Source: Lachnospiraceae bacterium Zagget2
Lineage (GTDB): Bacteria; Bacillota; Clostridia; Lachnospirales; Lachnospiraceae
NCBI GenBank assembly: GCA_001941045.1
Contig: MSHD01000035.1
Span: forward strand, 1 to 64,000
Direction of reading: 5' to 3'
Length of the DNA: 64,000 nt
The notes under the pieces are model-generated. The model did not search any database. It had not been told where the DNA came from and saw only the letters and a program-made list of their open reading frames with translations. Made by a program: the position numbers and the translations under genes. Shown piece by piece: positions 1 through 64,000 of this stretch. Within the stretch, counting starts at the first letter, position 1. The number at the start of each line of letters is the position of its first letter.

Positions 1-50
1 GGAAGTAAACTTTTCACTTCAGCATGTCCATTTTCAGGCCCAAAGTCCTG

Positions 51-92
51 TCGAAAAAGAAGCAGCCCCGGGTGTAAAATCCCAGGGCTGCC
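51..92 (-). terminator. Rho-independent terminator downstream of tRNA-Leu
   Basis: Minus strand CAGCCCTGGG-N-CCCGGGGCTG hairpin followed by a CTTCTTTTT tract. Confidence 0.7.
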
Positions 93-100
93 CTGTCCTG

Positions 101-182
101 TGCCGCTGGCCGGACTCGAACCGGCACGGATCGCTCCGCTTGATTTTGAGTCAAGTGCGTCTGCCAATTCCGCCACAGCGGC
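101..182 (-). tRNA. tRNA-Leu (anticodon CAA)
   Basis: Minus-strand cloverleaf GCCGCTG...CTTGA-CTCAAAA-TCAAG...GGTTCGAGTCC...CAGCGGC A. Confidence 0.9.
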
Positions 183-246
183 CCGCTTAAGCTTTTCCAT
201 TCTAACACAGCTTTTGGAAAGGCGCAAGCAATTTACCGTTTTTTTC

Positions 247-834
247 TCAACTCAGGACCAGCAGGTATTCGATGCTGACCACGACATCATTCTGCAGAAT
301 GATGCTCAGCTTTGTCTCTCCCCGGGTGTAGATCATCGCGGTTCCATCCTGCTCATAATCGTCCCCGTAGAGTTCCGTCACCTTGTCCATGCTGTCGCCG
401 AGCGCCAGCCCCTCCGGTGTCGTGATGTTGGGATCGATGAGATAGACCGAGTATGTCACCTCTCCATCCCCGGCATCATAGGCTGTGACCTCAAAGTCCG
501 TGTAGTTGTAGACGTTGTCAGAGCCTTCCACCGCGCAGCTCGGCACCGTGTAGACGTCATCCGCATCCGGCAGGACGGACGCATCAAATGCTTCGCCCGG
601 TGTGAGCGTCACGCCGTCTACCTCAAAGGAAAAGACGCCTTCCTCCTGGCTCTCTTCTTCCTCTGCAGAGACAGCTTCCTCCTCCCCGCTTTCCTCGTCC
701 TCCTCGTCGTCTTCCGAACGGGTGATTACCTGTTCGGAGGCATCCGTGCTTTCCGAACTTCCGCAGGCAGCAACGGAAGCTGCCAGCATCACCGTCATGG
801 CCAACACCAATGCTTTTTTCATGTGTTCCTTCAC
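247..834 (-). CDS. Putative lipoprotein
   Basis: 195 aa ORF with lipobox-type signal (LAASVAACGSS) and acidic linker. Confidence 0.7.
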   Translation of the reverse strand: MKEHMKKALVLAMTVMLAASVAACGSSESTDASEQVITRSEDDEEDEESGEEEAVSAEEEESQEEGVFSFEVDGVTLTPGEAFDASVLPDADDVYTVPSCAVEGSDNVYNYTDFEVTAYDAGDGEVTYSVYLIDPNITTPEGLALGDSMDKVTELYGDDYEQDGTAMIYTRGETKLSIILQNDVVVSIEYLLVLS

Positions 835-855
835 TCCTTTTCTTTATAGCATTTA

Positions 856-1881
856 TCACTCAGCTGCAGCCGCATCGTACTGCGCAAGTTTTTCATCATA
901 GATGGCGGACACTTCCTCGTCCGTCCGATAATCGGTCAGATCATATTCCTGCGAAAGGATCTGTGAAAAATAGGTGGACAGCTTTGTTCCGCCCGAAAGA
1001 TTGAGATGCAGTCCCTCATCGTAGGTATCCGTACTGTAGTCGATGCCGATCTCCTCAGCCACATCGAGGAAATTGTAGAAATCAAGACCGTGCTCCGCGG
1101 CATAATCCTCAATCTGCGCATCGTACTCGTCATACCAGTAGGGATAGACGCTCGGCGCCTTTACCAGCACAAGCGTGACGCCGTTCTCCTCGCAGAGCTC
1201 CCGTATCCGGTCAAGATAGTCATAGTCGATATCTTCAAAAGTATAATCCGCAAGCATGCGTTCCGTCGGCAGCGTATCAACCGGCCGCACTTCTTTGTTC
1301 ATCTGGTATCCGTTAAAGGTATTGTATTCATCATGCAGCAGATACTCGATATCCTCCGAGGTCAGCTCGTCAAAGCGGGAGTGATAACGCAGAATCGGGA
1401 ATACATAGGACCAGAAATTCTCCTCCTCCGTCATCGATGCTTTGATAATCTCAATCTTCTCTTCCGACCAGCGCATCCGATCGATGGTCAGCCGGTTATA
1501 CGCCTCGCTGACCGGCTCTGAATAGCGCATGGAATTGACATTGAGCACCACCACCTTCGGGATCTCATAATGAAAAGTCTCCTTCAGCACGTAGTATGAC
1601 TGCCAGATCAACTGTTGCGGCGTCCCGCGCACATAGGCGGTAATCCCCGCCTGCCGGTACAGCTCCATCGGAGAAAAATTCGCATAGACTTCACAGTCTC
1701 CGACAAAAATCACCTCATGGCCGCCTGCCTCCTCATAGTACTGAGAAATCATACTGCCCTCTTTCAGGGTCTCTGCGTATTTCGGCTCCAGAAGCCTCGT
1801 TGCAAAAGCGAACAGCGCCAGAAAAACGACGAGAACCAGAACGACTGAAATTCCTGTTTTTATCCGTGTATGCTTCTTCAT
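856..1881 (-). CDS. SGNH/DltD-like secreted protein, MBOAT partner
   Basis: N-terminal TM, 341 aa, directly downstream of an MBOAT acyltransferase; family by resemblance. Confidence 0.6.
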   Translation of the reverse strand: MKKHTRIKTGISVVLVLVVFLALFAFATRLLEPKYAETLKEGSMISQYYEEAGGHEVIFVGDCEVYANFSPMELYRQAGITAYVRGTPQQLIWQSYYVLKETFHYEIPKVVVLNVNSMRYSEPVSEAYNRLTIDRMRWSEEKIEIIKASMTEEENFWSYVFPILRYHSRFDELTSEDIEYLLHDEYNTFNGYQMNKEVRPVDTLPTERMLADYTFEDIDYDYLDRIRELCEENGVTLVLVKAPSVYPYWYDEYDAQIEDYAAEHGLDFYNFLDVAEEIGIDYSTDTYDEGLHLNLSGGTKLSTYFSQILSQEYDLTDYRTDEEVSAIYDEKLAQYDAAAAE

Positions 1882-1892
1882 CCCGGCTCCTC

Positions 1893-3149
1893 CTAAAAAC
1901 TGCTGTAAATAAACTGCTCCGCCTCGAAACCGATGCCATACATACCAAATACAAGCGCCAGCAGACCAAGTGCGCCCACAACAGCCAGCCTCGCAGCCGG
2001 TGCACTGCCGGTGAACACATTCCGGAAGCGTTCCTTATTTCCATCGTAAACCCAGAGCAGCACCGTTGCACTAAGGAAAACGATCCAGTCGGACACGCCA
2101 AGGCCAAGTGAAAGAATATTTGCCGCCAGCGCCCCATAATTGAAAGTCGTGAAGAGCGAGGCGATACTGCCCAGCGCTGTAAAGGTATCCGGCCAGATGA
2201 AGAAAGACCAGAGAACACTGATGATCAGGAAGGTAAGCACCCGGTTGAACGCACGGAATTTTGTACGAATGCCATTGCCAAGCGAGACAAAAATCCCGTT
2301 GAACAGTCCCCACAGAATATAGTGAAAACCGTGCCAGAATCCGGATACCAGGAAGGTGATGAGCAGGTTGACGACCTTGCGAAACTTCCCCTTCCGATTG
2401 CCGCCGAGCGGAATATAGATATAATTTCTCAGCCAGGCGCCCAGCGTGATATGCCAGCGGCGCCAGAATTCCGCCACCGTCTCGGAGTAGTAGGGCGCAT
2501 CGAAGTTCTCGCTCAGGCGAAGTCCCAGTACCTGGGAGACGCCCAGTACAATATCCATGCAGCCCGAGAAATCGGCATAGAGCCGAATCGAGTACAGGAT
2601 CATCGCGAACAACGCGTAAGCGCCTCTGTATTCCTCAGGAGAGGCTGAAATTGTCGACACCACTACGCTTGCCCGGGCGGAAATCACCAGCATCTTGAAA
2701 GCGCCCCAGACCATCCGGATTGCTCCGGCCGAAACTCCATCCCAGCTGAACTTCCGCTCCGCCAGCGCTGTCTTCATATGGTCAAAGCTCTCAATCGGTC
2801 CCTGCACCAGATGCGGGAAATATGTCAGATAGAGCGCAAAGGTGAGAAAATTCTTTTCCGGCGGATATTTTCCCTTGCGGATATCCGCCAGATAAGAGAT
2901 CATCTGCAGGGTAAAATAGGATACGCCGAGCGGTGCAAGCAGGCTAAGACCGGTGACCGGCTGCAGTCGCATCAGAACCAGCGGCGCGGCACTGACCACG
3001 ATCAGCGGCCAGAACAGCCAGCGATACCTGGGCAGGACAAGGCCGGTCAGCCAGATAAGCAAGGCCGCAACCAGTAGCCAAACAAGGCCTGCAAGCCCAT
3101 AACCGGCATAGATTATCAGGCCGACCAGCAGGATCAGAAACTCTATCAT
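1893..3149 (-). CDS. MBOAT family membrane O-acyltransferase (AlgI/DltB-like)
   Basis: Motifs EFWRRWHITLGAWLRNYIYIPLGGNRKG and FWHG. Confidence 0.9.
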   Translation of the reverse strand: MIEFLILLVGLIIYAGYGLAGLVWLLVAALLIWLTGLVLPRYRWLFWPLIVVSAAPLVLMRLQPVTGLSLLAPLGVSYFTLQMISYLADIRKGKYPPEKNFLTFALYLTYFPHLVQGPIESFDHMKTALAERKFSWDGVSAGAIRMVWGAFKMLVISARASVVVSTISASPEEYRGAYALFAMILYSIRLYADFSGCMDIVLGVSQVLGLRLSENFDAPYYSETVAEFWRRWHITLGAWLRNYIYIPLGGNRKGKFRKVVNLLITFLVSGFWHGFHYILWGLFNGIFVSLGNGIRTKFRAFNRVLTFLIISVLWSFFIWPDTFTALGSIASLFTTFNYGALAANILSLGLGVSDWIVFLSATVLLWVYDGNKERFRNVFTGSAPAARLAVVGALGLLALVFGMYGIGFEAEQFIYSSF

Positions 3150-3161
3150 CGCGCGTCCCTC

Positions 3162-4760
3162 CTAATTGCAGGCGGGCCACAGGGAGGTATCCCATGTGCG
3201 TCCTCTCAGCGTTGCCAGACGCTCCGCGTCATTCATATACTGCTTGCAGGCCTCCCGGATCGAACCGGCCATAGGCGTTGCATCCAGATGCTTCCACCCG
3301 CCGTTCACATAGACGATCAGCCAATAATGTGTTTTTTCCGTGGTCCAGATCAGCTGGCTGCTGATGCCCTTCTGATCCAGGATGGCCTTCAGACACATCG
3401 CGTGAACATAACAGTTGCCCACTTTATTGGTAAAGCCGTACCAGACCGGATCACTGCCGCCCCAGTCGTGGTTGTAGCTGACATACGAACGAACGTAATC
3501 TGCAATACTCTTCGCATCATTTCCCAGACCTGCCGCGATCGAGGCCACCAGTGCATCGGTATCGGAGCTGTCATGGGTAATCGAAACCTTACGCTTTGAG
3601 CTGGCCACATTCCCGGAAGTATCCGAAGCTGTGTAGGTCACATAGTAGGTCCCCGCCGCGCTGTAATTGACGCCGCTGTCATCATAGGAGACGCTGCACT
3701 CTCCATCGATCGCGTCCACGGCCGTCACACCGGACAGATAATCCGGCGTACCACTGTTCTTGGCGATGCTGATCGTGCTGAGACCACTGATGACCGGCGG
3801 TACATCATCCGTCTTTACAATAAGCGTTGCTTCCGCCTGGGCCACGTTCCCATAAATATCCTCCGCCTCAATTGTCACAGCGTAGGTTCCCACCTCGGAA
3901 GTATCGATCTCGTCCACCAGCTGCAGCTCTACATCTCCGGACATATCGGTTGCTGAAACAACAAAGTCCTCCATCTCCACTTCGCTGCCCGGATAAACCG
4001 CCACTTCCTGAAGCTCCACCTCCGGCGCTGTGGTATCCGCTACTGTCACCACACACTCGGCGGTCTTGTAGCCGTTGCTGCTGGAGATCACATATTCTCC
4101 CACCTCGGATTCATTAATCTCGTTGATATCCGACTGTTCGATCAGGCTCGTACCGACATTCTGATATGCCAGCAGATCCTGCTTGGTCAGCCGATCGCCG
4201 TATTCCAGATCATAGGATTCCTTTATCCACGTATAAGAGATGGTACAGTCCTGACTGACCGAATTGCCGCTCGCATCGGTGACCACCACGGTCACATCAT
4301 GATCCGCACCGCTGCGTGTGCTTTCCGTCGACTCTGCGAAGGAGACTGTCGTCTCCGAATAATCCTCGATGCTCTCGATAAAGTCCTCGGCATTCGGTTC
4401 ATAATTCAGTGGCTCCTCATATACATCCAGGAACTCGACCGTCGGAGCCGTGGTATCTACCACATGCAGTGTGACCGTCTCCGTCCTGTCCCTGTACGCC
4501 AAACTCACCGACTCGTCACCCGTCTCATCGATATTAATCGAAGACGGGTCCGTGACGAAGCTGACCAGAGAAGCATCCGCATACTGTGTCAGGAATTCCG
4601 CAAGCGTCACGGAGTCTGTGCCCAGCTCAATCGTAACGCCCTGAAATTTTGGCTGAACGGAATGCCAGAGCTGGTATCCTCCCGCTGCCGCCAGGACAAC
4701 GACCAGTAAAACAACAACGGCAGTCACCTGCTTTCGTTTCTCACTCAGGAATTTTTTCAT
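3162..4760 (-). CDS. Ig-like-domain and transglutaminase-like domain protein
   Basis: Repeated DTTAPxV/DxSGN Ig-like units, then C-terminal GNCYVHAMCLKAIL...HYWLIVYVNGGWKHLDATP transglutaminase-like core. Confidence 0.8.
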   Translation of the reverse strand: MKKFLSEKRKQVTAVVVLLVVVLAAAGGYQLWHSVQPKFQGVTIELGTDSVTLAEFLTQYADASLVSFVTDPSSINIDETGDESVSLAYRDRTETVTLHVVDTTAPTVEFLDVYEEPLNYEPNAEDFIESIEDYSETTVSFAESTESTRSGADHDVTVVVTDASGNSVSQDCTISYTWIKESYDLEYGDRLTKQDLLAYQNVGTSLIEQSDINEINESEVGEYVISSSNGYKTAECVVTVADTTAPEVELQEVAVYPGSEVEMEDFVVSATDMSGDVELQLVDEIDTSEVGTYAVTIEAEDIYGNVAQAEATLIVKTDDVPPVISGLSTISIAKNSGTPDYLSGVTAVDAIDGECSVSYDDSGVNYSAAGTYYVTYTASDTSGNVASSKRKVSITHDSSDTDALVASIAAGLGNDAKSIADYVRSYVSYNHDWGGSDPVWYGFTNKVGNCYVHAMCLKAILDQKGISSQLIWTTEKTHYWLIVYVNGGWKHLDATPMAGSIREACKQYMNDAERLATLRGRTWDTSLWPACN

Positions 4761-4829
4761 TTGTCAGTACCCCACTCATTTTTCTTATGTAAACGACATG
4801 GCGTCGCCTGCATCTCTCCTCGTTTCGGA

Positions 4830-6926
4830 TTATTCCGAAATCAAATATCCATCGATATCAAATGTATACTCTTTACCGGAAAGCGTGACTGTGCAGTCCG
4901 TGTAATAGCTGCCGTCAGCCAGACGGTATCTCTGACCATAGTCATCCACTTTCCAGCCCTCGATGCTGACTGGCACGGAGGACATAGAATCAATTCTTTC
5001 AATATCGTCATCCTGGAAATGCCACCACTCTGAGACCAGTGACGCCAGTCCGGCGGAGTTCATGATATTCGCCAGGATATTGGCATTCACTTCGTTTCTG
5101 CCGGTGACAGAATACTGGCTCAGGTCATGCATGGAGGTCTGCATAATCATCTCTTCCCCGGTCTCGGCATCCTCGAGCGTCAGATCAACGGCGACTCCGA
5201 CGTTATGCCTGCTTCGTTTCGCAGCCAGGAAAGAACTCAGGTGGTATGACGAACCGCCGTACATAACCTCCGCATAGGTCAGGGAGTTCGTCGTCTCTTT
5301 CAACGTCACGGTTCCGTCTTCATTCACGATTGCCTCTGTCGTGACCGAATTTTCCGGCAATTCCAGCGTAGAGACTGCCACACCGCTCCAGGTCTCCGCC
5401 GGAACCGTCTGACTCAGCAGATTCGTCGCCATGGAATAGAGCGTCTGCGTAGCGACAGCCGGCCGGTAGGACTCGTAAATCCGAAGCCGGTATCCCATAT
5501 CCAGCGCCATCAGAGCCGCATCCATGAGCTTGTCCGCCACCGGATACATGAGCGGCGTCACAAAGGTTCCGTCATTCAGACGGATATTCTCAAAGCCTGA
5601 CACAACCTCACCCGATACACCCGGAAACTCAAACTCATGAACCGTAAAAACAGAATTATAACTGTTGGTGATATCATAGGTGCAGAGATCTCCCAGATAC
5701 TCCGTCAGATTGATCATGCACTGCGTGCTGTCAATATAGCAGGTCTCGCCATTAAACAGAATGCCGAACATGCCATTCGTCTCGTCGACGACACAGTAAG
5801 CCTGCATCGCGCTCACTGTTCCGGCCACCTGCGTCTTCTCCGCGTCCGTATAGGCAGTCAGAGCCAGAACCGGCCAGACCGTGCAGTGGATCGCAGACGC
5901 CTCGGTCTCGCAGACAATCTCCTCCGAGATGGCAAGATAGCTGCTCACAGACTCTGCACCATTGATCTCTTCCGCCACGATCCGATACGTAAAGGTGTCA
6001 AACGAATCCAGATGAGGCGTAGTATAGGTCCGCTCTTCATCGTTCGCAATATATGCGACATTCTCCCAGCTTCCGCTGTCCTTGTTGTAGCGCTGCACAA
6101 CGTAACGGCCGCCCATGGTCTCACTCCAGGTGAAGGTATATTTATTACTGCCCTCTTCGGTAACCTCCACCTCCATATCCTTGCCCAGCAGTGTCGACCG
6201 GCTGATCGTATAGGTGGTAGACGCATATCCAATGTAGGAAAAATCACTTTTTACCCGGCTGGCGCACAGTCCAATGGTGTATGACGACTCAGGAAGCGGC
6301 AGATCGCCGCCCTCCCCGAAACTGATTTCGACGGAATCACTGTTGACCGTCATAACCTCCTCGACCACGTTGCCGTCTTCCAGAAGGCAGACACTGCAGG
6401 AAGCTCCTCCCGTCAGCGTATACATGGCATTCAGCACACCGGTCTCCTCATTCAGATGCCAGCTCGCGTTTGCCAGTCCCAGAGACAGATTTGTAGTAAA
6501 TTTTACGATGGTTCTGGGCAGATTTCCCCCGGTGCGCACACTCAGCGTACACTCGCCGATATCCGCAGTGATCGGAATCCTGCAGCTGTTCGTCTCTACG
6601 GTTGCCTCGAAGGCATTCTTTCCTTCATCGTCACTCCAGCTGGCCTTTACCACATAACTCTCCGCTCCCCGTACTTCCTTCCAGGACAGGACCATAGTGC
6701 CGTCCTCCTGCTCCGCAAGGACGCAGTCATCAGAGGAAACCCCGATCGAACTTCCCCACAAAAACCACCAGACCAGCGCCACGACCAGCACAAGACCCAG
6801 CGTCGCCACCATGGATATCAACGTCGCACGTATACGCGAGAGCATTCTTTTTTTATGTCTTTTTCCTCTGTAGCCCTTTTTCGGCTGCGGCATTTCTTCT
6901 CTCCTCCCGACCCGGTCGGTTCTCAC
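4830..6926 (-). CDS. Membrane-anchored D-Ala-D-Ala carboxypeptidase-like (VanY/M15) protein
   Basis: C-terminal SRHNVGVAVDLTL...SEWWHFQDD motif; N-terminal TM. Confidence 0.8.
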   Translation of the reverse strand: MRTDRVGRREEMPQPKKGYRGKRHKKRMLSRIRATLISMVATLGLVLVVALVWWFLWGSSIGVSSDDCVLAEQEDGTMVLSWKEVRGAESYVVKASWSDDEGKNAFEATVETNSCRIPITADIGECTLSVRTGGNLPRTIVKFTTNLSLGLANASWHLNEETGVLNAMYTLTGGASCSVCLLEDGNVVEEVMTVNSDSVEISFGEGGDLPLPESSYTIGLCASRVKSDFSYIGYASTTYTISRSTLLGKDMEVEVTEEGSNKYTFTWSETMGGRYVVQRYNKDSGSWENVAYIANDEERTYTTPHLDSFDTFTYRIVAEEINGAESVSSYLAISEEIVCETEASAIHCTVWPVLALTAYTDAEKTQVAGTVSAMQAYCVVDETNGMFGILFNGETCYIDSTQCMINLTEYLGDLCTYDITNSYNSVFTVHEFEFPGVSGEVVSGFENIRLNDGTFVTPLMYPVADKLMDAALMALDMGYRLRIYESYRPAVATQTLYSMATNLLSQTVPAETWSGVAVSTLELPENSVTTEAIVNEDGTVTLKETTNSLTYAEVMYGGSSYHLSSFLAAKRSRHNVGVAVDLTLEDAETGEEMIMQTSMHDLSQYSVTGRNEVNANILANIMNSAGLASLVSEWWHFQDDDIERIDSMSSVPVSIEGWKVDDYGQRYRLADGSYYTDCTVTLSGKEYTFDIDGYLISE

Positions 6927-6928
6927 GA

Positions 6929-8227
6929 TTACCGGATCAGCTTTTTCCCGACTTCAAAACAGTCGAAAGTCGCAAAATAATCATTCAGCGTCTCTGCCCG
7001 TCGGATCAGCTGTACCGAGCCGTCCTCCCGTAAAAGGAGCTCCGCGGAACGCAGTTTTCCGTTGTAATTATATCCCATCGAGTGTCCGTGCGCGCCCGCA
7101 TCATGAATAAAGAGATAATCGCCCTTCTCGATCCTGGGCAGCGCGCGATCCACTGCGAATTTGTCACAGTTTTCACAGAGGGAGCCGGTCACATCATAGA
7201 TGTGATCACAGGGCTCGTTCTCCTTTCCCAGCACCGTCACATGATGATAGGCGCCATAGATCGCCGGACGCATCAGATTCGCCGCGCAGGCGTCCACACC
7301 GATATATTCCTTGTGTGTGTGTTTCTCATGGATCGCCTTTGTCACCAGCGCGCCAAAGGGGCCTGTCATATAGCGGCCCAGCTCCGTGCAGAGAGAGACA
7401 TCGCCCATACCGGCGGGCACGAGAATCTCCTCGTAGACACTGCGCACCCCCTCGCCGATGACGAAGATATCGTTCGGCTCCTGATCCGGCCGGTAGGGGA
7501 TCCCGATCCCGCCGGAGAGGTTGATAAAGCTGATATGCACGCCTGTCGCTTCCTTCAGGCGAACCGCCAGCTCAAACAGTACCTTTGCCAGCAGCGGGTA
7601 ATATTCATTCGTCACCGTATTGCTCGCCAGGAAAGCATGAATTCCAAAATGCTCCACGCCCTTTTCCTTCATGATCCGGAAGGCTTCGATCATCTGCGCC
7701 TCCGTCATACCGTACTTGGCGTCGCCGGGATTGTCCATGATGCCGTTGCTCATCTTAAAGTATCCACCCGGATTGTAACGGCAGCTCATGGTCTTCGGAA
7801 GATAACCGAGCGTCTGCTCAACCACCGCAATATGCGTAATATCATCCAGATTGATGATACCGCCCAGCTTTTCACACAGGGCGAACTCCTCCGGCGGGGT
7901 ATCGTTGGAAGAAAACATGATATCCTGACCATTTATCCCGACCGCGTCCGAGAGTAACAGCTCCGCCTCCGATGAACAGTCGCTGCCGCAGCCATACTCC
8001 TTCAGAATCTCCATCAGGAAGGGATTCGGCGTCGCCTTCACGGCAAAATACTCCTTGTAGCCCGGATTCCAGGAAAAAGCCTCATAAAGATTTTTTACAT
8101 TTTCCCGGATCCCTCTCTCGTCATAGATATGAAAAGGCGTAGGATATGTTTTCGCGATCTCCTCGATCTGTTCTCTGGTCACAAACGGCGTCTTTTTCAT
8201 CGGTAATTCATCCTTACTCTCTATCAC
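6929..8227 (-). CDS. lysA: Diaminopimelate decarboxylase
   Basis: PLP fold III decarboxylase: YEAFSWNPGYKEYFAVKATPNP, GCGSDCSSEAEL, GSLCENCDKFA. Confidence 0.85.
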   Translation of the reverse strand: MIESKDELPMKKTPFVTREQIEEIAKTYPTPFHIYDERGIRENVKNLYEAFSWNPGYKEYFAVKATPNPFLMEILKEYGCGSDCSSEAELLLSDAVGINGQDIMFSSNDTPPEEFALCEKLGGIINLDDITHIAVVEQTLGYLPKTMSCRYNPGGYFKMSNGIMDNPGDAKYGMTEAQMIEAFRIMKEKGVEHFGIHAFLASNTVTNEYYPLLAKVLFELAVRLKEATGVHISFINLSGGIGIPYRPDQEPNDIFVIGEGVRSVYEEILVPAGMGDVSLCTELGRYMTGPFGALVTKAIHEKHTHKEYIGVDACAANLMRPAIYGAYHHVTVLGKENEPCDHIYDVTGSLCENCDKFAVDRALPRIEKGDYLFIHDAGAHGHSMGYNYNGKLRSAELLLREDGSVQLIRRAETLNDYFATFDCFEVGKKLIR

Positions 8228-8262
8228 GAAAAGGGAGTCTGTAGAAACAGACTCCCTCTCTG
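8228..8262 (-). terminator. Terminator downstream of tRNA-Pro
   Basis: AGGGAGTCTGT-TTCT-ACAGACTCCCTTTTC hairpin on minus strand. Confidence 0.75.
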
Positions 8263-8291
8263 GAGCACGCCCTCCGGCAGTCCCTCAAAAG

Positions 8292-8366
8292 TCGGGGTAA
8301 CAGGATTCGAACCTGCGACCCCACGGCCCCCAGCCGTGTGCTCTAGCCAAACTGAGCCATACCCCG
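8292..8366 (-). tRNA. tRNA-Pro (anticodon GGG)
   Basis: Minus-strand CGGGGTATGGCTCAG...CACGG-CTGGGGG-CCGTG...GGTTCGAATCC...TACCCCGA. Confidence 0.92.
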
Positions 8367-8413
8367 ACAACGCAACAATTATATCGCAGGCTTTATGAAA
8401 AAGCAAGAAGAAA

Positions 8414-9091
8414 TTACAGCAGCGCCATAACCTCTGACAGTTTCGTAATCTGTATGGCCTTCTCTTCGGGAATCAATCCCTCCGGCCGGAACCAGACCGC
8501 ATGCAGGCCGGCATCGAGGGCTCCGCGGACGTCCATTTCCAGGCTGTCTCCCACAAACAGACACTCCCCGGCCCGGCAGGACGCTTTCTGGACACATCTT
8601 GCGAAAAACGCAGGCGCAGGTTTTTCTGCCGTGGCCTCCTCACTGGAAACATAAAAATCTACAAGGGGCAGAAGCTCCATCTGTTCCAGCTTTTTAAGCT
8701 GCATATATGCCGTCATATTGGTCCCAATCCCGATGCGGATGCCGCGCTCCCGCAGCGCGGCAAGGGTGTCCTGCGCCTCTGCAAAAGGCTTCATCGCTCC
8801 AAGAAATGTATCCCAGTAGATATCGCACATCCGGAGCGCGTGCGGATACAGCGGCAAACCTCTGTCCTCCAGGATCATCTGGGCGCGGAGCAGGCGGTTG
8901 TGCGTTGCCGCCACATTGCCCATAAGTTTCTGCGCCGCTTCCAGACGGCTCTGATACAACCCCGGGAACTCTTCCCGCGGGATACCCAGTTCCTGTTCTG
9001 CATAGACAGAAAGCTCTGCGAGCGCTATCGCATGCGCATCCTGATAGCTGTACAGCGTGTCATCCAGATCAAATATCACTGATTTTATCAT
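8414..9091 (-). CDS. HAD-superfamily hydrolase
   Basis: Starts MIKSVIFDLDDTLYS; VGDSLEMDVRGALDAG motif. Confidence 0.85.
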   Translation of the reverse strand: MIKSVIFDLDDTLYSYQDAHAIALAELSVYAEQELGIPREEFPGLYQSRLEAAQKLMGNVAATHNRLLRAQMILEDRGLPLYPHALRMCDIYWDTFLGAMKPFAEAQDTLAALRERGIRIGIGTNMTAYMQLKKLEQMELLPLVDFYVSSEEATAEKPAPAFFARCVQKASCRAGECLFVGDSLEMDVRGALDAGLHAVWFRPEGLIPEEKAIQITKLSEVMALL

Positions 9092-9185
9092 TCCATCATG
9101 CCTTTCCACCTGGTCAACCGGCAAAACGGGCCAGGCCTGTCTCATTCCAAAGTACAGGAAGAGACGGCACTTTGTCAATAAGAAA

Positions 9186-9231
9186 CAGCCGTCCGGCTGC
9201 TTTAAAGTCTGCCGGACGGCTGCCTTTTGTT
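9186..9231 (-). terminator. Terminator directly after the cotJC stop codon
   Basis: Minus strand after TAA: GGCAGCCGTCCGGC...GCCGGACGGCTGTTTCTT strong hairpin. Confidence 0.8.
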
Positions 9232-9328
9232 TTAATCCATGCACTTTCCCTGCACGCCCGTGTCGAACTCCGGATTCATGATATAGAAATTATTGGCGTC
9301 GAGATGATCCTGCACGATACGCAGAGCT
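9232..9328 (-). CDS. cotJC: cotJC segment 4 of 4 (C-terminus)
   Basis: Minus strand encodes ALRIVQDHLDANNFYIMNPEFDTGVQGKCMD*; continues in frame from segment 3 (RFGE). Confidence 0.93.
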
Positions 9329-9330
9329 TC

Positions 9331-9353
9331 GCCGAAACGGGCGGATGCAAGTA
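9331..9353. repeat. Element 3 left att arm
   Basis: gccgaaacgggcggatgcaagta; inverted match to 18772-18794 (inner 21 bp 18/21). Confidence 0.85.
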
Positions 9354-10877
9354 TCAAATACTCCACGTGATTTCCATCTTTCCGTCCGCGATCGTGATCA
9401 CGTTAATCAGAATATCCGCCACGGCCTTCCTCTGCTCAAAACTGCAGGTCTCCCATTTCGCAGCGGGATTGATCAGCGGTGTAGTCTGCTCGTCCGGCGC
9501 GGCAGTCAGCGCCCCTATCTCCTCCTGAAGTCTCTTCTTCTCCGCATCCAGCGCCTCCACATGTTCTCCGATGTAACGCAGTAAGACCGCATTGGCATCA
9601 ACGGTCTTTGCCAGCAGCTCCTGAATCTCCTTCTCAATCCCCGCCAGCCGAATCCGTTTCTCATTGATCTGCGGATCAGCGCAGCGCTCCTCCGGGCCTG
9701 CAGGCACGGGGAATTCCGCCAGCCGCTCCCCTATCGCGCGATGCACATATTCCTCCAGCACCTCCGCATAGACTGTGCAGAGCGTTCCCCGGCACTTCTC
9801 CTTCTTCGTCGCAAGCGCTGCACTGCAGACAAAATAGCGCTGCCGCCTGGTATTCGCCTTCGCAATTGTCAGGCTGTGACCGCACCTGCCACATTTAACC
9901 TTGCCGGAGAGCCAGGAATTCTTCGCCCCGCAGGTTCTGGTGGAGCGGCGATTCTGAAGGCAGCGCCGCCTGCATTTCAGCCATACATATGAAGAGACAA
10001 GCCCCTCATGGGGCGCGAGCACGATCTCCTTGTCGCGCAGGTCGCCCTGACGGCGCGAAGTCGATACGGTTCCCTGATAAAGATAACAGGCATTGTAGCC
10101 GGTAAAGTCAGAAACCGGATTAACGATATTCGCCCCCTGCTCCCGGAAAAAATCATAGACGTCCATATCCGCCCGCACATAGACCGGATTACGCAGCATC
10201 TCGCTCAGCCGCGCCGTCGTCCACGTCCCACCGCGCAGATGGCGAAACCCCCGCTCGTTAAAATCAGCGATAATATCTCCCAGCGAATTTTCAGGATCTG
10301 CGTACAGCTCATACATCCGGCGTATCTGCTCCGCCTCCTCCGGAACCGGGACATACATGGAGGTTCTGACACCATCGATCACCGTATCTGTCTTCGCAAA
10401 ACCGTAGGGAATCCGCCCTCCCATATAGAAGCCGCGCCGGCAGCGCGCATAGTAGGCGTCGGTCACGCGCTTCTGTATCGTCTCCCGCTCCAGCTGCGCA
10501 AAGACGATGCAGATATTGAGCATTGCCCGGCCGATCGGCGTGGAGGTATCAAAACGCTCCGTGGAGGAGACAAACTCCACGGAGTATTTTTGAAACACGT
10601 CCATCATATTGGCGAAGTCCAGGATCGAGCGGCTGATCCGGTCCAGCTTGTAGACGATCACCCGCGCGATCTTCCCCTGCCGGATATCCCCCAGCATCTC
10701 CTCAAAGGCCGGACGATTCGTATTTTTGCCGCTGTAGCCCCGGTCTGCGTATTCCCGATACGGACCGCCGTGAGTCTCACAGCGGCAGTATTCCAGCTGG
10801 CTCTCGATCGAAATGCTGTCTGCCCGCTCCACAGACTGGCGGGCGTAAAGGGCATCGTAATATGTGGCTCTTTCCAT
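9354..10877 (-). CDS. Large serine recombinase of element 3
   Basis: 507 aa: YARQSVERADSISIESQ resolvase start, YKLDRISRSILDF, recombinase domain, CGRCGHSL zinc-ribbon, coiled coil. Confidence 0.93.
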   Translation of the reverse strand: MERATYYDALYARQSVERADSISIESQLEYCRCETHGGPYREYADRGYSGKNTNRPAFEEMLGDIRQGKIARVIVYKLDRISRSILDFANMMDVFQKYSVEFVSSTERFDTSTPIGRAMLNICIVFAQLERETIQKRVTDAYYARCRRGFYMGGRIPYGFAKTDTVIDGVRTSMYVPVPEEAEQIRRMYELYADPENSLGDIIADFNERGFRHLRGGTWTTARLSEMLRNPVYVRADMDVYDFFREQGANIVNPVSDFTGYNACYLYQGTVSTSRRQGDLRDKEIVLAPHEGLVSSYVWLKCRRRCLQNRRSTRTCGAKNSWLSGKVKCGRCGHSLTIAKANTRRQRYFVCSAALATKKEKCRGTLCTVYAEVLEEYVHRAIGERLAEFPVPAGPEERCADPQINEKRIRLAGIEKEIQELLAKTVDANAVLLRYIGEHVEALDAEKKRLQEEIGALTAAPDEQTTPLINPAAKWETCSFEQRKAVADILINVITIADGKMEITWSI

Positions 10878-10935
10878 CTAAAGATCCTGCTCTTCTCACA
10901 TGAAATGTTATATTTTATGCTTTTTTGTACAGAAA

Positions 10936-10977
10936 GAAGCACCGGACACCCTGTCGGGGGCCCGGCGCTTCTTTTTC
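10936..10977 (-). terminator. Terminator of the dipeptidase gene
   Basis: AAGAAGCGCCGGG...CCGGTGCTTCTTT hairpin. Confidence 0.65.
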
Positions 10978-10979
10978 GC

Positions 10980-11969
10980 CTAGTCCATGGCATCTTCCAT
11001 CACACGGATTACATTCTTATAAAATATCTTCTCGATCTCTCCTCCGCTGAAGCCTTCCTTTGACAGTGCATCCTCCAGCAATGACATTTTCGAGCAGTCA
11101 GAAATCTGAAGATTCCCGCTGATTCCGTCCAGGTCCGAGCCGATTCCCACACAGTCGATACCGCCGACATTCGCCATATGGCGTGCATGGCGGGCCATCA
11201 GAGCCGCCGTGCTGTCCTTGCAGCTGATGTCTTTGTTCAGGAATTCCGGTCCAAAATTGATCCCGGCCACACCGCCCGCTTTTCCCAGCGTCCGGATCAT
11301 CTCATCTGTCAGGTTCCTGCGGTGCGGACTTAAGGCACGCGCGTTGGAGTGCGTTGCGACGAAGGGTTTTCTGCAGATATCCGCAACGTCATAGAAGCCC
11401 CCGTCAGACAGATGGGATACGTCCACCAGCATTCCCAGATCCTGCATGTAGCTGACGGCCTCTTTTCCAAAGTCTGTAAGACCGCTGGTCATGATCTCCC
11501 GGTCATCGGAATTCGGCGCGCCAAAGCAGTTCGGTTCGTTCCAGGTCAGCGACAGGGCGCGGAAGCCCTGATCGTAGAATTCCTTCAGCTTTTCCATTCT
11601 GCCGTTTACGGCGCGACCATCCTCCATACTCAGAATCGCAGACATTTTCCCGGCCTTTTTATTTTGTCTTACCTCGTCAGCATTTGCAGCCAGGGCGATC
11701 ATCTCCGGATGCCTTGCCAGATTATCCTGCAGATATGTCCGCAGCGTCTGAATATATACCTCATCCTCCATGGCTTCCAGACCCAGCGCACCATACATTC
11801 TCTTTGGCGGGAGAAATACTGCAAAAAACTGCGCCAGCTGCCCCGCCTCTTCCATTCTCCTGAAATCTACCGCTATGACCCCGGAGTCGTAGAGGTCCGC
11901 TTTTTCCCTGTCCCGCAGAAGCAGCATGGACAGGGAATCACAGTGCATATCGATAAACATTGTCTTCAT
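10980..11969 (-). CDS. Membrane dipeptidase (M19 family)
   Basis: MFIDMHCDSLSM, VDVSHLSDGGFYDV, THSNARALSPHRRNLTDEMI, VGIGSDLDGI. Confidence 0.9.
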   Translation of the reverse strand: MKTMFIDMHCDSLSMLLLRDREKADLYDSGVIAVDFRRMEEAGQLAQFFAVFLPPKRMYGALGLEAMEDEVYIQTLRTYLQDNLARHPEMIALAANADEVRQNKKAGKMSAILSMEDGRAVNGRMEKLKEFYDQGFRALSLTWNEPNCFGAPNSDDREIMTSGLTDFGKEAVSYMQDLGMLVDVSHLSDGGFYDVADICRKPFVATHSNARALSPHRRNLTDEMIRTLGKAGGVAGINFGPEFLNKDISCKDSTAALMARHARHMANVGGIDCVGIGSDLDGISGNLQISDCSKMSLLEDALSKEGFSGGEIEKIFYKNVIRVMEDAMD

Positions 11970-12029
11970 CGATTAAACCCTCCAGAACATTTTTCTCAAT
12001 GCGTTTCCGCACTTTCATCAAGCCTGCAG

Positions 12030-12443
12030 TCACGCCTGAATTCCCACGATGGTCACAATCTGCCCGCGCGGGGTGTTGATATCCGCCTTCATGGCTGACT
12101 GCAGATTCAGTGCCACCGGAAAGCGCATACCACTCACATTGCCGGAAAGGTAACCCATATAGGTTCCGGCGCTTCCCAGGACCGGCCAGTAGGCCAGCGG
12201 TTCCGTCACCCAGACTCCGAAACAGAAAACGCAAAGTGCGACGATTACATTAATATAATCCGTAACAGGTGTCGTATAGCCCTTCACAATCAGAAAATAA
12301 GCAGTCGGAAGGAAAGAGAAAAACAGAGCCACCACCATGGTGATCCGTCCGATTCTGTGTACATTCGGCACAAATTCCGCCGTGTAAGCATCCTGCGCTT
12401 CGGCTTCTCTGCTTTCTGTGTTTGTCGTATTCATTTCACTCAT
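12030..12443 (-). CDS. Small membrane protein, partner of the DUF5058-like gene
   Basis: 137 aa with hydrophobic segments, adjacent to and co-directional with 12456-13157. Confidence 0.55.
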   Translation of the reverse strand: MSEMNTTNTESREAEAQDAYTAEFVPNVHRIGRITMVVALFFSFLPTAYFLIVKGYTTPVTDYINVIVALCVFCFGVWVTEPLAYWPVLGSAGTYMGYLSGNVSGMRFPVALNLQSAMKADINTPRGQIVTIVGIQA

Positions 12444-12455
12444 TCTTCTTTTCCT

Positions 12456-13157
12456 TTACATCAACACCGTAATAAGCTGGCCAACAACCATCGCCGCAAT
12501 CATGGCAATCGCCATGCCAAAGCTGGCAAGTCCCTTTACTTTATTTCCAAGCAGTATAATCAGATAGCAGACCACTGCTGATGTGATCGCTGCGACCACC
12601 TTTACCGGCGTGTTCACATATGACATCATCATATATCCCAGAATTGCCATCATCGCTGCCTTCGACATATAGGGGACAAAGCTGCGGCCACCGCTCTTTT
12701 TGCTTTTCTCCGTTGCATTATCCAGAGGTTTCAGCGTAATAATTGTGTTGAGCATATAAGGCGCAGACGCCAGCGTCATTCCAAAAAGGCAGAGCACTAA
12801 AACGGCCGGTGTAAATGCTTCCGTCCCGAACTCGACCCCCATCGTACTGGAGCACAGACTTGCTATCATCAGTTCAAAAACCGGCGCGCCGATCACCCCG
12901 CAGCGCATAAACGCAGCTCCCGAGCCAATCAGAACGATCAGAGACAGCAGCACTGACAGCACAGAAATCGAGGGCCCTACCGCCGCCAGCGCTCCTGTCT
13001 TTGCAGCCTGTCCGATTTCTTCCTGCGTGACCACTTTATGTTTCTTATTAAAATTCAATGCCAGGCGCAGGAAAAGCAGAGCCTGAACGACGACATTGAC
13101 AATCAGCAGAATTGCAAATACCCATACTGTTCCATTTACCGTTGCAATTGTGTCCAT
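12456..13157 (-). CDS. DUF5058-like integral membrane protein
   Basis: 233 aa polytopic; family name by resemblance only. Confidence 0.6.
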   Translation of the reverse strand: MDTIATVNGTVWVFAILLIVNVVVQALLFLRLALNFNKKHKVVTQEEIGQAAKTGALAAVGPSISVLSVLLSLIVLIGSGAAFMRCGVIGAPVFELMIASLCSSTMGVEFGTEAFTPAVLVLCLFGMTLASAPYMLNTIITLKPLDNATEKSKKSGGRSFVPYMSKAAMMAILGYMMMSYVNTPVKVVAAITSAVVCYLIILLGNKVKGLASFGMAIAMIAAMVVGQLITVLM

Positions 13158-13179
13158 GAGTTCCTCCTATTCTATTCTC

Positions 13180-14391
13180 TTATCTTGTTGTCTGTTCATA
13201 TTCTTCGATCGCTCTCGCGATACGGTCGATGGCCTCAAGAATGACCGCCTTCGGGCTGGTGAGACAAAGACGGAGATAATGTTCTCCCTGCTCCGGATCA
13301 TGAGCAAGCCCGCCCTGAATCGCAACATTTGCGAGATGATTGACAATATACTGAAGCGTATCCGCCGGGTAACCATAGCCGGAGAAATCAACCCACAGAA
13401 TATAGGTGCCTTCCGGAACATATGCCGTCGCATTCGGCAGCTTTTTCTTCAGATAATCGACCGTTTCCCTTATGCTCTCGTCGAGATAAGCGTTCAGCGC
13501 ATCCAGCCAGTCTTCGCTCTCATTGTACGCAGCCGTCATGGCTGCAATCGAGAAGGGGGACGGCATTTCCGTCGCATAATCGGCGCAGAACCGCGCCCGG
13601 AGCTTATCATCCGGGATTACTGTGTAAGCGCACTGCAATCCCATCAGATTAAAGGATTTATTGACGCCGGAAACCATCACGAGATTGCTGCGGTCGGCAC
13701 ATGCGTCAATCACAGGGATGTGTTTCACCCAGGAGCGAACCAGATCCGAATGAATTTCATCTGAAGCGAGAATCACATGATTTTCACGGCAGATCTTCGC
13801 CATGCGCGCCAGCTCCTCTTTCGTCCAGACCCGTCCCACAGGGTTTTCCGGAGAGCAGAGCACATATACCTTGTTTTCCGGCTCGGCGCAGAGCTGTTCA
13901 AACTTCTCCCAGTCCATCCGGTAATCGCCTGGAGACGGCTGCAGCATCTGACAGTTCACAACCCGCCGTCCCAGCCTCTGAATCGTCGATGTGAAATTGC
14001 TGTAAACCGGGCGGCACAGAATGATACCGTCTCCCGGAGAAGAAAATGCCCGGATCGACTGCCCGATTCCGTCCAGCGCCCCGCTGCAGTGCACAATCCA
14101 CTCTCTCTTCAGCTCCACTCCGAACCTGCGCTGATACCATGAGATAATAGCCCCGCGATATTCATCGGAGGCTTCGTCCGTGGTATAGCCGAAGGTGCCG
14201 AAATCCGCCACGCGGTGAAGCGCCCGTGTGATCGCCGGAGCGCACTGGAAATCCATATCCGCGATCAACAGACGGATGCTGTCCTCATCAAGCCGCAAAT
14301 CCGGAACAAGCCTCCAGAAATACTTTCTGTCGTCATACTTCATGGAATAGGTCCCTCTGCGGTCCACAGACTGATCAAAGTTAAACTGCAC
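13180..14391 (-). CDS. MalY/PatB-type PLP aminotransferase (C-S lyase)
   Basis: CSPENPVGRVWTKEEL, SDEIHSDLV, SGVNKSFNLMGLQ. Confidence 0.9.
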   Translation of the reverse strand: MQFNFDQSVDRRGTYSMKYDDRKYFWRLVPDLRLDEDSIRLLIADMDFQCAPAITRALHRVADFGTFGYTTDEASDEYRGAIISWYQRRFGVELKREWIVHCSGALDGIGQSIRAFSSPGDGIILCRPVYSNFTSTIQRLGRRVVNCQMLQPSPGDYRMDWEKFEQLCAEPENKVYVLCSPENPVGRVWTKEELARMAKICRENHVILASDEIHSDLVRSWVKHIPVIDACADRSNLVMVSGVNKSFNLMGLQCAYTVIPDDKLRARFCADYATEMPSPFSIAAMTAAYNESEDWLDALNAYLDESIRETVDYLKKKLPNATAYVPEGTYILWVDFSGYGYPADTLQYIVNHLANVAIQGGLAHDPEQGEHYLRLCLTSPKAVILEAIDRIARAIEEYEQTTR

Positions 14392-14564
14392 AAATTCACT
14401 CCCTTTCTCCGCCTTCTAATGCAGGCTTTTTGTTTTAGCATCTAAAATATTTGTTCGAACAAAAGGCGCACTTTTTAGCACCTAAAATAATATTACTGAA
14501 AAGTATCACCTCTGTCAACAGAAATTATTGTTTTTTATCGATTTTGCCAAAAAACCTGCGGATT

Positions 14565-15053
14565 TTACTCACCTGTAAACCACCTGCACATGTACGACTC
14601 ATAATCGCGGATCATCTCCAACTGCTCTTCCGTAAATTGATGGAGATAGGTCTGATCCAGATTTTTGTATCGATCACAGTCATATTTCAGATGCTCCCAG
14701 TAAAAATCTTTTCCCTTCCCCGTAAGTGTGACGATCGTTTCCCTGCGGTTGGAAGGATTTTTTGAGCGGGTTATATATCCTTTTTTTTCAAGGCGAGCGG
14801 CAATCTGGGACACCGCACCATGGGACACCGCCAATGCCTCCGCGATCTCCGACATGGTCGCCCCGTCATCGGGCTTTACTGCGAGCATAAAGTGCGCTTC
14901 CCGCATGTAGATAAAATCATCCGTATTATAACCGCGACTTGCATTCATATACTGTGTGAATTCCTTGGTCGAGATGGCTTTCAATTCCAGAATTTCGCTG
15001 ATCAGACGTATACGCGGTTCAATATTATCAGGATAATACATAGAGACCTCCAT
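14565..15053 (-). CDS. MarR family transcriptional regulator
   Basis: wHTH MSEIAEALAVSHGAVSQIAARLEKKGYI. Confidence 0.9.
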   Translation of the reverse strand: MEVSMYYPDNIEPRIRLISEILELKAISTKEFTQYMNASRGYNTDDFIYMREAHFMLAVKPDDGATMSEIAEALAVSHGAVSQIAARLEKKGYITRSKNPSNRRETIVTLTGKGKDFYWEHLKYDCDRYKNLDQTYLHQFTEEQLEMIRDYESYMCRWFTGE

Positions 15054-15207
15054 TTACTGCTTTCTGACATTTATCATACGCGATTGATTTCGTAAAAGCA
15101 AGAATGCTTCTTGCATTATAGCAAAATTTATAATAATATGTTAGTATCTAAATCGTGAGTTACTTAAGCGCAAGAACATTCCCCGCATTGACAGGAGGAA
15201 AAAGAAA

Positions 15208-16416
15208 GTGAAATATGACTTTACTTCTATTATGAATCGCCGCGGCGAGGACGCGATTGCGGTAGACGCAGTCGGTATTGCCAGGAGTCCTGTTCCCGGC
15301 CCGAAAGATGGCTTTGATGCAATTCCCATGTGGGTGGCGGATATGAATTTCCCTGTATTTCCGGGGATTCAGGAAGCCATAGCGGGCAGGATTCAGAAGG
15401 CGCACTTTGGATACTTTCGTCCAAGGCAGGAATATCTGCAGGCGATTATCCGCTGGCAGGAGACGCGGAACGATGTAAATGGACTTAATGAGGAGCATCT
15501 TGGATATGAAAACGGCGTACTCGGCGGGGTGATCAGCGCGCTGAATACCCTCTGCTCCCGGGGAGACAATATTCTTCTTCACTCTCCCACCTACGTCGGT
15601 TTCATCAACAGCCTTACAAATAATGGCTATCACATGGTTCTCTCCCCGTTGGTGCTGGACGAGAACGGCGTCTGGCGCATGGACTATGAGGACATGGAGA
15701 AAAAAATTGTGGAGAATAACATTCACGCGACCGTGTTCTGCTCGCCGCACAATCCCTGCGGGCGTGTATGGGAAAAATGGGAACTGGAGAAAGCCTTTGC
15801 CTTGTTTGAAAAATATGATGTAAAAGTGGTTTCGGACGAAATCTGGTCGGATATCATCCTGAACGGCCACAGACACACGCCATCACAGAGCGTCAGCGAC
15901 TGGGCCAGGCAGAATACCGTCGCCCTGTATGCTCCGTCCAAGACCTTCAATCTGGCAGGGCTGGTGGGCTCCTATCATATTATTTACAACAAGACGCTGC
16001 GCGACCGTGTCGATAAAGAATCCTCGCTGTCGCATTATAATAACATGAACGTGCTGTCCATGTATGCGCTGATCGGCGCGTACTGTCAGGATGGCGGGCA
16101 ATGGGTCGATGAACTGCGCGAAACGCTCAGCGGCAATGTGAATTATGCTTATGACTACATCAAAACGCATTTCAGGGGTGTGGAGCTTGCCAGACCCGAG
16201 GGCACCTATATGCTGTTCCTGGACTGCAGTAAGTGGTGCGAGGAATATGGCAAAACGATCGACCAGCTGCAGCGCTCCGGCTTCGATGTCGGCGTCGTCT
16301 GGCAGGATGGGCGGAATTTCTATGGTCCCTGCCATATCCGTATGAACCTGGCGCTTCCGCTTACAAGGGTGCAGGAAGCCATGGAGCGCCTGGACAGGTA
16401 CGTGTTTAACGCATAG
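15208..16416 (+). CDS. Second MalY/PatB-type PLP aminotransferase
   Basis: MWVADMNFP, SPHNPCGRVWEKWEL, SDEIWSDIIL, APSKTFNLAGL. Confidence 0.9.
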   Translation: MKYDFTSIMNRRGEDAIAVDAVGIARSPVPGPKDGFDAIPMWVADMNFPVFPGIQEAIAGRIQKAHFGYFRPRQEYLQAIIRWQETRNDVNGLNEEHLGYENGVLGGVISALNTLCSRGDNILLHSPTYVGFINSLTNNGYHMVLSPLVLDENGVWRMDYEDMEKKIVENNIHATVFCSPHNPCGRVWEKWELEKAFALFEKYDVKVVSDEIWSDIILNGHRHTPSQSVSDWARQNTVALYAPSKTFNLAGLVGSYHIIYNKTLRDRVDKESSLSHYNNMNVLSMYALIGAYCQDGGQWVDELRETLSGNVNYAYDYIKTHFRGVELARPEGTYMLFLDCSKWCEEYGKTIDQLQRSGFDVGVVWQDGRNFYGPCHIRMNLALPLTRVQEAMERLDRYVFNA

Positions 16417-16444
16417 AAATACAAAAATTACAGGAGGAACGAAC

Positions 16445-17212
16445 ATGGAAGTAAATCAGATTGTTTTCAGCCCAACCGGAGGAACGCAAAAGGTCGCGGA
16501 TATTCTTACAGCGGAATGGAGCGAAACTGTTGACAGGATTGACCTGAGTGATCCCCGAACTGATGATACCGCCCTGCATTTTGAACAGGACGATCTCGCT
16601 GTTATCGCGGCTCCGTCTTTTGGCGGACGCGTGCCTGCTCTTGCGGCTGAACGGCTTGCGAAAATAAACGGTAACGGAGCCCGTTGCGTTGTCGTCTGCG
16701 TCTATGGAAACCGCGCGTATGAAGATACCCTGCTTGAACTGAGCGATCTTGCGGAACAGAGTAATTTCAGGGTTCTTGCCGCCATCTCCGCGGTTGCGGA
16801 GCATTCCATCATGCATCAGTACGCTGCTGGCCGACCGGATCAGCAGGACCAGAAGGAATTGCGCAGCTTTGCCGGAAAAATTCTGGAAAAATCGAAAAAC
16901 TGCGGCGCTGAAATACCCGCATTACAGATACCCGGCAATCGCCCCTATAAAAAGGGAGGCAGCATGGGACTGGTGCCAAAAGCAGACAGTAAATGTGTTG
17001 ACTGCGGTCTTTGCGCTGAAAAATGTCCGGCGCAGGCCATCAGCAGGGACAATATCAGAACCGCGGACAGTAAAAAGTGCATTTCCTGTATGAGATGCGT
17101 GGTTCAATGCCCACAGTCCGCCCGCAAATTGAATGCAGCGGTGGTTTCGGCTGCGGCGCTGGCGATGAAGAAGGTCTGTTCTGTAAGGAAAGAGAATGAA
17201 CTATTTATTTAA
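16445..17212 (+). CDS. EFR1-like flavodoxin/ferredoxin protein
   Basis: N-terminal flavodoxin-like FSPTGGTQKVAD; two 4Fe-4S motifs CVDCGLCAEKCP and CISCMRCVVQCP. Confidence 0.85.
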   Translation: MEVNQIVFSPTGGTQKVADILTAEWSETVDRIDLSDPRTDDTALHFEQDDLAVIAAPSFGGRVPALAAERLAKINGNGARCVVVCVYGNRAYEDTLLELSDLAEQSNFRVLAAISAVAEHSIMHQYAAGRPDQQDQKELRSFAGKILEKSKNCGAEIPALQIPGNRPYKKGGSMGLVPKADSKCVDCGLCAEKCPAQAISRDNIRTADSKKCISCMRCVVQCPQSARKLNAAVVSAAALAMKKVCSVRKENELFI

Positions 17213-17383
17213 AGACTGATCCGGTTTGTCTGCAAAAACCGTAAAGAGCTGCCTTCCGATGTCAGCCTTTACGGTTTCTCTTTCTTCCTCTGTATAGCCG
17301 GGACGGCGCTCGATCACCTCAAGCTGCATGTTCTGCTCGGAGATCGCCGCCCTCTTACTCTCATAAAATGGTCTGTCTTTCAT
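17201..17383 (-). CDS. 60 aa hypothetical protein (candidate element-borne small factor)
   Basis: ORF MKDRPFYESKRAAISEQNMQLEVIERRPGYTEEERETVKADIGRQLFTVFADKPDQSLNK. Confidence 0.5.
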   Translation of the reverse strand: MKDRPFYESKRAAISEQNMQLEVIERRPGYTEEERETVKADIGRQLFTVFADKPDQSLNK

Positions 17384-17434
17384 GTTTTATCTTATGAAAG
17401 ACGGCCTGTCCGTAATTCTCTCAGGATAGCTGCT

Positions 17435-17902
17435 TCATGACACTGGCAGTTCCATCTCGTCCTCCATTTTTACAAAGCCATATTTCTCATACAGGGGTCT
17501 GCCCATCTGTGTCGCCTCCAGGGAGATCGCGGTGATTCCCTGCTTTCTGGCATCCTGGACCAGCAGATCCAGCGTGTGCAGGGCGATACCTCTTCTGCGG
17601 TACGCGGGATCCGTATACATGTTCATGATATAGGCCTTCTTCCCGCTCGGATTGTGGTACGTCGGCATGACCTGAAAGAAGCTCACGCCGCCTGCTCCGA
17701 CCGGGCATTCTCCGTCGAAAACCAGATAAGCAATGTGGGAGCCGTCCTGCAGCGCTTCCTGATAATAATGATACGATTCCCTTGCCACCTCGCTCATATC
17801 AGCGTCATCGGACAGCCGGTTTGCTGCCCGCAATACCCGGATCCTGGTTTCCGTCAGCAGATCGAGGTCCTCTATTGTAGCTCTTTTATATATCAGGTTC
17901 AT
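17435..17902 (-). CDS. GNAT family N-acetyltransferase
   Basis: MNMYTDPAYRRRGIALHTLDLL acetyl-CoA binding motif. Confidence 0.88.
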   Translation of the reverse strand: MNLIYKRATIEDLDLLTETRIRVLRAANRLSDDADMSEVARESYHYYQEALQDGSHIAYLVFDGECPVGAGGVSFFQVMPTYHNPSGKKAYIMNMYTDPAYRRRGIALHTLDLLVQDARKQGITAISLEATQMGRPLYEKYGFVKMEDEMELPVS

Positions 17903-18137
17903 CCTGTGCGCTCCCGTCTTTTTTCTTTATTGAACCTATTGTACGCGATATCGGCGTGTGATTCAATTACTGAAAATGACATCCGTCTAAAACTCCGGAA
18001 CTTTTATTAAAAGCTATTGGAAACGCGAAGGTTTTGGCTTATAATGTTTTTCGGATCCGATCATGCCACAAATATATCATGTTTGTTTTCTGAAAAATAA
18101 ACTTTCGTTGTCAAATCATATAGGAAGGAGAGCAAGT

Positions 18138-18764
18138 ATGAACCAAAAGGAACGAATGCTGGCGGGACTGCCATACAAGGCCTGGCTGGACGGCCTGGAG
18201 GAGGAACGCGAACAGTGCAAGCAGAAAATCTACGAATTCAATATGCTGCCGCCTTCCGGGCGCGACCGCATCCCGGCGCTACTGAAGGATCTGTTCGGAA
18301 AAACCGGCGAAGAGCTCTGGATCGAGCCGCCGTTTCACTGCGACTATGGCTGGAATATCGAGGTGGGCGAAAACTTTTTCGCCAATTATAATCTGACAAT
18401 TCTGGACGTAGGCAAGGTCACGATCGGCAAAAATGCCCAGATCGCGCCGAACGTCTCTATCTATACGGCGGGACACCCGCTTCACCCTGATAGCCGCAAT
18501 TCCGGCTATGAATATGGCATTCCCGTCACCATCGGCGACAACGTCTGGATCGGCGGCGGAGCGATCATCCTGCCCGGCGTGACGATCGGCGACAATGTGG
18601 TGATCGGCGCGGGCAGCGTCGTCGGAAAGGACATTCCCGACAATATGCTCGCCGCCGGGAATCCCTGCCGGATTATCCGGGAGATCACGGAGGAATACCG
18701 GAAATATTATTTCAAACAGCGGGAATTTGATGAAGAATCCTGGGAGGAGATCTCCGGAGTCTGA
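18138..18764 (+). CDS. Maltose/galactoside O-acetyltransferase-like hexapeptide transferase
   Basis: RBS ggaaggag then MNQKERMLAGLPYKAW; hexapeptide repeats. Confidence 0.9.
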   Translation: MNQKERMLAGLPYKAWLDGLEEEREQCKQKIYEFNMLPPSGRDRIPALLKDLFGKTGEELWIEPPFHCDYGWNIEVGENFFANYNLTILDVGKVTIGKNAQIAPNVSIYTAGHPLHPDSRNSGYEYGIPVTIGDNVWIGGGAIILPGVTIGDNVVIGAGSVVGKDIPDNMLAAGNPCRIIREITEEYRKYYFKQREFDEESWEEISGV

Positions 18765-18771
18765 GAACTTT

Positions 18772-18794
18772 TACTTCCATCTTCCCGTTTCGCT
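18772..18794. repeat. Element 3 right att arm
   Basis: tacttccatcttcccgtttcgct, inverted relative to 9331-9353. Confidence 0.85.
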
Positions 18795-18911
18795 TCACCG
18801 AAGCGCTGGAAGTGCACGACCTCACGCGCCCGCAGGAAGCGCAGGGGATCGAGGACTTCCGGATCCTGAATGATGCGGATCAGATTGTCGTAGGTTGTGC
18901 GCGCTTTCTGC
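18795..18911 (-). CDS. cotJC: cotJC segment 3 of 4
   Basis: Minus strand encodes (E)QKARTTYDNLIRIIQDPEVLDPLRFLRAREVVHFQRFGE. Confidence 0.93.
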
Positions 18912-18913
18912 TC

Positions 18914-18935
18914 TGCTGCGATCGTGTAAAAACAA
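18914..18935. repeat. Element 2 left att arm
   Basis: tgctgcgatcgtgtaaaaacaa, inverted relative to 25353-25374. Confidence 0.85.
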
Positions 18936-18937
18936 AC

Positions 18938-20152
18938 TCAGTTCCACTCCTCTGCCAGCAGAAAATCACGAATATTAAAGTGCCTGATTCCGTCCCGGCT
19001 CATGTCCAGTTCATCCATCGTGACGACATATTTGGGAAAATTATCACGGATAGCAGCCAGGGCGCCAAACTCCCGCCGAACCGTCTCCTCCGAAGCAAGC
19101 AGATAGGAAACCTGGACATACAGCTTTCTGCTCTGATATTCACATACGAAATCGACCTCTCTGCCGGACAGTTTTCCGATGGTGACAGAATAGCCACGGC
19201 GCAGCAGCTCCATAAAAACAATATTTTCCAGGACCAGCTGAATGTCTTTCGTATTGCCGCCAAACACGGCCTCCCGGATACCATGATCGGCAACATAGTA
19301 TTTTTTGTTGACGGTCAGTATCTTTTTGCCCTGCAGATCCTGCCGTTTCACCCGGTAAAACAAAAAGGCGTCCGTACAGGCTTTGATATAGTTGAGTACT
19401 GTTTCCGTCGACACCGGGCGTCCTTCGTTTTTCAAGTATCTGGAAATAGCTGTAGCGGAAAACGTGGTACCGACATTGGCAGTAAGATAAGCAATAATTC
19501 GTTCCAGCATATCCACATCCCGGATATTATTTCTCCTGACGACATCCTTCAGCTCGACAGAGTTGAACAGATCGCGCAGATACTGGCGGCTGGCCACATC
19601 GTCATAACGAAGGTTGGCAAGATAGGGCATTCCGCCCAGCGTCAGATACTTTGTGAAGCACTGTCTGTCGTCTGCGTCCGGAAAAACGCTGTGATACAGC
19701 TCCCGAAACTCCCCAAATGAGAACGGATAGATCACAAATTCTACATAACGCCCGGCAAGGTAAGTAGCCAGCTCTCCGGAGAGCAGTCTGGCATTGGAAC
19801 CGGTAATATAAATGTCACAATCCAATTCTACGCGAAAAGAATTGATACACTTTTCCCAGTCTGTCACTTCCTGTATTTCATCAAAAAACAAATAAACCTT
19901 GCCGCCGATTTTCTCCGCCTGATGAATAATCTCCTCATGCAGGGCAGAAGCGCTGCAAAGCTGTGCGTTGCTCATATTCTCAAAATTCAGGGAAATGAAC
20001 TGCCCCGGATCAATACCGTTCTCGATCAGCTCCTCCTGAATGAGCTGCAGCATGACGGACTTACCGCTACGGCGGATACCGGTCAGAACCTTGATCAGCT
20101 CATTCCCGATAAAAGGCCGGATACGGCTCATATAGGCTTCCCGTTTTATCAT
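18938..20152 (-). CDS. AAA ATPase of the DUF4143 type
   Basis: LTGIRRSGKSVMLQLI Walker A, LFFDEIQEV Walker B, C-terminal VDFVCEYQSRKLYVQV. Confidence 0.88.
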   Translation of the reverse strand: MIKREAYMSRIRPFIGNELIKVLTGIRRSGKSVMLQLIQEELIENGIDPGQFISLNFENMSNAQLCSASALHEEIIHQAEKIGGKVYLFFDEIQEVTDWEKCINSFRVELDCDIYITGSNARLLSGELATYLAGRYVEFVIYPFSFGEFRELYHSVFPDADDRQCFTKYLTLGGMPYLANLRYDDVASRQYLRDLFNSVELKDVVRRNNIRDVDMLERIIAYLTANVGTTFSATAISRYLKNEGRPVSTETVLNYIKACTDAFLFYRVKRQDLQGKKILTVNKKYYVADHGIREAVFGGNTKDIQLVLENIVFMELLRRGYSVTIGKLSGREVDFVCEYQSRKLYVQVSYLLASEETVRREFGALAAIRDNFPKYVVTMDELDMSRDGIRHFNIRDFLLAEEWN

Positions 20153-20321
20153 AAAGGACCTCTCCCTTCCAGGATTTCCAATATATTTTATCACTATTAT
20201 ATCTGATTTTCAACGCAAAAATCATTTTTTATAAGTTACAACTGATAAAACTACGTTTTTGACATAATTCGGCAGGTACATCGTTGTAACTATATCATGG
20301 GGCGAATGGAAGAAGATTCGT

Positions 20322-21125
20322 TTAACAAAAGTAGTTAAGGTAGATCATGGCAGCACCCAGGAGCGTCAGAATCACGCCCGTGACCCTGCCCACGGTCTTG
20401 TTGTTCACACGGTTTGCGAACTGGGCGGAGACATGAGACGTCGCCGTCGCGGTGACGATGCAGATGATCAGCACGGGCCAGCGTTCCAGCACGATGGCCG
20501 GGTGAATCAGCGAATGACTGATAAAACCGATCAGGGCGGTGAAGGTCATAATGAAGGTGCTGGTGCCCACCGCAGTTTTCAGATCATAGCCCAGGAACGC
20601 CGTAAAGACGACCAGCATCATCATACCGCCGCCGGTCCCCACGAATCCTGTGCCGAAGCCAATCGTCAGGCCGAAAAACAGAGATATGAGAATCTCCTTC
20701 CAGCCCAGCCGCACATGGGAGGCGTCCGCTCCCTCCTTCGAGGTGTCCGGTTTAAGCAGAAAACGAATGCCGATGCAGAAGGTCAGGATCAGGGTGAAGC
20801 CGCCCAGCACCACATTTCCCACCAGATAGGCGGCATAGCTGCCGACCGCGCTGAGTCCGATGATGCAGACCAGCATGACCCAGCCATGCTTTAAATCAAT
20901 TCGCTTATTTTTCGCGTAGACGGAGGTCGTCACAGCCGAGCCCAGGATGTCCGACGCCAGCGCGATGGCCGTCGCCTGATACGCGCCGTACTCGCCGCCA
21001 AAGGAGGGGCAGAGCACGATCAGAATCGGGACCATCACTGTCGCCGCGGACAGACCGGCCAGGCCGGTGCCGACGCCAGCGCCCAACGCCGCAATAATAT
21101 ACCAGAAATATTCCATAACTATCAC
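20322..21125 (-). CDS. TSUP family transporter (TauE/SafE-like)
   Basis: Polytopic; GFGTGFVGTGGGMMMLVVF and VGTSTFIMTFTALIGF motifs. Confidence 0.85.
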   Translation of the reverse strand: MIVMEYFWYIIAALGAGVGTGLAGLSAATVMVPILIVLCPSFGGEYGAYQATAIALASDILGSAVTTSVYAKNKRIDLKHGWVMLVCIIGLSAVGSYAAYLVGNVVLGGFTLILTFCIGIRFLLKPDTSKEGADASHVRLGWKEILISLFFGLTIGFGTGFVGTGGGMMMLVVFTAFLGYDLKTAVGTSTFIMTFTALIGFISHSLIHPAIVLERWPVLIICIVTATATSHVSAQFANRVNNKTVGRVTGVILTLLGAAMIYLNYFC

Positions 21126-21127
21126 CT

Positions 21128-21571
21128 CTACTCAGGCCATTGAAAGCAATACTTTCCTTTTCCGTAGCCAGACACCGGTCTGGTAACGCCGGTTTCTGCC
21201 ATCTGACGCAGCAGGGCCGAGCTTCTTGTCTCCTTCAATCCAAGCACACGCTGAACATCTGACCTGCCAAAGATCGTCTGAAAGCCGAATGCCTCGAACA
21301 GTTTCTGAACATGAGCCGCGGTCTTCGGCGTAAGTCGCCCTTCTATGTTCACTTTTTCCACTGTGTAGAAAGTTCCGCTGATGTGCAGGCTCCGGTTATG
21401 AAGCGGATGTTTCTCATTCAGCAGAAGATTGCGCAGAAATCGCTCCAGATACTCCGATGTTGTCAAGCCATCGACTGCCTGCAGGCCGATGGCCGTGTGC
21501 CACGCGTAACCCTTATCCCGTTTGTCCGGCTCGGACTCTCTCATATATTCCTGAAACGGATCCTGCTTCAC
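21128..21571 (-). CDS. Fic-protein-associated fragment or small wHTH protein
   Basis: YMRESEPDKRDKGYAWHTAIGLQAVDGLTTSEYL resembles the N-terminus of Fic-family proteins; the FIC motif is absent. Confidence 0.5.
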   Translation of the reverse strand: MKQDPFQEYMRESEPDKRDKGYAWHTAIGLQAVDGLTTSEYLERFLRNLLLNEKHPLHNRSLHISGTFYTVEKVNIEGRLTPKTAAHVQKLFEAFGFQTIFGRSDVQRVLGLKETRSSALLRQMAETGVTRPVSGYGKGKYCFQWPE

Positions 21572-21669
21572 TTTTTTGTCACCTCGCTGCCCCTCTCCTG
21601 TATTTTACCCCAGAACAGAAGAGAAAGAAAGGGATTCTTTCATCTGGGGAAATCGATTGGATAACGCTG

Positions 21670-22744
21670 TCAAATACAAAATGCAGCGTAAAGCGGCACC
21701 GTCTTTTTGTCGTCTTCAAATCCAAAGTTTTTCGAGGAGAGCTTGATCGCGTATGCGGGCTGATAGCGCTTCAGGCTCTTTGCCCTGGTATTGTCAGCCG
21801 ACTTCACTTCGATGGGAATGAGCTGACCGTCGCGCTGAATAATAAAATCGATCTCGACGCCGCGCTCGGACACCCAGTAAAAAGTCCGGTAGCCGTTGAT
21901 GGACAGTTGTACATTGACATAGTTTTCCGCCATGCCACCCTTAAAATCGTTTATCTCGTCCACCATGTAGAGAACATCATTCGCCGCCAGGTCTTTCTTT
22001 GCACAGAGCAGCCCCATATCCGACACATAAATTTTAATAGCGTCAATATCGCGGTAATTTTCCAGCGGCTTTTTGATCTGCTCCGCCTTAAATACACGCG
22101 ATACAATACCCGACAGGCAGAGCCATTCAATCGCGTTTTCAAATTCGGACGCCCGCGCCCCCTTTTTGATCAGTTTGTATTGAAAACGGGTGTTTTTTCT
22201 GGAAAGCTGGACGGTAATGCTGTCATAGGCAAGCCGGATTTTCTTAATCTCATTCAGATTGTTGTACTTGCTCATATCATTCAGATAACTGGCGAGTATC
22301 GTGTCCTGTGTATGGCGAAGCAGGATGTAATCCTTCGTATCCACAAACTGCAGGACACATTCGGGCATGCCTCCCACGACCAGATATTGACGGTAAAGCT
22401 GCATGGCCGCATCGTGCAGCGCCGCAGGCAACGGCGTATTCTTCTCAAAGCAGCTCCGGATCTGCTCCACCAGCTTCCCTTCTCCACAGGCCAGAAGGAA
22501 CTCCTCCATATCCATCGGGTAGAGAGTCTTCATATCCACCTTGCCGACCGGAAACGAGAATTTTGCCCTGTTTACGGCAACGCCGAGCAGGCTGCCCGCC
22601 ACAATCACATGATAGTCCGGCGCGTCCGAACTCCAGAATGGACCATGTCTTGCCCACCTGCCTTGCTCCCTGCAGAATCAGGGGCTCGTTATAAATCAGT
22701 ATAATGGACCAGCCCAGGCACATAACATATACCGACATTTCCAA
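21670..22744 (-). pseudogene. Degraded DUF4143-type AAA ATPase
   Basis: Walker-A part (PLILQGARQVGKTW) and C-terminal part (VAGSLLGVAVNR...GVEIDFIIQRDGQLIPIEVK) lie in different frames with intervening domain missing. Confidence 0.7.
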
Positions 22745-22759
22745 AAAGGAGCCACGCCG

Positions 22760-22891
22760 GTGTCAGAAAAACCCGCCACCACCATCTGCAAAAGCGTTTT
22801 CAAAGGCGGCGAAAACGCCATTTCCAGAGAGGACTTCACCAGAATATGGATTGAAATCATCAGCCGTCTGGAAAGGACAAAGCATTCATGA
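22760..22891 (+). CDS. 43 aa ORF translationally coupled to the element 2 recombinase
   Basis: aaaaaggag RBS, GTG start, SEKPATTICKSVFKGGENAISREDFTRIWIEIISRLERTKHS; stop overlaps recombinase ATG (ATGA). Confidence 0.65.
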   Translation: MSEKPATTICKSVFKGGENAISREDFTRIWIEIISRLERTKHS

Positions 22892-24441
22892 AGGCAGCGA
22901 TTTACTGCCGCCTGTCCGAGGAGGACCGCGACAAGCGCCATGAGGGCGACGACTCCGCCAGCATCCAGAATCAGAAGTCCATGCTGCTGCAATACGCCAT
23001 GGAGCAGGGATGGGAGGTTTTCCAGATTTACAGCGACGACGACTATGCCGGCTCCGACCGACGGCGACCCGGATTTCAGCGCCTGTTGCACGACGCCGAG
23101 CAGCGCAGATTCGACGTCGTGCTCTGCAAGACGCAGTCCCGCTTTACCCGCGAGCTGGAACTCGTGGAGAAATACATTCACGGACTCTTTCCCCTCTGGG
23201 GCATCCGCTTTGTCAGTATCGTCGACAACGCGGACACCGCCAACAGGGGAAACAAGAAGTCTCGGCAGATCAACGGCCTCGTCAACGAATGGTATCTGGA
23301 GGATATGTCGGAAAATATCCGCAGCGTCCTGACGAACCGTCGGCAGAACGGTTTCCACATCGGCGCCTTCGCCCTCTACGGCTATCGCAAGGACCCGGAA
23401 CACAAGGGACACCTTCTCATCGACGAGGAGGCCGCCACCGTCGTCCGCGAGGTGTTCACGCTTTACTCCAAGGGCTGCGGCAAGACCGCCATCGCCCGCC
23501 TGCTCAACGAGCGAGGCGTCCCGAATCCGACGGAATACAAGCGTCTGTGCGGCCTGCGCTACCGGCAGCCAAAGAGCCGCAGCGGCACACTCTGGAAATA
23601 CAGCGCCATCTCCTCCATGCTGGTCAACGAAATCTATATCGGCAACATGGTACAGGGAAAATACGGCAGTCTTTCCTATAAGACACGGCAAAACAGGCCC
23701 CGTCCAAGAGAGGAATGGATCATCGTCGAGGGGACGCACGAACCAATCATCGAGCGGGAACTGTGGGATCGCGTGCAGAGCCTGATAAAACAAAAGGCGA
23801 AGCCCTTTGCGGGCGGCAGCATCGGTCTGTTCGCAGGGAAAGCCCGCTGCATGAACTGCGGCTATACTCTGCGCTCCACCGCCAGCCAGGGCAGACACTA
23901 TCTGCAGTGTCCGAACCGTCACCTTGCAAAGGACGCCTGCGCCGGCGCTTTTATTTCCATTGACAGACTGGAGCGGCTTGTCAGGGAGGAGCTGAACCGC
24001 CTGACCATGAAATATCTGGACCTCGCAGTGCTGGAACAGGAAGTCACCTTTTGTGATGATTTGCAGGAGCAAAAGAGCCGTCTTCTCTCCGACCTGGCTC
24101 TCTGGGAAAAGAGAAAGGCCGAATACGGCAAAGCTATCCGCGAGCTCTATCTCGACAAGGTCCGGGGGCTCCTCTCCGAAAGCGATTATCTGGAAATGTC
24201 CGAAGATTTCAACACCTCCCGCGAGCGCTTTGCACACCGGATCGCGGACGGGAAAAGAAAGTTGTCAGAAATGGAGGAGTTCCGCGAAACAGACGGGACC
24301 CGCCGCGAACGAATCGAGCAATCCCTGCACCCGCAGCGCCTGAGCCGCGAGTTCGTCGACACACTGATCGACCACATCTTTGTCGGTAAAAGGATTCCGG
24401 GCAGCCGCGACGTCCCCGTCGAAATCCACTGGAATTTTTAA
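22888..24441 (+). CDS. Large serine recombinase of element 2
   Basis: 517 aa: MKAAIYCRLSEEDRDK, YSDDDYAGSDRRRPGFQRLL, zinc-ribbon CMNCGYTL, coiled coil. Confidence 0.95.
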   Translation: MKAAIYCRLSEEDRDKRHEGDDSASIQNQKSMLLQYAMEQGWEVFQIYSDDDYAGSDRRRPGFQRLLHDAEQRRFDVVLCKTQSRFTRELELVEKYIHGLFPLWGIRFVSIVDNADTANRGNKKSRQINGLVNEWYLEDMSENIRSVLTNRRQNGFHIGAFALYGYRKDPEHKGHLLIDEEAATVVREVFTLYSKGCGKTAIARLLNERGVPNPTEYKRLCGLRYRQPKSRSGTLWKYSAISSMLVNEIYIGNMVQGKYGSLSYKTRQNRPRPREEWIIVEGTHEPIIERELWDRVQSLIKQKAKPFAGGSIGLFAGKARCMNCGYTLRSTASQGRHYLQCPNRHLAKDACAGAFISIDRLERLVREELNRLTMKYLDLAVLEQEVTFCDDLQEQKSRLLSDLALWEKRKAEYGKAIRELYLDKVRGLLSESDYLEMSEDFNTSRERFAHRIADGKRKLSEMEEFRETDGTRRERIEQSLHPQRLSREFVDTLIDHIFVGKRIPGSRDVPVEIHWNF

Positions 24442-24504
24442 AAGTTGCCCTCGTGAGGAAAACGGGCTACAATAACGAAAGAGCTTACAAGGGAGGTTTG
24501 ACTG

Positions 24505-25350
24505 ATGCTGTCATTCGAAAACGACTATATCTGTGGCGCACACGAACGGATTCTGCAGCGCCTTATGGAGACAAACCGGGAGCCGCTGACCGGCTACGGA
24601 AACGATCCTTATTGCGAGAGCGCAAAGGAAAAGATTCGCGCGGCCCTGAACTGCCCGGAGGCGGACATTTACTTTCTCTCGGGCGGCACGCAGACCAACG
24701 CGACGGTCATCGACGCGCTGCTGGACAAGTATGAGGGCGTCGTCGCCGCCGATACCGGACATATCAGCACCCACGAGGCGGGCGCGATCGAAGCTGCCGG
24801 CCATAAGGTGCTCACGCTTCCGCAGCACGAGGGCCGGATTGCAGCGGCGGAGCTTCAGGCGCTGCTCGAAAACTTCTATCAGGATGAAAATCACGAGCAC
24901 ATGGTATTTCCCGGTATGGTCTACCTCTCTCACCCCACTGAGTACGGGACTTTGTATACGCGTGCGGAGCTGGAGGAGCTTTCCGCCATCTGCCGCGCAC
25001 ACAATATTCCGCTCTATCTGGACGGCGCGCTGCTGGCAAAGGGACGGCTGCTGGGCGTCCAGTTCGACACGCTCTTCACGGACGGGCTGTATTTTCAGAT
25101 CAGCCGCCACGCGATCGACATGGCGGAGCTCCTGAAAAAAGGACTGCTCGAGAAGGGATACACCTTCTACCTGGAGTCCCCGACCAACCAGCAGTTTCTT
25201 CTCCTTCGCGACGAGGAGGTCGAGCGCCTGAAAAAGCAGGTCGCTTTCAGCTTCTGGGAGAAGCCGGACGCGGAACACACAATCGTACGCTTCGCCACGA
25301 GCTGGTCCACCACGGAAGAGGACATTGCTCAGCTGATGCAGATCCTGTAA
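24505..25350 (+). CDS. L-threonine aldolase-like PLP enzyme with internal deletion
   Basis: 281 aa; NxxYGNDPYCESAKEKI, FLSGGTQTNATV, LYLDGA; expected GGTKxG lysine region missing. Confidence 0.8.
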   Translation: MLSFENDYICGAHERILQRLMETNREPLTGYGNDPYCESAKEKIRAALNCPEADIYFLSGGTQTNATVIDALLDKYEGVVAADTGHISTHEAGAIEAAGHKVLTLPQHEGRIAAAELQALLENFYQDENHEHMVFPGMVYLSHPTEYGTLYTRAELEELSAICRAHNIPLYLDGALLAKGRLLGVQFDTLFTDGLYFQISRHAIDMAELLKKGLLEKGYTFYLESPTNQQFLLLRDEEVERLKKQVAFSFWEKPDAEHTIVRFATSWSTTEEDIAQLMQIL

Positions 25351-25352
25351 AG

Positions 25353-25374
25353 TTGCTCTTACAAAATCGCAGCA
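25353..25374. repeat. Element 2 right att arm
   Basis: ttgctcttacaaaatcgcagca. Confidence 0.85.
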
Positions 25375-25689
25375 TCTGCTGCAAGGTCCTCATTGAGATC
25401 GGTAATCGCGTCGCCGGTAGACTGAAACTCGTTCGCCGTCCACGGCACGCCGCCTGCCGACTGCGGCCAGAGCCCGCCGGTGTGGTCCACATAGTAGGCC
25501 GGAAGGCCGGATTCCCTGAGCTGCTCCATCGACATGTTCTTCGTGAGCTGATAGATGATGGCCCAGACGATCTCGAGGTGGGCTAACTCTTCCGTGCCGA
25601 TATCTGTCAGCACAGCCGCGCACTCCTTATAAGGCATCGTGTACCTCTGTGAGAGGTAGCGCATGCTCGCACCCAGCTCTCCATCGGGA
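25375..25689 (-). CDS. cotJC: cotJC segment 2 of 4
   Basis: Encodes PDGELGASMRYLSQRYTMPYKECAAVLTDIGTEELAHLEIVWAIIYQLTKNMSMEQLRESGLPAYYVDHTGGLWPQSAGGVPWTANEFQSTGDAITDLNEDLAA. Confidence 0.95.
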
Positions 25690-25691
25690 CC

Positions 25692-25713
25692 TCCGAATCG
25701 CGGCAGGTTATAC
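25692..25713. repeat. Element 1 left att arm
   Basis: tccgaatcgcggcaggttatac; inverted match to 29989-30010 with one mismatch. Confidence 0.92.
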
Positions 25714-25869
25714 ACTGCCACCCATTTTCTTCCTCTGTCTTTCCAGTTCCTTCTGCATCCGTCGTAGCAAGACTTTCTTCTCTCGCTCTGTGAGACTCTC
25801 CCAGCGTCTCTCGCCCTGCTCCGTGGCAATGTGCGAAGGAAGCGCCGTCAGTTCCCTCGATCTTCCCAT
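25708..25869 (-). CDS. 53 aa basic protein, candidate recombination directionality factor
   Basis: GGAGAGAGT-ATG; MGRSRELTALPSHIATEQGERRWESLTEREKKVLLRRMQKELERQRKKMGGSV*; divergent from the recombinase; stop lies inside the att arm. Confidence 0.5.
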   Translation of the reverse strand: MGRSRELTALPSHIATEQGERRWESLTEREKKVLLRRMQKELERQRKKMGGSV

Positions 25870-25924
25870 ACTCTCTCCGTTTTTTTACAGTATATGCCGC
25901 CGTTTCCCCGCATAGATTGGTAAT

Positions 25925-27085
25925 ATGAAAACCGCAGCCGCCTACATCCGCGTCTCCACCGAGGAGCAGCTCGAATTTTCCCCGGATAGCCAGTTAAAGC
26001 GCATCGAAGAATACGCACGCACACACGACATGTGCCTGCCGGACGAATACATCTATCTGGACGAGGGTTTCAGCGGCAGGAAGGCGCAGAACCGTCCCGC
26101 CTTCCTGCGCATGATCGCCGAGGCGAAGCGAAAGCCCCGCCCCTTTGACGTGATCCTGCTCTGGAAATTCTCCCGCTTCGCGCGGAACCGCCAGGACAGC
26201 ATCCTCTACAAATCCATGCTGCGCCGGGAGTGTGGCATCGACGTGCTTTCCATCACAGAGCAGCTCTCCGGCGATCCGACCTCCATCCTGATCGAAGCGC
26301 TGCTCGAGGCCATGGACGAGTACTACTCCATCAACCTCGCGGAGGAAGTACGCCGCGGCATGAATGAAAAGTTTTCACGGGGCGGCGTCGTCTCCATTCC
26401 GCCCTTCGGCTACCGCATGGAAAATGGGCATTTCAGTCCGGATCCGACGCGGGCGCCTTTTGTCTCCATGATCTATGAGGATTTTCTGCGGGGAAGCTCC
26501 TGCCGCGCGATCGCGCGGAAACTGAATGAAAGGAACATACAGACCACACGCGGGAATCCTTTTGAAGCCCGCGCTGTCCGCTATATTTTAGGCAACCCGG
26601 TCTACACCGGAAAGCTGCGCCGAAGCATGCAGGGCGAGATGACGCTCGTGCCTGGCTGCCACGAGCCATTGATTTCAGAAAGCCTTTTTCAAAGTGTGCA
26701 GAAAAAGCTGGAAGGATCCGACAGCACTCACATGCCAAAACCCGCGCCCTCCGCCTTTCTGTTCCAGGGGCTCGTGCGCTGCGGCTGCTGCGGCGGTTCG
26801 CTCACCAGAAGCTCCCGGGACGGTGCGCTACAGTGCTGCCGCTATGCAAAGGGAACCTGCCCGCAGAGCCACTATCTCTCCATACAAAAGCTGGAAACAG
26901 TCACACTTCACACCATAAAACGAGACCTTGCCGACACGGGCGGAGCTTTCGCGCTCCTCTATGCCTCCACTCCCGAAATCCGGAAGAAAAATGAACTGCT
27001 CCGAAGCATCATCGAAAAGATCGTGTTTCGGAGCAGCAGCAAGGATATCTGTATCTGTTACCGCGCCCTCTTTCGCACGAGATAG
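25925..27085 (+). CDS. Serine recombinase of element 1
   Basis: 386 aa: MKTAAAYIRVSTEEQLEFSPDSQ, LLWKFSRFARNRQD, recombinase domain, CGCCGGSL zinc-ribbon. Confidence 0.95.
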   Translation: MKTAAAYIRVSTEEQLEFSPDSQLKRIEEYARTHDMCLPDEYIYLDEGFSGRKAQNRPAFLRMIAEAKRKPRPFDVILLWKFSRFARNRQDSILYKSMLRRECGIDVLSITEQLSGDPTSILIEALLEAMDEYYSINLAEEVRRGMNEKFSRGGVVSIPPFGYRMENGHFSPDPTRAPFVSMIYEDFLRGSSCRAIARKLNERNIQTTRGNPFEARAVRYILGNPVYTGKLRRSMQGEMTLVPGCHEPLISESLFQSVQKKLEGSDSTHMPKPAPSAFLFQGLVRCGCCGGSLTRSSRDGALQCCRYAKGTCPQSHYLSIQKLETVTLHTIKRDLADTGGAFALLYASTPEIRKKNELLRSIIEKIVFRSSSKDICICYRALFRTR

Positions 27086-28503
27086 ACGGCCGGGATCAGC
27101 ATTGGGAAGATCTCAAGTCTGCCCGCCAGCATATCAAAGCAGAACACCAGCTTCGACAAGTTGGAAAATGCAGCGAAGTTCTGCGTCGCGCCGACGCCGT
27201 TCAGGCCGGGGCCGATGTTGTTGATCGTCGCGGCCACAGCGGTGAAGTTCGTGATCCCGTCAAAATTATCGAGCGAGATGATCAGCAGTGAAGTCACAAA
27301 AATAACGATGTAGGTGATCAGGAAAACGTTGATGGAACGCAGTACCTCGTGTTCCACTGTCTTCCCTTCAAAGCGGATCTTCCGCACATTGCGCGGATGA
27401 ATGATGAAATCCAGCTCCTTCAGCACCGTTTTCGCCATAATCTTGACACGCATCACCTTGATGCCGCCGCCGGTGCTGCCTGCGCAGGCTCCGATGAACA
27501 TCAGCAGCACCAGAATCGTCCGCGACAGCTCCGGCCACTGGTCAAAATCCGCGGTCGTGAAGCCCGTCGTCGTGATGATCGAGGCCACCTGGAAGGCCGC
27601 ATGGCGCAGGGTCACTCCCACATTCTGATAGATATGGTAAATATTGACCACGATCGCGAGGACGCTCACGCCGATAATCCCGAGGTAGGTCCGCAGCTCC
27701 TCACTGTGCAGGCCGTCTTTGAACTTCTTCATATAGAAAAGGAAGTAGACATTGAAATTCACGCCGAACAGGATCATGAAAACAGTGAGAATCCACTGTG
27801 TCACTGCGTTATAGTCCGCCGCGCTGCTGTTCAGCACGCCGAAACCTCCGGTTCCCGCCGTGGCAAAGGCCAGGTTGATCGAGTCAAAAACCGGGCAGCC
27901 GGAGACAAGCAGACAGACCATCTCGACCACAGTCAGAAACATATAGATCAGATACAGAAGCTTCGCCGAACCGCGCACCTTCGGCACCAGCTTGCCGACG
28001 GACGGTCCGGGACTCTCCGCCTTCATCAGATACATGCTGGACGCACCCGTCGAGGGCAATACCGCCAGCACGAAGACGAGAATTCCCATGCCACCGATCC
28101 AGTGCGAAAAGCTTCTCCACATCAGTACCGCGCGCGGAGCTGACTCTACATCCGCCATGACCGTGGAACCAGTCGTCGTGAAGCCGGAGATGATCTCAAA
28201 GAGCGCATCCACCGGATTGGGGAAGGAACCGCTGAGGTAAAGCGCCAGCGCGCCAAAGAAGCTCATGACGATCCAGCACAGTGCCACGCTCGTGTAACCT
28301 TCCACAGAGAAAATCGTCGTGTTCTCCGGCTTTTTCCGTCCCCGCATCAGCCATCCACATACAATACAGATCAGGGATGTCGCCAGAAAAGCCCACAGGC
28401 ATTTTTCCCGGTAGATCAGAGCGGTCAGCGCCGGAAGCAGCAAAAACAAAGCCTCCAGCAGCACCACACTTCCGATGATATAGCGTACCATTTTCCTGTT
28501 CAT
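27058..28503 (-). CDS. trkH: TrkH family potassium uptake protein
   Basis: SGFTTTGSTVM, SHWIGGMGILVFVLAVLP, GACAGSTGGGIKVMR. Confidence 0.93.
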   Translation of the reverse strand: MNRKMVRYIIGSVVLLEALFLLLPALTALIYREKCLWAFLATSLICIVCGWLMRGRKKPENTTIFSVEGYTSVALCWIVMSFFGALALYLSGSFPNPVDALFEIISGFTTTGSTVMADVESAPRAVLMWRSFSHWIGGMGILVFVLAVLPSTGASSMYLMKAESPGPSVGKLVPKVRGSAKLLYLIYMFLTVVEMVCLLVSGCPVFDSINLAFATAGTGGFGVLNSSAADYNAVTQWILTVFMILFGVNFNVYFLFYMKKFKDGLHSEELRTYLGIIGVSVLAIVVNIYHIYQNVGVTLRHAAFQVASIITTTGFTTADFDQWPELSRTILVLLMFIGACAGSTGGGIKVMRVKIMAKTVLKELDFIIHPRNVRKIRFEGKTVEHEVLRSINVFLITYIVIFVTSLLIISLDNFDGITNFTAVAATINNIGPGLNGVGATQNFAAFSNLSKLVFCFDMLAGRLEIFPMLIPAVYLVRKRAR

Positions 28504-28518
28504 CGCTGCTCTCCCGCC

Positions 28519-29895
28519 TTATCCCGCTGCCCGCGTTTTTTTCAGAATATCCCGCAGATCTTTCAGATCGCCGCTGCTTGTCGTGATAATGACGACGGAA
28601 TCACCGACCCGCAGACAGTCCTGCCCTTTGGGAATAATGGTCTTTCTCTTTCGATAGATTGCGCAGACCAGCAGATCGTCCCTCAGCTTCAACTCCTGCA
28701 GCGGAACATCCGTCAGCTCACTTTGCTTGTGAATAATGAATTCCAGTGCCTCCGCCTTTCCATCGACAAGACGGTACAGTGACTGCACATTGCTGTCAAT
28801 TGAGTTCTGCATCGCACGTACATACTGAATGATCGTCTCAGCCGTGATGTTCTTCGGGTAAATCATGCTTCCAATATCAAGAGAGCCAATGATCGCGTTG
28901 TAAGTATCCTGGTCGACCTTGGTAATGATCTTCGCCTTGCTCATATGCTTGGCATAGAGAGACATCATGACGTTCTCCTCGTCCTGATTGGTCAGCGCCG
29001 CAAAGCCTTCCACCCGCGCCAGCCCCTCTTCCGCGAGAAGCGTCTCATCACGTCCGTCCCCGTAAATAATTGTTGCCTTCGGCAGCAAATCACTCAGAAG
29101 CTCACAGCTCGCGCGATCCTTCTCTACAATTTTCACCTGAATACCCATCTCGATCAGGCGCCTTGCCAGATAGAAGGCAACCTTGCCCCCGCCGATCAAC
29201 ATCGTATTTTTTACCTGATTTGTCTCGATGCCGATCATACGGAAAAACCGGCTTGCATTCGCAGGCGAGGCTACGATGGAAATCGTATCACCCTCCTGAA
29301 GTTCCATATCGCCGTCCGGGATCAGGGTCTGTCCCTGTCGTTCTACGATGCAGATCAGCACCTCACAGCGGGAGAGCTCCTCCAGATCCTTGATCTTCTT
29401 CGCACAGAGCGGATTGCCCGGCTGTAAGTGAAAACGCAGCAGCTCGATCCGTCCATTGGCAAAGGTATCAATGTTAATCGCAGACGGGAACCGAAACAGC
29501 CTCGAAATCTCCATCGCCGCCGCCCACTCCGGGTTAATGACCATCGAAAGTCCCAGATCTTCCTTGAAATGGTGGATTTCCTGGTGATAGACCGGATTGC
29601 GCACGCGCGCAATTGTCTGACAGCCGCCCGATTTCTTTGCAATCAGACAGCAGAGCAGATTCACCTCATCCGCATTCGTCACTGCGATCAGCAGATCTGC
29701 CTTGTCGACGCCCGCTTCCATCTGGATATTCAGACTCGCGGCATTCCCGATCACGCCTCTGGCATCCGCAGCATAGACCACGCGCTGCACTGCCTCCGAA
29801 TTCTGATCGATCACCGTCACGTCATGTTCATCTTTGCAGAGCTGCTCTGCCAGCACCTGCCCGACCTGTCCGCATCCCGCGATAATAATATTCAT
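28519..29895 (-). CDS. trkA: Trk potassium transporter NAD-binding subunit
   Basis: MNIIIAGCGQVGQVLAEQL; duplicated RCK-N/RCK-C organisation. Confidence 0.93.
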   Translation of the reverse strand: MNIIIAGCGQVGQVLAEQLCKDEHDVTVIDQNSEAVQRVVYAADARGVIGNAASLNIQMEAGVDKADLLIAVTNADEVNLLCCLIAKKSGGCQTIARVRNPVYHQEIHHFKEDLGLSMVINPEWAAAMEISRLFRFPSAINIDTFANGRIELLRFHLQPGNPLCAKKIKDLEELSRCEVLICIVERQGQTLIPDGDMELQEGDTISIVASPANASRFFRMIGIETNQVKNTMLIGGGKVAFYLARRLIEMGIQVKIVEKDRASCELLSDLLPKATIIYGDGRDETLLAEEGLARVEGFAALTNQDEENVMMSLYAKHMSKAKIITKVDQDTYNAIIGSLDIGSMIYPKNITAETIIQYVRAMQNSIDSNVQSLYRLVDGKAEALEFIIHKQSELTDVPLQELKLRDDLLVCAIYRKRKTIIPKGQDCLRVGDSVVIITTSSGDLKDLRDILKKTRAAG

Positions 29896-29988
29896 CCTTC
29901 GCCTCCAGCTCTCCCTTTTTCTAAACTGATATTTTAACTATAGCACCGCCACCCAAAAACTGCAATCCTGAAAAAGCGGGGATTCTCT

Positions 29989-30010
29989 GTATAACCTGCC
30001 GCGATCCGGA
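29989..30010. repeat. Element 1 right att arm
   Basis: gtataacctgccgcgatccgga. Confidence 0.92.
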
Positions 30011-30102
30011 CCTCCGAACTGGGAGATGATCAGTTTTGCCATCTCCGGATTGGGATTGGTAATGTTTACGGGATACTCCAGTCTCTTCTCATAATTCCAC
30101 AT
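30011..30102 (-). CDS. cotJC: cotJC segment 1 of 4 (N-terminus)
   Basis: ATG at 30102 beside cotJB stop; MWNYEKRLEYPVNITNPNPEMAKLIISQFGG; unexcised frame ends after 54 codons at 29938. Confidence 0.95.
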
Positions 30103-30375
30103 TCAGCAGACGCCTCCTTCCCAGGGCCAGGGCTGGCTTACCCAGTCCCATTTCCCATCCATACCGGTCGTGCAGTCGATGTTCAGCGGCCCGTAGAGCG
30201 CCGCATAGTCCTTCAGCGCCTGCTCACGGAGCATTTTATTCTCCTCAAAGTAAGCCATTGCCGCGGGATCCTCCGGGTGTGTGTCGAGATACAGGTTCGA
30301 CTCCACAACCGCGAAGCTGACCATATCCACCCAGTCCAGCATTTGTTTCCTGCTCGGTTTACTGTTCTGCGCCAT
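30103..30375 (-). CDS. cotJB: Spore coat protein CotJB
   Basis: MLDWVDMVSFAVVESNLYLDTHPEDPAAMAYFEENKMLREQALKDYAALYGPLNID. Confidence 0.93.
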   Translation of the reverse strand: MAQNSKPSRKQMLDWVDMVSFAVVESNLYLDTHPEDPAAMAYFEENKMLREQALKDYAALYGPLNIDCTTGMDGKWDWVSQPWPWEGGVC

Positions 30376-30576
30376 CTACCTGCACCCTCCTCTCACGCCG
30401 AGAAACGGCTTATAAAGCTCCGGAAAAATTGTACCGCGGGACAGCCCCTTCTCCAGATCATAAACGGTGTGCCAGTGCTGCCAGGGCACATAGTCCATGG
30501 CGAGCGGATACTCATCCAGACCCATACGCATGGCCATGCCACCGCGATTCGCGGGACATCTCTTAAATTGTTCCAT
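30376..30576 (-). CDS. cotJA: Spore coat associated protein CotJA
   Basis: LAMDYVPWQHWHTVYDLEKGLSRGTIFPELYKPFLG. Confidence 0.92.
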   Translation of the reverse strand: MEQFKRCPANRGGMAMRMGLDEYPLAMDYVPWQHWHTVYDLEKGLSRGTIFPELYKPFLGVRGGCR

Positions 30577-30613
30577 TTTTCACCAGAATCCTTTCTTTTT
30601 CTTCTTTCCCTAT

Positions 30614-30640
30614 ATCTTATGTAAGCGCAAAAAAAAGGTG
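30614..30640 (-). promoter_or_regulatory. Possible mother-cell sigma (SigE/SigK-like) promoter of the cotJ operon
   Basis: Minus strand CACC-N15-CATAAGAT upstream of cotJA; eyeballed match to AC-N16/17-CATAnnnT. Confidence 0.35.
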
Positions 30641-30660
30641 ATAGAAACAGTTCTACCACC
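30629..30660 (-). terminator. Terminator of the rhomboid-like gene
   Basis: GGTGGTAGAA-CTG-TTTCTATCACC followed by T8 on minus strand. Confidence 0.8.
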
Positions 30661-30678
30661 CTTAAGTCCCTGGTATCC

Positions 30679-31548
30679 TCATCGCCTGTGCTCATGCGTG
30701 AACAGATGATCCTGGCAGTACTCATAGCTGCCGGCGCATTTGGAGCAGAAGCGGAACTCGAGATCGTCGCCGTCCGCCTCCGTACGCCCGCAGATCGCGC
30801 AGCGGTGATGCCCCTGGCTCTGCGCGGCAGTGCGGATCTGCTTCGTGTAGGTTCTGCGGCGTTTCGCCTGCTTCGGCGAAAACTGACTCTTCCTTCTTGC
30901 AAGGAAGAAAACAATGAAATTCAACAGCGATACAAGCGCTGCCACGCTGTTCGCCCGGTAGGCAAAAATGCCGGCGTTCAGCAGCGAAAACCACAGCGAG
31001 CTCCCGACCGGCACAAAGAAACCTGCCAGAATCGTCAGGCCATAATAGACGCCTTCAATGATTCCAAGCCACTTCGCCTTGATTGGGATGATAAAGAAGA
31101 GCATAAACTGCACATCCGGAAACAGCGCCGCGTACACGAGGAACAGCGACAGATTCAGGTAAAAGGAGCCGAGAGACAGATTCACACCCATGATGAGGTA
31201 AATCAGAAGGCAGGCGATCACATGCAGCAGCATCCCCGAGAAAAAATACAGGTTAAAGCGGAAGGCGCCCCACTGATACTCCAGCGCCCGCCCGATCAGA
31301 AAATAAAGGTAAAGCGCGAACATGATGAACAGGATGCTCGACGAGGGCGGCTGGATGATAAAGGTAAAGATACGCCAGATCTGCCCGTGCAGAATCGCCC
31401 TCGCGTCAAGCCCCAGCCACGTGCTGTAGAGATTCGGCGCAAAAATATCGATCACAAAGCCCGCCGCATACAACATGATAATGTAATTCATCAGGTTGTG
31501 AATCGCATATTTTCCAAACCTGCGCTCCATCCTGTCAAGCCACTTCAT
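30679..31548 (-). CDS. Rhomboid-like membrane protein with C-terminal Cys-rich domain
   Basis: MKWLDRMERRFGKYAIHNLMNYIIMLY, polytopic, CAICGRTEADGDDLEFRFCSKCAGSYEYCQDH tail. Confidence 0.65.
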   Translation of the reverse strand: MKWLDRMERRFGKYAIHNLMNYIIMLYAAGFVIDIFAPNLYSTWLGLDARAILHGQIWRIFTFIIQPPSSSILFIMFALYLYFLIGRALEYQWGAFRFNLYFFSGMLLHVIACLLIYLIMGVNLSLGSFYLNLSLFLVYAALFPDVQFMLFFIIPIKAKWLGIIEGVYYGLTILAGFFVPVGSSLWFSLLNAGIFAYRANSVAALVSLLNFIVFFLARRKSQFSPKQAKRRRTYTKQIRTAAQSQGHHRCAICGRTEADGDDLEFRFCSKCAGSYEYCQDHLFTHEHRR

Positions 31549-31739
31549 CGCAAAACCCTCCTTCAGATCAGTTAATCTACAGTATACGCCCGACGCGTCA
31601 AAAAAACAATGCCAATGCCTGGCTTTCTTAACAGAAACTTTATAGACTTCATCTGGCTTCATCCATATAATTTATCATGGTTTACACTGAAAATACGAAA
31701 GATGTGAGGTGAAAGGCGGATGAGACCGCCGAAAATCAT

Positions 31740-34700
31740 ATGAATCCATGTTATCGACTGGGAATCGACATCGGTTCCACCACTGTGAAAATCGCGGTGC
31801 TCGACGAGGAAAACCATTTTCTGTTCTCCGACTATGAGCGCCATTTTGCAAATATCCAGGAGACGCTGGCGGACCTTCTGGAGCGCGCCACCGAAAAGCT
31901 CGGACCGATCGACATCTGGCCCGTCATCACGGGTTCGGGCGGGCTGACGCTCGCACAGTATCTCGACGTTCCCTTCGTGCAGGAGGTCGTCGCGGTCGCG
32001 GAGGCGCTCGAGACTTACGCGCCGAAGACCGACGTGGCGATCGAGCTCGGCGGCGAGGACGCGAAGATCATCTATTTCGAGGGCGGCAACGTCGAGCAGC
32101 GCATGAACGGCATCTGCGCCGGCGGAACGGGTTCCTTCATCGACCAGATGGCCTCCCTTCTGCAGACTGACGCGAGCGGGCTCAATGAATACGCAAAAAA
32201 TTATAAGGCTCTCTACTCGATCGCGGCGCGCTGCGGCGTCTTCGCGAAGACGGACATCCAGCCCCTGATCAACGAGGGCGCGACGAAGGAGGATCTGGCG
32301 GCTTCCATCTTCCAGGCGGTCGTCAACCAGACGATCAGCGGCCTGGCCTGCGGCAAACCGATCCGCGGACACGTCGCCTTCCTCGGCGGCCCGCTGCACT
32401 TCCTCTCGGAGCTGCGCGAAAGCTTCATCCGCACGCTGAAGCTCGACGAGGAGCACACGATCATCCCAAAATTTTCCCATCTCTTCGCGGCCTCCGGCTC
32501 GGCTCTCCTCTCAAAGAGAGAGAACGCCATTCCCGCGAAGGACATGATCGACCGGCTGCACGCGAAGATCGAGATCGCCTTCGAGATCGGCCGCCTCGAC
32601 CCGCTCTTTAAAGACCAGGCCGAGTTCGACGCCTTCGAAAAGCGGCATGCGCAGGCCACCGTACAGAAGCGGGACCTTGCGAGTTATGAAGGCGACTGCT
32701 TCCTCGGCATCGACGCCGGTTCGACGACGACGAAGATCGCGCTGGTCGCGGACGACGGCTCGCTGCTCTACTCTTTCTATCACAATAACGACGGAAGCAC
32801 CCTACATATCACGCTGGAAGCACTGAAAGACCTGTTCGACCATCTGCCCGAGAAGGCGCATATCGTCCGCTCCTGCTCCACCGGCTACGGCGAGGCGCTC
32901 GTGAAGGCCGCTCTGATGCTCGACGAGGGCGAGGTCGAGACGATCTCCCACTACTACGCGGCATCCTTCTTCGACCCGGAGGTGGACTGCATTCTCGACA
33001 TCGGCGGACAGGATATGAAGTGCATCCGTATCAAAAATCAGACCGTTGACAACGTACAGCTCAACGAGGCCTGCTCGTCCGGCTGCGGCTCCTTCATTGA
33101 GACCTTTGCGAAATCGCTGAACCTCTCGATCCAGGATTTCGCGCAGGCAGCACTCTTTGCGCAGCATCCGATCGATCTGGGTACACGCTGCACGGTCTTC
33201 ATGAACTCGCGCGTCAAGCAGGCGCAGAAGGAGGGCGCGGGCGTGGACGACATCTCCGCCGGCCTCGCCTACTCAGTCATCAAGAACGCGCTTTTCAAGG
33301 TCATCAAGGTCTCGGACGCCTCCTCGCTCGGCAGTCACATCGTCGTGCAGGGCGGCACCTTCTACAACAACGCAGTACTGCGCAGTCTCGAGACGATCGC
33401 GGAGTGTGAGGTCGTTCGTCCCGACATTGCCGGTATCATGGGCGCTTTCGGCGCGGCGCTGATCGCGCGCGAGCGCTACGAGGGGCAGGCGACGACGATG
33501 CTGAGCCGCGAGGAGATGGAGGCGCTCGAATATTCGACCTCCATGACGAAGTGCCGCGGCTGCACGAACAACTGCCGCCTGACCATCAACAAATTCTCCG
33601 GCGGCCGCCGCTACATCTCCGGCAACCGCTGCGAACGCGGGCTCGGTCAGAAGAAGAAGGAAAATCCCGCGCCTAACCTCTTTGCTTACAAGCTGGAACG
33701 GCTCTTCGGCTACGAGCCACTCCCGGAAGCGGAGGCTGCGCGCGGCCTCGTCGGCATTCCGCGCGTGCTGAATATGTATGAGAACTACCCCTTCTGGTTC
33801 ACCTTCTTCACGAAGCTGAAGTACCGGGTAGTGCTCTCCCCAGACTCGACGCACGAGATCTATGAGCAGGGCATCGAGTCGATCCCCAGCGAGTCCGAGT
33901 GCTATCCGGCCAAGCTGGCGCACGGCCATATTATGTGGCTGTTGCAGCACAACATTCCGTTCATCTTCTATCCCTGCGTGCCCTATGAGCGGCAGGAGTT
34001 TGCGGACGCGAACAATCATTACAACTGCCCGATCGTCACCTCCTACGCGGAAAATATCAAGAACAACGTGGAGGAGCTGAAAAGCGAAGCGGTCGACTTC
34101 CGCAACCCCTTCCTGAGCTTTGAGTCGCTCGAGATACTGACAAAGCGGCTGATCGAGGAGTTCGAGGGCGAGCAGGGTATGACGGCGGCGGAGATCACGG
34201 AAGCCGCGAAGGCGGCCTGGGAAGAGCTGCGCCAGGAGCGCCTCGACATTACGAAAAAAGGGGAAGAAACCCTGAAATGGATGGAGGAGCACCACGCGCA
34301 CGGCATCGTGTTGGCCGGGCGCCCCTACCATGTGGACAATGAGATTAACCACGGTATCCCCGAGCTGATAAACGGCTACGGGCTCGCCGTGCTGACCGAG
34401 GACAGTGTCTCACATCTGCTCTCGGGCGAGCGGCCCTTACGCGTCATGGACCAGTGGATGTACCATTCCCGCCTCTACGCGGCCGCGGATTTCGTGAAGA
34501 CGCGCGACGACCTCGACCTGATCCAGCTGAACTCCTTCGGCTGCGGGCTCGACGCCGTGACGACCGACCAGGTGAACGAGATTTTAAGCAATTCAGGAAA
34601 AATCTACACCTGCCTCAAGATCGATGAGGTCAGCAACCTCGGCGCGGCGCGCATCCGCGTGCGCTCGCTGCTCTCGGCCATCCGCGTGCGCGAGAAGAAG

Positions 34701-35984
34701 CAGGAGAAGCGCTGCATCGTGCCCTCATCCTACGAGCGCGTGATCTTTACCGAGGAGATGCGCAAAACCTACACCATCCTCTGCCCCGACATGTCGCCGA
34801 TCCACTTCAATCTGCTGCAGCCGGCATTCCGCTCCTGCGGCTACCAGATCGACGTGCTGCCGCGGGCGGGCCGGAAAGCTGTAGACCTCGGCCTGAAATA
34901 TGTCAATAACGACGCCTGCTACCCCTCGCTGATCGTTGTCGGCCAGATCATGGAGGCTGTCCTCTCCGGTCGCTACGACCTTACGAAGACTGCCATCCTG
35001 ATCACCCAGACCGGAGGCGGCTGCCGCGCGTCGAACTATATCGGCTTTATCCGCCGTGCGCTGGAAAACGCGGGGTATCCGGATGTTCCGGTTATTTCTG
35101 TCAATTTAAGCGGACTCGAGAAGAACCCGGGCTTCAAGTATACGCCCGAGATGCTGATCAAAGCGCTCTACGGACTGATTTTCGGAGACCTGTTCATGAA
35201 GGTGCTCTACCACACCCGCCCCTACGAGATCGTACCGGGCGAGGCTAACCGGGTTTATGAACAGCTGAACGAGCGTTGCAGCCGGTTCCTGATGCAGAAA
35301 CGCCCATCCTGGAGAGGCTTTAAGCGCCTGTGCAATGAGATCGTTGAGGAGTTCGACCGCATCCTCGTGACGAATGAGCAGAAGCCGCGCGTCGGCGTCG
35401 TCGGGGAGATTCTCGTGAAATTCTCACCGTCCGCGAACAACGGTCTGGTGGATCTGCTCGAGGCAGAAGGCGCGGAAGCGGTCGTGCCGGATCTCATGGA
35501 CTTCCTGCTCTATTGCTTCAAGAATACGGAGTTCAAGGCGCAGTATCTGGGCAAGAAGAAGAGCACCGCCCGCATGGGACGGCTTGGCATCCGGGCGCTC
35601 GAATTTTTCCGCGCTCCGGCGAACAAGGCGCTGGCCAGGAGCCTGCACTTCTACCCGGCCTCAAATATCGACCACATGGCCGATATGGCGAAGGATATCG
35701 TCTCCCTCGGCAACCAGACCGGTGAGGGCTGGTTCCTGACCGGCGAGATGCTCGAGCTGATCGAGAACGACACGCCGAACATCGTCTGCACACAGCCCTT
35801 CGCCTGCCTGCCGAACCACATCGTCGGCAAGGGCGTCATCAAGGAGCTGCGCCGCCGCAACCCGGAGGCGAACATTGTCGCGATCGACTACGACCCCGGT
35901 GCGAGCGAGGTCAACCAGCTGAACCGCATCAAGCTGATGCTGAGTACAGCCTGGAAGAACCTGGAGCGCAGGAAGGAAGCATAA
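31740..35984 (+). CDS. Giant acyl-CoA dehydratase activase-related protein
   Basis: 1414 aa; two ASKHA repeats ([28 protein letters not shown]), [13 protein letters not shown]-terminal DUF2229-like region. Confidence 0.9.
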
Positions 35985-35987
35985 ATC

Positions 35988-36935
35988 ATGAAATTAAGAT
36001 ACGGAATCCTCAGCACCTCTTCCATCACCCCGCGCTTCATCGCCGCCGTCCGCGATACCGCCAGCAGCGAGGTGCTGGCGCTCGCCTCCCGCAGTCTCGA
36101 TCAGGCGAAGGAAAAAGCACGGCTATGGAACGTGCCTCGCGCCTACGGCAGCTACGAGGAGCTGCTCGCCGACCCGGACATCGACGTCGTCTACGTCTCG
36201 ATGGTAAACAGCCTGCACTATCAGTACGCGAAGCTGGCACTGGAGAGCGGACACCACGTGCTCTGCGAGAAGCCCTGCACACTGTCCGCGGAGGATTCCC
36301 GTAATTTATTCGCAATCGCACGGGAAAAGGGGAAATTTTTCATGGAGGCCGAAAAGGTCGTCTTCCTCCCCGTCATGCGGGAAATCAAACAGATGATCGC
36401 GGAGGGCGTCCTCGGAAAAGTTACAATGGCGGATTTCTCCAGTTCCTTCGATCCGGGCTACAATTCCTGGTTCTTCAGCGAGGAGCTCGGCGGCGGCCCT
36501 CTCTACTCGAACGGCGTCTACTGCCTGCAGCTACTGCAGTATCTTTTCGACAGCAAAGTCACCAAGGCGCAGGGACTCTGCACGCGCAGCGCTTCCGGAG
36601 TAGAGGATCAGTTCGCCATGAGCTTCCTGCTGGAAAACGGACTGCTCGCCGCAAATAAGACCAGCACCCGCTCTGAAACCTCCCACTCCGGCTGGCTCTA
36701 CGGCGAAAAAGCCCGCGTCGAAATTCCATCCTACTGGAAAGCGCGCGAGGCGACGATTCATTTCAGCGACGGCAGCGTAAAGACACTTTCTTACCCCTGC
36801 GAGCACGAGCTCATCTACGAGGTGGAGCACGTCGCGGACTGCATCAAAAAAGGGCTCAACGAGAGCCCTGTCATGACAGAAGAGATGACCGTATCGGCCA
36901 TCTCCATCCTGCGTTCTGTCAAAGAATCCTTTTAA
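35988..36935 (+). CDS. Gfo/Idh/MocA family oxidoreductase
   Basis: YGILSTSSITPRFI, DIDVVYVSMVNSLHYQYAKLALESGHHVLCEKP. Confidence 0.9.
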   Translation: MKLRYGILSTSSITPRFIAAVRDTASSEVLALASRSLDQAKEKARLWNVPRAYGSYEELLADPDIDVVYVSMVNSLHYQYAKLALESGHHVLCEKPCTLSAEDSRNLFAIAREKGKFFMEAEKVVFLPVMREIKQMIAEGVLGKVTMADFSSSFDPGYNSWFFSEELGGGPLYSNGVYCLQLLQYLFDSKVTKAQGLCTRSASGVEDQFAMSFLLENGLLAANKTSTRSETSHSGWLYGEKARVEIPSYWKAREATIHFSDGSVKTLSYPCEHELIYEVEHVADCIKKGLNESPVMTEEMTVSAISILRSVKESF

Positions 36936-36945
36936 GTTTGTTATT

Positions 36946-37620
36946 CTACCGGTTCTCGATCTGCCAGTCGATCGGCGTGCGGCCATTTCGCGTAAGGAAC
37001 TCGTTCGTCCTGCTGAAATGGCGGCAGCCGAAGAAGCCGCGGTAAGCCGAGAGTGGACTCGGGTGCGGTGCCTCGAGGATCAGATGCTTTGGATTATTCA
37101 GCATCTCCTTCTTGCGGCGGGCCGGCGTCCCCCAAAGCAGGAAGACGATCGGCCGGTCCTGCTCGTTCAGCACGCGGATCGCCGCGTCGGTGAACTCCTC
37201 CCAGCCGATGCCGCGGTGGGAATTCGCCTGATGTGCACGCACGGTCAGCACCGTGTTCAGCAGCATGACGCCCTGCCTGGCCCACTTCTCAAGGTAACCA
37301 TTATTGGGAATGTAGCAGCCACAGTCGTCGTGCAACTCCTGATAGATATTCACGAGCGAAGGCGGAATCTCGACGTCTGGCTTCACCGAAAAACACAGGC
37401 CGTGCGCCTGCCCCTCCCCGTGGTAGGGATCCTGCCCGAGGATGACGACCTTCACCTCCTTCAATGGGGTGAATGCAAATGCATTGAAAATATCATCCGC
37501 CGGAGGAAAAATCAGACGGGTGTTATATTCCTGTTTAATTGTCTTATAAAGCTTCGCATAGTATGGTTTGCCGAATTCCGGCTTCAAGGGTTCTAACCAG
37601 TCATTCGCTATTGCGGCCAT
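36946..37620 (-). CDS. ung: Uracil-DNA glycosylase
   Basis: VVILGQDPYHGEGQAHGLCFSV, LLNTVLTVRAHQANSH, HPSPLSAYRGFFGC. Confidence 0.96.
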   Translation of the reverse strand: MAAIANDWLEPLKPEFGKPYYAKLYKTIKQEYNTRLIFPPADDIFNAFAFTPLKEVKVVILGQDPYHGEGQAHGLCFSVKPDVEIPPSLVNIYQELHDDCGCYIPNNGYLEKWARQGVMLLNTVLTVRAHQANSHRGIGWEEFTDAAIRVLNEQDRPIVFLLWGTPARRKKEMLNNPKHLILEAPHPSPLSAYRGFFGCRHFSRTNEFLTRNGRTPIDWQIENR

Positions 37621-37636
37621 TTCCCGTTCCTCCTTC

Positions 37637-38398
37637 TCACAGGCGCACCGATATGCCCTGCTCCCGCAGATATTCCTTCACCTGCCGGATCTCCAGCTCC
37701 TTGTAATGAAACAGTGACGCCGCCAGCGCTGCATCCGCTTTCCCTTCCGTCAATGCATCCCGGAAATGTTCAAGCGTTCCCGCGCCGCCCGATGCGATCA
37801 CCGGCACCGGCACATTTTCCGCGATCGTCCTCGTAAGCTCGATATCATAACCGGCCTTCGTGCCATCGCAGTCCATACTCGTCAGCAGAATCTCGCCAGC
37901 GCCGAGCTCACAGACCCGCATGGCCCACTCGACTGCGTCGATGCCCATATCCACACGGCCTCCGTTTTTATAAATCGTCCAGCCGCTCCCATCAGCCCTG
38001 CGCTTCGCATCAATGGCCACGACCACGCACTGACTGCCGAACTTGTCCGCCGCCTCGCTGATCAGCTCCGGCCGCAGAATCGCCGCGGAATTCACCGAAA
38101 TCTTGTCCGCGCCCTCGCGCAGCAGCAGGCGAAAATCCTCGACCGTGCGGATACCGCCGCCGACCGTGAAGGGAATGAAAACCGTCTCCGCCACGCGGCG
38201 CACCATATCCACGACCGTCTTCCTCGCGTCCGAGGAGGCCGTGATATCGAGAAAGACCAGCTCGTCCGCGCCCGCACGGTCGTAAGCAGCACCCACGGCG
38301 ACCGGATCACCGGCGTCCCTGAGATTGACAAAATTGACGCCCTTCACGACGCGCCCCGCGTTCACATCCAGACAGGGAATAATTCTCTTTGTAAACAT
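37637..38398 (-). CDS. hisF: Imidazole glycerol phosphate synthase subunit HisF
   Basis: [35 protein letters not shown]. Confidence 0.96.
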
Positions 38399-38408
38399 CC
38401 GCTCCTCC

Positions 38409-39017
38409 TTACGCCAGTTCCGCAAAATTCTTCAGCATTTTCAGACCGACCCCGCCGCTCTTTTCCGGGTGGAACTGACAGGCGAACACATTGCCACACT
38501 CGACCGCCGCGTGAATGCGCGTGCCGTACTGCGTCGCCGCCGTCACGATCTGTTCATTCTTTGCCTTTAAATAATAGGAGTGGACAAAATAGACATAGGG
38601 ATGTTCCGAAATGCCTCTGAACAGGCGTCCCCCGTTCTGAAGTTCCAGTGAGTTCCAGCCCATATGAGGAATCTTGAGACCTTCCGCTTCCGGAATTTTC
38701 AGGATCTCTCCTTCCAGAATGCCAATACCCTGTGCACCGGGGGACTCCTCGCTGCGCTCAAACAGAAGCTGTAATCCCAGGCAGATGCCCAGGAACGGCC
38801 TGCCGTCCGCCGCCACTTCCCGGATCACGTCGATAAGATCATATTTCTCCAGGTGCCGCATGGCGTCGCCGAAAGAACCCACCCCCGGCAGAATCACCTT
38901 GTCTGCGTTCAGGAGCCGCTCCCGGTCCCTCGTTACCCAGACTTCCTGCCCCAGTAGAACCAGCGCCTTCTCCACGCTCCGGATATTCCCCGCATCGTAG
39001 TCGATAATCGCTATCAT
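38409..39017 (-). CDS. hisH: Imidazole glycerol phosphate synthase subunit HisH
   Basis: [47 protein letters not shown]. Confidence 0.95.
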
Positions 39018-39089
39018 TCTGCCTCTTCCTTCTTTCGATATAATGGTTAAGTATAGCACGAAATGTGGTCCTTGACCACTGAATTTTTC

Positions 39090-39132
39090 TCATAAACAGG
39101 AGATGGAGCCGACAATGCGGCTCCATCTCCTG
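39090..39132 (-). terminator. Terminator of the corrinoid protein gene
   Basis: CAGGAGATGGAGCC-N8-GGCTCCATCTCCTG perfect hairpin. Confidence 0.8.
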
Positions 39133-39160
39133 CGATCGGACTAAACTTAAACAGATACAT

Positions 39161-39796
39161 CTATGCTACAAGCTCTTTCGCCCTCTGTGCGCAAGAGGCA
39201 GCATCCTCAGTATAGGCATCAGCACCAATCTCATCCGCAAAAGCCTGCGTGATCGGAGCTCCGCCAACCATAACCTTAATCTTCGAGCGGAACGGCTGTG
39301 CGTTCAGAAGCTCAACCGCTTCTCTCAGAGCCGGCATCGTCGTGGTCAGAAGTGCAGAACAGCAGATAATCTTTGTATCCGGATTCTGCCCATAGGTCTC
39401 TACAAATTTCTCCTTCGGAACATCGACGCCGAGATCAATCACTTCAAAGCCCGAGGACTCCAGCATCATCGCGACAAGGTTCTTGCCAATGTCATGCAGA
39501 TCGCCTGCAACTGTTCCGATAATAACCTTGCCAGCAGCTCCTGCCACACCGGTTGCAAGATGGGGCTTCAGCACCTCAACGCCCTTCTTCATGGCTCTCG
39601 CCGCAACCAGCATCTCCGGCACGAAGATCTCTCCGCTCTTGAACTTTGCACCGACCTCGTCCATAGCCGCGATCATGCCTTCATTCAGAACTGCCGTGGA
39701 ATCACAACCCGCATCCAGAGCTTCCTGTACTGCTGCTCCTACAAGCTTTGCCTTACCTTTTACTACCAGATCATAAACTTCCTGAATTCCTGCCAT
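39161..39796 (-). CDS. Corrinoid-binding methyltransferase protein
   Basis: GTVAGDLHDIGKNLVAMMLESSGFEVIDLGVDVP (DxHxxG B12 motif). Confidence 0.92.
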   Translation of the reverse strand: MAGIQEVYDLVVKGKAKLVGAAVQEALDAGCDSTAVLNEGMIAAMDEVGAKFKSGEIFVPEMLVAARAMKKGVEVLKPHLATGVAGAAGKVIIGTVAGDLHDIGKNLVAMMLESSGFEVIDLGVDVPKEKFVETYGQNPDTKIICCSALLTTTMPALREAVELLNAQPFRSKIKVMVGGAPITQAFADEIGADAYTEDAASCAQRAKELVA

Positions 39797-39894
39797 TTTG
39801 TTTTTCCTCCATATTTTAAATGTTATATTTTTTTGAGCGGCTGACGCGGGCGAATGGCGTTCCCCTGCATCGTCGCCTGTGGCCTTATGTATGC

Positions 39895-40698
39895 TTATTT
39901 CTTCGGTCCGAAGATGCCCTCTCTGTAAGCACTGATGTACTCCATGCAGTAGTCATCCTGACCCAGAAGTGCCTCCGTCGCGTAAATAACGCCCATCATA
40001 TCCCTGTTCAGCGGATCAAGAATGGCACTGTCCAGTCCTGCCTTCATCGCAAGAACCGTAAATCCAAGGTTCACCATCTTTCTGACCGGAAGATTGAAGG
40101 AGATATTGCTGACCGCAGCGGTGATATGAATGCTCGGGCAGCGTCCGCGCACCGTGCTGATGACCTCCTCATTCAGTGCAATTCCATCCTCTGAGGTGCA
40201 GAGCATCTCAACCAGCGGATCAATATGCATCTGAGACTGCTTGATCCCATACTCATCTGCTTTCTTCAGAATATAATCGAAGACCCTCAGGCGATCCGCA
40301 GCACTCTTCGGAATTCCCGTATCATCAGACAGCAGGCAGATTACTTCCCACTTGGTCCCGGCAATCAGCGGGAACAGCTTATCAATCTTGTCTCCCTCAC
40401 CGGACACGGAATTGACCAGGCCGGGCTTATTCACATAGGGAATCACCTGCGCAAGTACATCTGCGCTGGGGCTGTCTACAGAAATCGGAAGATCCGTCGC
40501 TTCCTGAATACAATCGATCATCCATTTCAGCGTCTCAACTTCCTCCGCCTCCGGCACCGATGCACAGCAGTCAATAAAAGTAGCTCCCGCGTCAGCCTGT
40601 GCCTTTGCTCTGTTTTTAATGAATTCCGCATCCCGCTTTGCGATGGCGTCCGCAACGACCGGGATGGAACCATTGATCTTTTCCCCAATAATAATCAA
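39895..40698 (-). CDS. Methyltetrahydrofolate:corrinoid methyltransferase
   Basis: MIIIGEKINGSIPVVADAI, pterin-binding fold, NSVSGE. Confidence 0.88.
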   Translation of the reverse strand: MIIIGEKINGSIPVVADAIAKRDAEFIKNRAKAQADAGATFIDCCASVPEAEEVETLKWMIDCIQEATDLPISVDSPSADVLAQVIPYVNKPGLVNSVSGEGDKIDKLFPLIAGTKWEVICLLSDDTGIPKSAADRLRVFDYILKKADEYGIKQSQMHIDPLVEMLCTSEDGIALNEEVISTVRGRCPSIHITAAVSNISFNLPVRKMVNLGFTVLAMKAGLDSAILDPLNRDMMGVIYATEALLGQDDYCMEYISAYREGIFGPKK

Positions 40699-40936
40699 AT
40701 CCTGTGTCCTCCTTTTTATAAATGATGCACAGCTTCAAATGAAACGTTTTCAATGATTCTGTACATTTTTCCTATGTGTATAAATATACCACTCCTTCCG
40801 CACTTTCTCCATCTTCAAAATCGTCTATTTTCAAATTGTTTTTCCTACGTTTTGTAGGAAAAACCCGTTTTCTCCCATTGTATCTTTTCCGTTTTCAGAG
40901 TATAATGAAAAAAATATCGAAAAAGGACCGAACCAT

Positions 40937-42463
40937 ATGAAACTGAGCGCACTTCTGATCACCTGGCATCTGAAGAAAAAATACACCCTGGCGGTCTCTG
41001 ACTGGCTGTCCGCCGAGCCGCATCTTAGATACCCGCTCACCTACGATGGAAAAGGGAATCTCGAAGACGGCATTCTCTACATGTCGGACGATCCGGATTT
41101 TGCGATGCCTTCTCACAAACTGTCGAAGACTTTCCTGATTCTTACCGGAGCGGCATTTCACGTCTCTCCCTCCGATTATCCGAATCTCTGCATTTTACCG
41201 GAATCCGTTTCTCTGCGGGAACTGGCCTCCTTTTTGCAGGAAATCTTTGCACTCTATGAAGAATGGAACCAGTCGCTGTTCGACTCCCGGCTGAGCAGCG
41301 CTTCCATTCAGCAGTTGCTTGACCTGACTGACCGCGTCATTCCAAATCCCATGATGCTTGTCGGTATGGATTTTACAGTGATTGCTTCCAAGAAGACTGC
41401 TTTCGGACGCATGGAGCCCCCGATTCTTGGTTCTGATGAGGAGACGCGGGATCTGGTCAATGCGCTCAAGAGTGACCAGAACTATGAGGAGGCTGCATAC
41501 CGGACCGGCTACTTCTATTATCCGGGAAACCAGATCGCTGCTCCTTCCCTCTGTGTCAATATTTTCCAGCAGGAGCGGGCTTCTTTTCGCCTGATGATCA
41601 ACGAGGGAGAGGTACCGCTTGACGACACCTTCGGCTTTCTGCTGGAACATCTGGCGCGGATGGTATCGCATGCGCTGGCGGTAAACCCGATGGCCGACCA
41701 CAGTTCCGCCCTCTCACTGCATCAGATTTTCAGGACTCTGCTGACCGACCCGAGCGCAGACTATGTGGAGATCAGCCAGCAGTTTTCCAGCGCCGGATGG
41801 CTCTCCTCACACAGCTACCAGTGCATTCTCCTGAAGACCGGTATTCTCGACTTCAAGAACCTCACGCTGCGTTCAATCTGCAGCTACGCAGAGAACACCA
41901 TTCCGGCCTCCTGCGCCGTGGAGCACCAGGGTAACGTGGTCGTCTATGTGAATCTCGACCTGTGCAGCCTTTCGCCCGATGAAGTCTCACAGAAGCTGGC
42001 GAATTTCATCCGCGACAGTCTCCTGAACGCAGGCTACAGCCGGAAAATGCTCGGACACTTTAACTTTCAGCGCCAATATCAGCAGGCCACGATCGCTCTG
42101 CAGGTGGGGCGCCGCATCAATCCTTCGCTCTGGATTCATCACTTCAACCAGGATATCGCGCTGCGCTATATCATGGAGCAGAGCACAAAAAAGCTTCCCG
42201 CGTACATGATCTGTCACGAGAAGCTGATTGCCCTGAAAAATGCTGACGCCGGCAGCCACACACAGCTCTACCGAACGCTGCGCTGTTACCTGGAAAACCA
42301 CCAGAGCATTACCCGCACCGCGGAAGCGCTGTTTATCCACCGCAGTACGCTGCTGTACCGGCTGGAGAAAATCCGCGATTTCATGAAATCCGACTTTTCC
42401 AAACCGGACGAGCTGCTCTATCTGCTCCTGTCCTTCCATCTTCTGGAGATGGAAGGAGACTGA
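40937..42463 (+). CDS. PucR-type HTH transcriptional regulator
   Basis: C-terminal LRCYLENHQSITRTAEALFIHRSTLLYRLEKI. Confidence 0.82.
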   Translation: MKLSALLITWHLKKKYTLAVSDWLSAEPHLRYPLTYDGKGNLEDGILYMSDDPDFAMPSHKLSKTFLILTGAAFHVSPSDYPNLCILPESVSLRELASFLQEIFALYEEWNQSLFDSRLSSASIQQLLDLTDRVIPNPMMLVGMDFTVIASKKTAFGRMEPPILGSDEETRDLVNALKSDQNYEEAAYRTGYFYYPGNQIAAPSLCVNIFQQERASFRLMINEGEVPLDDTFGFLLEHLARMVSHALAVNPMADHSSALSLHQIFRTLLTDPSADYVEISQQFSSAGWLSSHSYQCILLKTGILDFKNLTLRSICSYAENTIPASCAVEHQGNVVVYVNLDLCSLSPDEVSQKLANFIRDSLLNAGYSRKMLGHFNFQRQYQQATIALQVGRRINPSLWIHHFNQDIALRYIMEQSTKKLPAYMICHEKLIALKNADAGSHTQLYRTLRCYLENHQSITRTAEALFIHRSTLLYRLEKIRDFMKSDFSKPDELLYLLLSFHLLEMEGD

Positions 42464-42473
42464 AGAGCAGATC

Positions 42474-43013
42474 TCAGCCAAGCAGAAAACAGCTTGTGTA
42501 AGCGATCGTATCCGGCCCGTAATTGTAAGGGATCCCATTGTCCTTGCAGAGCTGGCTGACAAAAATACCATAAGATTCCACGGAAGAGACGCGTTTTTCC
42601 GGGAAGCGGCAGGGCGCATCCGGATACGCACAGTCCGCACAGATTGTGCAGCAGCCGGCTCCCAGGCTGAAGACATCGGAAAAATGCGCCCGCATCAGGT
42701 CCGCCGCCTTTGCAAAACATTTCTTATGCCGTTCCTCCGTCTCCATAATCCCTTCGAAATCCAGGCTGTCTTCGAGCTCGCCAACCGTCTGTACCAGAAT
42801 GCCCCAGCTATAGGGTGCAATCCTGTCCCTGCACTCTTCCAGAGTGCCGCAACCCGGCGGACATGCCCAGTTTTTTCCATACTGGCCGCAGGTATTTGCC
42901 TCACACATCTGACGCACCTCCGGAAGCAGCTCGATCGTTGCACAGTCAAGCCGCGTCAGGTGCGAGAATCCCGCCTCTCTGGCCAGTTTTTCCGCCTCTT
43001 CATATGTGCCCAT
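42474..43013 (-). CDS. DUF2284-type metal-binding protein
   Basis: CEANTCGQYGKNWACPPGCG, CCTICADCAYPDAPCRFPEKR cysteine motifs. Confidence 0.8.
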   Translation of the reverse strand: MGTYEEAEKLAREAGFSHLTRLDCATIELLPEVRQMCEANTCGQYGKNWACPPGCGTLEECRDRIAPYSWGILVQTVGELEDSLDFEGIMETEERHKKCFAKAADLMRAHFSDVFSLGAGCCTICADCAYPDAPCRFPEKRVSSVESYGIFVSQLCKDNGIPYNYGPDTIAYTSCFLLG

Positions 43014-43015
43014 TT

Positions 43016-44527
43016 TCAGTCCTCCTGTTCCGGAAATTCCAGTTCATCGACATAAACATCCTGAAAATCCGCTTCTCGCGCGAGCTCTATGAATTCCACT
43101 TCGCGGGCGAGAATACGGCTCCGCTCATATTCGCTTTCATTCAACGCCGCTATTCTTGCGCCCTCGCCGGCGGCGTTTCCAACCGAAGTAATCCTGCCCC
43201 TGAGTTCCTCCGGAAGCATCCCGATGTCGCAGGCGCTCTCCGGGTCAAGATAATTTCCAAATGCACCGGCAATCAGCACCTCCTCGATGTCTCCCACTTC
43301 AATGCCTTTTTTCGTGCAGAGAATCCGGATTCCCGCAGCAATGGCCGCCTTTGCGAGCTGCAGTTCGCGGATATCCTGCTGAAGCAGCGATACATTTTCT
43401 GTAAAATGCCAGTCAGCCTCCATCCTTCCGCTCTCATCAACCGTACCATTTTTCAGCAGGCATGCCGCCGCGTCCAGCAGGCCGGATCCGCAGATCCCTA
43501 TCGGCTCCCCTTCGCCAATCACATGCCAGGTCATATGGCTCCCACCGTCCAGATACACATGATCGATCGCGCCGGTACTGCCGCGCATACCGCAGCTGAT
43601 CTTCGCGCCCTCGAAGGCCGGTCCCGCCGCCGTGGAGCAGGCTGTCAGTCCCGTCGCCCGGTTTCCGAGCACCATCTCTCCGTTCGTGCCAATATCGATC
43701 ATCAGCGTCATCTTCTCACGCTCTTCCATATGGGTCGCCAGAATACAGCCCACCGTATCCGCCCCGACGAAACCTCCGATATTGGGAAGCCAGCTGAGCT
43801 TCGCCGCAGGATGCGCCTGCATCCCCAGCTCCCGTGCAGAATATGTGACCGCATCCTTCACCTTCGGCTCATACGGTGCAAGCACCAGAGAGTCCACCGG
43901 GATCTCCAGAAACAGATGATGCATACAGCTGTTTCCGACCATAACGATGCGCACAACATCCTCCTGTGTTCCTCCGCATTCCTTCGCCAGCTCACGGATC
44001 ATCTCGCCCACCAGCCGCCGGATGCAGGAACTGAGGGCTTCCGCGCCGTGTTCCATCGCGTAACTGGCGCGCATAACTACATCTGCGCCATACTGTCGCT
44101 GTGGGTTCAGCATGCTCCGCACCGCGAGCGTCTCTCCGGTCTTCCCGTCAAGCAGATAGACTACCACAGAAGTTGACCCCAGATCCACGGCAGCCAGGAA
44201 CGGACGTTCCACATCCTCCGGAAGCTCTCCCGGCGCCAGTTCCACCCGGCTTTTTGCTCCCTCTGTCAGGATCTGGTTCGCCCCTTCTTTTCCGGCGCCT
44301 GTGTCTACATTCATGGCCTTTGTGACCAGAACCTGGCAGGCTGCCAGGGACACACCGTCCACCAGAACCCTGCATTTTCCGCATTTCTCGTTTCCGCCGC
44401 AGGGAGCGTCCGGCGTAAGCCCCGCCAGACGCTCCGCCTCAAGAAGGGGCACCCCTTCTTCGGCATCATATACAATATTTTCTCTGATAAATGTAACCGG
44501 ATACTTCATCTGAACCTTCCCCTTCAT
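43016..44527 (-). CDS. RamA-like corrinoid reductive activator (ASKHA plus 2Fe-2S)
   Basis: CGGNEKCGKCRVLV, DLGSTSVVVYLLD, DIGTNGEMVLGN. Confidence 0.85.
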   Translation of the reverse strand: MKGKVQMKYPVTFIRENIVYDAEEGVPLLEAERLAGLTPDAPCGGNEKCGKCRVLVDGVSLAACQVLVTKAMNVDTGAGKEGANQILTEGAKSRVELAPGELPEDVERPFLAAVDLGSTSVVVYLLDGKTGETLAVRSMLNPQRQYGADVVMRASYAMEHGAEALSSCIRRLVGEMIRELAKECGGTQEDVVRIVMVGNSCMHHLFLEIPVDSLVLAPYEPKVKDAVTYSARELGMQAHPAAKLSWLPNIGGFVGADTVGCILATHMEEREKMTLMIDIGTNGEMVLGNRATGLTACSTAAGPAFEGAKISCGMRGSTGAIDHVYLDGGSHMTWHVIGEGEPIGICGSGLLDAAACLLKNGTVDESGRMEADWHFTENVSLLQQDIRELQLAKAAIAAGIRILCTKKGIEVGDIEEVLIAGAFGNYLDPESACDIGMLPEELRGRITSVGNAAGEGARIAALNESEYERSRILAREVEFIELAREADFQDVYVDELEFPEQED

Positions 44528-44565
44528 ACATCCAGTATACTGTCATCGCCAGAGGCACCCGTCCT

Positions 44566-46014
44566 CTACCGCAGTTCCCGCAACGTCCCCAGCAGCAGCT
44601 CCCAGAACCTCTGCACCGAAGAAATGATAAGTTCCTCTCTCGTCGAGTGAATATTGTTGATCTGCGGGCCGAAGGACACCGCATCGAGCTCCGGAATCTT
44701 CGAAGCAAAGAGGCCGCATTCCAACCCGGCGTGGACGCCCTCCACGCGCGGCTCCCTGCCGAAAAGCTGCCGGTAAACGCCGCACATCACATTGCGAAGC
44801 TTCGACTCCGGACGATACTCCCAGCCCGGGTAATCGCCGGTAAACTCTACCGTTGCTCCGAGTGACTCCATCGCCAGCCTGATTCTTGCGCACAGATCCT
44901 TTTTCTCCTGTTCAACCGAGCTGCGCACACTGATCAGGAGCTCCAGACTATCCTCTTTCGTCCGTAAGACGCCGAAATTGGAGGATGTCTGCACGATATC
45001 CGGGTTTTCCCGGCTCCTGCAGTCTATACCATTCGGTACGAAGCGAAGCAGCAAAAGTGCCTTCCTCGTTGAACTATCCGTCAGAACGCTGCGCTTCCGA
45101 AGCTCCCCGACCGTTATCTCAAGCCGCATATTCGGGTCAGTCTCCTTATATTTTTCCTGTCTTCCCGCGAAAACATTTCTCAGGAAACTCTCTGCCGCGG
45201 CGATATCCTCCTCTTTCAATGCGATGTGCGCTTCCGCTGACGCGGCGATCGCATTGTCCGCCTCACCGCCGCTCATGGAAATCAGGCCGATCCCTGTTTT
45301 CTCACTCAGGCCGGACAGAAGGTAGCTGAGCAGAATATTCGCATTCGCGCTTCTCTTATGAATCTCTGTTCCGGAATGCCCGCCACTCAGGCCGCTGATC
45401 CGGACCTGCAGTGCGGCGCTCTCGAGCTCCTCTGTCTCATACGGCAGATGACAGAGAACCGTTACGCCGCCGGCACAGCTCACCGTAAAAACGCCTTCCT
45501 CCTCCGAATCCATATTCAGCAGCATATGGCCCTTCAGGTCAGAGACATCAAGCATGGTCGCTCCCAGCATACCGATCTCCTCGTCGGTGGTGAAAACCAC
45601 CTCGAGCGACGGATGTGGGATACTGTCATCGTCCAGTATCGCCAGCGCGCAGGCCAACGCTATCCCGTCGTCTCCGCCCAGGGAAGTTCCCTTCGCTGAA
45701 ATGCTGTCGCCGTTGACCTCCAGATCCAGTCCTTCCTTCAGCAGATTCTTTTCCACGCCCGCTTCCTTCACAGCGACCATATCCATATGGCCCTGCAGAA
45801 TGACCGGCTCCGCGGCCTCATATCCCGCAGATGCATCCTTTCTGATGATCACATTGCCCGCCTCGTCGCGCCGGCAGTCAAGATTACGCTCCCGCGCAAA
45901 GGAAACAAGATAATCGCTGATTTCCTTCGTAAGAAGAGAGACGCGTGGAATCCCACTGATCTCTTCGAAATAATGAAAGACCTTCTCGGGTTGTATTTGA
46001 TTCAAAACAGCCAT
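44566..46014 (-). CDS. pepD: Aminoacyl-histidine dipeptidase
   Basis: VFHYFEEISGIPR, ILQGHMDMVAVKE, TTDEEIGMLGA. Confidence 0.92.
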   Translation of the reverse strand: MAVLNQIQPEKVFHYFEEISGIPRVSLLTKEISDYLVSFARERNLDCRRDEAGNVIIRKDASAGYEAAEPVILQGHMDMVAVKEAGVEKNLLKEGLDLEVNGDSISAKGTSLGGDDGIALACALAILDDDSIPHPSLEVVFTTDEEIGMLGATMLDVSDLKGHMLLNMDSEEEGVFTVSCAGGVTVLCHLPYETEELESAALQVRISGLSGGHSGTEIHKRSANANILLSYLLSGLSEKTGIGLISMSGGEADNAIAASAEAHIALKEEDIAAAESFLRNVFAGRQEKYKETDPNMRLEITVGELRKRSVLTDSSTRKALLLLRFVPNGIDCRSRENPDIVQTSSNFGVLRTKEDSLELLISVRSSVEQEKKDLCARIRLAMESLGATVEFTGDYPGWEYRPESKLRNVMCGVYRQLFGREPRVEGVHAGLECGLFASKIPELDAVSFGPQINNIHSTREELIISSVQRFWELLLGTLRELR

Positions 46015-46031
46015 TTTTTTACTCCCTTTTT

Positions 46032-47504
46032 TTAATTTCCGTCGTCCAGCTCAAACCAGAATTCGACGCCGTTTTCATAGTTTACTGCTCCATAGCACTG
46101 GTGAATAGACTCCATAATTGCCTTCACAATCGAGAGACCCACGCCGCTGCCGCCATACTCGCGCGTCCGCGCCTTGTCCACCTTGTAGAACTTATCCCAG
46201 ATTCGCTCAAGATCCTCCTCCGGAATTGGTTTCCCTGTGTTGAACACACCGGTGCGGACATGACCTTCCCTCCTCTCGAGCGTGATTTTGATGGTCTTAT
46301 CTCCGTCCACATGATTCAGAGCGTTGCTGATGTAATTATTCAGCACCTGCTCTATCTTGAACTCGTTCCCCCAGGCATAGACCGGTTCCGGCGCGTTGAA
46401 AACCAGCCATACGCCTTTCTGTTCGAAGAGAATCTGCATGGCCTGCAGCATGGTATGGATCATGCCTGCCAGGTCAAAGCGTTCCATTGCCATATCTTCA
46501 TCCCCGAATTCGAGCTCATTCAGTGTCATCAGGTTCTTCACAAGACGGTTCATTCTTCCCGCCTCGTCCATGATGACATCACAGTAAAATTCCCGGCTCT
46601 CCGCGTCGTCGTTGACACATTCCTGCAGTCCCTCCGCATAACCCTGGATCAATGCAATCGGCGTCTTCAGCTCGTGCGAAACATTGGAGAGAAATTCCTT
46701 GCGCATCCGGTCTGTCTGGTCCTTCTGCTCAATATCCCTCTGCAACTCGTTGTTCGCCGTCTTGAGTTCCGAGATGGTACGCTCCAGCGCCTCGGAAAGC
46801 CGGTTCATATTTCTGCCAAGCAGCTCCAGCTCCTCGTCTTTTCCTTCGGAGAACTTTACACTGAAATCAAGCCCGCTCATACGCTCCGACAGTCTGGCAG
46901 CCTCGAGGATCGGCTCCGATATCTTCCGGGAAACCAGATAGATGATAAAGGAGCCGATGACCAGTACAATGCACCCGACGTAGACCAGAAACTGATTCGC
47001 CAGCTGGACGCTCTCACGCAAAGGTTCCACCGCCGTGCGAATGGCAAAGATCTCTCCCTGATCAAGCGTGCCGACGATCTTCAGATAACCGCCGCCTGGC
47101 GAATCTGCCGTAACACTGACCTGATAATTGTCGTTTTCCTCCAGAATCCTGACATTATCCGATTCAGCGCCCAGCACATACTCATAGAGCTCTCTCTGCA
47201 GCTCCGCGGAGTCACGGACGGTCGTGAGCATGGCTTTGCCATCCGCGCCCATGACGAACAGGCTGATCGTGTTTGCCTCGCATATATCGTTGAGTTCATC
47301 CACGAAATCTTCATCCGTCAATCTCTCCGCCGCCGACGCGCTGTCCAGATACTCGTACGTTTCTTTGAGCGATGTCTGCTTATTCCGAATATAGTAGTTC
47401 TCCAGGAAAAAGGTATTGACGAGCAGGCACGCGATCAGCGCTGCAGTCAGTACCAGCGAAAATATGACGGTCATCCTTGTCCGGATCGAATGCTTTCTCT
47501 TCAT
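46032..47504 (-). CDS. HAMP-domain sensor histidine kinase
   Basis: FLSNVSHELKTPIALIQGYAEGL H-box, GGSGVGLSIVKAIME. Confidence 0.93.
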   Translation of the reverse strand: MKRKHSIRTRMTVIFSLVLTAALIACLLVNTFFLENYYIRNKQTSLKETYEYLDSASAAERLTDEDFVDELNDICEANTISLFVMGADGKAMLTTVRDSAELQRELYEYVLGAESDNVRILEENDNYQVSVTADSPGGGYLKIVGTLDQGEIFAIRTAVEPLRESVQLANQFLVYVGCIVLVIGSFIIYLVSRKISEPILEAARLSERMSGLDFSVKFSEGKDEELELLGRNMNRLSEALERTISELKTANNELQRDIEQKDQTDRMRKEFLSNVSHELKTPIALIQGYAEGLQECVNDDAESREFYCDVIMDEAGRMNRLVKNLMTLNELEFGDEDMAMERFDLAGMIHTMLQAMQILFEQKGVWLVFNAPEPVYAWGNEFKIEQVLNNYISNALNHVDGDKTIKITLERREGHVRTGVFNTGKPIPEEDLERIWDKFYKVDKARTREYGGSGVGLSIVKAIMESIHQCYGAVNYENGVEFWFELDDGN

Positions 47505-47601
47505 AGCCTACGCCCTTATATATACACAGAGGCGGAGCACCGCGGCGCTCCGCCCCATACTCTGATGTTATTCTAACACATCAGCGGAAAACTTACAAAA
47601 A

Positions 47602-48675
47602 CTATTTTGCCCGAATCTCCTGTCTCATAAAACAAACATAAGAACCGGTGAAAGTTGCAAGCATCAGCGCAATCAGACCGGCCAGATGCGGCCACACCAG
47701 CAGCACACTCTGCCAGAAGCCAAGATAACCGCTGATTGCTCCGTCGAGCGACTGCATTGTCACCACATTTACAGAACGCACGCTTGGATTCATGATGGTT
47801 GTCACCGCCTCACTGTAAAGATAATACGGAGAAATCCGGTTCAGATTCAAATCGAGCGCGTAGTTCGCGTAGGAATTATAAAGCTGCTGCATCTGCGTGT
47901 TCACCGGATAAACAATTCCCGCGATCATTGATGCGACCAGACTCATGAACAGGGAAAAGAAAATCCACAGTCCGATCGAGGCCATCGCTGAGGTCGCAGC
48001 GTTATTGCAGACCACCGAAAACAGCAGGGACAAGCCCAGCCAGAAGCAGATGTAAATCACCGTAAACAGTAAAAATACGAAAATCCGCGCTACTTCCTCG
48101 ACTGTCGGCGGAAAGCCGATCACAATCAGCCCGATCGCCCCGATGGAAATACCCATGACGAAGACCATCACCGTGATGAGAGAAGCTCCCGCGAGAAACT
48201 TTCCATTAATAATAGAATCCCGGTAGATTGGCTGCGCCGCGATCCGGTAAAGCGTCCGGTCTGATTTCTCGCCGCTGATCCCATCGAAACCGAGGATAAT
48301 GCCTACGAAGGGTCCCAGCAGTGCAATAAACGACAGGAACGACGGAATGGAGTTTCCGCTTGTCGTATACATGCTCAGGAAGAGATACTCCGAAGTCGAA
48401 TCAGACAGGCCCGAAATCGCCCCATACAGGCTGGCATAGCTTGTGATGAGCACAAGTATCAGAATCATCTGAAATTTCCGGCTGCGGATATGATCCATCA
48501 TCTCTTTTTCATACAGGGCTTTCAGCCCCACCGCCTGCTGCGGCGCATATTTCTGCGCGAATTTTCTAAGCGCGTTTTCCAAAGATTCTGGGAGCACGCT
48601 TTTTCTCTCTTTCGGTTGCTGCGGCGCGCTCTCCTTCTTCGGCCTGTTCAAAATACCTGCTGTAGATTTCATCAA
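47602..48675 (-). CDS. ABC transporter permease
   Basis: Multi-TM, overlaps and follows the ABC ATPase gene. Confidence 0.8.
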   Translation of the reverse strand: MMKSTAGILNRPKKESAPQQPKERKSVLPESLENALRKFAQKYAPQQAVGLKALYEKEMMDHIRSRKFQMILILVLITSYASLYGAISGLSDSTSEYLFLSMYTTSGNSIPSFLSFIALLGPFVGIILGFDGISGEKSDRTLYRIAAQPIYRDSIINGKFLAGASLITVMVFVMGISIGAIGLIVIGFPPTVEEVARIFVFLLFTVIYICFWLGLSLLFSVVCNNAATSAMASIGLWIFFSLFMSLVASMIAGIVYPVNTQMQQLYNSYANYALDLNLNRISPYYLYSEAVTTIMNPSVRSVNVVTMQSLDGAISGYLGFWQSVLLVWPHLAGLIALMLATFTGSYVCFMRQEIRAK

Positions 48676-49573
48676 GATCTCCTCCTTTCTGACGAAGCTG
48701 GAGCACGGTATAGCCGTTGGCCGCCAGCAGAAGCGTCGCTTTCTTTCTGATATCCGAGCCGGAGCGCACGAGAATCAGATCATTTTCACGCTCCACGGAG
48801 GTCGCCCCCTCCATACCGCCAAGCAGCTGCATCAGCGCTTCATTGTCCGGCTCTGCCGCAAGCTCCAGCGTATATTTCCCCGCGCGTTCCATTCTCTGGC
48901 CGAGCTCACGGATCGTACCGCAGGCGATCAGTTTCCCTTCCACAAAGATACCGACGCGGTCACAGACCTGCTGAATCTGATAGAGCTGATGAGAGGAAAT
49001 CAGGATCGTCCTGCCATCCTGCTCCGCCAGTTCACGGATGAGCCGAAGCAGATCACGCATGCCCTGCGGGTCAATGCCGAGCGTTGGCTCATCCATGATG
49101 ATGACCTCCGGATCTTTCATCAGGACATCTGCGATGCCAAGACGCTGCTTCATACCTCTCGAGTAAGTGCCCGTCTTCTTATCCGCCGCCTCCGTCATGC
49201 CGACGCGCTCAAGCAATTCATCTGCCCGTCTTTCTATCTCTTCTTTTTCGAGGCCGTTCAGCCGTCCGGTAAAATACAGATTCTCTCTGCCGGTCATGTC
49301 GGTATAAAATCCAACGTTGTCCGGGAGGTAACCGACCATTCTCTTGACATCGATCGGATCTCTCGTACAGTCCTTCTCTCTGATCGTCGCCTGACCGGAT
49401 GTGGGATCTGTCAGGCCGAGAAGCATCAGAGTCGTAGTCGTCTTTCCGGCGCCGTTCGGGCCCAGAAGTCCGAACACCTCACCCTTACGAATGGACAGGT
49501 TCAGATGATCGACCGCTATTTTCTCGCCGTAGGCCTTGGTCAGGCCACGGATTTCAATCATATTTTCTTTCAT
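48566..49573 (-). CDS. ABC transporter ATP-binding protein
   Basis: LLGPNGAGKTTTTLML, YSRGMKQRLGIADVLMKDPEVIIMDEPTLG. Confidence 0.93.
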   Translation of the reverse strand: MKENMIEIRGLTKAYGEKIAVDHLNLSIRKGEVFGLLGPNGAGKTTTTLMLLGLTDPTSGQATIREKDCTRDPIDVKRMVGYLPDNVGFYTDMTGRENLYFTGRLNGLEKEEIERRADELLERVGMTEAADKKTGTYSRGMKQRLGIADVLMKDPEVIIMDEPTLGIDPQGMRDLLRLIRELAEQDGRTILISSHQLYQIQQVCDRVGIFVEGKLIACGTIRELGQRMERAGKYTLELAAEPDNEALMQLLGGMEGATSVERENDLILVRSGSDIRKKATLLLAANGYTVLQLRQKGGDLDEIYSRYFEQAEEGERAAATEREKKRAPRIFGKRA

Positions 49574-49588
49574 GGCCGCCTCCGTCCG

Positions 49589-50764
49589 TTAACGCCTTCC
49601 ATATTTATCAAAGATAATGCTCACGCCGAGAAGCAGGGCGATGATAAGCAGCACCGCGACGATACCCCAGATCGTCTGTGTCTTCACGGATACACGGAAC
49701 TCCGCAGAATCAGAAGCTTCCGAGCAGCTCGCCGTGATTGTCGTCACATAATCGCCCGTCATGGCGGAATCACTCGGCGTCACATGCATGGTCACTTCCA
49801 CTGTCGCGCCTGCCTCCAGCGTCTCAATTGTGGAGGTCTCAAAACTCACGGTCCAGTCGCTGGGCGCGGAGGATGTCAGATTGATGTTCTCCAGATCCAC
49901 ATTGCTGTTGTTCGTAACCGTCAGCGTCACGTCAGACTCCTTGTTGACGTGTGCGTCAAAACTCAAAAGCCCGCTGGACGTAGAGAGCGTCAGGGAATAG
50001 GTACCGGTAATCGTAATCGACAGATCCTCACTTAAGGTGTCCACCGAGGAAGCCGCCGTGACCGGAATCGTGAAGGTACCGGCCTCAACATTTTCCGGCG
50101 GTGTCACAGAAATCGTAATGCTCTCACTGCTGCCGGCGGCCACTTCGATGCTCGCCACCTGTGTGGACTCGCTGCTCGGCGTGAAGCTCACCTGCCAGCC
50201 GGCGTCCGACTTCGAGGACAGACTGTAAGTCAGGTCTTCTGAGCTGTTGTTCGTCAGCGTTGCGTCAAAGCTGAAGCTTGTGCCGGATGCGCCCTCCTGC
50301 TCAGGATAGTCGATGTCCAGACTACTCTGGCCATATTCAATCTCTTCCACCGTGAAAGTCAGGGTCTGTGAATCGGTCACACCTGTATCGGTCGTAGCCT
50401 GAACCTCAATTGTGTAAGTACCCTCGGATGTATCCTCCGGCACCATCACATAGAAGCTGAAATCTTCTTCCGTGCCGTCCTGCACATGAATCTGGCTGAC
50501 CGTTGTGCTGTCGCCGCTGAAATAATAGGCCCAGCCGTCCGGCATGGTTGCGATACTGAGCGAAGCGTCAACATTGCTTCCCGTATTGTTCTCTACATAC
50601 ATCGTAATACTCTGCGTGTCACCGGCCTCCACAGAGATGCCCGGATAGGTCGTGTAGAGCTCGAAGCCGCTGGCTGCGGAAGCCGTCATGGATGTAACCG
50701 GCGCCACTGCCGTCAGAAAGAGCAGCATAAGTGCTGCGGTCATGGAAAAGATTCGCTTTTTCAT
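49589..50764 (-). CDS. NEW3-domain secreted/membrane protein
   Basis: Signal peptide, repeated Ig-like/NEW3 beta-rich units, C-terminal TM; operonic with the ABC transporter. Confidence 0.75.
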   Translation of the reverse strand: MKKRIFSMTAALMLLFLTAVAPVTSMTASAASGFELYTTYPGISVEAGDTQSITMYVENNTGSNVDASLSIATMPDGWAYYFSGDSTTVSQIHVQDGTEEDFSFYVMVPEDTSEGTYTIEVQATTDTGVTDSQTLTFTVEEIEYGQSSLDIDYPEQEGASGTSFSFDATLTNNSSEDLTYSLSSKSDAGWQVSFTPSSESTQVASIEVAAGSSESITISVTPPENVEAGTFTIPVTAASSVDTLSEDLSITITGTYSLTLSTSSGLLSFDAHVNKESDVTLTVTNNSNVDLENINLTSSAPSDWTVSFETSTIETLEAGATVEVTMHVTPSDSAMTGDYVTTITASCSEASDSAEFRVSVKTQTIWGIVAVLLIIALLLGVSIIFDKYGRR

Positions 50765-50944
50765 AATAATAATTCTTCCTTTCTAATTCCTCTAAGATGT
50801 ATCCAGTTTAAGAATAATTTATGTTCTTTTCTTGAAAGGATTGTGAAAATTCTGTGTCGCAGAATTTTCATCTTTTTATTGCGTCCCTTCCAATTTCGTG
50901 TCATGATAAGAGAAACAAATACACTCCGCAGGAGGGACAAGAGT

Positions 50945-51328
50945 ATGATCGATTTTTCACAGGACACCGTATTCAATTTAAGACCAACCGACGAGAAAAA
51001 TATCCGCAGAGACGTCAAAAATCTCTACATCCCCAGCGAAGAGACCATCGGCGTGTTTAAAACCATCCGCGACCAGGTCGTCTTCACAAACAAGCGCATC
51101 ATCACGATTGACGTACAGGGCGTCACCGGTATGAGAAAAGACTACTGCTCCCTGCCCTATTCGAAAATCCAGTATTATTGCATCCAGACACCCGGCTTTG
51201 CCGAGATCATCTCGGACTGCGAGCTGATGCTGTTTTTCGCGAACGGCATGAAAGTCATTTTCGAATTCAAGGGAAACTGCGATATTCTCGCGATCGGACG
51301 CTGCATCTCAGAATACGCGCTGGGATGA
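50945..51328 (+). CDS. PH-domain-like (YokE/DUF1696-type) protein
   Basis: GVFKTIRDQVVFTNKRIITIDVQGVTGMRKDYCSLPYSKIQYY; RBS aggaggg region upstream. Confidence 0.8.
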   Translation: MIDFSQDTVFNLRPTDEKNIRRDVKNLYIPSEETIGVFKTIRDQVVFTNKRIITIDVQGVTGMRKDYCSLPYSKIQYYCIQTPGFAEIISDCELMLFFANGMKVIFEFKGNCDILAIGRCISEYALG

Positions 51329-51410
51329 AAAATCTGCAAAAGGAGAAACGAATCATAAAATTCAAGGATCTGGTAATAATTTCACAATCATCTATTCCAT
51401 AGTACGAAAA

Positions 51411-51462
51411 CACGCCCTGTGACTCAAGAATCATCCTTCAGTCCCAGAGCGTGTCTTTACGT
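51411..51462. terminator. Bidirectional terminator between convergent genes
   Basis: CACGCCCTGTGACT...AGTCCCAGAGCGTG imperfect hairpin. Confidence 0.55.
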
Positions 51463-51493
51463 TCTCCATTGAATATAAGACTCTTATGCTTAT

Positions 51494-52759
51494 TTATAGA
51501 CGCCAGATTATAGGACAGAGCAAAACACAAATAACCGTTGTGACGACTAAAAGCGGCAGTCCCACTTTCATATAATCCGAAAATTTACATCCGGAAACAG
51601 ACATTAAATATGCATTCAGCGGAGTAGCCATAGGCGTAGCAAAAGAACTTGCAGCAGCAACGCACACCATCATCAGAACGGCCGTTGGATTTACATTTAT
51701 CATCTGCGCCATAGAAAGACCTATGGGATAAAATACAGCTGATGTAGCACCATTAGACATGAACTGGGTCAATATTGCAATAATGACAAAGAATGCAGTC
51801 AGGATCAGGGTAGTATTTGTTCCTTCCGGAAACAGTTGCAAAAAATTTTCGGAAATCAGAGTTGCTGCTCCGGATGTGGAAACGGCATTTCCTAAAGTAA
51901 GAAGGCTTGCAAACATAATTGTTGTAGGCCAGTTAATATAAGAAAAAGCTTCTTTTTCAGAAACAACTCCACTGACAAGCAATACCAGGCATCCGAGAAA
52001 TGCTGTAATCTGAATCGGAATTCCTATAACATTCTCTGACATCATGCCAACTACGACCAGTACAAAAACAATAATTGTAAAAATACATTTCTTCCTGCTG
52101 TAATTTGTCTCTTCCTTGTTTGAAATATTCTGTGAATAACCAGCCGCCTCCGAGGGAGCAAGACGATATCCTATAAAGTACATATAAATATATCCCGCTA
52201 TGCAGAGTGGAAGACCGATTTTTCCAAAATCCCAGAATCCAACTGTTCCAACACCAGCCTCTTCCAATACAGACCGAACCATCACATTTCCTGAAACGCC
52301 GATAATTGTCAGCATGCCTCCCAAAATGCTTCCTGCAGAAATAAACATTGATAATTTAGGAAGACGATACTGCGGGTGAGTCTGTGTAATACCTACCGCA
52401 AATGTAACTACAACAACGGCTGTAGCCATGTTACTGAAAAATGCAGAAAGTATCATTGATATAAGCAAAAAACGCATGGCCAGCTGTTTTTCGGACGATA
52501 CTTTCCATAACATAAATCTGCCTATCAAGGCGGAGGCTCCCGACTGAAGGAGCGCTCCGCTGATCACAAACATAAAAATAACCAGAAGTGTTGAGCTATT
52601 TATAAAATTTGCAAACAAATCTGATGCATCAACGATACCTGTTACATAAAGGACCGCCAATATAAGCATTGAGGTGGCAGTTATGCCAATCCATGACGAG
52701 GAGTACAAGAGTACAGCAACGATCAGAAGAATCAACAGTATAATGATTTCTTTTGTCAT
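51494..52759 (-). CDS. SLC13/DASS-like permease
   Basis: Polytopic; SNGATSAVFYPIGLSMA and SFATPMATPLNAYLMSVSG motifs. Confidence 0.82.
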   Translation of the reverse strand: MTKEIIILLILLIVAVLLYSSSWIGITATSMLILAVLYVTGIVDASDLFANFINSSTLLVIFMFVISGALLQSGASALIGRFMLWKVSSEKQLAMRFLLISMILSAFFSNMATAVVVVTFAVGITQTHPQYRLPKLSMFISAGSILGGMLTIIGVSGNVMVRSVLEEAGVGTVGFWDFGKIGLPLCIAGYIYMYFIGYRLAPSEAAGYSQNISNKEETNYSRKKCIFTIIVFVLVVVGMMSENVIGIPIQITAFLGCLVLLVSGVVSEKEAFSYINWPTTIMFASLLTLGNAVSTSGAATLISENFLQLFPEGTNTTLILTAFFVIIAILTQFMSNGATSAVFYPIGLSMAQMINVNPTAVLMMVCVAAASSFATPMATPLNAYLMSVSGCKFSDYMKVGLPLLVVTTVICVLLCPIIWRL

Positions 52760-52787
52760 CTTCCTCTCCCCCTTCTATGCATAAAGA

Positions 52788-54164
52788 TTACGGAATCAAA
52801 ACACAGATAATCATTTCCGTTGCTAGACACACTATACCAGGAATAAGACTCCTTTTAATGATTGTTGTAACAGGGACATCACAACCGCCGCTTATAATCA
52901 TGGTAGACGGTGCAATAGGGTTAATTGTGCTTCCTAAGCTGGCACCAAAAATCAACATTCTCGACATATTGATAAGCTCATTCTCCGTCGCTGCAAAACC
53001 TGCATATAAGGACGAGAACAAAGGAAGTGTGCCGCTTATAGAGCTGCCAACAGCAACCAGAATAAACGCCGCAATACAACCCACCACTGCAATAGCCATA
53101 CCCGTACCGCCGATGGAAGCAAACGCATTTGCCATAACCTTCAGACCACCAACCTGAGTCAATGCCGATGAGAAAACGTTAATACCAATCAGGATAGAAA
53201 CCAGTCCGGTAAATGCTTTCCCCATACCCTCGTAAAGCGCCCGCGTATCGGACAAAGCCTGACGAAGATTTCTCTTGCGTATTGCTTCGATAATAAACGC
53301 CAGAGTAAAAGACATAAAATTGGCCGCCACAACAGAGATAGTAATATGATCCTGAACAATTGGACTGAAAATGATCATCAGGAATACCGGGAGAACCGGA
53401 AAGATTGCATAAAATGCAGGAATTCCAAGCTCTCTGTAATCTTTAAATTCCGACAGCTGAGACTTCTCCACTGCAACGCCTTCTTTTCTGTCAAAATATT
53501 TGTTTACAATAATAACCGCTATTGCTCCGGTGACGACCATACATACTACAGGAATAACTTCCTTTGTCACGAAATACACTGGAATAGAAATATTTTCAAG
53601 TCCAGCTGCATTAAATGCAGTTAGCGCAAGTGTATTGGAAGGTCCCCATACGATGGCTCCGGAAACCATGAAAAGCGATGCTGCTGTTTCTTTGCTGATG
53701 CCAACCGCAATCATGATCGGGAAAATAGTTGCAATTAGCAGAGTGACCTCACTCGCCTCAGAGGGAATTGCCAGTTTTACAATGACAACCAGGGCGAAGG
53801 CTGCAAAAAGCAGGATTTCCGAGTGCCCGATTTTTCGCAATGGCTTTGCAACTAAAATACTGAAAAGTTCGGCCGCCTTAATATGTGTCATGTACCCGAC
53901 ATATCCCATGACCACCATAATGACAAGCCCGGTTGAGCCGAGTGATGTCGTGATGGAGTTTGCCATCACTTCAAAGACATCAATGAAAATATTACCTGTT
54001 GTGCTGTCCCCAAGGGCACTCTGCCCGGTTATAAGCGCTGTTGCCATCAACACAACAAAGCCAAGTCCGAGAAATGCCGCAGGAATATAATACTTTTTTG
54101 CTACGATTACAAGAATCATGGCTATCATAGCCAGTGTAACAACTACTTTTACTATGTCTCCCAT
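52788..54164 (-). CDS. DcuC-like anaerobic C4-dicarboxylate carrier family permease
   Basis: Polytopic; IPSEASEVTLLIATIFPIMIAVGIS; SGAIVWGPSN. Confidence 0.75.
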   Translation of the reverse strand: MGDIVKVVVTLAMIAMILVIVAKKYYIPAAFLGLGFVVLMATALITGQSALGDSTTGNIFIDVFEVMANSITTSLGSTGLVIMVVMGYVGYMTHIKAAELFSILVAKPLRKIGHSEILLFAAFALVVIVKLAIPSEASEVTLLIATIFPIMIAVGISKETAASLFMVSGAIVWGPSNTLALTAFNAAGLENISIPVYFVTKEVIPVVCMVVTGAIAVIIVNKYFDRKEGVAVEKSQLSEFKDYRELGIPAFYAIFPVLPVFLMIIFSPIVQDHITISVVAANFMSFTLAFIIEAIRKRNLRQALSDTRALYEGMGKAFTGLVSILIGINVFSSALTQVGGLKVMANAFASIGGTGMAIAVVGCIAAFILVAVGSSISGTLPLFSSLYAGFAATENELINMSRMLIFGASLGSTINPIAPSTMIISGGCDVPVTTIIKRSLIPGIVCLATEMIICVLIP

Positions 54165-54178
54165 CTCAATCCTCCATT

Positions 54179-55279
54179 TTATTTGAGATATGCCAACCGT
54201 GAGTCCTTATAAAGTTCCTCTGCGTAGGCTCCCTGCAGATAAGGGGCAAAATAACGATTAATAATACACACCTTGCCCGGAGTGCCGCAAAAATGATCTA
54301 CGAAATTTCTGGCCTTCTCGCGAATCTCAGACTCCGACTCTGTCTCAGGGTCAAAGGGATCTGGTGAAACCCCGATAATAATTCGATCGCCGTATTCATC
54401 AAAAAGCTTCTGTGTGTCGTTGATCTTATCCATGGGCGACCACATGTCCCATCCAGCAGCTATAAAATTCTCTATCTGCTTTTCATTGCAACCGCAACTA
54501 TGAAGCTCTGCAACTTTTCCCAGTTCATGAATATGATCTGTCACTTTTTTCATATAGGGGACAATCATTTCCCGCCCAACATCAACGGAGAAGAATGGCG
54601 CTCTCTGTGAGCCCCAATCATCGTGAATCAAAAAGCCATCAATATTGTATGCTTCGCAGCATCTGTCAATAATACGGCAATACAGGTCTGAAGTACGCTC
54701 GAGCAGCGCCTTTATTGCATCTTCCTGATCCTCATCTATCAGAGCAATGGCTGCTGCTTCAAAACCCATAAATGAAATCAGCCTTTCAAATCCGAAACCG
54801 TTTAAAAGAGGTATGTACTTAAACTGATCATTTTGAAGATATTCTTTATTACTCCTGCTGCTGCCTTCCCAATCCCAGGAATCAATGTCCGGCCATTGGA
54901 TAAACTTCTCCCAGTCATTTGCATCGGTGAAAAGTGGCGGAATATCCGGATTTTCCATAGAACCACCGGCTGATGGTACGTAAACCCAGTCAACACCAAA
55001 CATATCTTTTCCGCCTTTTTCATCATCGGATATTCTCATCCCCTGATCATTTACAAACCCCCTCGCCCTGTTGTCCGGGATGATATCCGGATAGAAGTTA
55101 AAGGTTTCCACTCCGGTTTCCAGCCAGATGGGATTTCGGTTCAGTGTCAGTTCCTTCCATCCTTCTCTCATACTGACGGGATAATTGAACACAGGCACAT
55201 TGGCATTTCTGAAAGCAGTCGATATCGCTGTAACTGTTAATTCATCCTGATTAAAAGGTATTCTAGTAATAATAATCAC
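54179..55279 (-). CDS. Uroporphyrinogen decarboxylase-family methyltransferase
   Basis: FLIHDDWGSQRAPFFS, ELHSCGCNEKQIENFIAAGWDMWSPM. Confidence 0.85.
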   Translation of the reverse strand: MIIITRIPFNQDELTVTAISTAFRNANVPVFNYPVSMREGWKELTLNRNPIWLETGVETFNFYPDIIPDNRARGFVNDQGMRISDDEKGGKDMFGVDWVYVPSAGGSMENPDIPPLFTDANDWEKFIQWPDIDSWDWEGSSRSNKEYLQNDQFKYIPLLNGFGFERLISFMGFEAAAIALIDEDQEDAIKALLERTSDLYCRIIDRCCEAYNIDGFLIHDDWGSQRAPFFSVDVGREMIVPYMKKVTDHIHELGKVAELHSCGCNEKQIENFIAAGWDMWSPMDKINDTQKLFDEYGDRIIIGVSPDPFDPETESESEIREKARNFVDHFCGTPGKVCIINRYFAPYLQGAYAEELYKDSRLAYLK

Positions 55280-55563
55280 ACTCCTCGCTTCATTGAATTA
55301 TGCGAATGGCTCTCTCCAGACATCGGATTCACAGCTTCTCTATGCGCTTTCATCTTATCAAAAGTCATTGGATAAAATGATTTCCCGGGATTCGCGCAAA
55401 AAGGTGTAAAACCTCGTCTGTATAAATTGGCAAAAAGCAATAATATTATTCAGTTTTTTTAATTGTTTTTGTCAATTTATATAATTATATAGTTGAAATA
55501 TGGATCTATAGAATCCGCGGATTTGCGGATAAAAGACCGGATTTTCATTACCAGCGCGGAAAG

Positions 55564-57099
55564 CTATCGTTCAAGAAGTCTTATGGAAAGTTGCAGATAA
55601 AGGCGCGTCTCTGGAGTGTCAAGATTGATTCCTGAAATCTGACATATTTTATTCATCCTGTATACCAGTGTACTATGGTGAATATACAGGGCATTTGCAG
55701 CTGCAGTCTGCTGACAGCCATTCTCGAGATAACATTTCAAAGTATGGATATACTCTGTATGCTTTTCTATGTCATACTGAAACAGTTTTAAGATGGCATC
55801 TGAACACACTGTACTGATCTTAAAGTCCGAAGTAAAATGAAACAGCATATAATCAAGAGCATACTCAGAGAACCGAAAATAGTGCTGTTCTCCTTTTGCA
55901 GAATTTCTCCCCAGGTCTAACGTCTTAACCGCCAGACGGAAATATTCCTCTAAAAGCAGAAAATCATAAAATTCGTTGCTGCATCCAGCCATCGCCCGGG
56001 TTGTGATACACATATCCTGCATCTTTTCACTATATTCTGGCTCTGTATAACCAGACAGGCTCAAATTACAGACAGTGAAAACACCTGCTTCTGTGCATAT
56101 AGAGAAAGAATTTCTCAAAATAAGGCTTATCGCACTGCAGATCCTGGGATATGGAATTAAATCACTACTACTCTGATTATGTTCGATCCAGAAACAGACA
56201 TAGCGATGAGAACGCTTCCATCCGATCAATTTCAGCCGCATCTGAATAACATTTTCTTCCGGAGCTTCCCCCTTTATCATCTGGCCAATGATACTTTCGA
56301 AAGTGAGGGCATTGTTATTTTTAGCCTGATCGTTTTCAAAAACACGAACAAGAAATTGGGTAAAATAATCCAGCATATTCAAGGCACTGGGCTCCAATGT
56401 ACTACCCAGCTCGCTTATCAGCACGCGCCCGCAATAATGATCTCCATTCCATATATTCGCGTAAACGCTTCTTCGATTTCCATAAGAAGGCGTCCACATC
56501 TGCGCACCATGCGTGGTGAGCGTAGCGATATATTCCGGATTGGATTTCAAATGTTCGATCATTTCGAAAGAGAGCGTACGGATGCCTTTCTCCTCATCTA
56601 CAATGATGGGGGACATGCCTACAACCCAGGTTGACATGGCGAGCACAGTGTAATTCTCGTCATGAATATACAGAGGATTATCAAAATACTTCTGTGCCGA
56701 TAAAAGCAGCTCATATAGGCCTCCACCCTCTTCGAGAATTCGAAAAAGTTCTCTCGACCACTTGAGGTGGCTCATAAAGATATCCTGAACCTTTTCAAAA
56801 ATCTCTTCCCAGTGCTCTATATTTCCTATTTCTATTCTTGAACTGGGAGATGGTAAAGGCCGATGCTCCGGCGGATTGATAATAATACGACAAATACTTG
56901 GATCCGATATTGGATGCTGTCTGAACACAGAATATTCTGCTATATAGACAAACGCTGAATTTAATTTTTTCTGCCCATAATAAACGCAGGCTCCGGTCAG
57001 TTTTTGCCGGTCGTTCCAACGACTGAAGTATGTAATGTTGTAATCATCCTCCAAAGTATCAAAAATAATCTGAAGATTTAGTAAAAGTTCTGAATTCAT
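55564..57099 (-). CDS. PucR-type HTH transcriptional regulator
   Basis: C-terminal LKCYLENGCQQTAAANALYIHHSTLVYRMNKI. Confidence 0.82.
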   Translation of the reverse strand: MNSELLLNLQIIFDTLEDDYNITYFSRWNDRQKLTGACVYYGQKKLNSAFVYIAEYSVFRQHPISDPSICRIIINPPEHRPLPSPSSRIEIGNIEHWEEIFEKVQDIFMSHLKWSRELFRILEEGGGLYELLLSAQKYFDNPLYIHDENYTVLAMSTWVVGMSPIIVDEEKGIRTLSFEMIEHLKSNPEYIATLTTHGAQMWTPSYGNRRSVYANIWNGDHYCGRVLISELGSTLEPSALNMLDYFTQFLVRVFENDQAKNNNALTFESIIGQMIKGEAPEENVIQMRLKLIGWKRSHRYVCFWIEHNQSSSDLIPYPRICSAISLILRNSFSICTEAGVFTVCNLSLSGYTEPEYSEKMQDMCITTRAMAGCSNEFYDFLLLEEYFRLAVKTLDLGRNSAKGEQHYFRFSEYALDYMLFHFTSDFKISTVCSDAILKLFQYDIEKHTEYIHTLKCYLENGCQQTAAANALYIHHSTLVYRMNKICQISGINLDTPETRLYLQLSIRLLER

Positions 57100-57165
57100 G
57101 AGAGCAATCCTTACATCCGCTTTTCAAAAGGCTTTTATATTATGTTATCATGAAAATCAGAAAAT

Positions 57166-58242
57166 TCAAGACTGGTTGTTTGTGACAGACCTGGAATAAT
57201 AATCCTTTCCATAACCAAGCGCCTCGTCCGCGATAATTCTTCCTATTTCCTGCTTTGTAAAACCTGGTCCTGCCATCAATGTCATATTACCCAGTATAAA
57301 ACTGCCATACCTGGCATAGCGGTCAATTGTTTCATCTACCTCTTTACGAATATCATATTCTGTGAAATTGATCAAACCAGCCACTTTCGTTGTATCATAG
57401 CCACCGCAAATCGAAATCACGTCGCCATATGACTGCAAAGCCGCGGCAATGTCATTTTCAGGCTGAACGGAACACCAGCACTGCGCTCCTTCATCAATAA
57501 AATCTTCAATCAGGCTTTCTGCTTTTCCACAGCAGTGCTGTATCGGTATAATTCCATATCGTTTTATTTCATCATTAACAATCTTGTGCCAGGGCTTGAT
57601 CAACTCCTGATATGCAGCTCTGGACATAAAAGTTCCGCGAACTGTTGCCACATCGTCATAATTACATATAACATCAGGGTGATAGTGCTCTGCTATTTTC
57701 CGCACATATGCAAGACGATACTCTGTAAAAGCTTCCATAAATCCAGAGCAGGCTTCTGGTTCCTCCACCATAGCACACAAACCATTTTCAAAACCCATTA
57801 ATGCAGTAAGCCTTTGAAAATGAGAATTATACATCGCATACTCTACAACCTGATTCTCCGGATTCCAATTCGCCAGGTCCTTTTCCGACTTCGCATTCCA
57901 GTCAATCGAATCAAGATCCGGAAAATGAACTACCTTTTCCCAGTCACAGATATCTTCCAGCAGAAAACTTCTGGAAGATGGAATCGCTCCTTCCGGAGTC
58001 ACATCCCACCAAACACCAAAGCCATCCAATCCTCCTCCTGCAGGCCCGCTTTCAAACGGATCTCCAGAACCTACTGGAGCACGATATGGCGGCGAGTAAA
58101 ATGGTACATCACATGATTTTTTACATGTAAGTACATTTAAATATTCCTCTTTACTTGGATACTTTCTTTCCATATAGCTTCTCCTTTGCAAAATTTGTAC
58201 ATGTACTAATTTTAGTATATATAATACTGTAATTTCTGTCAA
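57166..58242 (-). CDS. Uroporphyrinogen decarboxylase-family methyltransferase
   Basis: VICNYDDVATVRGTFMS, IQHCCGKAESLIEDFIDEGAQCWCSVQPENDI. Confidence 0.85.
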   Translation of the reverse strand: MTEITVLYILKLVHVQILQRRSYMERKYPSKEEYLNVLTCKKSCDVPFYSPPYRAPVGSGDPFESGPAGGGLDGFGVWWDVTPEGAIPSSRSFLLEDICDWEKVVHFPDLDSIDWNAKSEKDLANWNPENQVVEYAMYNSHFQRLTALMGFENGLCAMVEEPEACSGFMEAFTEYRLAYVRKIAEHYHPDVICNYDDVATVRGTFMSRAAYQELIKPWHKIVNDEIKRYGIIPIQHCCGKAESLIEDFIDEGAQCWCSVQPENDIAAALQSYGDVISICGGYDTTKVAGLINFTEYDIRKEVDETIDRYARYGSFILGNMTLMAGPGFTKQEIGRIIADEALGYGKDYYSRSVTNNQS

Positions 58243-58330
58243 TACTATAATATTATTTGTTTATGTAAAGTTCTTTTCTTTTTTTTTGTTTTGTGCTATA
58301 CTGAAAACTGATAATAATTAAAATGAATCA

Positions 58331-59020
58331 ATGCTTAAAAAGAGACCAGATATGAAATACTCAACAAATCCAATCATACGCGAAACAATCATGCAGGAAG
58401 CCCGAAAGCTATTTTATGATAAGGGCTATGAAAAGACTACTGTAGATGACATTGCCACAGCCTGTGGTATCAGTAAAGGACTAATCTCCTATCATTTCAA
58501 AGCAAAGATTGATCTTGCATACGAAATCTTCGAGTCGGACAGATACGAATTCATCCAAATTGTAAACCGGAAAATAGCACACTCATTCGGGAAAACGTCT
58601 GTTGCGTCTATGAGCGGCATATTTGATCGCCTTCTTTTACGACAGATGAAACAGGATTCTAAGGTCTATTCCTTTTTCCGGGCCATGGTATCAAACGCAA
58701 AGAATATCCAGGCTAACGATTACAGTTTTCATCTTCACCAAATATATGTTCCTTCATACTCTGAGGGAAAATCAGATGACAATTTTACCCAGCTTACTTC
58801 TGCAGCCTCCCGCGGTGCTGCAGGCGCTGTCATTATCTCATATTTTGATAAGGAAATTGATCCTCTTCCAACATATGAAGAATTCGAGGATTACAGGGTT
58901 TCTATCTATTACAGGCTGATGAATTATTCAACAGAAGAAATTAGACAACTGCAAGAAGAAAGCCGACTTGTAGCGGATCAAATAGAGCTGGAATACTTAC
59001 CATATTTTAAAATTCGTTAA
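58331..59020 (+). CDS. TetR family transcriptional regulator
   Basis: AREKLFYDKGYEKTTVDDIATACGISKGLISYHFKAK-type N-terminal HTH. Confidence 0.9.
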   Translation: MLKKRPDMKYSTNPIIRETIMQEARKLFYDKGYEKTTVDDIATACGISKGLISYHFKAKIDLAYEIFESDRYEFIQIVNRKIAHSFGKTSVASMSGIFDRLLLRQMKQDSKVYSFFRAMVSNAKNIQANDYSFHLHQIYVPSYSEGKSDDNFTQLTSAASRGAAGAVIISYFDKEIDPLPTYEEFEDYRVSIYYRLMNYSTEEIRQLQEESRLVADQIELEYLPYFKIR

Positions 59021-59082
59021 TTTTCAGTATTTCCAGGTAGCAATCTTTAACAGAAAATTGAAATAAAATATAAGAAAAACCG

Positions 59083-59112
59083 GAGGGAGGATCATCAGAA
59101 CTGATCCTCCGC
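59083..59112 (-). terminator. Terminator after 59155-60999
   Basis: GGAGGATCA-N7-TGATCCTCC hairpin, then T-rich. Confidence 0.65.
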
Positions 59113-59154
59113 CGTCATCATGGGACAATTCGACCTTTTGCGAGTTCCTCACTC

Positions 59155-60999
59155 CTACAGCCGGAATTTTTTCTGCATCTCTTTCCACACATCCCGTCCC
59201 TGGAAGATTGCCATTCCCGCCAGCACGAGCAGACTCACGCCTGTGCAGAGGATAGAGGAAACCGGCCTTGACACCACGCCTGCGAGCAGCAGGATCGCGG
59301 GAAGACAGCCGAGTGCACAGGCCTGCAGAAGGTAAAAAAGATACTCCTGTTTCTCCAGATGCTGAACCAGGACGATGACCGGCATGCTCCCGAGGACGGC
59401 CAGTACCGCGATCGGGATGAGATAATTCACCGACCAGCCATGCCAGCCTGTGAACACGTCCCACAGTACACCGATCAACGAGACGAGCACCAGCTGCCAG
59501 GTCACATTTTTCAGGAAATTTCTCCGCTTTTTGTGAGCAACCTCCACCAGCAGCCAGGCGCAGAGCGCCCCGGCCGCCACAAACCATGCCCAGCTAATGC
59601 GCCCTGCCAGCATGTAGTTGATCATGCAGCAGATAATCGACACGGCAACACAGGTGAAGGAAAAAACCGCAAGCGCCGGCCTCGCCGACTTCCGCTCATG
59701 CTCCTGCTGCCCCGGGAAATCATTTTCCAGTTCCGTCACGGGAATTCCTTCTTTTTTCAGAAGCTGGAGAAAATTGCGCTGAATATTGTCGTTCGGTATC
59801 TTTGATGTGAAACCGAGTGTCAGATTCTCCCCACTCGAGCAGGAGCACAGCTGCAGCGAATCCGTGCTGGCAAAAATGCCGTAGCGTGAGATCCACTTCC
59901 CATACTCCGGCGCCATCTTCACAATCCCCATGTTGGAGTAAACCGCCGTGACAGACTTCGCCCCCAGACTGGTTCCCGTCATAAGAAAGAGCTGCTTGAT
60001 CTCCAGCGGCACCGCTCGAAGGAAGGGATTCTTTTCAAGCCGGACCAGACTGTTCATACGCTCTGCCACCCGTTTCTTCGAAAGTCCTCGCTCAAATCCT
60101 TCCTTCACCCGCTCCAATACATCCTCAAAGCCTGTGTCTTCCTTAAAATAGCAGCCGACCTCCAGCCAGCCGAAAAAATTCCCCATAGACTGCGAGGGAA
60201 AATAATTTCTGAGATTCACCGGCACCATGAGCGCAACCGGTCTTCGCAGCCTGCTCCGGGGTATCTCCTCGTGAATGGCGTAGAGCAGCATGGCTGTCAA
60301 ATACATCGTCACCGATACGCCCCGCGCACGAGCCTTTGCGAGCAGCTCGCTCACCGGTACAAGCGCCTCCGTGATGTGCATCTCATCCTGCGGGAGCTTC
60401 TCTCCTCTCAGCTGCACCGCGGCGGCCACTCTGCGCCGCTCTTTTGATTTCGCAGCCGAATAATACTGGGAAAAGCTGTCCTCCTCCTGGTCGCGGCCGC
60501 TCGCGGCCTTCTCCTCTGATTCTTCCGGAAAGCTCTGCTCCGGATGCGCCAGCCTCAGATACTGCCGCACCAGCTCCCGCAGGAACTGCATGGCTCCGGT
60601 GCCGTCTGTCAGCCCGTGGAATACTTCAAAATTGATCCGCTTTTCATGGTATGTCACCTCGAAGAGGAGCGACTTCTGATCCGGAATGTACAGCCGGCTG
60701 CAGGGAGCCTTCTGCTCTTCCGACACCAGCGGACGAATATCCCGTCTCTCCAGATAAAACCAGAACAGTCCCTTGCGCAGAACTGCCTGAAAGAGAGGAT
60801 ATTTCTTCATCGTCAGATCAAGCGCCTGCTGCAGCAGTTCCGGTTCCACCTGCTCTGTCAGCTCACAGTAAAAGCGAAACACCCTCGTATCATTTTTCCC
60901 CGCGGCAGCCGGGAAGGCCAGCGCCGCATTATCCAGTTTTCTCCACTGGGAATATCCAAACTCTAGCAAGTCTTCATCTCCAGAAATTGATTGATGCAC
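59155..60999 (-). CDS. Alcohol acetyltransferase/condensation-like acyltransferase with C-terminal TM domain (DUF6320-like)
   Basis: CAT/condensation-like HGLTDGTGAMQFL motif; C-terminal multi-TM. Confidence 0.75.
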   Translation of the reverse strand: MHQSISGDEDLLEFGYSQWRKLDNAALAFPAAAGKNDTRVFRFYCELTEQVEPELLQQALDLTMKKYPLFQAVLRKGLFWFYLERRDIRPLVSEEQKAPCSRLYIPDQKSLLFEVTYHEKRINFEVFHGLTDGTGAMQFLRELVRQYLRLAHPEQSFPEESEEKAASGRDQEEDSFSQYYSAAKSKERRRVAAAVQLRGEKLPQDEMHITEALVPVSELLAKARARGVSVTMYLTAMLLYAIHEEIPRSRLRRPVALMVPVNLRNYFPSQSMGNFFGWLEVGCYFKEDTGFEDVLERVKEGFERGLSKKRVAERMNSLVRLEKNPFLRAVPLEIKQLFLMTGTSLGAKSVTAVYSNMGIVKMAPEYGKWISRYGIFASTDSLQLCSCSSGENLTLGFTSKIPNDNIQRNFLQLLKKEGIPVTELENDFPGQQEHERKSARPALAVFSFTCVAVSIICCMINYMLAGRISWAWFVAAGALCAWLLVEVAHKKRRNFLKNVTWQLVLVSLIGVLWDVFTGWHGWSVNYLIPIAVLAVLGSMPVIVLVQHLEKQEYLFYLLQACALGCLPAILLLAGVVSRPVSSILCTGVSLLVLAGMAIFQGRDVWKEMQKKFRL

Positions 61000-61904
61000 G
61001 CGAAGCTCTCCTGCACATGCAAAAGCTTGATGCCAAGCGCAAAATAGCCGTGCAGCGCCGACTCAATACGGCGCACCTCCACCTCGTTACCCGCCGCGCG
61101 CAGACACTCCCCATAGGCCTCTCCCTCGTCGCGAAGCGGATCATACTGGGCTGTCAGGATCAGCGTGCGCGGCATATGCTCCAGATTTTCCGCGAGCAGT
61201 GGAGCAAAGTACGGATTTTCGCGGTCTCCCGGCCTGCTCTCGTAAAGGTTCAGGTAATCCTCCATCTTCTTCGCGGTCAGCAGATAGCCCTCGCCATTCT
61301 CACGCACGGACGGATACGGAGATTCTTCCGTGTAACAATTATTCAGCGCCGGATAGATCAGCACCTGACGTCTCACCTGAAAATCTCCCGTATCCCGCGC
61401 CTTCAGACAGACAGCCGCCGCCAGATTTCCTCCCGCGCTGTCGCCCATGATCGTGATGCCATCCGGATCTACATTCGGGAGGAAAATGCCCTGATATAAC
61501 GCTCTTGCCGCCTCGTAACAATCCGCAAATCCTGTTGGAAACCGGTGTTCGGGCGCCAGCCGATATTCAACCGAAACCACCGTGTGGCCGGTGGACTGCG
61601 CCATCTGTGCACAGACACGGTCATAGGTCTCCACGCTCTCCGTCACCCAGCCACCTCCGTGAAAAAACAGGATCACCGGCCCCCGGATCTCCCGCTCTTC
61701 CGCTTCCCGCTGTTCTTCCATGGAAGGAAAATACAGGCGCAATGGAATCTTGTGTCTTCCGTTGTAGACTTCCGCGTCCAGTTTCCGGCAGAAAATCCGC
61801 ATCGGATCCAGCTTTTTTAAATCAGCCAGCCTTCTCGCAGCCTCCACCTCAATACCTCCATAGGAGAGGGCGTGAAGAATGGTCCTCATCGTCCTTGGAA
61901 TCAA
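60963..61904 (-). CDS. Alpha/beta hydrolase (HSL-like)
   Basis: VILFFHGGGWV, MGDSAGGNLAAAV. Confidence 0.92.
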   Translation of the reverse strand: MIPRTMRTILHALSYGGIEVEAARRLADLKKLDPMRIFCRKLDAEVYNGRHKIPLRLYFPSMEEQREAEEREIRGPVILFFHGGGWVTESVETYDRVCAQMAQSTGHTVVSVEYRLAPEHRFPTGFADCYEAARALYQGIFLPNVDPDGITIMGDSAGGNLAAAVCLKARDTGDFQVRRQVLIYPALNNCYTEESPYPSVRENGEGYLLTAKKMEDYLNLYESRPGDRENPYFAPLLAENLEHMPRTLILTAQYDPLRDEGEAYGECLRAAGNEVEVRRIESALHGYFALGIKLLHVQESFACINQFLEMKTC

Positions 61905-62024
61905 TAAGTCCTCCTCCGAAATCGTTTTGTATCATCATATCATTTTTGCGGGATAAAGACAAGGACACCCCTTGCAGCTTTCCGCTATCTGTGCTATAAC
62001 AGGCTAAAACAGCGGGTTGGAGGG

Positions 62025-62804
62025 ATGATTACCATGAAAACAGCGATTGTGACGGGCGCTTCCAGCGGTCTCGGAAGTGAATTTGTACGGCAGATCAGTG
62101 AACAGGAACAGTTGGACGAAATCTGGGTCATAGCCCGCAGAGAAGAACGGCTGCGCGCCCTGCAAAGCCGGGTGAGGACACGGCTGCGATGCATTCCCCT
62201 GGATCTCACAGATCAGAATGCCTTCCGTGTCATTGGCGAAATACTTGAAAGGGAGCAGCCCGACGTATGCATGCTGGTGAATGCGGCGGGCTTCGGAAAG
62301 ATCGGCTCCTGGAAGGATATCTCTGCCGCAGACTGCGACAATATGATCGATCTCAACTGCCGTTCCGCCGTTGATATGACCCAGCTCGTGCTCCCTTACA
62401 TGAAAAAAAGCGCACGGATCCTGGAGATCTGCTCCACCTCAGCCTTCCAGCCCTTTCCATACCTCAATGTCTACGCCGCCACCAAGGCCTTTCTCTACCG
62501 CTACAGCCGTGCCCTGCGCGTAGAACTTCTGGGGACGGGCATCCGTGTGACGGCAGTCTGCCCCTACTGGATCAAAGATACCGAATTTATCGGCACCGCC
62601 AAAAAGACGAAAGACAGCGCTTATATCCGGCATTTCCCGCTCGCGTCGGAATCGAAGAATGTCGTGCGCCGTGCGCTTGCGGACTCCCGCCTGGGACTCG
62701 CCGTCTCGACACCCGGCCCGGTCTGCCTCGTTCACCGCATCACTGCGAAGTGGATCCCCAGTGAGCTGATGATGGGGATCTGGACGTTGCTGCGGAAAAT
62801 CTGA
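62025..62804 (+). CDS. SDR family oxidoreductase
   Basis: TAIVTGASSGLGSEF, YAATKAFLYRYSRALRVEL. Confidence 0.93.
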   Translation: MITMKTAIVTGASSGLGSEFVRQISEQEQLDEIWVIARREERLRALQSRVRTRLRCIPLDLTDQNAFRVIGEILEREQPDVCMLVNAAGFGKIGSWKDISAADCDNMIDLNCRSAVDMTQLVLPYMKKSARILEICSTSAFQPFPYLNVYAATKAFLYRYSRALRVELLGTGIRVTAVCPYWIKDTEFIGTAKKTKDSAYIRHFPLASESKNVVRRALADSRLGLAVSTPGPVCLVHRITAKWIPSELMMGIWTLLRKI

Positions 62805-62896
62805 GATTTCATTTTCTTTACAAAATCTTAATGGTTCAGGTAATCATTTATTTATAATTCCGCGCCATACTGCTCTTAGCGGAGGTGTGACAATCC

Positions 62897-63688
62897 GTGT
62901 TGCCAGATTCCAGAATGAAAGACTCAAAAACGATATACTATAAAGCATACGACCAGGATATTGTAACAAGCAAAAATCAGGAACTGCGGCTGCCGTCAGG
63001 TTATCAATGGTACCATGAGAATCCCGTTTACCGCGCGTTCTCCTCGCTGGTCTATGCATTTTTTATTTCCTTTGCATTGTTTTATGTAAAGTTCATACTG
63101 CATGTGAAGACAGTGAACCGGCACGTTTTGCGGGAATGTCGGAATACGGGCTTCTTTTTATATGGGAACCATACGCAGCCGGTCGGGGACGCTTTCTCCC
63201 CCGCCCTCTATGCAGCGCCAAAGCGAATCCGCACGATCGCGGCGCCATCCAATCTCGGTATCCCGCTGCTTGGGAAAATTCTTCCGATGCTCGGCGCGCT
63301 TGTCATCCCGGATTCACCCGATGATATGAGAAAGTTCCTGTCGGCAATGGAAAAATACCTTAAGAAGGGCAACTGCATCGTCGTCTATCCGGAGGCGCAT
63401 GTCTGGCCCTGGTGCAGCTTTGTCCGGCCTTTTCCGGAGACTGCTTTTCACTTTCCGGTGCGTTTCGGGGCGCCCTGCTTCTGCATGACGACAACTTACC
63501 GGAAGCCGAAGCTGGGAAGGAAGCCTCACATTACAGTATTCTTCGATGGGCCTTTTTATGCAGACAGTAATCTGAAACCCAAAGAAGCGCAGCGCAGGCT
63601 CCATGATGAGATCACTGCCTGCATGGCCTCGCGCAGCAAAAACAGCAACTATGCGTATATTCACTATGAGAAAAGGATGGAATCATGA
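62897..63688 (+). CDS. 1-acyl-sn-glycerol-3-phosphate acyltransferase-like protein
   Basis: YGNHTQPVGDAF (NHxxxxD) and VVYPEAHVWPW motifs. Confidence 0.85.
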   Translation: MLPDSRMKDSKTIYYKAYDQDIVTSKNQELRLPSGYQWYHENPVYRAFSSLVYAFFISFALFYVKFILHVKTVNRHVLRECRNTGFFLYGNHTQPVGDAFSPALYAAPKRIRTIAAPSNLGIPLLGKILPMLGALVIPDSPDDMRKFLSAMEKYLKKGNCIVVYPEAHVWPWCSFVRPFPETAFHFPVRFGAPCFCMTTTYRKPKLGRKPHITVFFDGPFYADSNLKPKEAQRRLHDEITACMASRSKNSNYAYIHYEKRMES

Positions 63689-64000
63689 ATATCCTGTACT
63701 GTGGAGATAAAAATATAGAAAAAGGACTTACTCTGTCCGCGCTCTCGCTCAGCCGTCACATCAAAGAACCGCTGTGCATCTATGTGCTGACAATGTCTCT
63801 CTGGGCGAATGGGCGAAACTATGCACCGGTTTCCAGAAGAGGCACGCTTCTTCTGGAGCAGCATCTGCAGGAGAAAAATCCGAAGTCCTCTGTGCGGCTG
63901 ATCGACATCACAGCAGAATTTCAGCAGACACCGCCGATCAAAAATATGAACACACGCTTCACGCCATACTGCATGCTGCGTCTTTACGCCGACCTCCTGC
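63686..64000 (+). CDS. Glycosyltransferase family 8-like protein (truncated by window end)
   Basis: MNILYCGDKNIEKGLTLSALSLSRH...NTRFTPYCMLRLYADLL. Confidence 0.75.

Follow-up and report, generated by a model that had tools for sequence, protein, structure and literature searches.

How does the gene of a spore-coat enzyme persist in a chromosome where it lies in four pieces, separated by three elements that each carry a recombinase? The question is raised by cotJC, the spore-coat manganese-catalase gene of the gut-type spore former Lachnospiraceae bacterium Zagget2, in the window analysed here (the whole stretch of 64,000 nucleotides from contig MSHD01000035.1). The gene runs on the minus strand from 30102 to 9232, and its pieces, the operon genes upstream and the cores at the cut sites (named S1, S3 and S4) are the following.

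9232-9336, minus strand: cotJC piece F4, the C-terminus, with the stop codon at 9232-9234 (tblastn, 79% to intact CotJC, and joined frame)
9326-9336: S4 core on the F4 side, TTCGGCGAAGC on the cotJC strand, with its arm at 9337-9353 (junction analysis)
18792-18802: S4 core on the F3 side, TTCGGTGAAGC (junction analysis)
18792-18919, minus strand: cotJC piece F3 (joined frame)
18912-18919: S3 core on the F3 side, GCAGCAGA (junction analysis)
25375-25382: S3 core on the F2 side, GCAGCAGA (junction analysis)
25375-25697, minus strand: cotJC piece F2 (joined frame)
25687-25697: S1 core on the F2 side, TTCGGAGGTCC (junction analysis)
30008-30018: S1 core on the F1 side, TTCGGAGGTCC (junction analysis)
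30008-30102, minus strand: cotJC piece F1, which carries the start codon (joined frame)
30103-30576, minus strand: cotJB (30103-30375) and cotJA (30393-30576), upstream of cotJC in the operon (named from order and sequence, without a family search)

The manganese-catalase family PF05067 matches the cotJC pieces, and adjoining pieces share the cores TTCGGAGGTCC at S1, GCAGCAGA at S3 and TTCGGYGAAGC at S4. Joined in silico at these cores, the pieces form an open CotJC frame of 206 amino acids without a stop. From core to core the elements measure 4321 bp (S1), 6463 bp (S3) and 9466 bp (S4), and the earlier note, concerned with the S4 element (9329-18794), had rightly called it the third and largest. 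The direct repeat GCTTC(G/A)CCGAA that it placed at 9326-9336 and 18792-18802 is there exact to the base, the two cores differing at one wobble base, and the circle junction it proposed, TACTTGCATCCGCCCGTTTCGGC-GA-AGCGAAACGGGAAGATGGAAGTA, was recovered as well. Excision would be in frame, as it had predicted, the joined reading being HFQRFGEALRIVQD. The palindromy of the circle junctions was matched by none (S1), two (S3) and eight (S4, in windows of the same sequence) of 5000 random windows. The excised S4 junction is absent from the genome assembly, which was searched without reads.

The identity of the C-terminal fragment at 9232 was a point on which the claim could have failed. It belongs to cotJC and to no other gene, since the stretch runs unbroken across an empty S4 site in two close relatives (G001 and G011), and HAD and LysA-like genes follow it in G001 just as they do in the window. 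In both relatives S1 and S3 are filled; the order of the three insertion events remains an inference. The interrupted gene is a sporulation gene, with cotJA and cotJB upstream of its pieces and an intact SpoIVA gene elsewhere in the genome. No second manganese-catalase gene exists in the 3.34-Mb genome, which rules out an intact extra cotJC able to stand in for the split one in Zagget2. Two relatives (G007 and G010) do possess an intact cotJC paralogue.

The contents of the three elements are given below; S4 cargo names without a Pfam result were judged from translations.

9354-10877, minus strand: S4 large serine recombinase RC, 507 aa (Pfam Resolvase, Recombinase and Zn_ribbon; relatives at S4 of five other loci)
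10980-18764: S4 cargo, namely M19 dipeptidase, DUF5058 membrane protein, two PatB-like aminotransferases, and MarR-like, ferredoxin-like, GNAT-like and maltose-acetyltransferase-like genes (Pfam or translation)
17201-17383, minus strand: 60-aa ORF, weak candidate for an S4 directionality factor (similar to ORFs near RC-like recombinases in loci L176 and L210)
18938-22608, minus strand: S3 cargo, namely an AAA_14/DUF4143 protein, a TauE-like permease, a 147-aa protein and a DUF4143 remnant (translations and Pfam)
22701-22724, plus strand: ATA-N17-CATA, a sigma-E-type promoter preceding RB and its small ORF (pattern found across S3 loci)
22760-22891, plus strand: 43-aa ORF that overlaps the start codon of RB, a candidate for the S3 directionality factor (kept across S3 loci)
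22888-24441, plus strand: S3 large serine recombinase RB, 517 aa (Pfam, tree and locus survey)
24505-25350, plus strand: threonine-aldolase-like S3 cargo gene (family judged from translation)
25708-25869, minus strand: 53-aa ORF, candidate S1 directionality factor (conserved in nine S1 loci of the genus)
25925-27085, plus strand: S1 large serine recombinase RA, 386 aa (tree and Pfam)
27058-29895, minus strand: S1 cargo TrkH and TrkA, for potassium uptake (translations)

All three recombinases combine Resolvase, Recombinase and Zn-ribbon domains (Pfam) with intact N-terminal catalytic serine motifs, and RC ends at 9354-9356, immediately after the left arm, where the earlier note had seen it end. 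Phage structural or replication genes were not found among the ORFs read and ten Pfam-scanned proteins. An origin from known phages was rejected, RB and RC matching phage integrases only below 60% identity. Relatives of RB do occur on IMG/VR contigs, but there they often adjoin cotJC, in what are then stretches of chromosome.

The comparison of related genomes, with one genome per species and no reads, extends these observations well beyond Zagget2. In relatives, breaks in cotJC occur at four fixed places, which coincide with or adjoin codons of what we take to be the manganese ligands. By alignment to 1jku, the cut falls at FGGP for S1, three codons before ligand E35; at GTEELAH for S2, with ligands E66 and H69; at AAE for S3, with ligand E148 within; and at FGEA for S4, four codons past H181. 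The alignment puts E35, GTEELAH, E136 and H169 at ligand positions. Such fixed sites across many genera, each with dedicated recombinases, lay beyond the reach of a first reading confined to a single sequence.

The recombinases follow the sites. In a tree of 49 and then 60 sequences, those of S1, S3 and S4 form one clade each and those of S2 form two, and none of 200 shuffles of the site labels was equally clustered. A long-branch warning was raised for one S2 clade and S4, whose long branches meet; the relations between site clades are therefore not trusted, and only the clades themselves are used. RC-like recombinases with 39-52% identity sit at S4 in five other loci (L040, L175, L176, L182 and L210). 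For RB, relatives were picked with recombinase peptides as the sole query, hence without bias towards cotJC, and a cotJC cut at S3 adjoins 75 of the 80 loci kept; the remaining five sit on short contigs or else close to, or right at, the end of a contig. Among the 75 are Roseburia faecis M72, Anaerotignum lactatifermentans DSM 14214, Blautia sp. An249, Parablautia intestinalis, Clostridium fessum and Flintibacter muris. The S3 att arms are conserved too, GTTGTTCTTATATGATT over 61 loci and its partner GTAAGAACAAC over 23. We rejected the possibility that RB is a multi-targeting transposase of the DUF4368 (TndX-like) type, given this single target and a DUF4368 score of 23.7 bits, below the 25-bit threshold.

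Ordinary mobile elements might have broken cotJC for good, leaving pseudogene remnants. Decayed cargo would agree with such a permanent break, for instance the fragmented DUF4143 and other genes of G001, as would the 74 genomes without any CotJC match in a survey of 200 from the family. Of the 126 that do have a match, at least about 40 carry pieces ending at the fixed places, a lower bound in which a few cases may be contig ends. Within the genus, 15 members have a CotJC match (Zagget2 included) and 14 of them have cotJC split, and the recurrence spans Lachnospiraceae, Oscillospiraceae and Anaerotignaceae. Against a permanent break stands the selection on the gene. Between whole split copies in the closest species groups, dN/dS is 0.02-0.07; piece by piece, start-less pieces included, it is 0.00-0.09 among four species with cuts at S1 and S3 and 0.01-0.06 among three with a cut at S1. 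The pieces contain no stops, matching cores and arms are kept, and RA and RB are themselves constrained (dN/dS 0.10-0.19). The signal on single pieces may partly predate later insertions. Strong purifying selection on every piece nevertheless means that cotJC is not decaying; pseudogene decay is rejected, and lasting breakage as a whole appears very unlikely.

The same open and selected pieces could in principle be expressed separately, the protein being assembled from fragments, or be joined at the level of RNA. We give this practically no credence: F2 to F4 lack the start codon of the gene and continue into att arms, the DNA between the pieces encodes DNA recombinases and palindromic att sites, and no intein or group II intron protein was detected in the translations and Pfam results, which bear on proteins and not on RNA. 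Rejoining at the level of DNA is very probable because the cuts recur in many related species and the pieces are under strong selection.

When excision would take place is suggested by sequences upstream of the recombinases. The sigma-E promoters of C. difficile combine ATA at -35 with a -10 element of the CATA type (PMC3789822). The pattern ATA-N15-17-CATA is observed upstream of RB in 58 of 76 S3 loci, with a conserved spacer GGAC(TT/AA)GC; shuffling yields 10 and the reverse strand 6. S3 recombinases are also preceded by a conserved ORF of about 45 amino acids, and relatives of the Zagget2 43-aa ORF occur in at least 38 of 81 loci. In the skin element of C. difficile, sigma-E and SpoIIID drive CD1234, a 72-aa directionality factor for excision (PMC5025042). 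Together, the conserved ORF and the sigma-E-type promoter at S3 thus point to excision in the mother cell with a directionality factor, as in that element. Upstream of S2 and S4 recombinases, sigma-E-type promoters were not above chance, and no convincing promoter was found for the S1 recombinase, whose single match is doubtful because it lies too near the start codon. The small ORFs of S1 and S4 are less widely conserved than that of S3; the 60-aa S4 ORF resembles those of L176 and L210 at scores reached by 0 and 4 of 2000 shuffles, respectively. No convincing match to Pfam, NCBIfam or PHROGs families was obtained for the small ORFs, and they are candidates whose role as directionality factors is inferred.

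Excision in sporulating cells is itself an inference, from the sigma-E-type promoter and from analogy. It is conceivable that cotJC undergoes phase variation instead, a reversible switch in populations of vegetative cells with no link to the terminal mother cell. Serine recombinases are also able to integrate, and the yin element of C. botulinum was excised at all time points (PMC10747680). Such a switch is unlikely here: the elements interrupt a gene of the spore coat, a sigma-E-type promoter precedes the S3 operon, and growing cells would lose the only close copy of TrkH, whose sole other relative in the genome stands at 24%.

We therefore return to programmed excision. The central claim of the earlier note, that a recombinase element in cotJC restores the gene on leaving, is supported by the 206-aa frame, the empty S4 sites, the selection, the site-specific clades and the recurrence. 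Very probably cotJC is rejoined by DNA excision at spore formation, and excision itself has not been demonstrated. In the proposed sequence of events, three integrated elements of 4.3, 6.5 and 9.5 kb split cotJC, each with its own large serine recombinase specific to one of four conserved stretches of the gene. The sporulating mother cell would produce these enzymes together with a small directionality factor for each, and recombination of attL with attR at the three cores would release all three elements as circles, bringing back the CotJC frame. The split chromosome would stay in the forespore, so that the elements and their cargo, TrkH included, would be inherited. In this form, restoration of the split gene by mother-cell excision of three elements is held with good confidence; restriction to the mother cell is inferred.

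Going further, we lean, with appreciable doubt, towards regarding cotJC as an ancient landing gene with four fixed sites at or beside the ligand codons, each served by one or two recombinase lineages, all elements being removed in the doomed mother cell. If so, up to four programmed deletions would have to precede synthesis of the spore catalase, and host genes, trkAH for example, would disappear from the mother-cell genome while remaining in the spore line. Confirmed excision would place this system among the most widespread developmental DNA rearrangements of bacteria and account for cotJC genes that annotation pipelines would label truncated. It would also supply recombinases whose att sites are conserved and can be inferred, and a test, offered by nature, of the reasons for which elements of this sort persist. 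Since cultured strains with the S3 element exist, such as Roseburia faecis M72, Clostridium fessum SNUG30386 and Flintibacter muris DSM 110149, the proposal is testable at present.

Several sporulation genes are known to be split, among them sigK, spsM, spoVFB, gerE and yabG (PMC10747680, PMC5595907); no report of a split cotJC was found in a literature search that mostly left out subscription papers and preprints. The skin element of sigK (SpoIVCA in B. subtilis, CD1231 and CD1234 in C. difficile) likewise splits a sporulation gene by means of a large serine recombinase, and in C. difficile it shares with S3 a small ORF under a sigma-E-type promoter. Its target is a sigma factor, whereas cotJC encodes a coat enzyme and harbours three elements in which no phage genes were seen. 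The gin element in gerE of B. cereus ATCC10987 (GirC, GirX) is also non-phage, with a serine recombinase, a short core, a small accessory factor and a gene reconstituted in sporulation, but it is one 28.6-kb element with three recombinases, compared with three elements of one each in cotJC (PMC5595907). The yin element of C. botulinum V73 resides in yabG, again a clostridial coat-related gene, with a recombinase and a putative small directionality factor; it was reported as unique to one strain, unlike the cotJC elements, which recur at fixed codons across families (PMC10747680).

Outside sporulation, the nifD, hupL and fdxN elements of heterocysts can be several per gene (four in Rivularia nifD) at recurring positions, and are lost in a terminally differentiated cell, as proposed for cotJC. 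They differ in phylum, cell type and their mix of tyrosine and serine recombinases (PMC4874684); the match to the XisF NCBIfam family was far below the cut-off. Durrant et al. 2022, whose main text does not mention catalase, also catalogued diverse large serine recombinases that converge on a single conserved site in a coding sequence. That survey concerns integration targets, in contrast to cotJC, where the disrupted gene stays under selection (PMC10083194). The principle is already known, since split sporulation genes and the multi-element cyanobacterial nifD (PMC4874684) precede this case; what is new, as far as we have seen, is a cotJC target cut at four fixed positions, with recombinase lineages dedicated to them, and the breadth of the phenomenon. 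Programmed splitting of sporulation genes has so far concerned a handful of genes, usually with a single element and in few strains, and cotJC adds one coat gene cut at four fixed active-site stretches in many genera of gut Clostridia.

The cotJC pieces of one relative (G016, L059 and L060) terminate at S1, S2, S3 and S4, the four fixed cut sites of this spore-coat gene, and all four may therefore be filled simultaneously; its S2-S3 piece was absent from the contigs examined (L059, L060). The S2 element of another relative (G005; L047, 3741-6244) spans 2.5 kb, scarcely beyond a recombinase gene, and its size is close to the minimum for such elements. Some relatives also carry a second, intact cotJC paralogue alongside the split copy: L061 (G010:C28) and L062 (G007:C16).

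A different arrangement occurs in G013, of the same genus (L104, 8332-13626), where the potassium uptake genes trkA-trkH directly follow an intact cotJC, unlike most other members of the genus, in which they lie within the S1 element. Two histories would account for this: capture of trkAH from a position downstream of cotJC, or the return of an intact gene in G013.

The spacer of the sigma-E-type S3 promoter, GGAC(TT/AA)GC, is itself conserved in the window (promoter at 22701-22724, forward strand) and most other S3 loci. In some of them it is similar to a SpoIIID site and, judging from sequence, a second regulator may bind there.

Recombinases with 48% identity to RC, the S4 large serine recombinase, are found on Campylobacter jejuni plasmids:

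AP025982.1, 16967-18460: RC-like recombinase
NZ_CP028186.1, 60771-62264: RC-like recombinase

Among the matches listed, the C. jejuni plasmid recombinase is more similar to RC than every phage match.

Follow-up and report, generated by a model that had tools for sequence, protein, structure and literature searches.

Architecture of the split cotJC gene

In this work, a window of 64,000 nucleotides from the gut bacterium Lachnospiraceae bacterium Zagget2 (contig MSHD01000035.1, positions 1 to 64,000) was analysed, in which the gene cotJC is interrupted at codon 31 by element 1, a stretch of 4,321 bp. This raises the question of whether the broken gene is dead or whether the element is removed and the gene restored during sporulation. 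Our analysis indicates that the latter is likely, with a probability of roughly 0.8. Element 1 is probably a domesticated element of the skin/gin type that the mother cell would remove; the excision itself has not been observed.

The cotJC gene is present here as four pieces, which are separated by three elements and span 9,232-30,102, with cotJA and cotJB directly upstream of exon 1. The features of the split gene are the following.

30376..30576, minus strand: cotJA
30103..30375, minus strand: cotJB
30008..30102, minus strand: cotJC exon 1, codons 1-30 plus the shared core
25687..30007, no strand: element 1 (site A), 4,321 bp, inserted in cotJC codon 31
25375..25697, minus strand: cotJC exon 2, between sites A and C
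18912..25374, no strand: element 2 (site C), 6,463 bp; crossover GA in the Glu136 codon
18912-18919 and 25375-25382: element 2 core TCTGCTGC, 8 bp
22888..24441, plus strand: serine recombinase of element 2; relatives at 70-73% identity adjoin cotJC site-C breaks
18792..18919, minus strand: cotJC exon 3, between sites C and D
9326..18791, no strand: element 3 (site D), 9,466 bp; crossover GA in the Glu175 codon
9354..10877, minus strand: serine recombinase of element 3; relatives at 53-66% identity near cotJC site-D breaks
9232..9330, minus strand: cotJC exon 4, C-terminal tail and stop

The four joined pieces amount to a protein of 206 aa. A search of the genome for a second, intact cotJC found none, while spoIVA was found (other sporulation genes were outside this search). 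The joined ends of elements 2 and 3 are likewise inverted repeats, matching at 18/24 positions and each centred on GA. The cargo of these two elements includes peptidase, aminotransferase, acetyltransferase, ATPase-like and threonine-aldolase-like ORFs.

The ends of element 1 form a palindromic att site

The sequence GGACCTCCGAA, which corresponds to TTCGGAGGTCC when read in the cotJ sense, occurs at both ends of element 1 and defines the following sites.

25687..25713, minus strand: att site at the exon-2 end, core TTCGGAGGTCC at 25687-25697 plus element arm GTATAACCTGCCGCGATTCGGA to 25713
29989..30018, minus strand: att site at the exon-1 end, core at 30008-30018 plus element arm TCCGGATCGCGGCAGGTTATAC
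25690-25691 and 30011-30012: predicted crossover dinucleotide GG of element 1

The rebuilt circle junction reads GTATAACCTGCCGCGATTCGGA-GG-TCCGGATCGCGGCAGGTTATAC and forms an inverted repeat with 23-bp arms, one mismatch and GG at its centre. Counting the first arm positions, 22/24 are complementary, while the runner-up centre nearby scores only 10 and unrelated DNA gives 6.3 +/- 2.2 by the same count. An attP of this recombinase class is expected to have inverted arms on either side of a central, non-palindromic dinucleotide that attB shares, and the GG-centred junction satisfies this. When the flanks of element 1 are joined at the core, an open cotJC frame is obtained (...IISQFGGPDGELG... 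/ ...LIISQFGGPDGELG...). Both the architecture of the site and the restorable frame are thus shown directly.

An initial annotation had proposed a direct repeat at 25687-25697 and 30008-30018, 22-bp arms with a single mismatch, and in-frame rejoining of cotJC at the empty site. The repeat held exactly to the base, the arms held with the match extending one base farther on each side, and the in-frame rejoining held for the element 1 joint. The claim that excision rejoins cotJC was confirmed only in part: removal of element 1 alone leaves the gene split in this genome because two further elements also cut it, and the open frame after the element 1 joint continues only until a stop inside element 2. 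The circle junction was not found in the viral contigs searched, and neither a joined molecule nor a circle was seen.

Gene content of element 1

Element 1 contains no phage structural, packaging or replication genes and does not qualify as a prophage, for which phage genes inside the element would be needed. Only a recombinase, one small ORF, trkH and trkA were found.

25925..27085, plus strand: serine recombinase of element 1, 386 aa; Resolvase, Recombinase and zinc ribbon domains, coiled coil deleted
27058..28503, minus strand: trkH, cargo, host-type potassium transporter gene
28519..29895, minus strand: trkA, cargo
25708..25869, minus strand: candidate recombination directionality factor, 53 aa, MGRSRELTALPSHIATEQGERRWESLTEREKKVLLRRMQKELERQRKKMGGSV; family of phrog_26314
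25889..25896, minus strand: mother-cell-type -10-like box CATATACT, 27 nt before the start of the directionality-factor candidate

The recombinase domains (PF00239, PF07508 and PF13408) all score above the cut-off, and their order is that of a large serine integrase; catalysis on the sites described above is inferred. In comparison with its relatives, the window recombinase carries an internal deletion of ~85 residues. The lost stretch includes the coiled-coil motif within the zinc-ribbon domain, and the protein does not fulfil the criterion of a coiled coil in the C-terminal domain by which large serine integrases are recognised. This loss is shown, and it is not confined to the window: the coiled coil is also deleted in several small-element clades (L041/L042/L045, L044, L040 and L079), while most other relatives and the integrase of phage PQ006094 keep it. 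Under the current model, the coiled coil enforces one-way recombination in relatives of the element 1 recombinase, and in phiC31 its loss abolishes activity (PMC10754689, PMC5814800). The natural deletion suggests that selection no longer maintains the recombinase for integration.

The trk genes had been considered as foreign cargo, an idea that is weakened by the congener G013, in which cotJC is intact and trkA-trkH-adhE lies just downstream of it (locus L222). In the congeners with a split gene, trkA and trkH, with or without adhE, are found inside element 1. No trk gene was present at the cotJC loci of other genera within the flank examined, and the genome studied here has one more TrkH-family gene elsewhere. 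The cargo is likely a host block, which may have been engulfed by the element or may have departed from it afterwards. Permanent loss of an element that holds host genes would be costly. A comparison of L222, L223, L224 and L225 showed that the recombinase sits at opposite ends of the element in different clades.

Relatives of the recombinase share the codon-31 site

For the family comparison, 80 relatives of the recombinase were taken. A cotJC piece broken at site A was present in the examined stretch for 73 of them; the other seven had no cotJC piece there, several of these stretches being short or near a contig edge. In 27/28 loci with two flanks (one tie), the junction, once rebuilt, has its strongest palindrome centre at the codon-31 GG, although the arm sequences vary between lineages. 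In G013, cotJC is uninterrupted, and its alignment over sites A and C is gap-free. Both the family-wide use of the site and the empty site in a congener are direct observations.

Much larger elements share this target. A single-contig genome carries an 86.7-kb element at site A with the identical GG centre, and the complete circular phage PQ006094 encodes an integrase that is 53% identical to the element 1 recombinase, together with a homologue of the small protein. Close to its integrase gene, this phage also shows GGGAGGTAC enclosed by an inverted repeat with 12-bp arms and a centre that is off by half a base. The integrase, the small protein and this att-like repeat lie side by side (PQ006094.1, 22836-24558).

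These comparisons bear on the remaining claim of the initial annotation, namely that the ends are serine-integrase att sites with a central GG crossover and an attB in cotJC. It is supported by the family-wide palindrome centre, the uninterrupted cotJC of a congener, the serine-recombinase domains of the 25925-27085 product, the 86.7-kb element at the identical GG and the circular phage with a related integrase; recombination as such is inferred, as no assay was done. Two refinements are required, since the recombinase lacks the typical coiled coil and element 1 shares cotJC with two other elements.

Among the relatives, an element 1-type recombinase (L082) was located on a contig binned as Spirochaetes. 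One of its ORFs is identical to one in R. flavefaciens (L071), and the contig is likely misbinned.

Both the split gene and the element are under selection

Up to six congeners have element 1 with identical gene order. Among four species with a common split, dN/dS of exon 2 was 0.03-0.12 (dS 0.13-0.46), and exon 1 showed no amino-acid change at all (dN = 0 at dS up to 1.8). Selection on both halves of the gene is thus shown. For the element genes, dN/dS was 0.13-0.19 for the recombinase and 0.14-0.32 for the 53-aa ORF. Single values are rough, as the exons are short and simple counting was used; their direction is uniform. The values indicate purifying selection on the exons, the recombinase and the directionality-factor candidate across species with the common insertion. 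The dS values of the recombinase, trkH and exon 2 lie within the range of the neighbouring cotJB (roughly 0.15-0.7), with trkA higher in some pairs, which suggests that element 1 was mostly inherited together with the gene.

The preservation of the exons, which is not that of a dead gene, is our main argument that excision restores cotJC. With the break so frequent in relatives and the broken gene so well kept, the element is probably cut out at each sporulation.

A small protein and mother-cell-type promoter boxes accompany the recombinase

The 53-aa ORF is divergent from the recombinase, and its stop codon lies inside the att arm. Homologues were found in 34/81 loci, nearly all on the strand opposite to the recombinase, and in many phage contigs with an element 1-type integrase. 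A Pfam search with the 53-aa protein gave no significant family. The best PHROG was phrog_26314, of unknown function, for all four family members tested; the match is weak for the window protein (E = 0.07) and stronger for three relatives (3e-8 to 3e-7). The window candidate is shorter than most relatives and is also short in L079. No homologue was detected in L223 and L224, nor in the L041/L042/L045 clade, and this last absence suggests that excision may not need the 53-aa protein. We propose a function as recombination directionality factor, which is inferred only from co-occurrence and selection.

Upstream of the candidate family, CATAnnnT was present in 20/35 deduplicated regions against 4.1 expected, and 16 of these 20 boxes sit 25-34 nt from the start. 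The positive control cotJA gave 29/43 against 6.9 expected, while the housekeeping box TATAAT was not enriched in the upstream regions. The recombinases themselves also have CATAnnnT upstream (34/105 against 12 expected), so that the control may act on both genes. The presence of mother-cell-type boxes in the family is thus shown, with the reservation that the consensus is short. That the candidate or the recombinase is actually under a mother-cell promoter remains a possibility that rests on the box only, without expression data.

Proposed mechanism and alternative explanations

In the reading that we prefer, the sporulating mother cell would express the element 1 recombinase and the small directionality-factor candidate. 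The recombinase would cut both ends at the codon-31 GG and rejoin the exons, releasing a circle that carries the recombinase, trkA and trkH. Elements 2 and 3 would leave via their own recombinases, yielding the 206-aa CotJC, a Mn-catalase-like spore coat protein. As the mother cell dies, the spore chromosome would keep its elements. The occurrence of excision, its mother-cell specificity and the role of the 53-aa protein are all inferred from sequence alone.

The most serious alternative is ordinary integration, in which a conserved cotJC motif merely serves as attB, carriers have lost the function of the gene, and the element excises only rarely, for mobility. In its favour, phage-sized elements with the same target exist, conserved active-site motifs are suitable as attB, and the loss of cotJC may be mild (PMC11222575). 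According to a result cited in PMC11222575, mutation of two cotJC homologues in C. difficile left the coat without a marked defect; by analogy cotJC may be dispensable, a point that also counts against the preferred reading. Nevertheless, we consider this explanation unlikely: the exons are intact and under strongly purifying selection in species with the common insertion, the recombinase is under selection despite the loss of its coiled coil, mother-cell-type boxes precede the directionality-factor candidates, and element 1 has no phage genes.

A reversible switch, in which a bidirectional element 1 would turn cotJC on and off and change the position of the trk genes by phase variation in growing cells, is suggested by the ~85-aa internal deletion, since a recombinase without the coiled coil could be bidirectional. 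Against it, a circle that has no replicon would disappear together with its trk genes, toggling a spore coat gene during growth has no apparent benefit, and neither the circle nor the joined form was seen, so that we regard it as very unlikely. Finally, the window comes from a draft of 66 contigs with 3.35% estimated contamination, and an assembly or binning artefact could have joined unrelated DNA at cotJC. This is all but excluded, because several congeners and dozens of separate assemblies show this arrangement with base-exact sites, and a single-contig genome shows it as well.

Comparison with known sporulation elements

Excision has been demonstrated experimentally for gin in gerE (PMC5595907), for skin of C. 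difficile (PMC5025042) and for SPbeta in spsM (PMC4191935). Compared with these, the preferred reading of element 1 as a mother-cell excision element likely describes a system that works in principle in the same way. It differs in which gene is targeted and how many sites are used, in carrying host cargo and in having lost the coiled coil.

The gin element of Bacillus cereus ATCC10987 is one of the closest parallels, being likewise a non-phage element in a sporulation gene with a serine recombinase. Both have a short shared core within an imperfect inverted repeat (9 bp in gin, 11 bp in element 1), a tiny directionality factor or candidate thereof (GirX with 42 aa, 53 aa here) and exact in-frame rejoining. 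In contrast to gin, which comprises 28.6 kb and three recombinases, element 1 has 4.3 kb and one recombinase, carries host trk cargo, lacks the coiled coil and shares its gene with two co-resident elements; moreover, excision is demonstrated only for gin.

In skin, located in sigK of B. subtilis and C. difficile, a serine recombinase also restores a sporulation gene. The C. difficile element skinCd uses the recombinase CD1231 and the directionality factor CD1234, whose production is restricted to the mother cell, as inferred for element 1. However, skin is prophage-like and resides in a regulator gene, whereas cotJC codes for a structural enzyme and has up to four sites. The precise excision of SPbeta in B. 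subtilis rebuilds a late spore-envelope gene, similar to the restoration proposed for cotJC, but SPbeta is a full active prophage, while element 1 has no phage genes and only its relatives occur in phages. Searching the open-licence literature for a published prophage adjoining a cotJC-type gene returned only phi027 of C. difficile R20291, which adjoins the CotJC-like gene CDR20291_1465 and is not described as reconstituting it (PMC11222575). A prior description of an element in cotJC was not found in this literature either, although such absence is not proof.

Break sites in cotJC and their relation to the metal ligands

The joined cotJC product aligns with Mn catalases of known structure, including 1jku; the alignment used a joined version that matches the final protein in the first 178 residues and differs in the tail. 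The metal ligands of 1jku-type Mn catalases are E35, E66, H69, E148 and H181, and the corresponding cotJC residues in this alignment are E35, E65, H68, E136 and H169. The crossover of site A lies in codon 31, four codons ahead of E35, that of site C is inside the E136 codon (E148-type motif), and that of site D is in codon 175, six codons past H169 (H181-type motif). A fourth site found in relatives, site B, falls in the E65 codon, with only one locus resolvable. By this alignment, the break sites lie at the Mn-ligand motifs of the Mn-catalase-like CotJC.

Among 120 surveyed Lachnospiraceae genomes, each representing a different genus, cotJC was found in 76, and about 30 of these (counted from coordinates) have a split copy, with breaks at A, B, C and D. 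Relatives of the Ruminococcus type also have an interrupted cotJC. The relatives of the element 2 recombinase adjoin site-C breaks in G094, G148, G028 and G127, and those of the element 3 recombinase are near site-D breaks in G068, G152 and G162.

A bolder reading, towards which we lean by a narrow margin as a whole, is that gut Clostridia have in cotJC a mosaic gene of intron-like structure. Different families of serine recombinases would each target codons of one metal-ligand motif, and some lineages would have turned their elements into mother-cell-only excision devices with recombinases lacking the coiled coil and with host housekeeping cargo. If this is true, every spore depends on several successful excisions within a single short gene. 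Among bacteria, only a handful of sporulation genes are known to undergo programmed DNA excision, mostly with a single element per gene, and cotJC would rank among the most often interrupted bacterial genes. It would offer a ready system for studying how phage integrases become developmental switches, and recombinases without the coiled coil would be natural tests of the current model of one-way serine recombination. In addition, the 53-aa protein family provides a testable identity for phrog_26314.

Several further loci show the range of these breaks. In L043 and other loci, cotJC is broken at aa 64-69, which corresponds to site B, and another recombinase family is involved. The cotJC pieces of G008 and G016 imply breaks at A, B and C, and in G016 at D too. 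Prophage-sized insertions of 36-87 kb at sites A or B were observed in G163:C1, G083:C2, G082:C1, G071:C7 and G030:C41, suggesting that these sites are still in use by phages.
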